The notes under the pieces: generated by a model
Told to the model about the DNA's origin: nothing
Database searches by the model: none
Seen by the model: only the letters and a program-made list of their open reading frames with translations
In this document: in pieces, positions 1-64,000 of the stretch
Layout of the letters: every line of letters starts with the position of its first letter
Position numbering within the stretch: position 1 is the stretch's first letter
Assembly (NCBI GenBank): GCA_020152595.1
Contig: JAIGNY010001798.1
Span: 452,501 to 516,500, forward strand
Direction: 5' to 3'
DNA from: Chiridota heheva
Lineage: Eukaryota; Echinodermata; Holothuroidea; Apodida; Chiridotidae
DNA: 64,000 nucleotides
Program-made: the position numbers and the translations under genes

Positions 1-596
1 TGTGTATTGGCTTATATATGTGTATTGGAGAGACAATCTGGCTTATCATGGAAAGGCAATCTGACACATATCTATTTGTGGGAATCTGGCACATGGCTTA
101 TCTATGAGAGACAATCTGGCACATGGCTTATCTATTTGAATTGGGAGAGGCAATCTGGAACATAGCGTATATATTGTAAAGGCAATCTGGCACATGGCTT
201 ATCTATGTGTATTGAGAGGCGATCTGGCACATGTCTTATCTATGTGTTGGGAGGGCAATCTGGAACATAGCGTATATATGTGTATTGAGAGGCAATCTGG
301 CACATGGCGTATATATGTGTATTGAGAGGCAATCTGGCTTATCTATGTGTATTGAGATGCAATCTATGTGTATTGAGAGGCAATGGCTTATCTATGTGTA
401 TTGGAGATGCAATCTAGCACATAGCATATCTATGTGTATTGGAGAGGCAATCTGGAACATGGCTTATCTATGTGTATTGGAGATGCAATCTAGCACATAG
501 CATATCTATGTGTATTGGAGAGGCAATCTGGAACATGGCTTATCTATGTGTATTGGAGATGCAATCTAGCACATAGCATATCTATGTGTATTGGAG

Positions 597-880
597 AGGC
601 AATCTGGCGCATGGCCTATCTACGTGTATTGGAGGCAATCTGGCGCATGTCCTGTGTACTGGAGAGCTAGGCAATCTGGCGCATGTCCTGTGTACTGAGA
701 GCTAGGCAATCTGGCGCATGTCCTGTGTGTACTGGAGAGCTAGGCAATCTGACGCATGTCCTGTGTACTGGAGAGCTAGGCAATCTGACGCATGTCCTGG
801 TTCTGAGAGCTACGCAATCTGGTGTAAGGCCTATGTGTATTGGATAGCTAGGCAATCTGGCATAAGGCCAATGTGTATTG
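597..880. repeat. 36-bp variant sub-block of the 38-bp array
   Basis: A local variant of the surrounding array in which the unit is about 36 bp and reads CTGGCGCATGTCCTGTGTAC followed by a GGAGAGCTA linker. The same variant block recurs at about 2455-2740 with the same flanking order, marking a ~1.86-kb higher-order repeat. Confidence 0.85.
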
Positions 881-2454
881 GATAGGCAATCTGACACATG
901 GAATATCTATGTGTATTGGAGAGGCAATCTGGCACATGGCTTATCTATGTGTATTGGAGAGGCAATCTGGCACATGGCTTATATATGTGTATTGGAGAGA
1001 CAATCTAGCACATGGCTTATCTACGTGTATTGGAAAGGCAATCTGACACATGGCTTATCTATGTGTATTGGGAGCTGCAATATAGCACATCTTATCTATG
1101 TGTATTGGAGAGGCAATCTGCCACATGGCTTATCTTTGTGTATTGAGAGACAATCTAGGACATGGCTTATCTCGTGTATTGGAAAGGCAATCTGGCACAT
1201 GGCTTATCTATGTGTATTGGGAGCTGCAATATAGCATGTCTTATCTATGTGTATTGGAGAGGCAATCTGGCACATGGCTTATCTATGTGTATTGGAGAGG
1301 CAATCTGGCACATGGCTTAGCTATGTATATTGGAGAGGCAATCTGGCACATGGCTTATGTGTATTGGAGAGGCAATCTGACACATGGCTTATCTATGTAT
1401 ATTGAGAGGCAATCTGGCACATGGCTTATGTGTATTGGAGGCAATCTGGCACATGGCTTATCTATGTGTATTGGAGGAAATCTGGCACATGGCTTATCTA
1501 TCTGTATTGGGAGCTGCAATCTAGGTCTTATCAATATGTGTATTGGAGAGGCAATCTGGCACATGGCTTAATGTGTATTGGAGAGGCAATCTGGCATGGC
1601 TTAATGTGTAATGGCACATGGCTTATCTATGTGTATTGAGAGGCAATCTGGCACATGGCTTATCTGGCACATGGCTTATATGTGTATTGGAGAGACAATC
1701 TAGCACATGGCTTATCTACGTGTATTGGAAAGGCAATCTGACACATGGCTTATCTATGTGTATTGGAGAGGCAATCTGGCACATGGCTTATATATGTGTA
1801 TTGGAGAGACAATCTAGCACATGGCTTATCTATATTGGAAAGGCAATCTGACACATGGCTTATCTATTTGAATTGGGAGTGGGAATCTGGCACATGGCTT
1901 ATCTATGTATATTGGAGAGGCAATCTGGCACATGGCTTATCTATTTGAATTGGGAGAGGCAATCTGGAACATAGCGTATATATGTGTATTGGAGTGGGAA
2001 TCTGGCACATGGCTTATCTATGTGTATTGGAGAGGCGATCTGGCACATGTCTTATCTATGTGTATTGGGAGGGGCAATCTGGAACATAGCGTATATATGT
2101 GTATTGGAGAGGCAATCTGGCACATGGCGTATATATGTGTATTGGAGAGGCAATCTGGCACATGGCTTATCTATGTGTATTGGAGATGCAATCTGGCACA
2201 TGGCGTATATATGTGTATTGGAGAGGCAATCTGGCACATGGCTTATCTATGTGTATTGGAGATGCAATCTAGCACATAGCATATCTATGTGTATTGGAGA
2301 GGCAATCTGGAACATGGCTTATCTATGTGTATTGGAGATGCAATCTAGCACATAGCATATCTATGTGTATTGGAGAGGCAATCTGGAACATGGCTTATCT
2401 ATGTGTATTGGAGATGCAATCTAGCACATAGCATATCTATGTGTATTGGAGAGG

Positions 2455-2740
2455 CAATCTGGCGCATGGCCTATCTACGTGTATTGGAGAGGCAATATGG
2501 CGCATGTCCTGTGTACTGGAGAGCTAGGCAATCTGGCGCATGTCCTGTGTACTGGAGAGCTAGGCAATCTGGCGCATGTCCTGTGTACTGGAGAGCTAGG
2601 CAATCTGACGCATGTCCTGTGTACTGGAGAGCTAGGCAATCTGACGCATGTCCTGGGTTCTGGAGAGCTGCGCAATCTGGTGTAAGGCCTATGTGTATTG
2701 GATAGCTAGGCAATCTGGCATAAGGCCAATGTGTATTGGA
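2455..2740. repeat. Second copy of the 36-bp variant sub-block
   Basis: Partner of the 597-880 block at an offset of about 1,858 bp, measured at the GGTGTAAGGCCTATG landmark. The two copies differ only by a few small indels. Confidence 0.85.
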
Positions 2741-3535
2741 TAGGCAATCTGACACATGGAATATCTATGTGTATTGGAAAGGCAATCTGGCACATGGCTT
2801 ATTTATGTGTATTGGAGAGGCAATCTGGTACATGGCGTATCTATGTGTATTGGAGAGACAATCTAGCACATGGCTTATCTACGTGTATTGGAAAGGCAAT
2901 CTGGCACATGGCTTATCTATGTGTATTGGGAGCTGCAATATAGCACATCTTATCTATGTGTATTGGAGAGGCAATCTGCCACATGGCTTATCTTTGTGTA
3001 TTGGAGAGACAATCTAGGACATGGCTTATCTACGTGTATTGGAAAGGCAATCTGGCACATGGCTTATCTATGTGTATTGGGAGCTGCAATATAGCATGTC
3101 TTATCTATGTGTATTGGAGAGGCAATCTGGCACATGGCTTATCTATGTGTATTGGAGAGGCAATCTGGCACATGGCTTAGCTATGTATATTGGAGAGGCA
3201 ATCTGGCACATGGCTTATGTGTATTGGAGAGGCAATCTGACACATGGCTTATCTATGTATATTGGAGAGGCAATCTGGCACATGGCTTATGTGTATTGGA
3301 GAGGCAATCTGGCACATGGCTTATCTATGTGTATTGGAGAGGCAATCTGGCACATGGCTTAGCTATGTATATTGGAGAGGCAATCTGGCACATGGCTTAT
3401 GTATATTGGAGAGGCAATCTGGCACATGGCTTATCTATGTGTATTGGAGAGGCAATCTGGCACATGGCTTAGCTATGTGTATTGGAGAGGAATCTGACAC
3501 ATGGCTTATGTGTATTGGAGAGGCAATCTGACACA

Positions 3536-3986
3536 AGGCTTTCCTTGAAAACTTTCTGCATTAAACCAATTACAACAAAATCGTGTATGTGGCCTACACT
3601 GGCAGGGTCTGGTGATACGCACAACACCTCACACTCGGCATGGTGTGGAAATCAAAAGTAGGTGGGTGGAGGGAATTTATACATCATTCCTTTAAAGGTT
3701 ATGGCCTTTCCAGCTTCAATATATCTGTCTTCTAGCTGTGGTCTTCTTGGTTCTCCTATCATTTACAATGGATGAGTGTCTCAAATAAACTAATGAATGC
3801 TTAACGGCACCACGACAACGAGGGCCAAATTGTGCCTGAGAGGTCAGATCATTCTAGAGGTAGAAAGGAAAGGAAACAAGGGGAGAATCAGAGAAATTCA
3901 AAAACAAAAAGTCGGAAAGCTGTGATTGAGAGAGGAGGTGCATCGGTGTAACAAAAACAAAGTAGAAAGGGGGTAGAAGAGGAGAA
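3536..3986. other. Unassigned sequence between array and retrotransposon relic
   Basis: Single-copy-looking DNA next to the 3' end of the retrotransposon relic. It may include the relic's 3' untranslated region. I see no gene, RNA or repeat structure that I can support. Confidence 0.4.
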
Positions 3987-4530
3987 TTAAATATGGTTGT
4001 AGAGGGAAGCATGATGAAGGAAGGAGATAATTTTATCTGGAAGATTTTTCTGGAAGAACTCAGCAATTGACTTGTGGGGAGCGAGGGAAGCTCTGGGAAG
4101 GTTGTACAGGGGGCAAGCAAGGAGAACATGATGGATTGTGAGGGTGCAGTGGCGATTGTTGCAGAGGGGTTGGGGGAGCCAAGAAGGAGGTGGGAGTGAG
4201 TGAGATGGGTTTGACCAATTCTAAGACTGGTAATAATATGAACGTTGTCGACAGGAGAGAGGTTGTTGATGGTGGATGGCTGGATGACATGGAGTTTGTT
4301 ATCAATTTGGGAGTTCGATGAGGTTTGCCAACAGTCACGAACAAGGAAAGCGATAAGCGGTTTGATGTCAGAGAGGGTCTTGGGAAAAGGGGTAGGGAGG
4401 ACGTTGAGGGCAAGCTTAGCGGCTGCATCAGCCCTGTCATTGCCAGGGATGCCAACATGGCTGGGTATCCAGAAGAAAAGAACACTTTTCCTGCAGAGGG
4501 TGGGAGAAAGAAGTATGCTTGTAAGATATT
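3987..4530 (-). pseudogene. Non-LTR retrotransposon relic: RNase H C-terminus and Cys/His tail
   Basis: Read on the minus strand, this encodes the end of a non-LTR retrotransposon polyprotein. The motif WIPSHVGIPGNDRADAAAK (4471 downward) is the characteristic C-terminal block of the RNase H domain, with D and H residues typical of the active site region. It is followed by SLRIGQTHLTHSHLLLG, a common conserved segment after RNase H in these elements. A frameshift around 4150-4170 then moves the conserved reading into another frame, which continues with a Cys/His segment (CTLTIHHVLLACPLYN) and a stop at 3987-3989. Upstream (above about 4530) the frame is closed by a stop and no reverse transcriptase is seen, so this is a 5'-truncated dead copy. 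The clade is not determined. Confidence 0.85.
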
Positions 4531-4739
4531 AAACCAATCCTGGATAGACGCACTTTACCACAATTATCGTAGACTGTGCTCACAGAGCGAACGTTTCCCT
4601 TTTAGCATTTCTATCCGGTTTGCCTCAAATCTTGAAACAGCGTTGTAGCAGGCGCTGAGCCATGATGCTCTTGACAGTGCCTCATTTTGCCATGTCTGAA
4701 GATTAAAGCCGCATGATGTGAGGTTCAGTCTCAGGGAGT

Positions 4740-5120
4740 CTTTGTAACGAAGGTAGATATGTGTCTTCCCCTCAGCTTGAGTTTCAGGGAGTCTTTGTAA
4801 CAAAGGCATGCATGGTCTTCCCCTCTGCTTGCATTTCAGGGAGTCTTTGTAACGAAGGCATGGTCTTCCCCTCAGCTTGAGTTTCAGAGAGTCTTTGTAA
4901 GAAAGGCATGCATGGTCTTCCCCTCAGCTTGAGTTTCACTGAGTCTTTGTAACGAGGGCATTGTCTTCCCCTCAGCTTGAGTTTCAGGGAGTCTTTGTAA
5001 CAAAGGCATGGTCTTACCCTCAGTTTGAGTTTCAGAGAGTCTTTGTAACAGACATGGTCTTCCCTCAGCTTGAGTTTTAGGGAGTCTTTGTAACGAAGGC
5101 ATGGTCTTCCCCTCAGCTTG
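4740..5120. repeat. Minisatellite, 45-53 bp unit, 8 copies
   Basis: Eight copies of a unit containing GGTCTTCCCCTCAGCTTGAG and GGAGTCTTTGTAAC. Copy starts fall near 4764, 4815, 4863, 4916, 4967, 5012, 5058 and 5104. Length variation comes mostly from an extra GCAT in some copies. It begins about 200 bp upstream (on the minus strand) of the retrotransposon relic. Confidence 0.9.
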
Positions 5121-6585
5121 TGGGTGATCATATATCATTGCCTTTCCAGCTTCAATTGATCTGTTCTCTAGTTGTAGTCAGTTGTAGTCAAAATTGACAA
5201 ATCTTTCAACACATTGGTCTTATAACAAATTGTGTGCATCAGCATTATATAACAGATAACACATTTGTACACAAATTTGTTGACCTATGAAAGAGCACAA
5301 AAAATGTAATATTCATTCTTCTACAAATTATGTAGGAGTAATTGTAAACGTCATGATAATTATATTCATACAAACAAACAAAACAAATTATTTAAGGACA
5401 GAAAGCTGTATTTAACAGAATTGTACATGCCATGACAGCCATACACTAATACCAATATGTTATGTGTATCTATATACAATATGACGTAAATAAAAGTTAC
5501 TTATACAAATAAATTCTGCAACAAATACGGCTAAAAGCTTATATTCTTAAGTTACGATACAGTTACAAGTTGGAAATAAAATAGGAACAACCAAGATGGC
5601 GAAACAATGGATGAAATGGGGGCAGGAATGATTGTTTTAAATGTTATATGAAATCATACTTTCTTTGCTTATTTAAATAAAACCTAAAGTAAAAATAATG
5701 GCCCTATTCACATCATTTTGTGATTTATTACAGGGCAACCTTGGTATTTCCTTTTGTTTTTTAAATATTTAATATAATTCTTTAAAGTGGTGCAGCAAAT
5801 TTGTCCAAGTCTTTGCCATGCCCTAATATAATTTTAACAGGAATAGATTTTTCCATCATTTTTCAATGACTGAGATTTAGGAAAGAATTACATTGAGATC
5901 TTGCGCTGTCTGCCACAAATCGTACATGAATTGAAAACCGTTTAAACTTTGATCAGTTAGAACTCAAAAAATATATGTACATTTTCCAAAATTCAAAAAC
6001 TGATCTGCTCAAACCTTTAAATAAAGCAAGTACCCTGACTAGATAGGGGGTGTGTAGGGGCCCTCTCCCCGGTATTTATGCCCCTGATTATATTCAAGAT
6101 GATAAATTAAAATTATACTCCTAATTCATAGTATGTAAAATATGGGGAGAAGATAATGGTGTTCATTTTATGCTTTACGAGGGGTGACTGTTTTTTCTGG
6201 AGAAAAATTAAAATCAAACTGTAACTGAAGTTTTCTTGAAATCCATGTCTCCAGATTTGGCAACAAATGTGACATAAATTCATTCACATTGCATTTTTCT
6301 TCATACATTGTAAACATTTATTAAACATGTGAACTGTAGATGACAGCATAGAATTATGAACTCATACAGGGAAATTATTATTAACCTTGACATTATTTTG
6401 AAGTATTTTAACCTCGGGTATAAAATGTTAAATCAATTATGAAAGAAAACTTCATCAACAAATATTCTCCAAATGTTCATATTTGTTTATTAATTTGATT
6501 TTTCCTATTTTATTGTAATTGGAACACAACATTACACAGCTAGGAAATAAAACAATACACATATTCTGATGTTCTAAATCCATAC
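5121..6585. other. AT-rich sequence, no gene seen
   Basis: About 1.5 kb of AT-rich DNA with no long open frame, no splice-bounded conserved peptide and no tandem array. A GC-richer patch near 6045-6080 has no recognised meaning. Confidence 0.5.
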
Positions 6586-6589
6586 TTGA

Positions 6590-6795
6590 GCTATGGAGGC
6601 CCATGCTTATCCTTAAAGCGAATGAGAGCACAGGACTCCTCAACAGCTAGTCCATCGCAGGTCAACTCCCTAGAACTGCTGGTACTCATTTTACAGGTGA
6701 GTGGACTGGAGCAAGGTGACTCGTGTCTTGCTCACAACGTGAGTCAAACCTGGTGCTTTTTGCATATGAGCATAACTTCTGAGCCACTGCAATTT
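6590..6795 (-). mobile_element. tRNA-derived SINE copy (minus strand)
   Basis: On the minus strand the head reads GTGGCTCAGAAGTTATGC (a box A-like segment), then CAGGTTTGACTCACG (a box B-like segment). Next comes a body with AAAATGAGTACCAG, GGGAGTTGACCTGCGATGGA and TCTCATTCGCTT. The same ordered body motifs occur at 28506-28765 on the plus strand, so the two are copies of one SINE family. Box sequences are degraded, and I see no convincing target duplication. A short open frame over it is incidental. Confidence 0.75.
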
Positions 6796-7195
6796 TCATT
6801 CACTTACAGTAAACAATTACTTCATGAACAATATATGCATCTAGCCCTTGTTTAATGTGTACCGATACGACTAACAGCAGTGAGCTCTTGGACACTCACA
6901 ATTCCATGATATTGTAACACACACAAAAGGATACAAAATGTAAGAATGCTTGGAAAATACAAGACACTTCCATACTCTCGATATTTGAGTTAAAAAACAC
7001 TTCTAATTTAAGGAAAATAATATTGCACATAATTCACTTGCTTCTCTGTCATTCTCACACACACACATTCCCTGATTAAGAAAACTTCCCATATTTGATA
7101 TTCTGATTACTGTCTATACACCTTCATACAGTACATACTGACATTTCCTCATTGTGATAGCACAAATGTTTAAGATGATTTTCATTTCCTGGCCG
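6796..7195. other. AT-rich sequence, no gene seen
   Basis: No coding, RNA or repeat signal apart from a short CA-rich run near 7058. Confidence 0.4.
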
Positions 7196-7196
7196 T

Positions 7197-7888
7197 TGGC
7201 ACTAGCAGGTCTCCCAGCGAAACCTTGGCACTAGCAGGTCTCCCAGCAAAACCTTGGCACTAGCAGGTCTCCCAGCGAAACCTTGGCACTAGCAGGTCTC
7301 CCAGCGAAACCTTGGCACTAGCAGGTCTCCCAGCGAAACCTTGGCACTAGCAGGTCTCCCAGCGAAACCTTGGCACTAGCAGGTCTCCCAGCAAAAATTG
7401 GCACTAGCAGGTCTCCCAGCAAAAATTGGCACTAGCAGGTCTCCCAGCGAAACCTTGGCACTAGCAGGTCTCCCAGCGAAACCTTAGCACTAGAAGGTCT
7501 CCCAGCGAAACCTTGGCACTAGCAGGTCTCCCAGCGAAACCTTGGCACTAGCAGGTCTTCCAGCGAAACCTTGGCACTAGCAGGTCTCCCAGCAAAACCT
7601 TGGCACTAGCAGGTCTCCCAGCGAAACCTTGGCACTAGCAGGTCTTCCAGCAAAACCTGGGCACTAGCAGGTCTCCCAGCGAAACCTTGGCACTAGCAGG
7701 TCATTCAGCAAAACCTTGGCACTAGCAGGTCTCCCAGCGAAACCTTGGCACTAGCAGGTCGTTCAGCAAAACCTTGGCACTAGCAGGTCTCCCAGCGAAA
7801 GCTTGGCACTAGCAGGTCTCCTAGCGAAACCTTGGCACTAGCAGGTCTCCCAGCGAAACTTGGTACTAGATGGTCTCCCAGCGAAACC
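7197..7888. repeat. Minisatellite, 29-bp unit, about 24 copies
   Basis: Tandem copies of a 29-bp unit with core TTGGCACTAGCAGGTCTCCC followed by AGCGAAACC. Copies are highly similar. Variants include GCAAAAATT, TCATTCAGC and TCTTCCAGC forms. Confidence 0.95.
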
Positions 7889-8715
7889 TTTAAATCCTTT
7901 TATTGCAAAAGTGGCTCTTCATTTCTCAAAAATACTCTTTAAAACCTTTTTTTTTTTATTTGTGAGTCATGAAAAATAAAATCACCAAAAGTGTTCTAGT
8001 AAAATTATTTGATTAACAGTACATTTTAACCTTCACTTATTTCATACTAGGCATTTCAAATTCAGTCCAAGCTAACTATATATACTTAGACAAGACCTAA
8101 AAGCGGTGCAAATAATGATGATCATTTTATTTTGAGATGAGATGAGCAAAAATAGTCTAATGCTCATAGTTATTAACAAGAACAGTTAGATTCTGTGGTT
8201 AAAATACTTTTTGTACACCTACGTTTGTTTCCTAAAATGAGATTGGTTGAGAGCACATCCCTGATTTGCACAGTGCATTATCCCATGATATACGGTGGCA
8301 TAACTAAGGGAGAATCGAGGGCGAAAACAGCCCCAATAGTATACCGTTATACCATATGGATCTGCAGGACCTCACTCACTCCCGGCCTGTAGGGACCGAG
8401 TATGCCAAGACTGGGTGTGCTTTGCAATACAAAGCATACTTATTCGGGGAAAATTGCTAGATATATTCAGGCAAAATAGCGAGATATATTTGGGCAAAAA
8501 AAGGAAATCTGTCAATCATCTCACATACGCCAGTCCAACACCTACATTGTTGCTCTCTCTAACTTGTATACCACTGGTGTTACGTAGGGTAGTTTTTAAG
8601 ATGCGCCTGCATTAAATCGATCGTCGAAGCGTATTTTCCTGCAATGCACTTAAATCTAAAATACACCCTTTCATTGTGGAATGGGAGATGGATATTTGCT
8701 TATCTAAGTTGTGCG
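7889..8715. other. Unassigned sequence, no gene seen
   Basis: AT-rich sequence between two minisatellites. A 65-codon open frame near 8195-8392 has no recognisable domain and I do not call it. Confidence 0.4.
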
Positions 8716-9228
8716 CATCAGCATTGTTGTTACTTTTGGTGCGTGATGATAAACTTGGCAGCTGACCAAGGAAATCGACCATCAGCATTGTTGTTACTTT
8801 TGGTGCGTGATGATAAACTTGGCAGCTGACCAAGGAAATCGACCATCAGCATTGTTGTTACTTTTGGTGCGTGATGATAAACTCTGGCAGCTGACCAAGG
8901 AAATCGACCATCAGCATTGTTGTTACTTTTGGTGCGTGATGATAAACTTGGCAGCTGACCAAGGAAATCGACCATCAGCATTGTTGTTACTTTTGGTGCG
9001 TGATGATAAACTTGGCAGCTGACCAAGGAAATCGACCATCAGCATTGTTGTTACTTTTGGTGCGTGATGATAAACTTGGCAGCTGACCAAGGAAATCGAC
9101 CATCAGCATTGTTGTTACTTTTGGTGCGTGATGATAAACTTGGCAGCTGACCAAGGAAATCGACCATCAGCATTGTTGTTACTTTTGGTGCGTGATGATA
9201 AACTTGGCAGCTGACCAAGGAAATCGAC
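8716..9228. repeat. Minisatellite, 64-bp unit, 8 near-identical copies
   Basis: Eight copies starting at 8716, 8780, 8844, 8909, 8973, 9037, 9101 and 9165. Each begins CATCAGCATTGTTGTTAC and ends CTGACCAAGGAAATCGAC. Only one 1-bp insertion (near 8884) breaks the 64-bp period, so the array looks very young or homogenised. Confidence 0.97.
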
Positions 9229-9567
9229 CACGCACTTCAACATCTGATAGTGGATAGACCCTTTTCTATATGAATGACGCTATTCTTTGCGCCACTATTA
9301 CATATTTCAGTTTTTCAGAGTCTGTTTTGTGTTACATTAATTGGATGATCTACCCTGAAAGGAAGTTCAAATTCAAAATTGATTCTTTAAACAACATGTG
9401 AAGAGGAGCAAGCACAACAAATGAAAGCTGTTGTGAACGATCTTAAGCAGGGCATGTTTTCATGGACACAAACATCCCTTTCTTTTTTTATCCACTAGTC
9501 AATTTTCACAAAAATGTGAGGAAAAGGAAAAATCAGAAGAAAAGATCAGCAAAGAAAGGATGGGAAT
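9229..9567. other. Unassigned sequence
   Basis: AT-rich DNA without open frames or repeats that I can support. Confidence 0.4.
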
Positions 9568-10400
9568 ATGGTACTTAGTGGAGATAATTGTCCAGCTAAA
9601 GCTGATTTGATATGGCAGGAAATGCAGAGACGGAGGGGGGCTTTATCCTCCCACTTCTTTGCTGTGCAAAAACAGTATGGCCGGAGAGGATTTCACCTTC
9701 ACGGTTGCCCTCCCCATGGTTGGCCACAGTTACCCCCACTTTCCCCCACTTCTTTGCTGTGCAAAAATAGTATGGCCTGAGAGGATTTAACCTTCCTGTT
9801 GGCTGGGAAATTATAAACATAACATTTAATTTAATTAATTGGTCAAATTAAAGGAACATTTAGTCAAATTATTTGAAATTTTGGTGAACTGTCAACACAT
9901 TTCCTGATAATTGACAAAAAGTTCCTCAAAATCGCCCAAAAATTCACAAAATTTCCTTAAAATCGAAGAAATTATCCCAAAAATTGCAGGAAAAACTAGT
10001 TAAATTATCTTAAATTCTTGTCAAAAATCATCAACAAATTCCTCTAAAATTCACAAAATTTCCTCAAATGCAAAGAAAATTGCCTAGAAATAAGAAAAAT
10101 TCTCTAAAATTGTCAAACAATTCATCAAAATGTAAAGGAAAATGCCCGAAAATGAATGAAATTACCAAAAAATGAACAAAATTTCCCGAAAATTGTCACA
10201 CAATTCACCGAAATTGTAAAAAGAGTACCCGACAATGAAGAAAATTTCCCCAAAATGAATTAAATTTCTCTAAAATTGTCAAACAATTCACCGAAATTGT
10301 AAGGAAAGTGCCCGAACTTTGAATGAATTTTCCTAATTAGCAGCAACGTCAGTGATGGAACTTAACCCCTCCCCCCCCCTTCCCCCTCCTGAGAGGTGAC
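9568..10400. repeat. Dispersed repeat, copy 1 (duplicated head plus degenerate A-rich body)
   Basis: A segment beginning near CCCACTTCTTTGCTGTGCAA is present twice in a row (about 9649-9703 and 9746-9795), each copy followed by AGTATGGCC and GAGGATTT. Then come about 500 bp of degenerate A-rich units with AAAATTTCCCGAAAATTG-like motifs, ending in TTCCTAATTAGCAGCAAC. A shorter version with the same order lies at about 53090-53550, so this is a dispersed repeat family of unknown type. Confidence 0.6.
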
Positions 10401-10914
10401 CCTTCCTACGCCTCTGCCTAACACTACAATGTACCAATATGGTTGGGAGTTAGTACAGGTTTAATATCAATATGATGGTGTCTTTAATTTTCTCCATTTC
10501 TTCGGCCACCCACTTTAAAAATTGCCCCGCAGTCCCTGTATGGGCGCAAAAATTGCTCCGCGGTCCCTGTATGGGCTATGAATGTGGCAGTACATAATTA
10601 CTTTTTTGCCTCCTGCGACAACAGTGCACAGAGTTTTCAAGCCTTGTTTCCAGATTTCATCATTGCTAAACACTATGCAATGGCTTCAACCAAGGTTTCG
10701 TATGTCATCACACATGCTTTGGGACCATATTTCCTAAAGCACAGGAACTTGCAAGGAAATATTTTACTATCCTTTTTGATGAAACAATGACAGCCAACAG
10801 GATAAAATAAATCTACTCCTGATTCACTTTTTGTCATCAAGGACATTGTCATTTCAAGTCTGGTATCTTAAGTTTATAATATTTGGACATGCATTTGCAG
10901 AGCAGGTTACAGAG

Positions 10915-11274
10915 GAGCTAATAAGCTTGCTTCTACAGGAGCTAATAAGCTTGCTTCTACAGGAGCTAATAAGCTTGCTTCTACAGGAGCTAATAAGCTT
11001 GCTTCTACAGGAGCTAATAAGCTTGCTTCTACAGGAGCTAATAAGCTTGCTTCTACAGGAGCTAATAAGCTTGCTTCTACAGGAGCTAATAAGCTTGCTT
11101 CTACAGGAGCTAATAAGTTTGCTTCTACAGGAGCTAATAAGCTTGCTTCTACAGGAGCTAATAAGCTTGCTTCTACAGGAGCTAATAAGCTTGCTTCTAC
11201 AGGAGCTAATAAGCTTGCTTCTACAGGAGCTAATAAGCTTGCTTCTACAGGAGCTAATAAGCTTGCTTCTACAA
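10915..11274. repeat. 24-bp minisatellite, 15 copies, inside the hAT-like relic
   Basis: Fifteen almost perfect copies of GAGCTAATAAGCTTGCTTCT plus ACAG. The period is a multiple of three, so the plus strand reads ELISLLLQ repeated and the minus strand is also open. The array starts exactly where the conserved transposase peptide FGHAFAEQVTEEL ends and appears to have amplified its last residues. Confidence 0.97.
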
Positions 11275-11878
11275 CTGAAGTTACCCATAAGTCACATACA
11301 GATGGACCCTATGTCAACAAGTTCATAAGCAGAAGATGGAAGCAGCTGTTATTAAGGCAGGTGCAAAGGGTCAGGTCGATATTGGTTTCTGCAACCTTCC
11401 ATGTAGTCCATAATTCCTTTAGAAAAGGGCTAGATAAGTTTGAAAGTGATGCAGAGGATATCTGTGTTGACTTTTTCTACTTTTTCAAGAGGTCAGCAGC
11501 ATGTCAGGAAGACTATACTAAGATTCAAGAAAACTTGGCTCTGGAAGAACACCATTTCATTTGCCATACTAAAAGCAGGTGGATTAACTGACTGCCAGCT
11601 GTTACAAGAGTTTTGTCGCAGTGGTCTGCCATCCAGAAATTCTTTGAAAATATTGGCAATCAGGACAGCCAAAAGGCAAGAGCTATTGCTTCAAGATTAA
11701 GGTCAGACGAAACCAAAGTACACTTGCTCTTTTTGAAGGACATAAAGCGTCTCTGATTCAATTCTTGAGGTTTTTCGACAGAAGGACCAATAATCCATTC
11801 TCTGTATGACTCACTCACTTGACAAAGAAATTTATGAACAGATTCATGAAACAAGAACTTCTATTTGGAAAAAAAGGA

Positions 11879-12022
11879 TCAGAACTGGCTGACCCATCAG
11901 AACTGGCTGACCCATCAGAAGTGGCAGACCCATCAGAACTGGCTGACCCATCAGAACTGGCTGACCCATCAGAACTGGCTGACCCATCAGAAGTGGCAGA
12001 CCCATCAGAACTGGCTGACTTA
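11879..12022. repeat. 18-bp minisatellite, 8 copies, inside the hAT-like relic
   Basis: Eight copies of TCAGAACTGGCTGACCCA, some with GTGGCAGA instead of CTGGCTGA. In the transposase frame it reads SELADP or SEVADP repeated. Confidence 0.97.
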
Positions 12023-12239
12023 TCAGTCCACAAGGTGATTGAAGGGTCAAAAATCACATGAAAAATGAAGAAATTCAAATTGGGACTGATGCCAAAAAAG
12101 AAATGTAATCCATGAAATCACCCCTTGGCAAGAAAAGATGCATGGAAGGTATTTGTTTTTTCAACACTGCTACCACACTTTATCTTGTAAAGAAATTTCC
12201 ACTGAACAATAAACTTCTTGAAACTTTATTTAATAAATT

Positions 12240-13225
12240 AAAGCAGCCTGATACACCCAGCAGAATTGATAACAGACAGGTACAAACCCAAGCAGCCTGA
12301 TACACCCAGCAGGATTGATAAATACTGTGCCACAACAGACTGGAACAAGCAGCCTGATACACCCAGCAGGATTGATAACCGACTGGTACAAACCCAAGCA
12401 GCCTGATACACCCAGCAGGATTGATAACGGACTGGTACAAACCCAAGCAGCCTGATACACCCAGCAGGATTGATAAATACTGTGCCACAACAGACTGGAA
12501 CAAGCAGCCTGATACACCCAGCAGGATTGATAACCGACTGGTACAAACCCAAGCAGCCTGATACACCCAGCAGGATTGATAACCGACTGGTACAAACCCA
12601 AGCAGCCTGATACACCCAGCAGGATTGATAACAGATTTGTACAAATCCAAGCAGCCAGATACACCCAGCAAGATTGATAAATACTGGGCCACAACAGACA
12701 GGTACAAGCAGCCTGATACACCAGCAGGATTGAAAACGGACAGGTACAAACCCAAGCAGCTTGATACACCCAGCAGGATTGATAACGGACTGGCACAAAG
12801 CCAAGCAACCTGATACACCTAGCAGGATTGATAACGGACTGATACAAATCCAAGCAACCTGATACACCCAGCAGGATTGATAACGGACTGGTACAATCCA
12901 AGCAGCCTGATACACCCAGCAGGATTGATAACGGACTGGTACAATCCAAGCAGCCTTAAACACCCAGCAGGATTGATAACGGACTGGTACAAACCAAGCA
13001 CCCTGATACATCCAGCAGGATTGATAACGGACTGGTACAAACCCAAGCAGCCTGATACACCCGGCAGGATTGATAAATACTGTGCCACAACAGGCTGGTA
13101 CAAACCTGATACACTCTGCAGGACTGATAAATACTGGGCCACAACAGAGTGGAACAAAGCTGATATACCCAGCAGGATTGACAACCGACTGGTACAAACC
13201 CAAGCAGCCTGATACACCCAGTAGG
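12240..13225. repeat. 49-bp minisatellite inside the hAT-like relic, copy 1
   Basis: About twenty copies of a 49-bp unit with core AGCAGCCTGATACACCCAGC, AGGATTGATAAC and GACTGGTACAAACCCA. Some units carry AAATACTGTGCCACAACAGA in place of the usual linker. It lies between the FPLNNKLLETL fragment and the dimerisation block. A second copy of the array is at 15138-15745. Confidence 0.95.
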
Positions 13226-13399
13226 ATTTATAAATACCCAGCTAAATTGCTGGAAATGTAAACTTAAACGGAAGAAAGGTAATTTGCGCACTTGTCTGAA
13301 GTTATAAAGTGTGCATTAAGTTTGGCACACAGCGATGCTGATACAGAAAGAAATCTCTCTGTCAACGAAAGAATGATATCATTACTAGAGCATCTCTGA

Positions 13400-14476
13400 C
13401 TGAGTAAATGGATTGCGTCTTACCAAGGATGGAGCAAAGAAATGGAATGCATCTTACCAAGGATGGAGCAAACGAATCGATTGCGTCTTACCAAGGATGG
13501 AGCGAACAATTGGATGGAGCGAACAAATAGATTGTGTCTTACGAAGGATGGAGCAAACCAAATGGATTGCGTCTTACCAAGGATGGAACAAACAAATGGA
13601 TTGCGTCTTACCAAGGATGGAGCAAACAAATGGATTGTGTATTACCAAGGATGGAGCAAACAAATGGATTGCGTCTTACGAAGGATGGTGCAAACCAAAT
13701 GGATTGCGTCTTACCAAGGATGGAACAAACAAATGGATTGCGTATTACCAAGGATGGAGCAAACAAATGGATTGCGTCTTACGAAGGATGGTGCAAATCA
13801 AATGGATTGCGTCTTACCAAGGATGGAACAAACAAATGGATTGCGTATTACCAAGGATGGTGCAAACCAAATGGATTGCGTCTTACCAAGGATGGAACAA
13901 ACAAATGGATTGCGTATTACCAAGGATGGAGCAAACAAATGGATTGCGTGTTACCAAGGATGGAGCAAACAAATGGATTGCGTCTTACGAAGGATGGTGC
14001 AAACCAAATGGATTGCGTCTTACCAAGGATGGAACAAACAAATGGATTGCGTATTACCAAGGATGGAGCAAACAAATGGATTGCGTCTTACGAAGGATGG
14101 TGCAAATCAAATGGATTGCGTCTTACCAAGGATGGAACAAACAAATGGATTGCGTATTACCAAGGATGGTGCAAACCAAATGGATTGCGTCTTACCAAGG
14201 ATGGAACAAACAAATGGATTGCGTATTACCAAGGATGGAGCAAACAAATGGATTGCGTGTTACCAAGGATGGAGCAAACAAATGGATTGCGTCTTACGAA
14301 GGATGGTGCAAACCAAATGGATTGCGTCTTACCAAGGATGGAGCAAACAAATGGATGGCGTCTTACCAAGGATGGAACAAACAAATTGATTGCGTATTAC
14401 CAAGGATGGAGCAAACAAATTGATTGTGTCTTACCAAGGATGGAGCAAACAAATGGATTGCGTCTTACCAAGGATG
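13400..14476. repeat. 34-bp satellite array, copy 1, with 309-bp higher-order period
   Basis: About 31 units of 34-35 bp with core AAATGGATTGCGTCTTACC and AAGGATGGAGCAAAC. The variant GCGTCTTACGAAGGATGGTG recurs at 13671, 13980 and 14289, which gives a 309-bp (nine-unit) higher-order period. The array is open in all three plus frames, producing overlapping 315-336-codon frames that are artefacts. Confidence 0.95.
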
Positions 14477-15123
14477 TAGTAGGGTCATTTTGAGGGATTC
14501 CGTGACCATTTCGTTCGGACCTTTGTTTCTTGGTGGATTTGTCTTCGGGAACTAATTTAAAAAAAATTAAGCTCCTATGAACCTCTCAAAAATGTTGGGA
14601 AAATTGTGTAAATTGGCAATTTTCAAAATGGCCGCCGTCCGCCATTTTGAAAAACATAAAAATTCATACCTATGGCCCCAAATAAAATAAAATGACAAAT
14701 GAGGTGTCATTTTCACATAGCTATGGCATTACAAATCCAATGGAACTCACCTTGTACAGTTTTGGGATCCCCAGAACCCCCAAATCCAAGATGGCTGCCA
14801 TCCGCTATTTTGAAAAACATAAAACCTCATATTTCTTGACCCAGATAAGCTAAGATGACAAATGAGGTATCATTTTTTGATAATTTTGACATTGCCAATC
14901 CATTTGAATGGTCAATGTACATTTTTGAAATCCCCATGACCTTTTAAACCCAAGATGGCCGCCATCCGCCATTTTGTAAAACAAGAAAACGTCATATTAT
15001 TTGACACCAGATGAGCTATAAATGACAAACGTAATGTCATTTTAACAAAAAAATGTACATTGTAACGATTCGAGTTCTCCATGGACTCCAAATCCAAAAT
15101 GGCCATGGGCCCACCTATGCCCC
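14477..15123. repeat. Orphan left terminal repeat of the 7.9-kb transposon
   Basis: Begins TAGTAGGGTCATTTTGAG directly after AAGGATG of the 34-bp array, exactly as the complete element does at 16569. It matches the left terminal repeat at 16569-17219 throughout, then stops at a palindrome at 15110-15137. No transposase follows. The shared insertion point indicates that it arose by duplication of an already occupied site rather than by a second insertion. Confidence 0.9.
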
Positions 15124-15137
15124 GGGGCATAGGTGGG
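15110..15137. repeat. Perfect 28-bp palindrome at a rearrangement junction
   Basis: CCCACCTATGCCCC at 15110-15123 is followed directly by its exact reverse complement at 15124-15137. The complete transposon contains only the first arm (about 17204-17217) and then diverges. The second arm leads straight into the duplicated 49-bp array. Confidence 0.95.
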
Positions 15138-15745
15138 CAACAGACTGGTAAAAGCAGCCTGATACACCCAGCAGGATTGATAACAGACTGAATAAACACA
15201 AGCAGCCTGATACACCCAGCAGGATTGATAATGGACTGGTACAAACCCAAGCAGCCTGATACACCCAGCAGGATTAATAATGGACTGGTACAAACCCAGG
15301 CAGCCTGATACACCCAGCAGGATTGATAACAGACAGGTACAAACCCAAGCAGCCTGATACACCCAGCAGGATTGATAACGGACTGGTATAAACCAAGCAG
15401 CCTAATACACCCAGCAGGATTGATAACGGACTGGTACAAACCCAAGCAGCCTGACACACCCGGCAGGATTGATAAATACTGTGCCACAACAGACTGGTAC
15501 AAGCAGCCTGATACACCCTGCAGGACTGATAATCGACTGGTACAAACCCAAGCAGCCTGATACACCCGGCAGGATTGATAAATACTGTGCCACAACAGGC
15601 TGGTACAAACCTGATACACTCTGCAGGACTGATAAATACTGGGCCACAACAGAGTGGAACAAAGCTGATATACCCAGCAGGATTGACAACCGACTGGTAC
15701 AAACTCAAGCAGCCTGATACACCCAGCAGGATTTATAAATACCCA
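15138..15745. repeat. 49-bp minisatellite, copy 2
   Basis: About twelve units of the same 49-bp repeat as 12240-13225, including the same rare units in the same order near the right edge (CTGCAGGACTGATAAATACT, then the AGAGTGGAACAAAGCTGATA unit). It is part of a tandem segmental duplication with an offset of about 2.5 kb. Confidence 0.93.
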
Positions 15746-15906
15746 GCTAAATTGCTGGAAATGTAAACTTAAACGGGAGAAAGGTAATTTGCGCACTTGT
15801 CTGAAGTTATAGAGTGTGCATTAAGTTTGGCACACAGCGATGCTGATACAGAAAGAAATCTCTCTGTCAACAAAAGAATGATATCATTACTAGAGCATCT
15901 CTGACT
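15746..15906 (+). pseudogene. hAT-like C-terminal block, duplicate copy
   Basis: Near-identical second copy of 13241-13402, encoding the same dimerisation-like block with a few substitutions (for example AACGGGAGAAAGG against AACGGAAGAAAGG). It lacks the rest of the transposase and exists only because of the segmental duplication. Confidence 0.75.
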
Positions 15907-16568
15907 GAGTAAATGGATTGTGTCTTACCAAGGATGGAGCAAACGAATCGATTGCGTCTTACCAAGGATGGAGCGAACAATTGGATGGAGCGAACAAATG
16001 GATTGCGTCTTACGAAGGATGGAGCAAACCAAATGGATTGCGTCTTACCAAGGATGGAACAAACAAATGGATTGCGTCTTACCAAGGATGGAGCAAACAA
16101 ATGGATTGCGTATTACCAAGGATGGAACAAACAAATGGATTGCGTCTTACGAAGGATGGTGCAAACCAAATGGATTGCGTCTTACCAAGGATGGAACAAA
16201 CAAATGGATTGCATCTTACCAAGGATGGAGCAAACAAATGGATTGCGTGTTACCAAAGATGGAACAAACAAATGGATTGCATCTTACCAAGGATGGAGCA
16301 AACAAATGGATTGCGTATTACCAAGGATGGAGCAAACAAATGGATGGCCTCTTACCAAGGATGGAGCAAACAAATGGATTGCGTGTTACCAAGGATGGAA
16401 CAAACAAATGGATTGCATCTTACCAAGGATGGAGCAAACAAATGGATTGCGTCTTACCAAGGATGGAGCAAACAAATGGATTGCGTCTTACGAAGGATGG
16501 CGCAAACCAAATTGATTGTGTCTTACCAAGGATGGAGCAAACAAATGGATTGCGTCTTACCAAGGATG
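15907..16568. repeat. 34-bp satellite array, copy 2
   Basis: About 19 units of the 34-bp satellite, some twelve fewer than in copy 1. It is interrupted at 16568 by the 7.9-kb transposon and resumes for two units at 24429-24485. Confidence 0.93.
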
Positions 16569-17219
16569 TAGTAGGGTCATTTTGAGGGATTCCGTGACCA
16601 TTTCGTTTGGACCTTTGTTTCTTGGTGGATTTGTCTTCGGGAACTATTTAAAAAAAAAATTAGCTCCTATGAACCTCTCAAAAATGTTGGGAAAATTGTG
16701 TAAAATGGCAATTTTCAAAATGGCCACCGTCCGCCATTTTAAAAAACATAAAAATTCATACCTATGGCCCCAAATAAAATAAAATGACAAATGAGGTGTC
16801 ATTTTCACATAACTATGGCATTACAAATCCAATGGAACTCACCTTGTACAGTTTTGGGATCCCCAGAACCCCCAAATCCAAGATGGCTGCCATCCGCTAT
16901 TTTGAAAAACATAAAACCTCATATTTCTTGACCCAGATAAGCTAAGATGACAAATGATGTGTCATTTTTTGATAATTTTGATATTGCCAATCCAATAGAA
17001 TGGTCAATGTACATTTTTGAAATCCCCATGACCTTTTAAACCCAAGATAGCCGCCATCCGCCATTATGTAAAACAAGAAAACGTCATATTATTTGACACC
17101 AGATGAGCTATAAATGACAAACGTAATGTCATTTTAACAACAAAATGTACATTGTAACGATTCAAATTCCCCATGGACTCCAAATCCAAAATAGCCATGG
17201 GCCCACCTATGCCCCGGGG
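16569..17219. repeat. Left terminal inverted repeat of the transposon
   Basis: Matches the reverse complement of 23757-24428, strongly for the outer ~540 bp and more weakly further in. It contains sub-repeats spaced 163-164 bp apart (near 16720, 16883 and 17047) built around a GGC-GCC-ATCCGCCATTTT motif, with a degenerate fourth near 17191. These may be transposase-binding sites. Confidence 0.9.
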
Positions 17220-18860
17220 TACGGTGCCCCCAGGATTGGCCCTAGCGACTTCAAGCAAGGGGGGATTTATTCATTTCAACCGTCAATAACATATACCATT
17301 GCTTGAAGTAACAATGATAAAGCATTGGGAAAGTCCCTTATTCCCCTATCCCCCAATAGGGCCAACCCAGCCCCTGACCCCCTCTCGGCGAGCCTGCCTG
17401 TACATAACACTTAGACCTACACATAATATCCCTTCCATAAGCCAAAAATCGGTCTCAAGTGCTTGTCCTATCAATGCTTGCACTTTATTAAGGCCCTTAT
17501 TGTTATCCATCCATACAAATTACTTATTGGACACCATGTTGAATTACATGCTGTACAACTTCTTAAGCACATGCAATTGGATGAAAGTTTTTAAGCCATT
17601 CAGCAAAAGCAGAAATAATGCCATGTGAAGGTGGGTTTCATTTTTATTTCATTTTCAGTATAATATAGACATTTTAAGGAACACATAGGCAGTAAATATA
17701 TTTCTTAAGGGTGAAAATTTATCAATAACAGCATATTTTGATATAGAAAGAAAGTTGTTGTGGCCCACAATGTATCAAGTTGTTGTTTTGCCAGGTCCCT
17801 GTACCCATTGTACATGTTGTAATGTATGTGTGCAAACAACAGTGTTTGTGTGATATCAGAAGGATTTGCTTCTTTCATTGTAATAAACAAAATTAATTTG
17901 AAATATTCACTGTCTTTGGGAGCTTTGGAAAGCTAAGGTACTGACCATTATCATTGAAAATAATACATATGACACCAATTAGAACATGCCCTTCGACTAA
18001 GTTCATTTTAGAATCTTTAAAACTACGGAAGCCTGTAAAAGACGTAAGTTATGATATCAAAATTATATAGGCGACATGTGTTTTTTTAATTTAATTTTTA
18101 TTTGCAGAGGGGGTGGTCAACATGTGTGTTTTAGGTTATATTCATGTTTCCACATTATGTTCATACATTGTCATATATGATTTAATGTCCTTCTGCTGAG
18201 GTGGTGGTACGGGGGTGAGAGGGGTTGGGAAGGGCATGCATATCCAACATTTTTAGGGATAACTATTTATTGCTCATTTAATTTATACCTAGAGTAATTA
18301 CAGGGAGTGTTTTACTAGTTAAGCTCACCAGAGTTTTTCAAAGCACTTCCTTGCACAACATCATTTGTTTTGTATTGTATTGTATATATATCATATTATG
18401 TTACTTCTGTTTTGCTTCAAACTTCTACCATTTCTTCTTATCTGTTGTACATATGTTAATGTTGTGAAGAAACAAATAAATCAATTAAATGAAATGAATG
18501 AAATATATGTTAATGGGGAATACTATTTTATTGAAGGAGCTAGAATGGCGTGTAACATTGCCCTTGAATACTTTAAAATACATGTAAGTAAATTGTAAAC
18601 AACTGAGCTCATGACTGATAAAACCTTCTGATTGATTGACTGATATAAAAGTAGTTTATCACCATCTATTGATTAATGAAAATGTTAGTCAAGGAGTTCT
18701 TAAAAATTAGATATGGCCACAAAAATAGCAAACTATTGAATTTTCCTCGACAAGTTTTCTGCCGTGGCTATCAATATGCTTGATTAATAATTTAACAAGA
18801 TACAATATCATTTTGATAGGGTTGTGACAAAAAAAATCCTGTTTTAATTGCAGAGTCGAG
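17220..18860. other. Transposon interior upstream of the coding region
   Basis: About 1.6 kb between the left terminal repeat and the first recognisable coding sequence. It holds an inverted pair (CTTCAAGCAAGG near 17250, CCATTGCTTGAAGT near 17298) and AT-rich DNA. No gene can be supported. A promoter for the transposase would be expected here, but I cannot point to one. Confidence 0.4.
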
Positions 18861-18890
18861 CATCTGGTGGAAGAAGCTGATTTCAAAAGA

Positions 18891-19597
18891 ATGGCAAGTA
18901 GAAAAGATGGTAAAGGGATACAAGATGAAGATGAATGCATTTTACTCTGTGGAAAGCCTTGTTACGAAGATGACAGTTTGGATAACATTTCACCCGAGAA
19001 GTGGGAGTCCATTCAGAGTAAATCTTTACAATGGATAGGACTTGACAAGTTCCAGGAAGTACATTGAAGTGTGGATTGGGAAAAAGGGCCAGATGGCCAC
19101 TTCATGCATAACTCTTGTTACACAACATTATCAAGTAAGCTCAACTTCACCCAAGCTGTAAAACGCAAAGAAAAATTGGAAGAAAGTGAACATCTTCAAA
19201 GAGAGGAGATATCGACTGAGCAATGTCCCAAACCCGAAGGTGGAAGATGTATAACACTCCGCTCTAGCATGGGTGCAATTCACAATAAATCTCTATGTGT
19301 TTGGTGCATGAAAGCAAATTGCACGTGGAAAACAACTTTTACTCTTGTCAACAGTAGATGCATGGACTAAATTCAAGTTACATACCATCCAACTGGAAGA
19401 CGTGAATATGAGAGAGAGACTGAACACCTTGATTGCATCCATCCCAGACAGCCATACAGCATTTGGTGTGGAAATCCGCTACCATCGTATGTGCTGGCGC
19501 AATTACGTAAGCCACCCTGAGCAGAAGCAATTTACAGGTGAAAACATTCAACACTTACAGCATGTCAACCTTCGAGAGGCACAAATTCTCTTTTTTT
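18891..19597 (+). pseudogene. Transposase N-terminal Cys/His region (broken)
   Basis: Start chosen at ATG 18891; the open frame extends slightly upstream without an ATG. The reading shows two Cys/His modules: CILLCGKPC with HFMHNSCY, and CVWCMKANC with YHRMCW. They look like zinc-binding modules and would be a DNA-binding region in a transposase. An in-frame TGA at 19065-19067 splits the first module. A frameshift lies between about 19300 and 19350. A second frameshift falls at a run of nine T (about 19588-19597), after which the sequence DHEIRTLQGLLQDYKRIISN joins the central domain. These lesions, in an otherwise clean reading, mark a recently dead copy. Confidence 0.75.
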
Positions 19598-22320
19598 TTA
19601 TCATGTCCGTCAAGTCATCTTCAACGATCATGAAATTCGTACACTACAAGGTTTGCTGCAAGATTATAAACGCATCATCTCAAATCATGGACATAACCCA
19701 ACAGTGAAATCAAGCTTCTTAAAGGAAATTCTTCTCAAAGAATTTGGGAATGACATTGGATTTCATAAACGCATTCAGAAGAATGCAAGTGAAGTGGTAT
19801 ATGATACAACAGCAGCAGGTTCATATGTCGAGGCAATCCTATCTTCATTTGGAATCAGCAGAGATCAGTTGGTGAAGAATGTAGCAGCTGGACTCAAAGA
19901 GCAGGTTCTCAAGACAAATACGATTCCCTGGCCCCCATACATACATGAGTTGGAGGAAGAAGAGGACCTGAGTGAGATTCTGATGAAACTGATTACATGG
20001 TTGAAATACCCAGATAAATCCACAATTGATAATAGTCCGTCCGTCTGGTCCATTGCTTCTATCCTCACAAGCTACATTACTGGAAAACGCACTGCATTTG
20101 AGACAAATCTAACCGTCATGATGCATGGCATGACCAAGAGTAGGGAGGTTATTGATATAATGCACAAGGATGGTCTGGGCATCAGTTATAACGATGTGCT
20201 TATGCTGCGAGATTTATGGGTCGTCAATGACCTCAAACGCTCATCTGATTGCCCTTTTGAAGTAGCTAAGGGTAAGCCTGCCATTGCTATAGTGGACAAC
20301 GATAACTTCAAGAGTGACACACTGACTGGTGCTGGCCAATCACACCGCACTAATGTCATGTATGTGCAACCACAATCATTTGATTCAGAACTTTCTTCCA
20401 TGAACCAAGGAGAAAGACCAGTTGCTGATGCCAAATTAGCTTCTTCTCTGTCTGTAACTCTGAAAGAATTAGGAGATGAGATGCAGAAACTTACCCCATA
20501 CAAAACAGTTAAGCGTGGAGAGCCACCAGTCAGGAAACAGCCAGTTTTTCAGAGCAAACCCCTCAAAACGTTTGCTCAGAGAACGCGTAGAGTGATACAT
20601 GCCCTGGCCAGAGCTCAAGATGATCAAACCAGACCACATCCAGAAACACATACTGTGCCTGGGTTTGCTGGGTTTCAGGCAAACCTATCACAACCAGATG
20701 ACAGAAGTCGTGCGATATACCACATGACATATCCCAACCCACCTAACAAGACAATCCTCTGTGATGTATTGAATAAACTTCAAAAATCAATCAAAGAAAA
20801 ACAGATGCCATTTGCCATTATTGTTGGGGATCAACCGATATACGTGCTTTTGCTAGAATTAAAGAGTGAGAACCCAAATTTGTTCAGCAAGATCTTACCA
20901 TTTATGGGACCATTCCACATTCAAATGTCGTTCATGAATGCTATGTACAAGAGGTTTAAGGGTTCTGGGATCTCAGATGTGTTGGTGGCAGCAGGAGTAA
21001 TCGCAGATAGTTTTGTGGACCAAGCCCTTCGTGGAAAACATGTCAAGCGTGGAGTTCACTGCCTGCGGCTATCTTACGAGACTCTGGTCCACCATGCCTT
21101 AGACAAGAGATTAGATGGTGCTCCTTTATCTAAAGAGGTAAAGGCCTCCATTGCTAAGCTCCATCATTCGAACAACGCACAGGAACTTTCTGATGCACAT
21201 ACAGAGTTGGAGAGCAATGCTGAGTTGAAAGACCTTGTTGACACTCTCTTCAAGGATTTTGAGGGTGCCTCTCTTGCAGAATACTGGATATTCTTTATGG
21301 AAATGGTGGAAATTCTGACACAAAACATCCATGCACTTAGATCAAGTAATTGGACTGAATTTAAATCCTCGCTAAAACTGATGCTTCCGTGGTTGCAGAT
21401 ATACAACAATGACAAGTACGGAAGGCATCTTCCCGATTTTACCGCAGTACTTGATTCTCTTCCTAAAGATCAGGCTGCATTCATGGAGAGCGGCATGTTT
21501 GCACAATTAATGACTGGAAAACCATATTCACGCGTGGCTCTAGACATATGGATAGAATCAACAATGAATAAGGGCTCGAAGCTGAAGTCTGGTTGGCTGG
21601 TCATTCTCAACAATGAAAAGCAGCTCCTGTCAAATACTCGCAATGTGAATAATGTAAATCGGGTCAGAGCAAGTGTCCATCGCCATGCTGAGCTCAACAA
21701 ACAAGGCAAAGTGGAGCATGCTGATAGCTCATCAAGTAAAATAAAGAAGGACGAACAGGCAGTACATGATATAAGTGCATGACTGTCAGAATTTCAGTGT
21801 GATCCATTTGACCATACAAACCAGACTCTTCAATCGTTACAATCTGGAATCCCAGCTTCGACAATTCTTGCTACTGACTTCAAATCAGCAAAGGAGGATG
21901 GAACAAGGAAATTAGAAGAGTTTATAAAAGAAAAAGTGTATTTTAAGTCCAAGCCTCTCAACAACAGAGTTCCCCGCAGCAAGCGACAAAACTTTTCAAA
22001 GCAAGAATTGCAGAGAATCACTGTTGAGAACGTGAAAGGAAAAACTGAGGAAATGGAAAATAAAGCCTTATCCTCTGTTCTTGCGTTGGTGGAGACAAGC
22101 AGGGCCCTTCAACTTGAAGATGTGCTGCAGCACCAGGTTACAGCTGAGTGTCTGGCTATCTTCAATGCTAATGGAACTATGCGTAAGACACAAAAGAGCA
22201 AGCTGCAGCAAAAATTAACAATGACTGTCATTCCAGAGCCTGATGTTTATACATCTATTATTGACATGGGTCTAATCTGGCGCCTGACCACTCCTACCAC
22301 AGAAGACAGAGAGAAGGGAC
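19598..22320 (+). pseudogene. Transposase central domain, candidate D-D-E catalytic core (broken)
   Basis: A 709-codon frame from 19653 to a TGA at 21780-21782, with the same frame open beyond the stop to about 22320. I do not know a named domain here, but the protein belongs to a large family widespread in invertebrate genomes. Candidate acidic catalytic residues, numbered in the 709-codon frame: Asp215/Asp217 in AIAIVDNDNF after a hydrophobic strand, Asp393 in FAIIVGDQPIYVLLLEL after another, and Glu635 in a helix-like LDIWIESTMNK. Other strong segments are KILPFMGPFHIQMSFMNAMY and SGISDVLVAAGVIADSFVDQ. The stretch after the TGA (DPFDHTNQTLQSLQSGIPAS) looks conserved, so the stop is probably a mutation, perhaps CGA to TGA. 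The catalytic assignment is inference. Confidence 0.7.
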
Positions 22321-23463
22321 AAATATACTTGGGGAGATTATGCACAAAAGCTAGTGCGCTCTGTTCTAGCAAGACACAAGAATGCAGAGCGACTTATTTG
22401 TGTTAACGATTCATATGATCAGAACCACTCAATCAAAGACAGTCAGAAAATTCTGCGCCAAAAGCATTTGCCAATTAGAAATGTTTACATGAAGTCAAAG
22501 GACAAATTTCCGTCTAATAAGGAATTCCATGCTCTTCTGAGTAAACCTGAGAACAAGCTTTGTCTTCAAGCATTCATTCAAACTGCATTCCAGAACTCAG
22601 CAAAGATCACTAGCACTGAGATCATCTACGGTGTAGTGGGTAGTACTACTAAGAACCTGACAACAGACAAGATTGTATCAGCACTTTCATGCGATCATGC
22701 AGAGGCACACACTGCCATGTTCACCATATATAGTGTGCTGCGGTCAGAGGGATATACAAAAGCTGTTGTTCTTGACACCAAGGACACGGGCAACTATGTA
22801 CAAGCAGCATATGTTGCTCAAATGACTTCAGGACCAACGTTGTTGAAACGCAAACACAAACTGATCTCTGCCCGGTGTTTATGCAATGAGGCAATGGCAG
22901 CATCCATCATCCAACTGCATGTACCCACTGGATGTGACCACAACTCTGGCTTTTATGGAGCAAGCAAGAGACTCATCGCAGATCGCCTGGAAAAGTCTCA
23001 AGAGGCGCACAACCTGTTAGCAGCATGTGGAACTTGTCTCCCAGTGACACAAGGGGTCATAACTGATTTGGAGCGGTTTGTCATTAGATACGTCTATTGT
23101 GATACCAAAAGCAAGACTCTTGCGGATGTTCGAGCTGCAAAGTGGAGAGCTCAGAAGAAGAAAAGCACTGTTCGACTTGTGTCTGACTCAGACAGTCTCC
23201 GGCCACACTTGGAGAGAGCAAATTATCTTGCATATTTGCAAAGACATTACACACTCCAAAGTCATCCCTCTCCGATTGGCCATGGATGGTATCTTGTAAA
23301 TGGCATGTGTTTGCCAATCCGATCTACTCAGCCCCCACTTCCACCATCCATATCCCTACCTTCAGCACCACAGACAGCTGCAAACCATGATAATACTAGT
23401 GAAAGTGATGGCAGTGATCTTGACACCTCCTGCAGTGAAACAAGTGAAGACAGCGATGCTTGA
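22321..23463 (+). pseudogene. C-terminal FEN/XPG-like (PIN) nuclease domain of the transposase
   Basis: Reached from the central domain by a frameshift at about 22318-22330 and then open to a stop at 23461-23463 (369 codons counted from ATG 22354). Sequence order matches a FEN1/XPG-type nuclease: an acidic segment near VNDSYDQN, then an EAH motif (117-119) where EAD or EAE is usual, then VVLDTKDTGNY (138-148) where DxD is usual, then TGCDHNSGFYG (192-202), the GxD-type motif. A conserved tail with HPSPIGHGWYLVNG follows, and an acidic Ser/Asp-rich C-terminus. Two of the expected acidic metal ligands are therefore His119 and Gly146, suggesting loss of nuclease activity in this copy. The family is inferred from motif order. 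Confidence 0.65.
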
Positions 23464-23756
23464 ATAGTATGAAGAGACTGCATAGCCATGGCGGAATATA
23501 GTGTCTGGATGACAACTTATTAGATCAAGATATTAAAATGTCATGTGTCATGAAACTGTAAAATAAACAGTGGGCTAATAACATTAAAATTGATATCAAA
23601 ACCCTTTCAATATCCACCTTAAGTGCCATACATATACTGTAAGGTTTAACATTTTTATGGTGGCCATCGCATATCGCATTAATTATAATTTCAACAGAAT
23701 TACATTGCAAGAATTGTTATAAAAAACACCTGATTAGTCAACTTCTGGGGATTTCA

Positions 23757-24428
23757 GATATTCAAAATGTCGGACGGTGGCCATCTTGGATTTAAGGGTT
23801 GTGATAATCCCTTCAACTCTTCAGTATTCATTCAAAAAAGATGTTTATGATATAATTAAAATGGTACCTAACTTGACAGTCTTTAATAGCTCATCTGGTG
23901 TCAAATATATGATGTTTTTTTGTTTTTTTCAAAATGGCGGATGGCGGCCATCTTGGGTTTAAAGGTCATGGGGATTTCAAAAATGTACATTGACCATTCT
24001 ATTGCATAGGCAATGTCAAAATTATCAGAAAACGACACCTCATTTGTCATCTTAGCTTATCTGGGTCAAGAAATATGAGGTTTTATGTTTTTCAAAATGG
24101 CGGATGGCAGCCATCTTGGATTTGGGGGTTCTGGGGATCCCAAAACTGTACAAGGTGAGTTCCATTGGATTTGTAATGCCATAGTTATGTGAAAATGATA
24201 CCTCATTTGTCATTTTATTTTATTTGGGGCCATAGGTATGAATTTGTATGTTTTTCAAAATGGCGGACGGTGGCCATTTTGAAAATTGCCAATTTACACA
24301 ATATTCTCAACATTTTTGAGAGGTTCATAGGAGCTAATTTTTTTTTTAATTAGTTCCCGAGGACAAATTCACCAAGAAACAAAGGTCCGAACGAAATGGT
24401 CACGGAATCCCTCAAAATGACCCTACTA
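23757..24428. repeat. Right terminal inverted repeat of the transposon
   Basis: Reverse complement of the left repeat. Four sub-repeats are visible, each with AAAATG(G/T)CGGA(C/T)GG then GGCCATCTTGG or close variants, near 23765, 23933, 24099 and 24261. It ends at CCCTACTA (24428). About 290 bp separate it from the end of the coding region. Confidence 0.9.
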
Positions 24429-24485
24429 ATGGAGCAAACAAATGGATTGCGTCTTACCAAGGATGGAGCATACAAATGGATTGGA
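24429..24485. repeat. 34-bp satellite, right flank of the transposon
   Basis: ATGGAGCAAACAAATGGATT and one more unit of the same satellite found at 15907-16568. It supplies the right-hand target duplication (ATG at 24429-24431) and shows where the array continued before insertion. Confidence 0.92.
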
Positions 24486-26735
24486 AATACATTTTTCATG
24501 CATTTGGACCTGGGTGCGCAATCTTGCATTCAAACACAAGGTCCAGTGGCATTAAGAGTACATTATAGTATTGTAACACTAGGCTCTTATGTCTGCCGAA
24601 CATTGACAAAAAAAATATTCCTGATATCTTAATGTTTTTTTTTTATACAAAATCCACTTCCGGTTCGGACTTTTGCATGTGAAAATCTTTGCAACTATCA
24701 TTTTGCATTGATGTATATGGATTATTAACCAAAATATAAGCAAATTAATTTGAAAATAGTGTGGGTAGGTCCCTGGCTACTCAGCTGTAAGTTACACCAT
24801 CTATTTAACTTGACTTTGCTGGCTAAATAATGTCAAGTGTAACATTTGAATGTTGTATGTTTTTAAGCTATGCCTACTTAGAACTGGTATTGTTTTTTGT
24901 GCAAATATTTAAGAATGGGTTATTTTGTGTACATCAATTTTCTTTTCTTTTTTCATTTCGGCTATTTCTTTTTTTCTTTTTTTTTAAGAAACTGATTTTT
25001 TTTATTTTCCATATGACAATTTGTAATGTAAGAATACGTCAATAGGCAAAATGATTACTGTATACTTGTTATTCTAGTTATGATTAAGTAGAGTTGGCGC
25101 CTCTTTGAACCATGTTTGTTATCTGTATATAACCCAACATTATTCCTTCAACCATAGACTTAAAACGTAAAATCCTGTTTAATAGTCATACATAATGGAG
25201 GCAGCTAGGGTTAATAAAAATTAATATGACAAATTGTATCAAATTAAGAGGGAATATGAGGACTTTTGGGTTAGGGTGAGGAATTTTCTTCTGTTATAAT
25301 AATGCTACGATTTAATAGGCCTAGATAAATTATGAAAGTTTTATTCTTTATCTAAATTCTTGTTTGATTTGATCTTTTGCTCCTCAACTCTTTAACTTAG
25401 TTTTATCGAGGTTAACATCCTCAGGATGCAGGTCTTGTGACCTCTTAAATCCGCTTGTTTCCACTAATTGTTTTTTTCTTGCATCTTCTTTAATCTTATA
25501 TCATCCATTCTTATCTCTTTGATTTCATTTTTGCAAGTATTTTACCTTGCGTAAGAAAAATTTAAGTGTGACTCGCTGGGATACTAATCAGCAACAGCAA
25601 TATAGATCTTCTTTTTTTGGTATAACTATAAGATACAGGTTCACACTTACGGAAAATCCTCAAAGGTACTTCTGATGTGGGTAAACCCCCTACATTGTGC
25701 CCTAGAAGTTCCTGCTACTGTCAAAGTGGCTTAATACTTGACCTCAGAAGTTATTAGCGACTTCAAAGGTTGATAAATCAAGCTCAGAATTTTGTAGTAA
25801 TTGTTTAAGTAGTTTCAAGAATTAATTATTGTCATTTCTAAAGATATGTTAAAAATTATAATAATACCTTAAAAGTATTATTTTTTTTTTTTTTCTCACT
25901 TGACCTCCCTTCTGGGATGCATCCCATGCAAAGCCAATGCCGAAGGTACACCTGAAGCCTTAGTTTTTGTACGCCAAGAAAAAAATTAAGCCAGTACTTA
26001 AAACTGTTCAATCATGACATCAAGGTGATGCATAGTTGAAAGCATTAATTTGTATGCAAATTTCTGTATGTTTTAAGTGCCTACAAACTCATTGGAATAT
26101 TGTATCATTTTGCTAAGAAATATGGATAATTGTACGCCAAGGTTATACTTTTTTTCACTCCAGTGCAACAAGAAAAAGGAACTCCATTCCGAAGATCTTT
26201 GAAATGTAGGACATGGAATACATGTGCAATTGTTTTGCAAAATATTATACATTATTTAAAAATAATCATATTAGTTATATGGTAGATTTTAAGTATGAAT
26301 AATGTAATACTTTGTATTCAACATATTTTTCAGTGACAATAAGACCTATTAAAGCTGTAGAAACAAGTCAATTTAATCATCAAACTTGTAGCTTTCAGTA
26401 ATCCCAAAAAAAGGTCTGAATGAAATAACAATGGCATATGGAGATTGCCAGAATGTTAATCTGCTTCTGAAAGTTGTCAAATGCAAAAAAAAAGGATTGG
26501 TCAGCTTATCCAAATTAAGTTGAATATTTGTATGGTAAGCAAGCCTATGTTAAACAAAAGTATTGTTCAGCTAATCCAAAGGAGTAAACATTTTAGTTTC
26601 AGTTTAATGTATGTAGGGCAAGCATGCCTATGCTTATATCAAGTATAGTTATTGCTTTACACTACTTTATGTATGCAGTATTGCTGTATACATTATTTTT
26701 CAGGGATTTAGTCAGTTGGAATACTAAGCCTTTTG
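24486..26735. other. AT-rich intergenic sequence
   Basis: About 2.2 kb with poly-T tracts, short open frames without recognisable domains, and no tandem array. I see no supported gene or RNA here. Confidence 0.5.
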
Positions 26736-27380
26736 TTTTAGGCATATGTGATGCAATACATTAGTATTTATGAATATTTGTTGTGTTTTACATGTAGGCA
26801 TATGTGATGCTATACATTAGTATTTATGAGCATTTGTTGTGTTTTAGGCATATGTGATGCCATACATTAGTATTTATGAATATTTGTTGTGTTTTACATG
26901 TAGGTTTATGTGATGCTATACATTAGTATTTATAAGTATTTGTTGTGTTTTAGGCATATGTGATGCTATACATTAGTATTTATGAACATTTGTTGTGTTT
27001 TAGGCATATGTGATGCAATACATTAGTATTTAGGAGTAATTGTTGTGTTTCAGGCATATGTGATGCAATACATTAGTATTTATGAGCATTTGTTGTGTAG
27101 TATGTGATGCTATACATTAGTATTTATGAGCATTTGTTGTGTTTTAGGCATATGTGATGCTATACATTAGTATTTATAAGTATTTGTTGTGTTTTAAGCA
27201 TATGTGATGCAATACATTAGTATTTATGAGCATCTGTTGTTTTAGGCATATGTGATGCTATACATTACTATTTATGAGCATTTGTTGTGTTTCAGGCATA
27301 TGTGATGCAATACATTAGTATTTATGAGTATTTGTTGTGTTTTAGGCATGTGATGCAATAAATTAGTATTTATGAGTATT
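26736..27380. repeat. Minisatellite, about 49-bp unit, 13 copies
   Basis: Tandem copies containing GGCATATGTGATGC, ATACATTAGTATTTATGAG and TTTGTTGTGTTTT. Spacing is about 48-59 bp because some copies carry an extra ACATGT. It lies downstream of the TRAPPC12 stop codon. Confidence 0.9.
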
Positions 27381-27599
27381 TTTTGCAAAGAGATATGTAA
27401 GTAATTGAAAGAAGTGTTTTGAATAAAGAACACATTTTTGTTCAGATGAGGTAACGATGTGGACAGCCAGGAGTTCACAAATAGCAGTTAGAATTGAAGT
27501 CAGGTAATTGTAAGGAGAGCCACAGATATTATCAAATTCAGCTTAAATGGTGATTATTTGATGAATTCAGCTTAGATGGGGAGTATGTTATGAATTAAC

Positions 27600-27902
27600 T
27601 TTATTTGTTAACCTTGTAATTACCTTTATTTTACCATATGAAGACTTTTAAAACCTTAATTTTGTTAAAAAGCTCCTAGGAGGCCTGCACTAGTTATAAT
27701 AACTTAAGAAGCAAGTTCTTGCCTGCTCGTGCTCTACATCCTACATTTCATCATTTTGTAACGCACCTAAAGCAGAACAAGTACGTATCTGATATTGCAA
27801 GTTTTCTCGTACATGCTTTGAAATTTAGAAGTGGTTGTCTTATTAGAATCTAAGTTTCATACGACCACCGCAAAATACTTCCATGCTTTGCTGGCTGCCG
27901 CA
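27600..27902 (-). promoter_or_regulatory. Candidate 3' UTR of TRAPPC12 with two AATAAA signals
   Basis: On the minus strand, AATAAA hexamers lie at 27630-27625 and 27605-27600, about 270-300 bp after the stop codon. Either could be the polyadenylation signal. No transcript data are available, so this is a position-based inference. Confidence 0.45.
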
Positions 27903-28145
27903 TTATGCCATCTTCAAACAGTTCACGTTAAAGCCATCACCTCGGTGCTTTGAGGCAAGAAATAAGAGGTTTTGCTTCTTGCTTGCGCTTCTTGAGGACT
28001 CTAACTCGTACAAAGTGCAAAGGTTAAACAGAATGGACTCGTCCAAGTATGTGGCTGGATCGTTATGGACCAAGGATTCCAGCATGTTGAGAGCATTTTT
28101 CAGTTGTCCCATGTAGAGTAAGCATACACATGTATTGTTAATTGC
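27903..28145 (-). CDS. TRAPPC12: TRAPPC12 terminal coding exon
   Basis: Acceptor TTCTTTTTTCACTAG ends at 28146 and the exon starts GCA ATT AAC. It encodes AINNTCVCLLYMGQLKNAL, then ESILFNLCTLYELESSRS and GDGFNVNCLKMA, with TAA at 27905-27903. This matches the last TPR and the conserved C-terminal tail of TRAPPC12 (YELESSRS is a signature of the family). The exon joins the previous one in phase 0. The conserved reading begins before the internal ATG at 28112, which shows that the ATG is not a start. Confidence 0.95.
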   Translation of the reverse strand, partial: AINNTCVCLLYMGQLKNALNMLESLVHNDPATYLDESILFNLCTLYELESSRSASKKQNLLFLASKHRGDGFNVNCLKMA

Positions 28146-28505
28146 CTAGTGAAAAAAGAACAAAGATTTTAATTCAATTTTAGATGTTGAAATCTGAAAT
28201 TCCACTGTTACCAAACTCTTAAGGCCCTAGAAAATATCTTTTTTTATATTATTTGAAATCATTTTACGCATCTGTTAAATAAGATACATAATTCACCCAA
28301 TTCGTTCCTGCAATATACTCAGTGTTTGAAATACCATATACTTGCAAGCACTCAGAGTTAATAAAATAAAGATTTCCACCCATGAATTACTGACTATCCA
28401 AAAGAAAAGTATGGTCTCTAGAAACTTTAGAATGTAGGTGTAAGACAAATTCTATAGGCCCCAAGCAGCCAGAAGGTGGTTTGCTGATTCATTACTGTCC
28501 TTAGG
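28146..28505. other. Intron sequence, no feature seen
   Basis: Short part of the last TRAPPC12 intron next to the acceptor. The polypyrimidine tract TTGTTCTTTTTTCAC is adjacent to the exon. Nothing else is recognised. Confidence 0.5.
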
Positions 28506-28765
28506 GAAGTGCAGTAGCCCAGTGGTTAGGGTATTGGTCTCACACTCAAAAGGTACCGGATTCGAATCTCAGCCAAGGCGCTGCGCTGTGTCCTTGAGGA
28601 AAGACACTTTATCCAAATTTGCTCCAGTTCAATAGTTGTGAAATGAGTACCAGTTTGGCTGGGGAGTTAACCTGTGATGGACTGGTGTCCCATTCAGGAC
28701 AAGTCAAGTATTCTCATTCGCTTAGCACCATGGAAACCGGGTCTAAGCACCTGCTGTAAAAGTCC
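28506..28765 (+). mobile_element. tRNA-derived SINE copy (plus strand) in the last TRAPPC12 intron
   Basis: The head has box A-like TAGCCCAGTGGTTAGGGTAT and box B-like CCGGATTCGAATCTCAGCC. It is followed by TCCTTGAGGAAAGACACTTT, GAAATGAGTACCAGTTTGGC, GGGGAGTTAACCTGTGATGG and TCTCATTCGCTTAGCACC. Order and wording match the minus-strand copy at 6590-6795. The insertion is antisense to TRAPPC12. I found no clear target duplication or poly-A tail. Confidence 0.85.
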
Positions 28766-28934
28766 TCGAAGATTGATGGAATTTAACTTACTGGCCTTAT
28801 GTGGAATTCATGCATATGCCAGTAATCTAAACAGAATCTCTTTCTTAGTATCCTTCCTTTACACTTTATCCCTTTAAGCAACTACAATGCATGAGCAGTT
28901 GCCCGTCCCTTAGGCCTTGAAGATTTGCTAATCA

Positions 28935-29464
28935 TAGAGAATGCAAACATACTTGTATTATATGTATATATGATGAGAATGCAAACATACTTGTATTATA
29001 TGTATATATGATAAGATTGCAAAAATACTTGTAGTATATGTATATATGATGAGAATGCAAACATACTAGTATTATATGTATATATGATAAGAATGCAAAC
29101 ATACTTGTATTATATGTATATATGATAAGAATGCAAACATACTTGTATTATATGTATATATGATAAGAATGCAAACATACTTGTAGTATATGTATATATG
29201 ATGAGAATGCAAACATACTTGTATTATATGTATATATGATAAGAATGCAAACATACTAGTATTATATGTTTGTGTGATAAGAATGCAAACATACTTGTAT
29301 TATATGTATATGATGAGAATGCAAACATACTTGTATTATATGTATATATGATAAGAATGCAAACATACTAGTATTATATGTTTGTGTGATAAGAATGCAA
29401 ACATACTTGTATTATATGTATATGATGAGAATGCAAACATACTTGTATTATATGTATGTATGAT
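28935..29464. repeat. Minisatellite, 38-bp unit, about 14 copies, in TRAPPC12 intron
   Basis: Copies of GAATGCAAACATACTTGTAT followed by TATATGTATATATGAT(A/G)A. The landmark GCAAACATAC starts at 28943, 28981, 29019 (variant) and 29057. It ends about 100 bp from the exon at 29561-29648. Confidence 0.92.
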
Positions 29465-29560
29465 GTTGCCCCTGCAACTACAATCACTTATAGCCACCTG
29501 TAACATGTTTGCTGAAAGTATGAAATAAATGTTGAATATAAAGTTCAAACAGGAACTTAC

Positions 29561-29648
29561 TGTGAAATTATTAGGATCAATCTTCAAAATATCACTGAAC
29601 TGCTTGTGGGCATCCGAGTATGTATTCTGAGCCATTCGTAAAAATCCT
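29561..29648 (-). CDS. TRAPPC12: TRAPPC12 coding exon (TPR region)
   Basis: The exon starts after TTGATTAAAG (acceptor AG at 29650-29649) and ends before GTAAGT at 29560. It encodes GFLRMAQNTYSDAHKQFSDI then LKIDPNNFT, matching a TPR helix pair of TRAPPC12. The first base completes an AG-A arginine codon with the upstream exon, and the last codon is complete. The acceptor was chosen because only this AG keeps the phase. A longer open frame running into the intron is an artefact of the neighbouring array. Confidence 0.93.
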
Positions 29649-29817
29649 CTTTAATCAAGGGTTTGGGAAAAATGAAAGTAAACATATCAAATTTTGGATT
29701 CACAGCAGTCACATAGATTACAATAGCAAATATGTTAATAGTATTATAATCTCTCAATATAAACTTGTTTCATAGTAATTTGTTTTACAACATGATTTAT
29801 TTCATTCAATTATGTAC

Positions 29818-32800
29818 CATAAATATGATTCATCTAAGCATACCATGAATATGGTTCATCTAAGCATACCATGAATATGGCTCATCTAAGCATATCATGA
29901 ATATGGTTCATTTAAGCATACCATGAATATGGTTCATCTGAGCATACCATGAATATGGTTCATCTAAGCATACCATGAATATGGTTCATCTAAGCATACC
30001 ATGAATATGATTCATCTAAGCATACCATGAATATGGTTCATCTAAGCATACCATGAATATGGTTCATTAAAGCATACCATAAATATGGTTCATCTAAGCA
30101 TACCATGAATATGGTCCATCTAAGCATATCATGAATATGGTTCATCTATGCATACCATGAATATGGTTCATCTAAGCATACCATGAATATGGTTTATCTG
30201 AGCGTACCATGAATATGGTTTATCTAAGCATACCATGAATATGGTTCATCTAAGCATACCATAAATATGGTTCATCTAAGCGTACCATAAATATGGTTCA
30301 TCTAAGCATACCATGAATATGGTTCATCTATGCATACCATGAATATGGTTCATCTGAGCATACCATGAATATGGTTCATCTAAGCATACCATGACTATGG
30401 TTCTTTTAAGCATACCATGAATATGGTTTATCTAAGCATACCATGAATATGGTTCATCTAAGCATACCATGACTATGGTTCTTTTAAGCATACCATTAAT
30501 CTGCTTCATTTATCATACCATGAATATGGTTCATCTAAGCATACCATGAATATGGTTCATCTAAGCATACCATGAATATGGTTTATCTAAGCATACCATG
30601 AATATGGTTCATCTAAGCATACCATGACTATGGTTCTTTTAAGCATACCATTAATCTGCTTCATTTAAGCATACCATGAATATGGTTCATTTAAGCATAC
30701 CATGAATATGGTTCATTTATCATACCATGAATATGGTTCATTTAAGCATACCATGAATATGGTTCATCTAAGCATACCATGAATATGGTTCATCTAAGCG
30801 TACCATGAATATGGTTCATCTAAGCATACCATGAATATGGTTCATCTAAGCATACCATGAATATGGTTCATCTGAGCGTACCATGAATATGGTTCATCTA
30901 AGCATACCATGAATATGGTTCATCTAAGCATACCATGAATATGGTTTATCTAAGCATACCATGAATATGGTTCATTTATCATACCATGAATATGGTTCAT
31001 CTAAGCATACCATGAATATGGTTCATCTATGCATACCATGAATATGGTTCATCTATGCATACCATGAATATGGTTCATCTAAGCATACCATGAATATGGT
31101 TCATCTGAGCATACCATGAATATGGTTCATTTATCATACCATGAATATGGTTCATCTATGCATACCATGAATATGGTTCATCTAAGCATACCATGAATAT
31201 GGTTCTTCTATGCATACCATGAATATGGTTCATCTAAGCATACCATGACTATGGTTCTTTTAAGCATACCATTAATATGGTTCTTCTATGCATACCATGA
31301 ATATGATTCTTCTAAGCATACCATGAATATGGTTCATCTAAGCATACCATAAATATGGTTCATCTATGCATACCATGAATATGGTTCATCTAAGCATACC
31401 ATAAATATGGTTCATCTATGCATACCATGAATATGGTTCATCTATGCATACCATGAATATGGTTCATCTAAGCATACCATGAATATGGTTCATCTATGCA
31501 TACCATGAATATGGTTCATCTATGCATACCATAAATATGGTTCATCTATGCATACCATGAATATGGTTCATCTAAGCATACCATGAATATGGTTCTTCTA
31601 TGCATACCATGAATATGGTTCATCTAAGCATACCATGAATATGGTTTATCTAAGCATACCATGAATATGGTTCATCTAAGCATACCATGACTATGGTTCT
31701 TTTAAGCATACCATTAATCTGCTTCATTTAAGCATACCATGAATATGGTTCATTTAAGCATACCATAAATATGGTTCATTTATCATACCATGAATATGGT
31801 TCATTTAAGCATACCATGAATATGGTTCATCTAAGCATACCATGAATATGGTTCATCTGAGCGTACCATGAATATGGTTCATCTAAGCGTACCATGAATA
31901 TGGTTCATCTAAGCATACCATGAATATGGTTCATCTAAGCATACCATGAATATGGTTCATCTGAGCATACCATGAATATGGTTCATCTAAGCATACCATG
32001 AATATGGTTCATCTGAGCATACCATGAATATGGTTCATCTAAGCATACCATGAATATGGTTCATCTAAGCATACCATGAATATGGTTCATCTGAGCGTAC
32101 CATGAATATGGTTCATCTAAGCATACCATGAATATGGTTCATCTAAGCATACCATGAATATGGTTCATCTGAGCATACCATGAATATGGTTCATTTATCA
32201 TACCATGAATATGGTTCATCTATGCATACCATGAATATGGTTCATCTAAGCATACCATGAATATGGTTCATCTAAGCGTACCATGAATATGGTTCATCTA
32301 AGCGTACCATGAATATGGTTCATCTAAGCATACCATGAATATGGTTCATCTAAGCATACCATGAATATGGTTCATCTGAGCATACCATGAATATGGTTCA
32401 TTTATCATACCATGAATATGGTTCATCTATGCATACCATGAATATGGTTCATCTAAGCATACCATGAATATGGTTCATCTGAGCATACCATGAATATGGT
32501 TCATCTAAGCATACCATGACTATGGTTCTTTTAAGCATACCATTAATATGGTTCTTCTATGCATACCATGAATATGATTCTTCTAAGCATACCATGAATA
32601 TGGTTCATCTAAGCATACCATAAATATGGTTCATCTATGCATACCATGAATATGGTTCATCTAAGCATACCATAAATATGGTTCATCTATGCATACCATG
32701 AATATGGTTCATCTATGCATACCATGAATATGGTTCATCTAAGCATACCATGAATATGGTTCATCTAAGCATACCATGACTATGGTTCTTTTAAGCATAC

Positions 32801-34130
32801 CATTAATATGGTTCTTCTATGCATACCATGAATATGATTCTTCTAAGCATACCATGAATATGGTTCATCTAAGCATACCATAAATATGGTTCATCTATGC
32901 ATACCATGAATATGGTTCATCTAAGCATACCATAAATATGGTTCATCTATGCATACCATGAATATGGTTCATCTATGCATACCATGAATATGGTTCATCT
33001 AAGCATACCATGAATATGGTTCATCTATGCATACCATGAATATGGTTCATCTGAGCATACCATGAATATGGTTCATCTAAGCATACCATGAATATGGTTC
33101 ATCTATGCATACCATGAATATGGTTCATCTGAGCATACCATGAATATGGTTCATCTGAGCATACCATGAATATGGTTCATCTGAGCGTACCATGAATATG
33201 GTTTATCTAAGCATACCATGAATATGGTTCATCTAAGCATACCATGAATATGGTTCATCTGAGCATACCATGAATATGGTTCATTTATCATACCATGAAT
33301 ATGGTTCATCTATGCATACCATGAATATGGTTCATCTGAGCATACCATGAATATGGTTTATCTGAGCGTACCATGAATATGGTTCATCTAAGCATACCAT
33401 GAATATGGTTCATCTAAGCATACCATGAATATGGTTCATCTGAGCATACCATGAATATGGTTCATTTATCATACCATGAATATGGTGCATCTATGCATAC
33501 CATGAATATGGTTCATCTAAGCATACCATGAATATGGTTCATCTGAGCGTACCATGAATATGGTTTATCTAAGCATACCATGAATATGGTTCATCTAAGC
33601 ATACCATGAATATGGTTCATCTGAGCATACCATGAATATGGTTCATTTATCATACCATGAATATGGTTCATCTATGCATACCATGAATATGGTTCATCTG
33701 AGCATACCATGAATATGGTTTATCTAAGCGTACCATAAATATGGTTCATCTAAGCATACCATGAATATGGTTCATCTAAGCATACCATGAATATGGTTCA
33801 TCTATGCATACCATGAATATGGTTCATCTATGCATACCATGAATATGGTTCATCTAAGCATACCATGAATATGGTTCATCTATGCATACCATGAATATGG
33901 TTCATCTAAGCATACCATAAATATGGTTCATCTAAGCATACCATGAATATGGTTCATCTAAGCATACCATGAATATGGTTCATCTAAGCATACCATGAAT
34001 ATGGTTCATCTAAGCATACCATGAATATGGTTCATCTATGCATACCATGAATATGGTTCATTTAAGCATACCATGAATATGGTTCATTTATCATACCATG
34101 ACTATGGTCCATCTAAGCATACCATGAATG
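29818..34130. repeat. Satellite array, 26-bp unit (family K), about 165 copies, in TRAPPC12 intron
   Basis: A 4.3-kb array of a 26-bp unit: CATCTAAGCATACCATGAAT then ATGGTT. Common variants are CATCTATGCAT, CATCTGAGCGT and a 25-bp form with CATTTATCATACC. Each unit contains ACCAT-4 bp-ATGGT, able to form a short stem. Blocks of several hundred bp recur in the same variant order, for example CATTAATCTGCTTCATTTA near 30500, 30650 and 31710. Confidence 0.97.
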
Positions 34131-34261
34131 CTTTAACATGACAGAACAAGACTTAAAACCCTTCTGTGCATGCAAGTTATGCAACTTAAGTTGAAGGTTA
34201 TAACATGCATTTAGCTTCAATATATTTTCCAACTTCACTCATAATGACTTGTCCAAGTTAT

Positions 34262-34345
34262 TCACAATGGTGAATAATTTACAATGGAGAATAATTTACA
34301 ATGGTGAATAATTTACAATGGAGAATAATTCACAGTGGTGAATAT
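34262..34345. repeat. Short minisatellite, about 16-bp unit
   Basis: Five imperfect copies of ACAATGG(T/A)GAATAATTT between the two 26-bp arrays. Confidence 0.85.
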
Positions 34346-34432
34346 TAAACTAAGCATCAATAAGGTAAAAGGTATATTGACAAAAACATTTCCCCCACTA
34401 GACTTACTTTTTAAAATCACAGGAAAACTTCC

Positions 34433-36238
34433 TTTAGAACAATGCACATCATTCATGAATACTGTTGATGCATATCTTTCATGAACTCTGTTGATGCACA
34501 TCTTTCATAAACACTGTTATTGCACATCTTTCATGAACACTGTTAATGCACATCTTTCATGAACAGTGTTAATGCACATCTTTCATGAACACTGTTGATG
34601 CACATCTTTCATGAACACTGTTAATGCACATCTTTCATGAACACTGTTAATGCACATCTTTCATGAACACTGTTCTGCACATCTTTCATGAACACTGTTA
34701 ATGCACATCTTTCATAAACACTGTTAATGCACATCTTTTATGAACACTGTTCTGCACATCTTTCATGAACACTGTTAATGCACATCTTTCATGAAGACTG
34801 TTGATGCACATCTTTCATGAACACTGTTGATGCACATCTTTCATAAACACTGTTGATGCACATCTTTCATGAACACTGTTAATGCACATCTTTCATAAAC
34901 ACTGTTAATGCACATCTTTTATGAACACTGTTCTGCACATCTTTCATGAACACTGTTAATGCACATCTTTCATGAAGACTGTTGATGCACATCTTTCATG
35001 AACACTGTTAATGCACATCACACTGTTAATGCACATCATTCATGAACACTGTTCATGCACATCTTTCATGAACACTGTTAATGCACATCTTTCATGAACA
35101 CTGTTGATGCACATCTTTCATGAACACTGTTAATGCACATCTTTCATGAACACTGTTAATGCACATCTTTCATGAACACTGTTGATGCACATCTTTCATG
35201 AACACTGTTAATGCACATCTTTTATGAACACTGTTCTGCACATCTTTCATGAACACTGTTAATGCACATCTTTCATGAACATTGTTGATGCACATCTTTC
35301 ATGAACACTGTTAATGCACATCTTTCATGAACACTGTTAATGCACATCTTTCATGAACACTGTTAATGCACATCTTTCATGAACACTGTTGATGCACATC
35401 TTTCATGAACACTGTTAATGCACATCTTTTATGAACACTGTTCTGCACATCTTTCATGAACACTGTTAATGCACATCTTTCATGAACACTGTTGATGCAC
35501 ATCTTTCATGAACACTGTTAATGCACATCTTTTATGAACACTGTTCTGCACATCTTTCATGAACACTGTTAATGCACATCTTTCATGAACATTGTTGATG
35601 CACATCTTTCATGAACACTGTTAATGCACATCTTTCATGAACACTGTTAATGCACATCTTTCATGAACACTGTTGATGCACATCTTTCATGAACACTGTT
35701 AATGCACATCATTCATGAACACTGTTAATGCACATCTTTCATAAACACTGTTAATGCACATCTTTCATGAACACTGTTAATGCACATCATTCATGAACAC
35801 TGTTGATGCACATCTTTCATGAACACTGTTAATGCACATCTTTTATGAACACTGTTAATGCACATCACACTGTTAATGCACATCATTCATGAACACTGTT
35901 CATGCACATCTTTCATGAACACTGTTAATGCACATCTTTCATGAACACTGTTAATGCACATCATTCATGAACACTGTTAATGCACATCTTTCATAAACAC
36001 TGTTAATGCACATCTTTCATGAACACTGTTCTGCACATCTTTCATGAACACTGTTGATGCACATTTTCATGTACACTGGTAATGCACATCTTTCATGAAC
36101 ACTGTTGATGCACATCACTCATGAGCACGGTTGATGCACATCTTTCATGAACACTGTTGATGCACATCTTTCATGAACACTGTTAATGTGCATCTTTCAT
36201 GAACACTGGTAATGCACATTTTTCATAAACACTGTTAA
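34433..36238. repeat. Satellite array, 26-bp unit (family L), left part
   Basis: About 70 copies of AATGCACATCTTTCATGAAC followed by ACTGTT, with a 24-bp variant lacking AA (CTGTTCTGCACATC). It is interrupted at a TTAA by a piggyBac-like element and resumes at 38895. Confidence 0.97.
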
Positions 36239-36728
36239 CCCTTACTCTCCCAGCGTCACGGTGACCGTGACAGTTACGATCCATTTTCCAAAAATATTTT
36301 TGAGTACCTTCCCAAAATCCTATAGAGCTGCAAATAAGTTCATTCAAACCAGATTGAATAGATCTTTCATAATATGGTTATTTTGTTGGGGGGTTAGATT
36401 GAAATGTTTTCGAGTAAAATCGTTACAAAAAAGTGAATTTTTTTTTTTCTTTTTTGAAAGACGAATGTCATACGTGAATATTTTTTTTTTTTTTTTTTTC
36501 AGTTAAAGTATAAAGATAGTTTGAATTGTTGGTTGCTACACGATTTTTACTTGTACTTGGTCAATGTTTGTGTTTTTTTGGAGAAAATATGCCAAAATTT
36601 GTGATTTCGGGCCATTTTGGACCTTTTTGATCAAAAATCATAAAAACGCCCAAATATTGTATTGAATTTTCAAAATCTCTACGGATAGAGGAGAAATAGA
36701 TCGTTCAGACGAACTATTACAATAACAG

Positions 36729-36992
36729 ATGCACCCCCTCTACATGCCTAAAAGGTCTCTGATGATGACGTCAATTTGCGTCTTTTTTTTTCCTCGCACA
36801 TTCGACATCACAAAATGGCGAGATACAAGTTACAACGTCGAACGTGCCTTCCGAATCCTATGTTTTCTTCAGAATAATGATGACTCAGAGGGGTCGGAAG
36901 GTACTTCTGATGAAGGAGATGTACCAGAACTCGGCCAGATTGAGAAAGAGGAGAATATAGAGCCTGCTAAGATGGATAGTGATCTGTTTTAA
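36729..36992 (+). pseudogene. Acidic peptide fragment inside the piggyBac-like element
   Basis: The open frame ends VERAFRILCFLQNNDDSEGS and then continues acidic (DEGDVPELGQIEKEENIEP) to a stop. An acidic N-terminal segment like this is typical of piggyBac transposases, which would continue downstream, but no such continuation is found. Its start is uncertain: the ATG at 36729 lies in sequence without similarity to anything I know. I regard it as a transposase remnant with low certainty. Confidence 0.35.
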
Positions 36993-37638
36993 ATTACAGA
37001 GTTGGTGAGTGTTTTCTTCCAAAAATAGCGAAAGTACTACATTGTAAATGTGTAGTAATAAAATAAGGCTTATAGAATTATAATGATAAATTAGCGGGGA
37101 TTTTTTGCTTCTTACGAGAAACAAGTAAAAGGGACACTAAAATCACATATAAAAAAAAAGATTCAGGTCCTTTCTATAATAGCCCGGATGAAACAAATGA
37201 AAGCTGAACCCCAATAATAACATTTCTAAATGGACTGAAATATAAGTATTTCCCAATGGCAAAATTGTAAATTTAGGCCTACTGAAATATGTGTATTTCC
37301 AATTTCACAAAATCCAAGTTCCATTATTTCAGGGGCCGAAATCACAATTTTATGGGGGAAAGTGGAGTAGGGGTCCCATGTTAGGGCAAAATAAACATGT
37401 TGGGGGTGCCCCAGGCCCATTTAGAGGAAAATGCTTGTATATAGGCCTAGTACCGGTACATTATTTTGATGCCCCATTTTTTGGGACCATGATGTTTTTC
37501 CCCTCCCCCTGGCTATGCCACTGTTGTGGTGATGACTAGATCGATAAAACAAACATTTTGGACCCCTGTATGTACCCCCCGGCTTCCCGGCTGTAAAAGT
37601 CTGTCCCCACGGTTACCATTAAATTGTGGGGCAGGTTA

Positions 37639-37783
37639 GAAACCACAATAACGTGTTATGCGATAACATGTTATGCGTATGCTTGCAGAGGACGAGCCGC
37701 TCGCTACTAGAAACCACAATAACATGTAATGCGATAACATGTTATGCGTATGCTTGAAGAGGACGAGCCGCCCGCTACTACCC
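37639..37783. repeat. 72-bp tandem duplication inside the piggyBac-like element
   Basis: GAAACCACAATAAC(A/G)TGT through GGACGAGCCGC(T/C)CGCTACTA occurs twice (about 37639-37708 and 37711-37783). It contains a further internal near-repeat GATAACATGTTATGCG. Confidence 0.9.
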
Positions 37784-38092
37784 AACCCAAGAGGAAGAGG
37801 GACAGACCGTTGAAGATGAGCCCAGGCCCCTCTTCCAGTCCTTCCGCTGCAGTCTCGCCACCATCACCACTCAAAGAAAATCCGACTGCAGCGGAAAAAG
37901 CTGCCTTCAAAACCAGGGAGGAAGAGCGGAACGCTCGGCTGCAGGAGATACAACAGTCGAAGGTCATCCCTGCAGCCGATAAAGACTATCATCTCTGGGA
38001 AGTACTGGTGGAGAGTGACCGGGATCGACACGAGGTCTTCGGTAACTGGTTATGGGAAGACCAAACTAAAGTAAGTTGAATGAATATAGTTG

Positions 38093-38128
<36 letters not shown>

Positions 38129-38194
38129 CTATTTGCAGCAACAAGGTATAGCAGAAGACTTTACAAATTTCGACCTTTTCGGCAAACATTTCTT
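37744..38194 (+). CDS. Unrecognised two-exon-like gene inside the piggyBac-like element
   Basis: An open frame from ATG 37744 encodes a basic, proline/serine-rich segment (TQPKRKRDRPLKMSPGPSSS). A charged region follows (AAEKAAFKTREEERNARLQE), then DKDYHLWEVLVESDRDRHEV and FGNWLWEDQTK. The frame meets GTAAGT at about 38070. An acceptor (TTCTATTTGCAG) ends near 38138, after a long poly-T. Splicing between them would continue in frame as QQGIAEDFTNFDLFGKHFL and a stop near 38194. I do not recognise the protein. It could be cargo, a captured host fragment or a defective product. No function is proposed. Confidence 0.4.
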
Positions 38195-38894
38195 ATGAAC
38201 TCCATGTGGAATGAACAGAAGTAAGTGTTCAATAGATAATCAGCATAGTCTATCAACATAAAAGTAGCTGTGAAGCTTGTAATGGCTGAAATTGGGTCAG
38301 AAATAAACAAAAAACACTTTTGTGCATAATAGATGAGGTAAATGACCTAATTTGCATATCATTTGCATAATTTCTTATTTTATTTTTTGCAAATGATGAT
38401 GTAAACATCTTGTTTTTCTGCATTCTATTAGTTTTGGACATCATAGAAGAGGAAAATGCATTTTTTTGGAAAATTTAGTGCCATACACTATTAGATAGAT
38501 TATTCACAGAATCGGGGGATAATTTTTAGGTCAAAATGTACCAAATTTTTCATATTTGCGTCATTTTTTTTCTTCTTAATCCTAAAAATCCATAAATAGT
38601 ATCAAATGAAAGGTCTTTCCAAGGACAATTCAGAAATTCTATCCATATTTTTTTGCTATTTAGCCACAAGGCACAAGCGTGTCATAAAGATAGAATGTTT
38701 GGAGACCTAATATGCTAATTTAATGACCTAATTTGCATATTTGAGTTCGGAAATATGCACATTTTTGGAAAGTTCAACATGTTAGCTTTCATAAAAGTCG
38801 AAGTTGTTTTGGTACAAATGGAACAGAAAGTGCTGAAAAAATCCTCTTTCCAAAAATAGCTTATTCTATTTTTGGAACCTTGGGAGAGTAAGGG

Positions 38895-40080
38895 TTAATG
38901 CACATCTTTCATAAACACTGTTAATGCACATCTTTCATGAACACTGTTAATGCACATTTTTCATGAACACTGTTGATGCACATCTTTCATGAACACTGTT
39001 AATGCACATCTTTTATGAACACTGTTAATGCACATCTTTCATGAACACTGTTAATGCACATTTTTCATGAACACTGTTAATGCACATCTTTCATAAACAC
39101 TGTTAATGCACATCTTTCATAAACACTGTTAATGCACATCTTTCATAAACACTGTTAATGCACATCTTTCATGAACACTGTTAATGCACATTTTTCATGA
39201 ACACTGTTGATGCACATCTTTCATGAACACTGTTAATGCACATCTTTTATGAACACTGTTAATGCACATCTTTCATGAACACTGTTAATGCACATTTTTC
39301 ATGAACACTGTTAATGCACATCTTTCATAAACACTGTTAATGCACATCTTTCATAAACACTGTTAATGCACATCTTTCATGAACACTGTTCTGCACATCT
39401 TTCATGAACACTGTTAATACACATCTTTCATGAACACTGTTAATGCACATCTTTCATGAACACTGTTAATGCACATCTTTCATGAACACTGTTAATACAC
39501 ATCTTTCATGAACACTGTTAATGCACATCTTTCATGAACACTGTTAATACACATCTTTCATGAACACTGGTAATGCACATCTTTCATGAACACTGGTAAT
39601 GCACATCTTTTATGAACACTGTTAATGCACATCTTTCATGAACACTGTTAATGCACATCTTTCATGAACACTGTTGATGCACATCTTTCATAAACACTGT
39701 TAATGCACATCTTTCATGAACACTGTTAATGCACATCTTTCATGAACACTGTTAATGCACATCTTTCATGAACACTGTTAATACACATCTTTCATGAACA
39801 CTGTTCTGCACATCTTTCATGAACACTGTTATTGCACAACTTCCATGAACACTGTTAATGCACATCTTTCATGAACACTGTTAATGCACATCTTTCATGA
39901 ACACTGGTAATGCACATCTTTCATGAACACTGTTAGTGCACATCTTTCATGAACACTGTTCTGCACATCTTTCATGAACACTGTTATTGCACAACTTCCA
40001 TGAACACTGTTAATGCACATCTTTCATGAACACTGTTAATGCACATCTTTCATGAACACTGTTAATGCACATCTTTCATA
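38895..40080. repeat. Satellite array, 26-bp unit (family L), right part
   Basis: Continuation of the 34433-36238 array beyond the piggyBac-like insertion, about 45 copies with the same unit and the same 24-bp variant. Confidence 0.97.
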
Positions 40081-40482
40081 TTTTCAATCAACAAACAGAT
40101 ACAATAATTTCCTTTAAAATTTTAAAATCTAAAGCAGAATTTACAACACCAAAAATAAATGAGAAAAGTAACTTCCCTATGAAAAAGTAGAACAACTCTC
40201 TATAATGTATCACTTTGACAATGTCCATTTGTCACAGAATAATGTACAATGCAAATTAGGGGTGTGTCTGCTCTCATCCAATCATACTGCAAAAAACAGA
40301 CTAAGATGTGCATGACCATAGGAAAATAGAGTAGTCTGCCCAGTCATAGATTAAATAGAATTCTTTAGATAAAGACTTTTAAATTGAAAACAATATTGTA
40401 ACTGACTTTGATGGGTATGATTTGTGTTATTTTTACGGTATTTAATAGAACTCTGACGTTGCCTCTACACATCAATAGACCT
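40081..40482. other. TRAPPC12 intron sequence, no feature seen
   Basis: AT-rich sequence between the 26-bp array and a palindromic MITE. Nothing is recognised. Confidence 0.4.
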
Positions 40483-40971
40483 TTAAAGGAATATTCCCGT
40501 GAATTTTCATATGTTTGAGGATAGAAACAAATTGGTAAAACAGAATATTGATATCTCATTCTGTTTTGTAGTTATTGCATTTTAAATATTTCATCATTGT
40601 GACCTCACGTGATGTCATAAAGGCAGATCCAAGAACATTATTATGTATTTCTATAACACAAATGAAAACATTTTTTTCTACCTGTGAGTGTAGAACAGAT
40701 GTGCATAACACATACTTATAAAGTCCATGTTGTACCAAATCTCAATGATTAAACACAAAATTAATTCTCCAATAAATACATACAAATTGCCTTGGATTTT
40801 CCTTTATGACATCACACTGTACACTGTGAGGTCACTTTTCAACACACTCAAGCAATCTTTAAAATGCAATAAGTCCAAAATGGAAAAAGCAATCAGCAAG
40901 GTTTCTACACCAAATTGTTCCTTTCATAGTCCTCTATTATATATGGAAATAAAATTCACATATTCCTTTAA
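40483..40971. mobile_element. Palindromic MITE-like element ending 12 bp from a splice donor
   Basis: Left end TTAAAGGAATATTCCCGTGA and right end (reverse strand) TTAAAGGAATATGTGAATTT pair as an inverted repeat. The arms continue inwards: TGACCTCACGTGATGTCATA near 40600 pairs with the reverse complement of TATGACATCACACTGTACAC near 40805, and TTGCATTTTAAA pairs with TTTAAAATGCAA. The element is about 489 bp and has no coding capacity. No target duplication is obvious. Confidence 0.75.
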
Positions 40972-40988
40972 TAGCCAACATTACTCAC

Positions 40989-41083
40989 CTGTTCATGAGA
41001 ACCTGTATTTGATGTTCAGGGCTATCTGCCATCAGTATCTCTATCTGACCAAACACTTTGCCAGCAGATTTCAAGTCTCCAAG
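40989..41083 (-). CDS. TRAPPC12: TRAPPC12 coding exon (TPR region)
   Basis: Acceptor TCTTTTGTTCCAG ends at 41084 and donor GTGAGT starts at 40988. It encodes LGDLKSAGKVFGQIEILMA, then DSPEHQIQVLMN, plus the first two bases of an arginine codon. LGDLKSA corresponds to the IGD(I/L)KTA segment of TRAPPC12. It joins the upstream exon in phase 0 after FLQ. Confidence 0.93.
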
Positions 41084-41175
41084 CTGGAACAAAAGACAGC
41101 ACCATATGATTATTCTAAGTCATGAAATGGCACTGGAAGAATCACTAATACTAAATGCCAGACAATGGGGGTGAA

Positions 41176-41200
41176 CCCTTACTCTACCAGATTCCGAACC
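41176..41200. mobile_element. Possible piggyBac-type end fragment
   Basis: CCCTTACTCTACCAG, preceded by TGAA instead of TTAA, matches the end of the MITE at 52372. I could not find a partner end before the 39-bp array, so this may be a truncated copy. Confidence 0.35.
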
Positions 41201-41559
41201 AAATGCGTACAAACTTCAGAAAATAATCTTGGGAGGATACGAACAACATAAAGGGGTGAATTTGGTGTCATTTTCATTTGTACTTCTTTTTACCATGAAA
41301 GCCCTTTCTAATGTTCCATGTCACCTCCAGTATGAAAAGCTTCTCTATCGTCCCCAGTATCTTCATAATTGTTACATAATCAAATGCTCAATTAGCATAA
41401 AGACAATAAATATGTAATAGAATTACCTAATATATAAAGCCACCAAATTATCTAGCATGAATTCTAACACTTTTCAAACAAAAACATGGAAAATTTTAAA
41501 ATGGGCGATGATCTTCTTAAAAAGTTTTTTTTTAAAGAAAGGAAAACCAACCTCCAACT

Positions 41560-44500
41560 CCTTTCTATACTTCCATGAATGAAAACCAACCTCAAACTCC
41601 TTTCTATACTTCCATGAATGAAAACCAACCTCAAACTCCTTTCTATACTTCCATGAATTAAAACCAACCTCAAACTCCTTTCAATACTTCCATAAATGAA
41701 AACCAACCTCAAACTCCTTTCTATACTTCCATAAATAAAAACCAACCTCAAACTCCTTTCTATACTTCCATGAATGAAAACCAGCCTCAAACTCCTTTCT
41801 ATACTTCCATGAATGAAAACCAACCTCAAACTCCTTTCTATACTTCCATAAATGAAAACCAACCTCAAACTCCTTTCAATACTTCCATGAATGAAAACCA
41901 CCCTCAAACTCCTTTCTATACTTCCATAAATAAAAACCAACCTCAAACTCCTTTCTATACTTCCATAAATAAAAACCAACCTCAAACTCCTTTCTATACT
42001 TCCATGAATGAAAACCAACCTCAAACTCCTTTCTATACTTCCATAAATAAAAACCAACCTCAAACTCCTTTCTATACTTCCATGAATGAAAACCAACCTC
42101 AAACTCCTTTCTATACTTCCATAAATAAAAACCAACCTCAAACTCCTTTCTATACTTCCATGAATGAAAACCAACCTCAAACTCCTTTCTATACTTCCAT
42201 AAATAAAAACCAACCTCAAACTCCTTTCTATACTTCCATGAATGAAACCAACCTCAAACTCCTTTCTATACTTCCATAAATAAAAACCAACCTCAAACTC
42301 CTTTCTATACTTCCATGAATGAAAACCAACCTCAAACTCCTTTCTATACTTCCATAAATAAAAACCAACCTCAAACTCCTTTCTATAATTCCATGAATGA
42401 AAACCAACCTCAAACTCCTTTCTATACTTCCATGAATGAAAACCAACCTCAAACTCCTTTCTATACTTCCATAAATAAAAACCAACCTCAAACTCCTTTC
42501 TATACTTCCATGAATGAAAACCAACCTCAAACTCCTTTCTATACTTCCATGAATGAAAACCAACCTCAAACTCCTTTCTATACTTCCATAAATAAAAACC
42601 AATCTCAAACTCCTTTCTATACTTCCATGAATGAAAACCAACCTCAAACTCCTTTCTATACCTCCATAAATGAAAACCAACCTCAAACTCCTTTCTATAC
42701 TTCCATAAATAAAAACCAATCTCAAACTCCTTTCTATACTTCCATGAATGAAAACCAACCTCAAACTCCTTTCTATACTTCCATAAATAAAAACCAACTT
42801 CAAACTCCTTTCTATACTTCCATAAATAAAAACCAACCTCAAACTCCTTTCTATACTTCCATAAATAAAAACCAATCTCAAACTCCTTTCTATACTTCCA
42901 TGAATGAAAACCAACCTCAAACTCCTTTCTATACTTCCATGAATGAAAACCAACCTCAAACTCCTTTCTATACTTCCATGAATGAAAACCAGCCTCAAAC
43001 TCCTTTCTATACTTCCATAAATAAAAACCAACCTCAAACTCCTTTCTATACTTCCATGAATGAAAACCAACCTCAAACTCCTTTCTATACTTCCATAAAT
43101 AAAAACCAACCTCAAACTCCTTTCTATACTTCCATGAATGAAAACCAACCTCAAACTCCTTTCTATACTTCCATAAATAAAAACCAACCTCAAACTCCTT
43201 TCTATACTTCCATGAATGAAAACCAACCTCAAACTCCTTTCTATACTTCCATAAATAAAAACCAACCTCAAACTCCTTTCTATACTTCCATGAATGAAAA
43301 CCAACCTCAAACTCCTTTCTATACTTCCATGAATAAAAACCAATCTCAAACTCCTTTCTATACTTCCATGAATGAAAACTAACCTCAAACTCCTTTCTAT
43401 ACTTTCATAAATGAAAACCAACCTCAAACTCCTTTCTATACTTCCATGAATGAAAACCAACCTCAAACTCCTTTCTATACCTCCATAAATGAAAACCAAC
43501 TTCAAACTCCTTTCTATACTTCCATAAATAAAAACCAACCTCAAACTCCTTTCAATACTTCCATGAATGAAGACCAGCCTCAAACTCCTTTCTATACTTC
43601 CATAAATGAAAACCAGCCTCAAACTCCTTTCTATACTTCCATAAATGAAAACCAGCCTCAAACTCCTTTCTATACTTCCATAAATGAAAACCAACCTCAA
43701 ACTCCTTTCTATACTTCCATAAATGAAAACCAGCCTCAAACTCCTTTCTATACTTCCATAAATGAAAACCAGCCTCAAACTCCTTTCTATACTTCCATGA
43801 ATGAAAACCAACCTCAAACTCCTTTCTATACTTCCATGAATGAAAACCAACCTCAAACTCCTTTCTATACTTCCATGAATGAAAACCAACCTCAAACTCC
43901 TTTCTATACTTCCATGAATGAAAACCAACCTCAAACTCCTTTCTATACCTCCATAAATGAAAACCCCAACTTCAAACTCCTTTCTATACTTCCATAAATA
44001 AAAACCAACCTCAAACTCCTTTCAATACTTCCATGAATGAAAACCACCCTCAAACTCCTTTCTATACTTCCATAAATGAAAACCAACCTCAAACTCCTTT
44101 CAATACTTCCATAAATGAAAACCAACCTCAAACTCCTTTCTATACTTCCATAAATAAAAACCAACCTCAAACTCCTTTCAATACTTCCATGAATGAAAAC
44201 CAGCCTCAAACTCCTTTCTATACTTCCATAAATGAAAACCAGCCTCAAACTCCTTTCTATACTTCCATAAATGAAAACCAGCCTCAAACTCCTTTCTATA
44301 CTTCCATAAATGAAAACCAACCTCAAACTCCTTTCTATACTTCCATAAATGAAAACCAGCCTCAAACTCCTTTCTATACTTCCATAAATGAAAACCAGCC
44401 TCAAACTCCTTTCTATACTTCCATGAATGAAAACCAACCTCAAACTCCTTTCTATACTTCCATGAATGAAAACCAACCTCAAACTCCTTTCTATACTTCC

Positions 44501-45290
44501 ATGAATGAAAACCAACCTCAAACTCCTTTCTATACTTCCATGAATGAAAACCAACCTCAAACTCCTTTCTATACCTCCATAAATGAAAACCCCAACTTCA
44601 AACTCCTTTCTATACTTCCATAAATAAAAACCAACCTCAAACTCCTTTCAATACTTCCATGAATGAAAACCACCCTCAAACTCCTTTCTATACTTCCATA
44701 AATGAAAACCAACCTCAAACTCCTTTCAATACTTCCATAAATGAAAACCAACCTCAAACTCCTTTCTATACTTCCATGAATGAAAACCAACCTCAAACTC
44801 CTTTCTATACTTCCATGAATGAAAACCAACCTCAAACTCCTTTCTATACTTCCATGAATGAAAACCAACCTCAAACTCCTTTCTATACCTCCATAAATGA
44901 AAACCAACTTCAAACTCCTTTCTATACTTCCATAAATAAAAACCAACCTCAAACTCCTTTCAATACTTTCATAAATGAAAACCAACCTCAAACTCCTTTC
45001 TATACTTCCATGAATGAAAACCAACCTCAAACTCCTTTCTATACTTCCATAAATGAAAACCAACCTTAAACTCCTTTTAATACTTCCATTAATAAAAACC
45101 AACCTCAAACTCCTTTCTATACTTTCATAAATGAAAACCAACCTCAAACTCCTTTCTATACTTCCATGAATGAAAACCAACCTCAAACTCCTTTCTATAC
45201 TTCCATGAATGAAAACCAACCTCAAACTCCTTTCTATACTTCCATGAATGAAAACCAACCTCAAACTCCTTTCTATACTTCCATGAATTT
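41560..45290. repeat. Satellite array, 39-bp unit, about 95 copies, in TRAPPC12 intron
   Basis: Unit ATGAATGAAAACCAACCTCA then AACTCCTTTCTATACTTCC. The period is a multiple of three, so both strands are open over long distances (MNENQPQTPFYTS on plus, IERSLRLVFIHGS on minus). Frames up to 568 codons result, which I regard as non-coding. A ~630-bp block (about 43440-44030) is repeated at about 44065-44660 with the same variants, including the CCCCAACTTC unit. Confidence 0.97.
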
Positions 45291-45600
45291 ACTGAGAGAA
45301 AACAAATAATAGCCAACAGTTTTAATTTGATTTTTATATTTTTTTCATTTAAAAGAGAATGATTTTGTTTATTTCTGTATGAATATACCTACAGTGACAT
45401 CTGGATGCTTGAACATTCAAATCTTGAAAACACAAGTGATGTTTTCTGAGCTGAGCTCCTCATGACAAATCTCATTTTTAGTTCCAATAATAGCATTAAT
45501 TTCAAAGTGGATAAATTGGGCATTTTATATCCCTTACTCAACAGCTAAGGTTCTATAGGTAAGTCCACAGCTATTTGATAAACCACTTGTGAAGCACATC
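45291..45600. other. TRAPPC12 intron sequence, no feature seen
   Basis: AT-rich spacer between two arrays without recognisable features. Confidence 0.4.
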
Positions 45601-45605
45601 CATCA

Positions 45606-45830
45606 AAGCAGGACCTCTATGAACGCCACACCACAGAGGTCTTCATTAATGTCAAAATGAGGACCTCTAGATACTATGAACGCCACACCACAGAGGTCTT
45701 CATTAATGTCAAAATGAGGACCTCTAGATACTATGAACGCCACCACAGAGGTCTTCATTAATGTCCAAATACGGACCTCTAGATACTATGAACGCCACAC
45801 CACAGAGGTCTTCATTAATGTCAAAATAAA
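45606..45830. repeat. Minisatellite, about 58-bp unit, 4 copies, abutting an exon
   Basis: Unit GGACCTCTAGATACTATGAA, CGCCACACCACAGAGGTC, TTCATTAATGTCAAAATGA. Each unit carries GGACCTCT and, about 22 bp later, AGAGGTC, giving a hairpin. The array stops 3 bp before the splice donor hexamer of the exon at 45840-45938. Confidence 0.92.
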
Positions 45831-45839
45831 AACATCTAC

Positions 45840-45938
45840 CTGTAAGAAAACCCGTCCTATTGCAGATAACACTCTGGGTTTGCTTGCTGTGTCTTTCTCT
45901 GCAATATTTTCAAAAGTCTTCACAGCTTGATGGTAGTC
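45840..45938 (-). CDS. TRAPPC12: TRAPPC12 coding exon (33 codons) between two arrays
   Basis: Acceptor TTAACTCAACAG ends at 45939 and donor GTAGAT starts at 45839. It encodes DYHQAVKTFENIAEKDTASK then PRVLSAIGRVFLQ. DYxxAV and the GR(I/V)xLQ ending are conserved in TRAPPC12. The exon is in phase 0 on both sides. The donor is a weaker GTAGAT. The exon is squeezed between the 58-bp array and the 33-bp array. Confidence 0.93.
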
Positions 45939-45997
45939 CTGTTGAGTTAACATGAGAAACTTATATAGAATTATATAGATGTCAAAACATTGTCTGA

Positions 45998-48900
45998 AAT
46001 TGGGAATGACTTGTATGCTGCACTTTATATAATTGGGAATGACTTGTATGCTGCACTTCATATAATTGGGAATGACTTGTATGCTGCACTTCATATAATT
46101 GGGAATGACTTGTATGCTGCACTTCATATAATTGGGAATGACTTGTATGCTCATATATATAATTGGGAATGCACTCACTTCATATAATTGGGAATGACTT
46201 GTATGCTGCACTTTGTATAATTGGCTGCACTTCATATAAATGACTTGTATGCTGCACTTCATATAATTGGGAATGACTTGTATGCTGCAATTTATATAAT
46301 TGGGAATGTATGCTGCACTTCATATAATTGGGAATGACTTGTATGCTGCACATATAATTGGGAATGACTTGTATGCTTCATTCATATAATTGGGAATGAT
46401 ATAATTGGGAATGACTTGTATGCTTCACTCATATAATTGGGAATGACTTGTATGCTTCATGCTTCATATAATTGGGAATGACTTGTATGCTGCACTTCAT
46501 ATAATTGGGAATGACTTGTATGCTGCACTTCATATAATTGGGAATGACTTTATGCTGCACTTCATATAATTAGGAATGACTTGTATGCTGCACTTCATAT
46601 AATTGGGAATGACTTGTATGCTGCACTTCATATAATTGGGAATGACTTGTATGGGAACCTCATATAATTGGGAATGACTTGTATGCTTCACCTCATATAA
46701 TTGGGAATGACTTGTATGCTGCACTTCATATACTAATTGGAATGACTTGTATGCTGCAATTCATATATTCAGGAATGACTTGTATGCTTCACCTCATATA
46801 ATTGGGAATGACTTGTGCACTTCATATAATTGGGAATGATGCTGCACTTCATATAATTGGGAATGACTTGTATGCATATAATTGCACTTTGTATAATTGG
46901 GAATGACTTGTATGCTTCACTTCATATAATTGGGAATGACTTCATATAATTGGGAATGACTTGTATGCTTCACTTCATATAATTGGGAATGACTTGTATG
47001 CTGCACTTCATATAATTGGGAATGAACTTGTATGCTGCACTTCATATAATTGCACTTCATATAATTGGGAATGACTTGTATGCTTCACTTCATATAATTG
47101 GGAATGACTTGTATGCTTCACTTCATATAATTGGGAATGACTTGTATGCTGCACTTCATATAATTGGGAATGACTTGTATGCTTCACTTCATATAATTGG
47201 GAATGACTTGTATGCTGCACTTCATATAATTGGGAATGACTTGTATGCTGCACTTCATATAATTGGGAACGACTTGTATGCTGCACTTCATATAATTGGA
47301 AACGACTTGTATGCTGCACTTCATAATATTAGGAATGACTTGTATTCTGCACTTCATATAATTGGGAATGACTTGTATGCTGCACTTCATATAATTGGGA
47401 ATGACTTGTATGCTTCACTTCATATAATTAGGAATGACTTGTATGCTGCAATTCATATAATTGGGAATGACTTGTATGCTTCACCTCATATAATTAGGAA
47501 TGACTTGTATGCTGCACTTCATATAATTAGGAATGACTTGTATGCTGCACTTCATATAATTAGGAATGACTTGTATGCTGCAATTCATATAATTGGGAAT
47601 GACTTGTATGCTGCACTTCATATAATTGGGAATGACTTGTATGCTGCACTTCATATAATTAGGAATGACTTGTATGCTGCACTTCATATAATTGGGAATG
47701 ACTTGTATGCTGCACTTCATATAATTAGGAACGACTTGTATGCTGCACTTCATATAATTGGGAACGACTTGTATGCTGCACTTCATATAATTGGGAATGA
47801 CTTGTATGCTGCAATTTATATAATTGGGAATGACTTGTATGCTGCACTTTGTATAATTGGGAATGACTTGTATGCTGCACTTTGTATAATTAGGAACGAC
47901 TTGTATGCTTCACCTCATATAATTGGGAATGACTTGTATGCTGCACTTCATATAATTGGGAATGACTTGTATGCTGCAATTTATATAATTGGGAATGACT
48001 TGTATGCTGCACTTCATATAATTGGGAATGACTTGTATGCTGCAATTTATATAATTGGGAATGACTTGTATGCTGCACTTCATATAATTGGGAATGACTT
48101 GTATGCTGCACTTTGTATAATTGGGAATGACTTGTATGCTGCACTTCATATAATTGGGAATGACTTGTATGCTGCAATTTATATAATCGGGAATGACTTG
48201 TATGCTGCACTTCATATAATTGGGAATGACTTGTATGCTTCACTCCATATAATTGGGAATGACTTGTATGCTTCACCTCATATAATTGGGAATGACTTGT
48301 ATGCTTCACTTCATATAATTGGGAATGACTTGTATGCTGCACTTCATATAATTGGGAATGACTTGTATGCTTCACTTCATATAATTAGGAACGACTTGTA
48401 TGCTGCACTTCATATAATTGGAAATGACTTGTATGCTGCACTTCATATAATTGGGAACGACTTGTATGCTTCACCTCATATAATTGGGAATGACTTGTAT
48501 GCTTCACCTCATATAATTGGGAATGACTTGTATGCTTCACTTCATATGATTGGGAATGACTTGTATGCTTCACTTCATATAATTAGGAACGACTTGTATG
48601 CTGCACTTCATATATTCAGGAATGACTTGTATGCTTCACCTCATATAATTGGGAATGACTTGTATGCTGCACTTCATATAATTGGGAATGACTTGTATGC
48701 TGCACTTTGTATAATTGGGAATGACTTGTATGCTGCACTTCATATAATTGGGAATGACTTGTATGCTGCACTTCATATACTTTGGAATGACTTGTATGCT
48801 GCAATTCATATATTCAGGAATGACTTGTATGCTTCACCTCATATAATTGGGAATGACTTGTATGCTGCACTTCATATAATTGGGAATGACTTGTATGCTG

Positions 48901-51635
48901 CACTTTGTATAATTGGGAACGACTTGTATGCTTCACCTCATATAATTGGGAATGACTTGTATGCTTCACTTCATATAATTGGGAATGACTTGTATGCTGC
49001 ACTTCATATAATTGGGAATGACCTGTATGCTGCACTTCATATAATTGGGAATGACTTGTATGCTTCACCTCATATAATTGGGAATGACTTGTATGCTGCA
49101 CTTCATATAATTGGGAATGACTTGTATGCTGCACTTTGTATAATTGGGAACGACTTGTATGCTTCACCTCATATAATTGGGAATGACTTGTATGCTTCAC
49201 TTCATATAATTGGGAATGACTTGTATGCTGCACTTTGTATAATTGGGAAAGACTTGTATGCTTCACTTCATATAATTAGGAATGACTTGTATGCTTCACT
49301 TCATATAATTGGGAATGACTTGTATTCTTCACTTCATATAATTGGGAATAACTTGTATGCTGCACTTCATATAATTGGAAACGACTTGTATTCTTCACTT
49401 CATATAATTGGGAATGACTTGTATGCTGCACTTTGTATAATTAGGAATGACTTGTATGCTGCACTTTATATAATTAGGAACGACTTGTATGCTTCACCTC
49501 ATATAATTAGGAATGACTTGTATGCTGCACTTCATATAATTGGGAATGACTTGTATGCTGCACTTCATGGGAATGACTTGTATGCTTCACCTCATATAAT
49601 TAGGAATAACTTGTATGCTTCACCTCATATAATTGGGAATGACTTGTATGCTTCACCTCATATAATTAGGAATGACTTGTATGCTGCACTTCATATAATT
49701 GGGAATGACTTGTATGCTGCACTTCATATAATTGGGAATGACTTGTATGCTTCACTTCATATAATTGGGAATGACTTGTATGCTGCACTTCATATAATTA
49801 GGAATGACTTGCATGCTGCACTTCATAAAATTGGGAATGACTTGTATGCTTCACTTCATATAATTGGGAATGACTTGTATGCTGCACTTCATATAATTGG
49901 GAATGACTTGTATGCTTCACCTCATATAATTGGGAACGACTTGTATGCTGCACTTCATATAATTAGGAATGACTTGTATGCTGCACTTTGTATAATTAGA
50001 AATGACTTGTATGCTGCACTTTATATAATTAGGAACGACTTGTATGCTTCACCTCATATAATTAGAAATGACTTGTATGCTGCACTTCATATAATTAGGA
50101 ATGACTTGTACGCTGCACTTCATATAATTGGGAATGACTTGTATGCTTCACTTCGTATAATTGGGAATGACTTGTATGCTGCACTTCATATAATTAGGAA
50201 TGACTTGTATGCTGCACTTCATATAATTGGGAATGACTTGCATGCTGCACTTCATATAATTGGGAATGACTTGTATGCTGCACTTCATATAATTGGGAAT
50301 GACTTGTATGCTGCACTTCATATAATTGGGAATGACTTGTATGCTGCACTTCATATAATTGGGAATGACTTGTATGCTGCACTTCATATAATTAGGAATG
50401 ACTTGTATGCTGCACTTCATATAATTGGGAATGACTTGTATGCTTCACTTCATATAATTGGGAATGACTTGTATGCTGCACTTCATATAATTGGGAATGA
50501 CTTGTATGCTTCACCTCATATAATTGGGAATGACTTGTATGCTTCACTTCATATAATTGGGAATGACTTGTATGCTTCACCTCACATAATTGGGAATGAC
50601 TTGTATGCTGCACTTCATATAATTGGGAATGACTTGTATGCTGCACTTTGTATAATTGGGAATAACTTGTATGCTGCACTTCATATAATTGGGAATGACT
50701 TGTATGCTTCACTTCATATAATTGGGAATGACTTGTATGCTGCACTTCATATAATTGGGAATGACTTGTATGCTTCACCTCATATAATTGAGAATGACTT
50801 GTATGCTTCACTTCATATAATTGGGAATGACTTGTATGCTGCACTTCATATAATTGGGAATGACTTGTATTCTTCACCTCATATAATTGGGAATGACTTG
50901 TATGCTGCACTTCATATAATTGGGAATGACTTGTATGCTGCACTTCATATAATTAGGAATGACTTGTATGCTGCACTTCATATAATTGGGAATGACTTGT
51001 ATGCTTCACTTCATATAATTGGGAATGACTTGTATGCTTCACTTCATATAATTGGGAATGACTTGTATGCTGCACTTCATATAATTGGGAATGACTTGTA
51101 TGCTTCACCTCATATAATTGAGAATGACTTGTATGCTTCACTTCATATAATTGGGAATGACTTGTATGCTTCACTTCATATAATTGGGAATGACTTGTAT
51201 GCTTCACTTCATATAATTGGGAATGACTTGTATGCTTCACTTCATATAATTAGGAATGACTTGTATGCTGCACTTCATATAATTGGGAATGACTTGTATG
51301 CTTCACTTCATATAATTGGGAATGACTTGTATGCTTCACCTCATATAATTGGGAATGACTTGTATGCTTCACCTCATATAATTGGGAATGACTTGTATGC
51401 TTCACCTCATATAATTGGGAATGACTTGTATGCTTCACCTCATATAATTGGGAATGACTTGTATTCTTCACTTCATATAATTGGGAATAACTTGTATGCT
51501 TCACTTCATATAATTGGGAATGACTTATATGCTTCACCTCATATAATTGGAAATGACTTGTGTGCTTCACCTCATATAATTGGAAATGACTTGTGTGCTT
51601 CACCTCATATAATTGGGAATGACTTGTATTAGGTT
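45998..51635. repeat. Satellite array, 33-bp unit, about 170 copies, in TRAPPC12 intron
   Basis: Unit ATAATTGGGAATGACTTGTA then TGCTGCACTTCAT, with variants TGCTTCACCTC, TTAGGAATG and CAATTTAT. The left 1 kb (46000-47020) is more broken. From 47016 to 51632 no unit breaks the 33-bp phase, which creates a 1,538-codon plus-strand frame reading LHIIGNDLYAA repeated. That frame runs antisense to TRAPPC12 inside an intron and I do not call it a gene. Confidence 0.97.
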
Positions 51636-52233
51636 CAAGTGCATGTTGCTTCACTCCATATAATGTAGCCTTAACACAACTCCAAGCTTCAGATTCTTCA
51701 AAACACAAAAGGAGATAAATAGTTCAATAAAACCCTAAGTAAATAGACTAAAAACCATTTTAAAGCTTCTTGAAGTTTTTGATTTTGAAATTATTTGTGA
51801 TTGTGTTCTGGCATAACTTTTTTTCTTTTCTTTATGAAGCTATAACTTTTCTTTATGAACGTATAACTTTTCTGCAACAATGTTTAAAAGGGTTGTAGGA
51901 GAAGACACTTTGGATGTCATCTATACCCCATGTAAAAAAATATCCTTACAAATTTCATTCAATGTATCAATTTTCAAATAAATCAAATTAAAGAAGGAAA
52001 CATAACAATAAAACATCACTAATTTTTAATACATACAAAATGCCTCAAATTATTATCAGCCACAACTAAATTGGATGTTTTTAAAGTTAAAGACTGCTCT
52101 GCTCACAATGCTATGCTTCACTTGATGGGTACTGTCCATATTAACAGAACAATACATTCAACTCATGTTATAATTACATTTACAAAGGGGTAAAGAAACT
52201 TGTTGCTGGTAAGACTAAAGACTTCTCTCTCAC
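51636..52233. other. TRAPPC12 intron sequence, no feature seen
   Basis: AT-rich intron DNA between the 33-bp array and the next exon. Nothing is recognised. Confidence 0.4.
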
Positions 52234-52307
52234 CTTCATAGAAAGCAAGCAGTTTCCAATCGAGTACTGCACCCGGATCTCCCTCGTTGTCCACAATGAC
52301 AGAGAAG
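52234..52307 (-). CDS. TRAPPC12: TRAPPC12 coding exon
   Basis: Acceptor GTTATTACAG ends at 52308 and donor GTGAGA starts at 52233. After two bases that complete an alanine codon it encodes SLSLWTTREIRVQYSIGNCL then LSMK. This matches the RQASxRLW...YSxGNCLLxMK stretch that precedes the DY TPR exon in TRAPPC12. The exon is 74 bp and ends in phase 0. Confidence 0.93.
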
Positions 52308-52371
52308 CTGTAATAACAAACAGTGAAAAATGTCAAAAAATAATGAAAAAGAAAAAAAAAGAAAATATCAA

Positions 52372-52830
52372 CCCTTACTCTACCAAGGGTATCTTGAACA
52401 TAAGTGTGGTTGTAGGAAACTTTTTAGAAAGAGGGCTTTGTCACAAATTTCTCTTCCTTTTCTACTGTTACAAGTTTATAATGAATGAAAGCTAAGACTG
52501 ATCTTTACATTAATACATAATTTTCCAGTCAAACATGCAAATATTATGTACATCATGTCACTAATTTGCATATCTGGTGTCAAAAACTGCTATCTTTAGG
52601 ACATTTTGCTTTCTTGTGGCTAATGACACTTGAAAATTGTCCTGTCACTTGATACCCCTTTTATAAACCCACACACACACAAAAAAAAACATTCTGAAAC
52701 GGATTTAATGGGGTACTTTCAAATGATACTGAATTCACCACTATATGATTTTGGTATGGTCCCAAGATATTTATTTTCTGAAACTGGTACGTAAAAATGC
52801 TGAATAATTCAGCATCTGGTAGTTTGAGGG
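52372..52830. mobile_element. piggyBac-like MITE, 459 bp
   Basis: Left end CCCTTACTCTACCAAGG preceded by TCAA; right end CTGGTAGTTTGAGGG followed by TTAA (52831-52834). The ends resemble those of the 2.66-kb element at 36239-38894. Interior motifs are shared in inverted orientation: CTAATTTGCATAT, and a TAGCCACAAG segment next to a GACAATT segment. One target copy is mutated (TCAA), so it is older. No coding sequence. Confidence 0.7.
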
Positions 52831-53089
52831 TTAAAAGTATGCTGGTCAAAAAAATAATGAAAAATACAAAAAAGGCAATATAACAAAGTATGCACAAAAT
52901 CAGATTAGTATATTCTTTCGTCAAAATGGGACAAAAATGTTATCCTATCAAATAGAAGCAAAATTTCTTGTTTCATTCTGGTAACTGAAAACTATTTTTT
53001 GACTGGCTCCTAGCTTAATTGCAACATTCTTGGGTAACATTTTGAAAGTAGAAAGATGCAGAAGGGTCATGTGATGAAAGGGATTGTAA

Positions 53090-53550
53090 GCTGAGGAAGC
53101 AGGGACAGTATGGCCCCTTGAGAAGAATTCACCTTCCCAGTTTTATACTTCCTGCCCACTTTGGAGGTAAAATGTAAAAGCTATTGAAATTGAATTTTAA
53201 AAAAAATATTGAGATTTTTGGTCAAAGTTGGCAAAACTGCCTAATAAATGAAGGAAGTTTCTCAAAAATGAAAAAAAAATGTATGGAAATGAAGAAAATT
53301 TTCCAAAAATTAGCCAAAACCTTCCTGAAAATGAGCAAAATTTCACAATAATTTCAGGGAATTTTCCGAAAATTGACAAAAACTTGAATTGAAGAAATTG
53401 GCAAAAACTTGAATTGAAGATTTCCGAAAATGAAGGAAAATTTAAGGATATGAACCTGAAAATTGGAGATTTCCTGATTAGCAGTAACTTGAATGTTGAT
53501 AAAAAAAATTACATAGCAGTGCAACTTAGCCGCTTGTAGCCGGGATATTT
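53090..53550. repeat. Dispersed repeat, copy 2
   Basis: Head CAGTATGGCCCCTTGAGAAG with AATTCACCTTC, then degenerate A-rich units (GAAGAAAATTTTCC, ATTTCCGAAAATGAAGG), ending TTCCTGATTAGCAGTAAC. The order is the same as at 9568-10400. Confidence 0.55.
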
Positions 53551-53639
53551 TTTGGGTTTTGCTTCCCTAAATAGGAAGCCCTTCCTATACCTTGCCTGCT
53601 TGTTAGATGAAAGGGAAGATGGGAGGAGATGACAAAGAA

Positions 53640-53709
53640 AGAGATGGTATAAATGGATAGATTCCAAGTTGGTATAAAGTTGAGTACAGCACCATAGTAC
53701 AGGCAAATT
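53640..53709. repeat. Dispersed repeat fragment flanking an unidentified insertion (left side)
   Basis: GAGATGGTATAAATGG through GAGTACAGCACCATAGTACA and GGCAAAT. A near match occurs in the same orientation at 58660-58720 (GAGTACAACACCATAGTACA, GGCAAAT). Confidence 0.75.
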
Positions 53710-53782
53710 TACCCCGCTAAGTGTAGCAGGATATTTACAAGAGTTATACTTACATTCCATGCAATAAATATGCAATCTGGTC

Positions 53783-53876
53783 CAATGACCTGATTCTAAT
53801 GCACTTCTAACCGACCTTAAAAACGTAGTTACCAGCCCAGCCCTAACCTCCATAATACCTCTAACATCCCTCACTT
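53783..53876. repeat. Left arm of a ~90-bp inverted repeat
   Basis: TGACCTGATTCTAATGCACT through AACATCCCTCACTT. It pairs with 58461-58551 on the opposite strand with few mismatches. Confidence 0.9.
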
Positions 53877-54539
53877 AACATTACACTGAGGCCTGAACAA
53901 GAGGGGAGGCGGGCCAAGACCCATGAAAGGTAAGTATAACTCTCGTAATTACCCCCGCTACGCTTTAGCAGGATAAATTTACTTCAAGTTATATCTTACC
54001 TTCCATGCTATAAATATGCAATCAGATTGCAACCGAGGAATGGAAGGGAGTTCAGGTCGAAGCCCAATTTTAATAAGGCTGATCCAAATACTTGCACTAG
54101 TTTTATCCTACTTCAAGGATTAGATCTTATCCTTTTAAGGATGAAAAACCTCTGAATAGGGATTACTAAACCATAGTAAATAACTCCCTAGTTAGTCAAA
54201 CCGAGCAGATCACTACCCATCACCAGTAACTGAAGCAATCACCACATGAACCTGTGTTAGAAGATAACTCGGAAAACATGCCAATCAAGAGAGCGATCGG
54301 ACACATTATAAACATCATAGTAGTGTCTAAAATAACGCAACAAAACTCACGAGTTCGTCCACGAGACGGAACCGGTTAGTAAATACACGATTGGGAACGA
54401 TTGCCCACCGTAGATGTAAGACCTTGCTGGTGTGAGTCTAGGTTGGCTACAAATAAACTGATGAGTAAATCTGGCTGGTCGTAGAGACCTGCGTGGTTGA
54501 AAAAGTACAGACAACACAACGTTGTGGTCTGACTGGTAC

Positions 54540-57010
54540 TATTAACCCTGGTTAACGAGTTAAACGTAGCCTTATACTAAATGGGCTGCTAACCCCGTAA
54601 GGCTTTGAGCTGTGGGATAGTTATGCGTCGCAAGACCGCAGAGGCGTAAGCCATTGGCTATGGGCCTGGAGATAACTAGCACCATACATAAAACAAAATG
54701 TTAACTAATGAAAGTCCATTTGCCTTAAAAGATTAATCAAAATGGTGTTATAATGTGACCGTAAGCAATACGAGCCGTTATGTTAAACAAGTTCTTGCAA
54801 CAGTGGGAGCGTGGAGCCGGTGGCTACAGCCTGTCCGGTTACGAACTTAGTTAAGCTATTTTAATATCTCCTTAACATACGTCATATACTATACAGGTCG
54901 TTAACGTATAGAAGTTACAAACATTCCGATATAGTGTTTAACGTGCGCCGTATACTATATGGGCGGTCAACGTTGGACAGGTTGTTGCACCCGTGGAACT
55001 GTGTAGCCGGTGGCTGTAGTTCATCCAGTTATAGACTTCGTTAACTTGTTTTAGAGTCTTGTTAATGTACCACGTATGCTACATGGGCTGTTAACATAAA
55101 CCTAGGTCATTAAACTTAGTAAATTACTAAAAAGATGTTAACGTCCTGCATATACTATACGCGCTGTCAACTTGGAAAGACTGTTGCAGTTGCGGAACCG
55201 CGTTGCCTCTGGTTACTCATATTAGCATCTTAACTTGTGTTGATTAGATATGGCGTTAACATATGGCGTATGATATACGGGCCATTAACTTTGGAAGGTT
55301 GTAACAGCCTTGGGACTGCGGAGCCGAAGGCTACGGATATGGAGAAAAGTAATACTGTGCGCTGTATGGGTAGTTAACTAACAAGCCGCGAGCCGCGTAA
55401 ACTATACGTGCCGCTGTTTTTAACATCTACCCCAAACATGGGACTGTCTATCAAGCAGCTACCTATGCTAAAAAAAAACTAACTTTAAAATTTCAAAAGG
55501 AAGGGGGGTTAACGTACTATGCATACCGTACGAGCCGTTCCCCCAATCACTGGGGTTGAATTCATGATAGTGTTAACATACTGTGTATACTATATGAGTT
55601 GTTAACTCAGTTAAATACAAATCGCCATGGAGCCATGAAGTTAGTGGCAATGTGGGGGGGACTACTAATATACTTAGTATGCGTCCCTGTTAAGTATCAT
55701 AGAACCGCATGGATCTAAGATACCGTCAACCTGTACGTATGTTCTACAAGCCATCTACCCAGTTTACCTATGTTCACTTCGGAGCTACAAAGCTAGTGGC
55801 TATGTGAGGGAGACTACTGTCGTACTCGTACGTGTCCCTATCGGAATAGCTATCAGTAATAGTGAACCGCCTGGATTTACAGCAGAGTTCACGTGCTACG
55901 TAAGCTATACGAGCTGTTAATTCTGTTCGCTTCTATTTACCACAGAGCTACGAAGTTGGTGGCTACGTGTGGGGGACTACAGACGTACTCAGTACACGTA
56001 TCGGTAAAAATAACGGCCACGGAAGTCTGTAGCTAATGGCTACTGGCTGCTTTACCATACAGCTGTGCTGCTGGTGGGTACACTTCCGGGTTTAATGCAT
56101 GCTGTACGTTCCCGTGTAGGTCCTGTGGGGCCATAAGGGCCTGTTTACCGGAGCCATATGGACCCGTAAAGTTTAGCTATGGAACCGTACAAGTCCATTC
56201 AGTGGACCCATAAAGCCGTGGCACAGACCCGTGAAACTGTTTAATGGAGCTGTATGGACCCGTTCAATAGACCCGTAAAGCCGTGGCACTTCCAGATTTA
56301 TCATACAACCTTGGCAAGGTTGTAACAACCTTCGGAATGTGGAGCCGATGACTACGGATGTGGAGAAAACTAATACCGCACACTGTATGGGTAGTTAACT
56401 AACAAGCTGTGAAGCCGCGAGCCACGTGAAACTGCTTAATGAAGGCGTTAATGTATAGCATAAACTATACATGTCGCTGTCTTTAACAGCTACCCCAATC
56501 ATGGGACTGTCTATCAAGTGGCCACCTATGCCAAAAAAACTAACTTACGTGGAGTTAAATTCTAAAGGGGGGTTAACATACTACGCATACCATACGAGCC
56601 GTTAACCCGATCACTGGGGTTGAATTTACAATAGTATTAACGCACTATTTATACTGTACGTTATCCTGTTCAAAAAACTATGGAGCCGCATGAACCCGTT
56701 CACCGGAGCCGCATAGCTTGGATACGGAGCCGTATGGACCCGTGCAATGAACCTGTATGGAGCCGTCAGGCCGTATCATGGGCCTGTGAAGCTGTGTCGT
56801 GGGGCTGTAAGGACCCGCACGGAGACGTTCACCGGAGCCGTATCGCTTGGATACGGAGCCATGTGGACCTGTAAAGTATGGATACGGATCCGTATGGACC
56901 TGTGCAATGGACCAGATGGAGTCGTAAAGCCGTATCAGAGACCCGTATGGAGCCATAAACCCGTGCTGTGGCGTGCCATAAGGACCCGTATGGACCCGTG
57001 GAAGTAATCT
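54540..57010. repeat. Degenerate GC-richer repeat region inside the unidentified insertion
   Basis: Unlike all neighbouring DNA, this part is rich in CG dinucleotides and short recurrent phrases. GTTAAC-type blocks with TATACTATACGAGC or close forms recur near 54895, 54950, 55140, 55510, 55575, 56450, 56575 and 56640. GGAGCCGTATGGACCCGT-type phrases cluster at 56150-57005. GCTACGAAGTTGGTGGCTAC-type phrases recur at 55300-56000. There is no convincing open frame. Short frames over 56678-57007 follow the repeats. Confidence 0.7.
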
Positions 57011-57039
57011 AATGGCTCTACAGCGAGCCGTAAAATTAA

Positions 57040-58460
57040 CTTGTAACTCACATAGAACGCCGCCCTTTGTGGCCCTACCATTCCCTACACAAAAACGTGG
57101 TCCACAGCAATGTAATAAGGAGTCACCCCACTACTACCTGCACCCCACTGACTCAGTATCATTGAGACGTGGGTGGTAGTACTGCATAGTTTATTCTAAA
57201 TTACGTCGTTAAGACGCAACTTAGCTAATCAATATAGTCCGACAGACATCTGCCCGCGGCCCTGCTGACTCAGTAGCGTCAAGTCAGGGGGCCCCAGTGG
57301 GTAAGTCAGTATAAGTTAACAAAGTAGATTACTGCCTCAGGCCTCCTCAGCTCAGTAGCATCAAGCCGTTTGTCGTGGCGTAAGCAGAAAACTCTGGACT
57401 TTATTGATACGATATATTTCACGTGAAGCGCCTCTTGACGTCTAAAAATAATTATATGTATATATAAATATATACTTACACCAAAGCTCCCATATGGGGG
57501 ATGTACCTACTATCCTTAAGCGGGTGAAACAAGACTGGAAGATGTCAAATATAATATGAGGTCAGCCACAGTGATTTAGTACACCAGAAAAAAGAATCAG
57601 GACTTAAATCTGAAAAAAGTTTGAAACCCGAGAAATGCACGAAATGTAAAATCTTTAGACGCACAAGGGTAGCGTAGAAAACACAAACCACTGTGATCTT
57701 GGTGTCTGTGGAGATAAAAAGCGAAGGTGAATTCTTTCTGAAAGGGGCTCAAGGGAGACCCACTTGGGGTCTCTCCAGCATCCCCTTAATTGAGTTTATG
57801 AATTTAAAACTTTGTCTTAATTATATGCTAAAGGTATGAACTCATGCTCTGTATGGTAAAATAAAATAATATATAGGCTCTCTTGTAATAACTGTAGCTC
57901 CTTGGAGCTGGTTGAAGCTGACTCATCACTCATCCTGTGGTGACGTTGACTTGTTGCCCCTGCACCAACATCAAAACAAGAAGTTGGCCTAATGCATACC
58001 AGAACCTGTACTGAAGACATCCTAATATCTTAATACATATGCACTGTATAAAGCTAGGCTATCCTTGTGGTAGGGCGGGGACCTAGAGTGAAAAACACAT
58101 CAAGCCAAGAAAATGGGGTCCTTTAAACAAGCACACCAGGTGCTCTAGGGACTAAAAACACCCGCCGCGAGAGTGGGACTCTCTCAAACTAGCCTTTTTG
58201 TACAGATGGAAACAAAAACACTCTCTCTAACTTAAATGTTAGCTTAATGGGGAAAGTCCTGTGAGTCGGACCAAACTCTCCCGGTCCCATGGCCACCTCG
58301 CCTTACCTCAGGAGACTTGAAAAGACTAGAAGAAAATAGCAAACAACATAAAAACCTGCATAGCAGAAGCTGCAGATGAAAATTGTTAGAAAAAGGCAAA
58401 AATTTAAAGACATTTCTCGGCCAGTTCCAGCAATGTTGTGAAAGCAACGCGCTGAAAAGA
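57040..58460. other. Right part of the unidentified insertion
   Basis: Contains three related phrases (CTGACTCAGTATCATTGAGA near 57150, CTGACTCAGTAGCGTCAAG near 57265, CAGCTCAGTAGCATCAAG near 57350) and a CCCACTACTACCTGC/GTGGGTGGTAGTAC inverted pair near 57125-57185. A 67-codon minus-strand frame (57817-58020) has no recognisable domain and is not called. Confidence 0.45.
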
Positions 58461-58551
58461 AGTGAGGGATGTTAGAGGTATTATGGAGGTCAGGGTTGGG
58501 CTGGTAACTATGTTTTTAAGGTCGGTTAGAAGTGTTTTAGAATCAGGTCAT
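58461..58551. repeat. Right arm of a ~90-bp inverted repeat
   Basis: AAGTGAGGGATGTTAGAGGT through TTTTAGAATCAGGTCA, the inverted partner of 53783-53876. Confidence 0.9.
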
Positions 58552-58830
58552 AATCATATAGAGACAAAATCACTCAAATATTATCAGCAACTTTCTCCTA
58601 TTCACCCCACCCCCCCACTTCCGCTTTCAACGGTGTGGGCTTTGCAAGAAAGTAAAAAGAGATGGTACGGAGATTCATAGTTGGTCTGGAGTTGAGTACA
58701 ACACCATAGTACAGGCAAATAAGAACAAATCTACAATCATATAGGGACAAAATCACTAAAACAATATCAGCAGTATTTCTCCCCTCATACCCCCTTTCAA
58801 TGGTGTGTGCTTTAATAGCAAGAGCCTAAA
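58551..58830. repeat. Two-copy tandem repeat, about 187-bp offset
   Basis: AATCATATAG(A/G)GACAAAATC with ATTATCAGCA/AATATCAGCA and CTTTCAA(C/T)GGTGTG occurs at 58551-58640 and again at 58736-58815. Confidence 0.8.
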
Positions 58831-59223
58831 CATAACAAGGCACCACAAAGGCAAAAGTAGAAAGAATATGAAAGCTCTCTGAATGCCTTGTATTTCATGT
58901 GCAGATGTATCAAATGGATTACCAAATATAAAGTGCTCTTATAAGCACCAACCCAACATTTTTTGACTGATAACATAATTTATTTAATTAATTTGAAGAC
59001 TTAAAACCTAGTTTTGTTACATTCTTTGCTTACTTTGAGTGGGACGCTTTTGATGTTCTTGTGGGGCTAGTTTAAGCCAGTTCACACAATGCAGCTTGAA
59101 TAGCACACAGTACATGTCCCTGAGCAAGGGCGCTTATAAAAAACTTCGGGCACCCTGGGCACTTATTACGTCAAATACGGCATGTGTAATAAAAGACACA
59201 AAATTTTAAACAAATGAACCCAC
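58831..59223. other. TRAPPC12 intron sequence next to the donor
   Basis: No repeat or gene is recognised between the 187-bp duplication and the exon. Confidence 0.4.
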
Positions 59224-59296
59224 CTTTTCGGTACTCTTCCGACAGTTCCACCTTGTCTCCATATTCATCTAGACCAGTGCTTAGATTCGAGACTAT
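59224..59296 (-). CDS. TRAPPC12: TRAPPC12 coding exon, most upstream one recognised
   Basis: Acceptor TCTACTTTCAG ends at 59297 and donor GTGGGT starts at 59223. It encodes IVSNLSTGLDEYGDKVELSE then EYRK, plus one base. The next exon completes an alanine codon (K-A-S-L-S). It resembles the ILSNLxxGLxEDG...EExRQAS segment of TRAPPC12 just before the TPR region. The exon is 73 bp and starts in phase 0. It is less conserved than the others, but splice sites and phase agree. Confidence 0.88.
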
Positions 59297-59721
59297 CTGA
59301 AAGTAGACAAAATCCTGTCAATGGCAACCATTTGTAAAACTGACAAGAATATAATCATTTTTGAATAAGATAGACAGAACCACCTTCCTCTTGTAAAAAA
59401 ATGTAAAGTACATATATATAGGATATTACAACTGACTTGCATTTGCATAAAGTGCTGTTGAATATTCAAAAGCAAATTCATTTTGAATTATCTAACCAAT
59501 CACATGACATCACACAACCCTATAAAAGGAAAGGCATTTTTTGTAAGGTTGTGTACAGTTGTCACGAAAGTTTATATAAAAGCACAGACCCCTAGCTTTG
59601 CTGTTTTACAGGGGCAGCCTGCCCTGCCCCTCAGTGGGGTCGCCCTGTCCCCTGGGGGTCCACCCTGCCCCTCATGAGAAAAAAAAATGTTTTTATAGAT
59701 TTTCTTTTTTCACTTAATAAT

Positions 59722-59973
59722 CTTAATTAACCTCATAAAAAAAAAACCTTACGTGGATACAGAAAACAGAATGATAGCATAGTAAGCAATTGTCCTGTTT
59801 GGCTCATGAATGTTCCTTATCAATCAGAAGAGTTTTATTCTGAGGTATGATTATTGCTAAAATCCCAGAGCTTCTTCACCATGGGATTGAGCCTTAAGGG
59901 GGCCCCTGGACTCCATGCCGAAAAGACGTAGCGCTAAGCGTGCGCATTAATGTGCCCCTCAACAAGTCTAGCA
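59722..59973. repeat. 252-bp direct repeat, copy 1
   Basis: From CTTAATTAACCTCATAAA to CAACAAGTCTAGCA. Nearly identical to 60593-60845 (one visible difference: CGAAAAG against CAAAAAAG), so the duplication is recent. Confidence 0.95.
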
Positions 59974-60361
59974 TTCCTACTTAAACCTTAAAGCCCCAGG
60001 TGTTCAAAATGTGACAAAAATAAATCAAATTCTTTAAAATTAATTTTTACAACTTTTCATTCGCAAGTTTAGTTTATATGAATGCTAAGACAATAAAACT
60101 TTAAACAAATAAACAATACAAAAGTCAAAATAAAGAACCGACATAAATATGCAAATTTGCAAATCTTAGGCAAAACTATTTTTTTTTTTGTGAATAATGA
60201 AAATGGAGGATTTTTTTACTTATTTAGATTGTTTGTGAAACTTCCTCTTCAATGATATCATTGTAATTCTTGTTCTTTTTTCTCAAAGCAAAACATGCAA
60301 AAATATTGAAGAAAAAAACAATTAATAATCCCTGCTGTAATCACTCGCAAAAAACAAAACC

Positions 60362-60435
60362 GTGCAACACGGCCGCTATTCGAACCTGGAGCATGCACGT
60401 TGCCACCTCGCACACTATCCACTACACTAGACTGC
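60362..60435 (-). other. tRNA-like segment (tRNA pseudogene or SINE head)
   Basis: On the minus strand, TAGTGGATAGTG resembles box A and AGGTTCGAATAG resembles box B, about 30-40 bp apart. The acceptor stem does not pair convincingly, so I do not call a functional tRNA gene. It lies between the two 252-bp direct repeats. Confidence 0.5.
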
Positions 60436-60592
60436 ATATGTTTCAGTGCATGGGTTTGTTTTTAAACTTAATGGCATGAATAAAGAGGAGATAGTTACTC
60501 TTGCTTTTCAATTGAAAGTATGTAATGTAAGCTTCATCACTATACTTTTGGCATGCAGTAGGTGTACTGCGATCCAGAGTTACGATTTTTTT

Positions 60593-60845
60593 CTTAATTA
60601 ACCTCATAAAAAAAAAACCTTACGTGGATACAGAAAACAGAATGATAGCATAGTAAGCAATTGTCCTGTTTGGCTCATGAATGTTCCTTATCAATCAGAA
60701 GAGTTTTATTCTGAGGTATGATTATTGCTAAAATCCCAGAGCTTCTTCACCATGGGATTGAGCCTTAAGGGGGCCCCTGGACTCCATGCCAAAAAAGACG
60801 TAGCGCTAAGCGTGCGCATTAATGTGCCCCTCAACAAGTCTAGCA
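60593..60845. repeat. 252-bp direct repeat, copy 2
   Basis: Partner of 59722-59973 in the same orientation, 619 bp away. Confidence 0.95.
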
Positions 60846-60877
60846 CCCTGCTCCTTTTTAATTCAAGCTAGGGGTCT

Positions 60878-61544
60878 GAAAAAGTACTTTAAAAGAAAGA
60901 AAATGGTGAAGAAAGCATTAAAAAAAATTATTCTGTGAAGGAGATATTCAAGTTGAAAACTGTCTTATCTGTGTAGAAATGACTGGTGTAGTAAGTCTAC
61001 TATGGAATGTTGACCTCATCCTCACATTCTTAACAGTTGTTCATGTATTTTAAAGAGAATTATTTTAGCTTTTTACTATTTGAATCATTTCTCCCTCAGG
61101 TGGTAAATCATAATTGTTCTTAAGATTCTATTTTACTTATTTCCTGGTATATCCAACAGTTTGTAAGTCCCAAAATTTCAGAAAAAATTAGATAGAATAC
61201 ATTTAGAATATGATAAATCTGAGGCTGTGATGTAACAACTAGTCTGATTTTAGTCACTTTTACAATACTAAAGCAGAACTTAAAACTAATATATATCTCC
61301 TTAACAGAATAAGATGTTTAAATGCATTCTTCACCATTTTGTTTCTTTTGAGTTGCTCTTTCATATAGGATAAACTTGATTGACCACTGAACTAGCCCTT
61401 TACACGGGAAGTGCCGATAAGTCTAGCCTGTTTTCTTCGTAATATTTTGTACTAAAAAATATGTTGTACACACTGTGTGCATATACCTTTTATACTACTA
61501 GGGATACATTATAGTTAAATACATGACACATGCTTTAGTTTGGT
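60878..61544. other. AT-rich sequence, no gene seen
   Basis: No open frame, exon-like peptide or repeat that I can support, although it lies in the presumed upstream part of the TRAPPC12 gene. Confidence 0.45.
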
Positions 61545-64000
61545 TTATCAAAAAAGTTGTTTTGACATATCACATTGTATAGATGCATGGATGCTCTGTT
61601 TTGACATCACATTGTATGGATGCTCTTGTTTTGACATATCACATTGCATAGATGCATGCATGCTATTTTGACATACCACATTGTGTAGATGCATGGATGC
61701 TGTTTTGACATCAAATTGTATACATGCAAGGGTGCTCTGTTTCGACATATCACATTGTATAAATGCATGTATGCTGTTTTGACATACCACATTGTGTAGA
61801 TGCATGGATGCTGTTTTGACATCAAATTGTATACATGCAAGGATGCTCTGTTTCGACATATCACATTGTATAGAAGCATGGATGCTCAGTTTTGACATAT
61901 CACATTGCATACATGCATGCATGCTCTGTTTTTACATATCACATTGTATAGATGCATGAATGTTCTGTTTTGACATATCACATTGTATAGAAGCATGGAT
62001 GCTCAGTTTTGACATATCACATTGCATACATGCATGCATGCTCTGTTTTTCATATCACATTGTATAGATGCATGAATGTTCTGTTTTGACATATCACATT
62101 GTATAGAAGCATGGATGCTCCGTTTTGACATATCACATTGTACAGAAGCATGGATGCTCTGTTTTGACATATCACATTGCATACATGCAAGGATGCTCTG
62201 TTTCGACATATCACATTGTATAGAAGCATGGATGCTCCGTTTTGACATATCACACTGCATAGATGCATGCACATTGTTTTGACATATCACATTGTATAGA
62301 TGCATGGATGCTCAGTTTTGACATATTAAGTATAGATGCATGGATGCTCAGTTTTGACATATCACATTGTATAGATGCATAGATGCTCTGTTTTGACATT
62401 TTACATTGTATAGAAGCATGGATGCTCTGTTTTGACATATCAAGTATAGATGCAAGGATGCTGTTTTACATATCACATTGTATAGATGCATAGATGCTCT
62501 GTTTTGACATTTTACATTGTAAAGAAGCATGGATGCTCTGTTTTGACATATCACATTGTATAGAAGCATGGATGCTCTGTTTGGACATATCACATTGCAT
62601 ACATGCATGCATGCTCTGTTTTTACATATCACATTGTATAGATGCATGAATGTTCTGTTTTGACATATCACATTGTATAGAAGCATATGTGCTCCGTTTT
62701 GACATATCACATTGTACAGAAGCATGGATGCTCTGTTTTGACATATCACATTGCATACATGCATGCATGCTCTGTTTTGATATATCACATCGTATAGATG
62801 CATGGATGCTCTGTTTTGACATATCACATTGTATAGAAGCATGGATGCTCTGTTTTGACATATCACATTGTATAGAAGCATGGATGCTGTTTTGACATAT
62901 CACATTGCATACATGCAAGGATGCTCTGTTTCGACATATCACATTGTATAGAAGCATGGATGCTCCGTTTTGACATATCACACTGCATAGATGCATGCAC
63001 ATTGTTTTGACATATCACATTGTATAGATGCATGGATGCTCAGTTTTGACATATTAAGTATAGATGCATGGATGCTCAGTTTTGACATATCACATTGTAT
63101 AGATGCATAGATGCTCTGTTTTGACATTTTACATTGTATAGAAGCATGGATGCTCTGTTTTGACATATCAAGTATAGATGCAAGGATGCTGTTTTTACAT
63201 ATCACATTGTATAGATGCATAGATGCTCTGTTTTGACATTTTACATTGTAAAGAAGCATGGATGCTCTGTTTTGACATATCACATTGTATAGAAGCATGG
63301 ATGCTCTGTTTGGTGTTTTACATATCACATTGCATACATGCATGCATGTTCTGTTTTGATATATCACATCGTTTTGACATATCACATTGTACAGAAGCAT
63401 GGATGCTCTGTTTTGACATATCAGATGCATGGATGCTCTGTTTTGACATATCACATTGTATAGAAGCATGGATGCTCTGTTTTGACATATCACATTGTAT
63501 AGAAGCATGGATGCTGTTTTGACATATCACATTGCATACATGCATGCATGCTCTGTTTTTACATATCACATTGTATAGATGCATGAATGTTCTGTTTTGA
63601 CATATCACATTGTATAGATGCATGGATGCTCCGTTTTGGCATATCACATTGCATACATGCATGCATGCTCTGTTTTAATATATCACATTGTATAGATGCA
63701 TGGATGCTCTGTTTTGACATATCACATTGTATAGAAGCATGGATGCTCTGTTTTGACATATCACATTGCATACATGCATGCATGCTCTGTTTTGACATAT
63801 CACATTGTATAGAAGCATGTATGCTCTGTTTTGACATATCACATTGCATACATGCATGCATGCTCTGTTTTGATATATCACATCGTATAGATGCATGGAT
63901 GCTCTGTTTTGACATATCACATTGTATAGAAGCATGGATGCTCTGTTTTGACATATCACATTGTATAGAAGCATGGATGCTGTTTTTACATATCACATTG
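61545..64000. repeat. Satellite array, 39-bp unit, to the window end
   Basis: About 62 copies of GATGCTCTGTTTTGACATAT then CACATTGTATAGAAGCATG. Variants are GCATACATGCATGCATGCTC, a shortened ATATTAAGTATAG and a CACACTGCATAG unit. A higher-order period of 728 bp is shown by ACATTGTTTTGACATATCAC at 62271 and 62999. The array continues beyond the window. Confidence 0.96.

Follow-up and report, generated by a model that had tools for sequence, protein, structure and literature searches.

A decayed DNA transposon in a Chiridota heheva satellite, most likely of the AcademX type, with putative YY1-type docking motifs in its ends

Introduction

What kind of DNA transposon has inserted into the 34-bp satellite of the holothuroid Chiridota heheva, and what might the sequences repeated in its ends have done? 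We considered this question for one locus within a window of 64,000 nt (contig JAIGNY010001798.1, positions 452,501 to 516,500 of the forward strand), which is the whole stretch of DNA that was analysed. We believe that the element is probably a decayed cut-and-paste transposon, most likely AcademX, whose ends carry putative docking motifs for YY1, a regulator widespread in animals. The observation is real and mostly ordinary, and the end motifs are its interesting part. In addition, base-exact ends within a satellite provide a clean measurement of target duplication for a poorly sampled group.

An insertion resolved to the base

At this locus lies a DNA transposon whose two ends are complete and whose target site is duplicated over 3 bp (Table 1). 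Its first bases, TAGTAGGG, are present in the window only at positions 14477 and 16569, its last bases, CCCTACTA, are present only at 24421, and both ends are placed to the base, as the original prediction had it. The long terminal repeats described there are likewise borne out, as the inverted ends match over 474 nt at 96% when aligned without gaps and over 550 bp at 94.9% with gaps. When the flanks are joined and a 3-bp overlap (ATG) is removed, the result matches the consensus of the host satellite at 64 of 64 positions, whereas the 12 alternative overlaps (0-2 and 4-12) yield at most 47 of 64, which confirms both the ATG duplication and the restored 34-bp unit. To the right of the element, only about 1.6 satellite units (about 55 bp) are left. 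The element had also been called complete, a description that holds for its ends but not for its gene, which is broken.

Table 1. Features of the element and its surroundings, in positions of the window
Feature	Positions	Strand	Remarks
Whole element	16569..24428	+	7,860 bp; based on ends and flanks
Left terminal inverted repeat, 550 bp	16569..17118	+	94.9% to 23879-24428 reversed
Right terminal inverted repeat	23879..24428	-	includes starts of subterminal units 1-3
Target-site duplicate ATG, left copy	16566..16568	+	joined flanks fit satellite 64/64 with 3 bp removed
Target-site duplicate ATG, right copy	24429..24431	+	see left copy
Paired motif, left unit 1	16716..16741	+	4 mismatches; both cores kept
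Paired motif, left unit 2	16879..16904	+	2 mismatches; one core kept
Paired motif, left unit 3	17043..17068	+	2 mismatches; both YY1-type cores mutated
Paired motif, right unit 1	24256..24281	-	3 mismatches; both cores kept
Paired motif, right unit 2	24093..24118	-	1 mismatch; both cores kept
Paired motif, right unit 3	23930..23955	-	0 mismatches; both cores kept
Paired motif, right unit 4, outside inverted repeat	23763..23788	-	3 mismatches; one core kept
N-terminal gene pieces	18867..19644	+	Cys/His clusters CILLCGKPC, HNSCY, CVWCMKANC, HRMCW
Transposase core	19653..21782	+	709 residues without a stop; DUF6589 match over residues 369-685
Linker	21783..22316	+	core's frame resumed after stop 21780-21782
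C-terminal piece, originally termed FEN/XPG-like	22318..23463	+	frame differs from preceding piece
AATAAA, possible poly(A) signal	23562..23567	+	about 100 bp past the gene's stop
Left 651 bp of element, second copy	14477..15127	+	96.8% to 16569-17219
Spacer and 34-bp array adjoining full element	15740..16568	+	duplicate of about 13238-14476 (spacer alignment, array positions)

Paired YY1-type sites in both ends

A subterminal repeat of about 163 bp occupies the ends, and the left inverted repeat holds units 1 and 2 and part of unit 3. The repeat includes a 26-bp motif, CAAGATGGCCGCCATCCGCCATTTTG, made of two inverted YY1-type sites, with three copies on the left and four on the right. Cores of the form GCCAT[CT]TT number 11 in the 1,511 bp of the ends (10 of them inside the motifs), where dinucleotide shuffling predicts 0.24 (maximum 3 in 500 shuffles), and four in the remainder of the window once a 5'-only fragment considered below is set aside; the core counts are not independent because the repeats within an end, and both ends, are copies of each other. 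The sequences GCCATCTTG and CGCCATNTT each occur four times (one left, three right).

We infer that the 26-bp motifs are putative docking sites for YY1 or for the transposase. A serious competitor to YY1 docking, although not the reading we lean towards, is that the transposase itself binds the motif, whose likeness to YY1 sites would be due to chance. DNA transposons commonly carry subterminal repeats bound by transposase, and the motif is near-palindromic, as expected for a dimer. However, both half-sites fit the YY1 consensus given in part of a published report, GCCATCTTG and CGCCATNTT (PMC7481187), and double use is possible.

The closest precedent for YY1 docking is the lancelet transposon ProtoRAG, for which published passages place the YY1 site GCCATCTTG in each end (PMC7481187, PMC8289069); YY1 binds this element, which affects transcription and recombination (PMC7481187). 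The present transposon likewise has a YY1-type GCCATCTTG in both ends. In contrast, ProtoRAG produces 5-bp duplications, carries RAG1L/RAG2L genes, and has a single GCCATCTTG element in each of its short ends, whereas here the sites are paired and inverted, number three to four motifs per end, and lie in unrelated terminal sequence. Tandem promoter monomers of mouse L1 Tf, according to a passage on these elements (PMC11602158), also use YY1 sites in repeated units, but serve a retrotransposon promoter rather than transposon ends.

By analogy with ProtoRAG, the three left and four right motifs might have docked host YY1, and perhaps acted as promoter modules, brought the two ends together, or both. 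A bolder proposal, which we consider doubtful, is that a non-RAG lineage independently built its ends from tandem inverted pairs of YY1 sites, such that YY1, acting as an architectural factor of the host, would drive the transposase gene and bridge the ends before cutting. If the paired motifs dock YY1, then the YY1 dependence of ProtoRAG, which is relevant to the steering of RAG-like recombination, would be a trait on which animal transposons have converged. Capture of YY1 by a non-RAG element would, if true, represent a recurrent route to synapse building in animal DNA transposons. YY1 docking is a lead open to a simple binding and reporter assay.

The coding region

The transposase gene is dead. 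It contains two in-frame stops (19065-19067 and 21780-21782), and its reading frame changes three times, around 19340-19370, around the run of nine T at 19591-19599 and around 22310-22318; one stop and two frame changes interrupt the N-terminal pieces. The predicted transposase of about 1,500 residues is therefore accurate as a span rather than as an intact protein. The core matches Pfam PF20231 (DUF6589; E 8.4e-9, 35 bits, cut-off 27), and candidate catalytic residues were picked by eye at D215 (20295), D393 (20829) and E635 (21555). The N-terminal Cys/His pieces have no zinc-finger match in Pfam, and the gene pieces scanned have no helicase match there. Pfam matches below the cut-off were OST48_MD (E 0.014, or 0.017 on rescan), DUF1048 (0.073), ADK_lid (0.2) and APOBEC_C (0.42), and the single NCBIfam match, to RecG helicase, falls far under its cut-off (E 0.0045, 15.5 bits vs 711). 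By sequence, the core has one chance match in the PDB (E 0.083) and the C-terminal piece has none. Structure predictions made without relatives reached pLDDT values of 34.9 and 36.3 (the latter with AlphaFold2), which are too low to use or to reveal an RNase H fold.

The nuclease-like character proposed for the C-terminal piece retains the status of a weak hint. Pfam returns zero matches for this piece up to E 10. In a smaller run of the FEN profile it ranked first against 300 shuffles, but we do not take this rank to demonstrate a nuclease, since five of the 3,000 shuffles outscored the piece in the larger FEN/XPG run and the aligned part lies between the catalytic motifs, not on them. In that larger run the piece scored 5.7 bits, above 2,995 of the 3,000 shuffles, and ranked sixth among the 1,515 sequences reported of 3,002 submitted (real, reversed and 3,000 shuffles). 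With hhalign it scored 14.0 against 21.2 for the best of 100 shuffles, and at least eight of the 100 scored higher. The XPG_I profile has matches in four of 14 control genomes, all archaea.

Placement among transposon superfamilies

Filing the element as Academ, of the AcademX type, is the likeliest assignment; it rests on the duplication length and on motifs known from Academ, at one locus. A Cys/His-rich N-terminal part, DDE-like motifs and an XPG-like nuclease domain are features of Academ. A nuclease is mentioned in a published passage on Academ, and the literature searched contains no co-mention of Academ and XPG as whole words. Target duplications, in the part of the source available, are 3-4 bp for AcademX and 9-10 bp for AcademH (PMC10045372). 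The present duplication, at 3 bp from one event, agrees with AcademX. An AcademH element would have the longer duplication and a helicase, so the 3-bp duplicate and the lack of a helicase match in Pfam for the pieces scanned speak against AcademH. The element resembles Academ in this duplication, in being a large single-gene element, and in its Cys/His-rich N-terminal pieces and candidate DDE-like motifs. In contrast, it is 7.86 kb long, whereas curated bivalve Academ elements average 5,565 bp in the published excerpt (PMC10294476), and it has long subterminal arrays of YY1-type pairs and a broken gene. The duplication length and the Pfam results speak for the original label of Academ-like, and the superfamily itself is plausible.

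It is unlikely, though deserving of some weight, that the element belongs to another DDE superfamily with duplications of about 3 bp (CACTA/EnSpm, PIF/Harbinger, Zator) or to an unnamed DUF6589 group. The evidence on which the Academ filing is based leaves room for this, and a link between DUF6589 and Academ is unproved because DUF6589 was not found in the literature searched. Against it, the six gene pieces scanned have no match to any other Pfam transposase family up to E 1. Moreover, CACTA/EnSpm termini are CACTA/CACTG, and PIF/Harbinger elements have a TWA target and a DDE_Tnp_4-type core; here the ends are TAGTAGGG, the duplicate is ATG, and no DDE_Tnp_4-type Pfam match is found. According to part of a published description, TAGTAGGG also occurs in the coral piggyBac element AmiPB3, which has TTAA duplications, but piggyBac is ruled out by the ATG duplicate.

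When intact, the element would probably have encoded a single protein that combined a DNA-binding N-terminal part rich in Cys and His with a DDE-type core. This protein would have excised the element and inserted it at staggered breaks in the target, such that 3 bp were duplicated.

The collections searched for relatives are described as covering viruses, bacteria, archaea, phages and plasmids, not animal genomes, so the superfamily and the conservation of the motif rest on one locus. Protein searches of the viral and genome contig collections, and searches with the end sequences in the collections covered, yielded no relatives. A degenerate motif search gave seven loci, but tblastn (best E 0.15) identified no relative among them. 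The core had no tblastn match among phages and plasmids at E 0.01, and scans of 14 control genomes and a single virus record for DUF6589 also gave no match.

A second copy of the left end

The left 651 bp of the element recur upstream with 21 substitutions (3.2%). The left flanks of the two copies have 61 identical bases and include a variant of the satellite unit that occurs nowhere but at 14417 and 16509. Since the flank and this variant are common to both copies, we rejected the idea that 14477 marks an insertion of its own. The arrangement indicates that a later tandem duplication copied the left 651 bp of the insertion plus its flank, and the duplication length at the target site therefore rests on one event. 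The gene decayed, either before or after this tandem duplication. The 5'-only copy breaks off inside the element and meets a 49-bp array via a foldback, with a 30-nt palindrome at the join. Neither this copy nor the repeated end motif was part of the original prediction.

We doubt that the tandem duplicate at 12.2-15.1 kb is an assembly artefact in which a second haplotype was set beside the first. Heterozygosity in marine invertebrates can reach about 3.2%, with which the difference over 651 bp is compatible, and the palindrome is located at the join. However, the copy ends inside the element and is joined to the 49-bp array by a foldback rather than by a plain overlap.

Conservation among the subterminal units

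Compared pairwise, right units 1-3 are identical at 22-25 of 26 motif positions versus 67-73% in the remainder. Right unit 4 matches these three at 22-24 of 26 positions in the motif versus 57-67% elsewhere, for which the levels reached by shuffles are 61-63% in the rests and at most 17 of 26 in the motifs. Motif conservation is weaker among left units 1-3 (20, 20 and 22 of 26 versus 66-75% in the rest). It is improbable that inert tandem duplication accounts for the 163-bp units, with the motif as their slowly changing part: units 1-3 are tandem copies, 66-75% identical outside the motif, and right units 1-2 and 2-3 each beat 199 of 200 shuffles there, but right unit 4 retains the motif while the similarity of its rest does not exceed that of shuffles (136, 29 and 183 of 200 reach the value observed against units 1, 2 and 3). 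The best-conserved 26-bp windows in the right end start 4-5 bp inside the motif, such that the conserved block extends a few bases past it.

The element and its insertion site

The 7,860-bp Academ-like element is a dead transposon of an ordinary kind whose boundaries are very well defined, and the architecture of its ends is uncommon and testable. Its span had been predicted exactly: the start, TAGTAGGG, occurs twice in the window (at the 5' end of the element and at 14477), and the end, CCCTACTA, occurs once (at 24421). Long inverted terminal repeats were likewise recovered, with 96% identity over 474 nt ungapped and 94.9% over 550 bp with gaps. When 34 bases of the left flank and 30 of the right were compared with the satellite consensus at overlaps of 0 to 12, removal of 3 bp rebuilt the normal satellite (64/64 matches), while the remaining 12 overlap lengths gave at most 47/64; the duplicated target is ATG, as proposed. 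To the right of the element, the satellite continues for about 55 bp (about 1.6 units) before different DNA begins.

Published target duplications are 3-4 bp for AcademX and 9-10 bp for AcademH (PMC10045372). The predicted Academ name is plausible in that the 3-bp duplication fits AcademX, and we consider the element probably AcademX, an assignment made by duplication length, the sole AcademX feature found.

Coordinates of features in the window
Feature	Positions	Content
64-bp and 24-bp arrays	8716-9230 and 10913-11273	copies match at 99%
Tandem duplication	12241-15127 and 15152-17219	49-bp array, spacer, 34-bp array, element's left end
Spacer	about 13238-13405 and 15740-15907	three differences in alignment
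Satellite-unit variant	14417 and 16509	60 bp upstream of each left end
Copied fragment	14477-15127	copy of element's first 651 bp
Palindrome	15109-15138	30 nt, at duplication join
Element	16569-24428	
Transposase gene pieces	about 18867-23463	
In-frame stops	19065-19067 and 21780-21782	
Frame changes	near 19340-19370, near 19591-19599 and near 22310-22318	second at nine-T run
Transposase core	19653-21782	709 residues
Candidate catalytic residues (by eye)	20295, 20829 and 21555	D, D, E
C-terminal piece	22318-23463	
26-bp satellite arrays	34441-36238 and 38894-40079	one unit, about 2.7 kb between
39-bp and 33-bp arrays	41538-45288 and 45998-51629	
Inverted repeat	53785-53876 and 58460-58551	92 nt, 95% complementary, 4.6 kb apart
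Direct repeat	59721-59973 and 60592-60845	about 253 bp, 871-872 bp apart

Duplication of the left end

The copied fragment is 96.8% alike to the element, and the 61 bases to the left of each are identical. A satellite-unit variant found nowhere else in the window precedes both left ends, and the spacer that separates the 49-bp array from the 34-bp array is present twice. Therefore, a head-to-tail tandem duplication took both arrays, the spacer and the left end, the insertion is older than the duplication, and there was one insertion event, not two. The copy departs from the element at position 651, where the next 11 nt are the reverse complement of the bases immediately upstream; this foldback forms the palindrome, after which the 49-bp array begins. 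The join looks like a foldback in the course of repair, or an assembly error. Over 505 aligned columns, private changes number 8 in the full left end, 8 in the copy and 12 in the right end.

The transposase gene

The predicted transposase gene is present in pieces, but it is dead, being broken by in-frame stops and frame changes; the change at the T-run could be a sequencing error. The core matches Pfam DUF6589 (residues 369-685, E 8.4e-9, 35 bits, cut-off 27 bits), a family not found named in the literature searched. Among the other Pfam matches (up to E 1, six pieces scanned), all below cut-off, there was no transposase family. Candidate catalytic residues were picked by eye by their likeness to motifs of related invertebrate proteins, and Cys/His clusters were read directly from the translated N-terminal pieces. 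AATAAA lies about 100 bp 3' of the last stop. Single-sequence AlphaFold2 gave pLDDT 36.3 for the core and 34.9 for the C-terminal piece.

The C-terminal piece had been called FEN/XPG-like, and by eye its TGCDHNSGFYGASKR resembles the LGSDY...GIGPKR stretch of FEN1; the evidence for such a domain is mixed. A Pfam scan for a nuclease domain returned no match up to E 10. Against a profile built from eight FEN/XPG pieces, it scored 5.7 bits, ranking first when run with 300 shuffles and behind only five when run with 3,000; the part that aligned (profile positions 42-78) falls between the catalytic motifs. The alignment by hhalign pairs its TGCD stretch with LGSDY at a score of 14.0, exceeded by at least 8 of 100 shuffles (best 21.2).

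A repeated motif in the ends

The left end carries three subterminal repeat units and the right end four, spaced 163-167 bp, each opening with a 26-bp motif that in its best form reads CAAGATGGCCGCCATCCGCCATTTTG. A search of the window allowing up to 4 mismatches locates the motif 10 times, always within the element or its copy; loosening to 7 gains nothing beyond opposite-strand matches at two of those sites, and three simulated 64-kb sequences contained none. Between right units 1-3, the motif is identical at 22-25 of 26 positions versus 67-73% in the remainder of the unit, and in the copied fragment at 22-24 versus 70-72%. Right unit 4 matches units 1-3 at 22-24 motif positions and 57-67% of the remainder, where shuffles average 61-63%. 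The observed remainder values against units 1, 2 and 3 were reached by 136, 29 and 183 of 200 shuffles, so outside the motif unit 4 is no more alike than shuffled sequence, whereas its motif is far above its shuffles (at most 17/26 in 2,000 each). The remainders of units 1 and 3 are likewise at shuffle level (33/200). Counting against motif conservation, the contrast is smaller at the left end (20-22/26 versus 66-75%).

Within the motif, CAAGATGGC reads on the opposite strand as GCCATCTTG, which is known from lancelet ProtoRAG as its TR5 element and is a YY1 consensus; the second half-site, CGCCATTTT, agrees with the published CGCCATNTT (PMC7481187). Cores of the form GCCAT[CT]TT number 11 in the 1,511 bp of ends, ten within motifs, where 0.24 are expected (500 dinucleotide shuffles; maximum 3), a count that overstates independent evidence because each repeat is a copy of the others; the copied fragment has 6 and the rest of the window 4. 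Right unit 4 provides clearer evidence. Core loss also counts against conservation: one of two cores is gone from left unit 2 and from right unit 4, and left unit 3 has lost both, though they persist in the duplicated copy.

ProtoRAG, like the element, has a YY1-type site in its ends. There, lancelet YY1 represses transcription, helps joining to be precise and dampens transposition (PMC7481187), and changes to TR5 lower recombination (PMC8289069). The monomers of mouse L1 Tf depend on their YY1 site and work jointly (PMC11602158). By analogy with these monomers and with ProtoRAG, the units may serve as promoter modules and bridging sites, as transposase sites, or as both. Among the papers listed by a literature search, none paired Academ with YY1, which is not a claim that the pairing is absent from the literature.

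Other repeats

The copies of the direct repeat are identical save one site with a one-base gap, and the repeat looks recent. The inverted repeat is perhaps a remnant of another element. Because the unit lengths of the 39-bp and 33-bp arrays are multiples of three, reading frames there stay open over very long stretches, as many as 1,538 residues; these frames are no evidence of genes. The 64-bp and 24-bp arrays are probably recent expansions.
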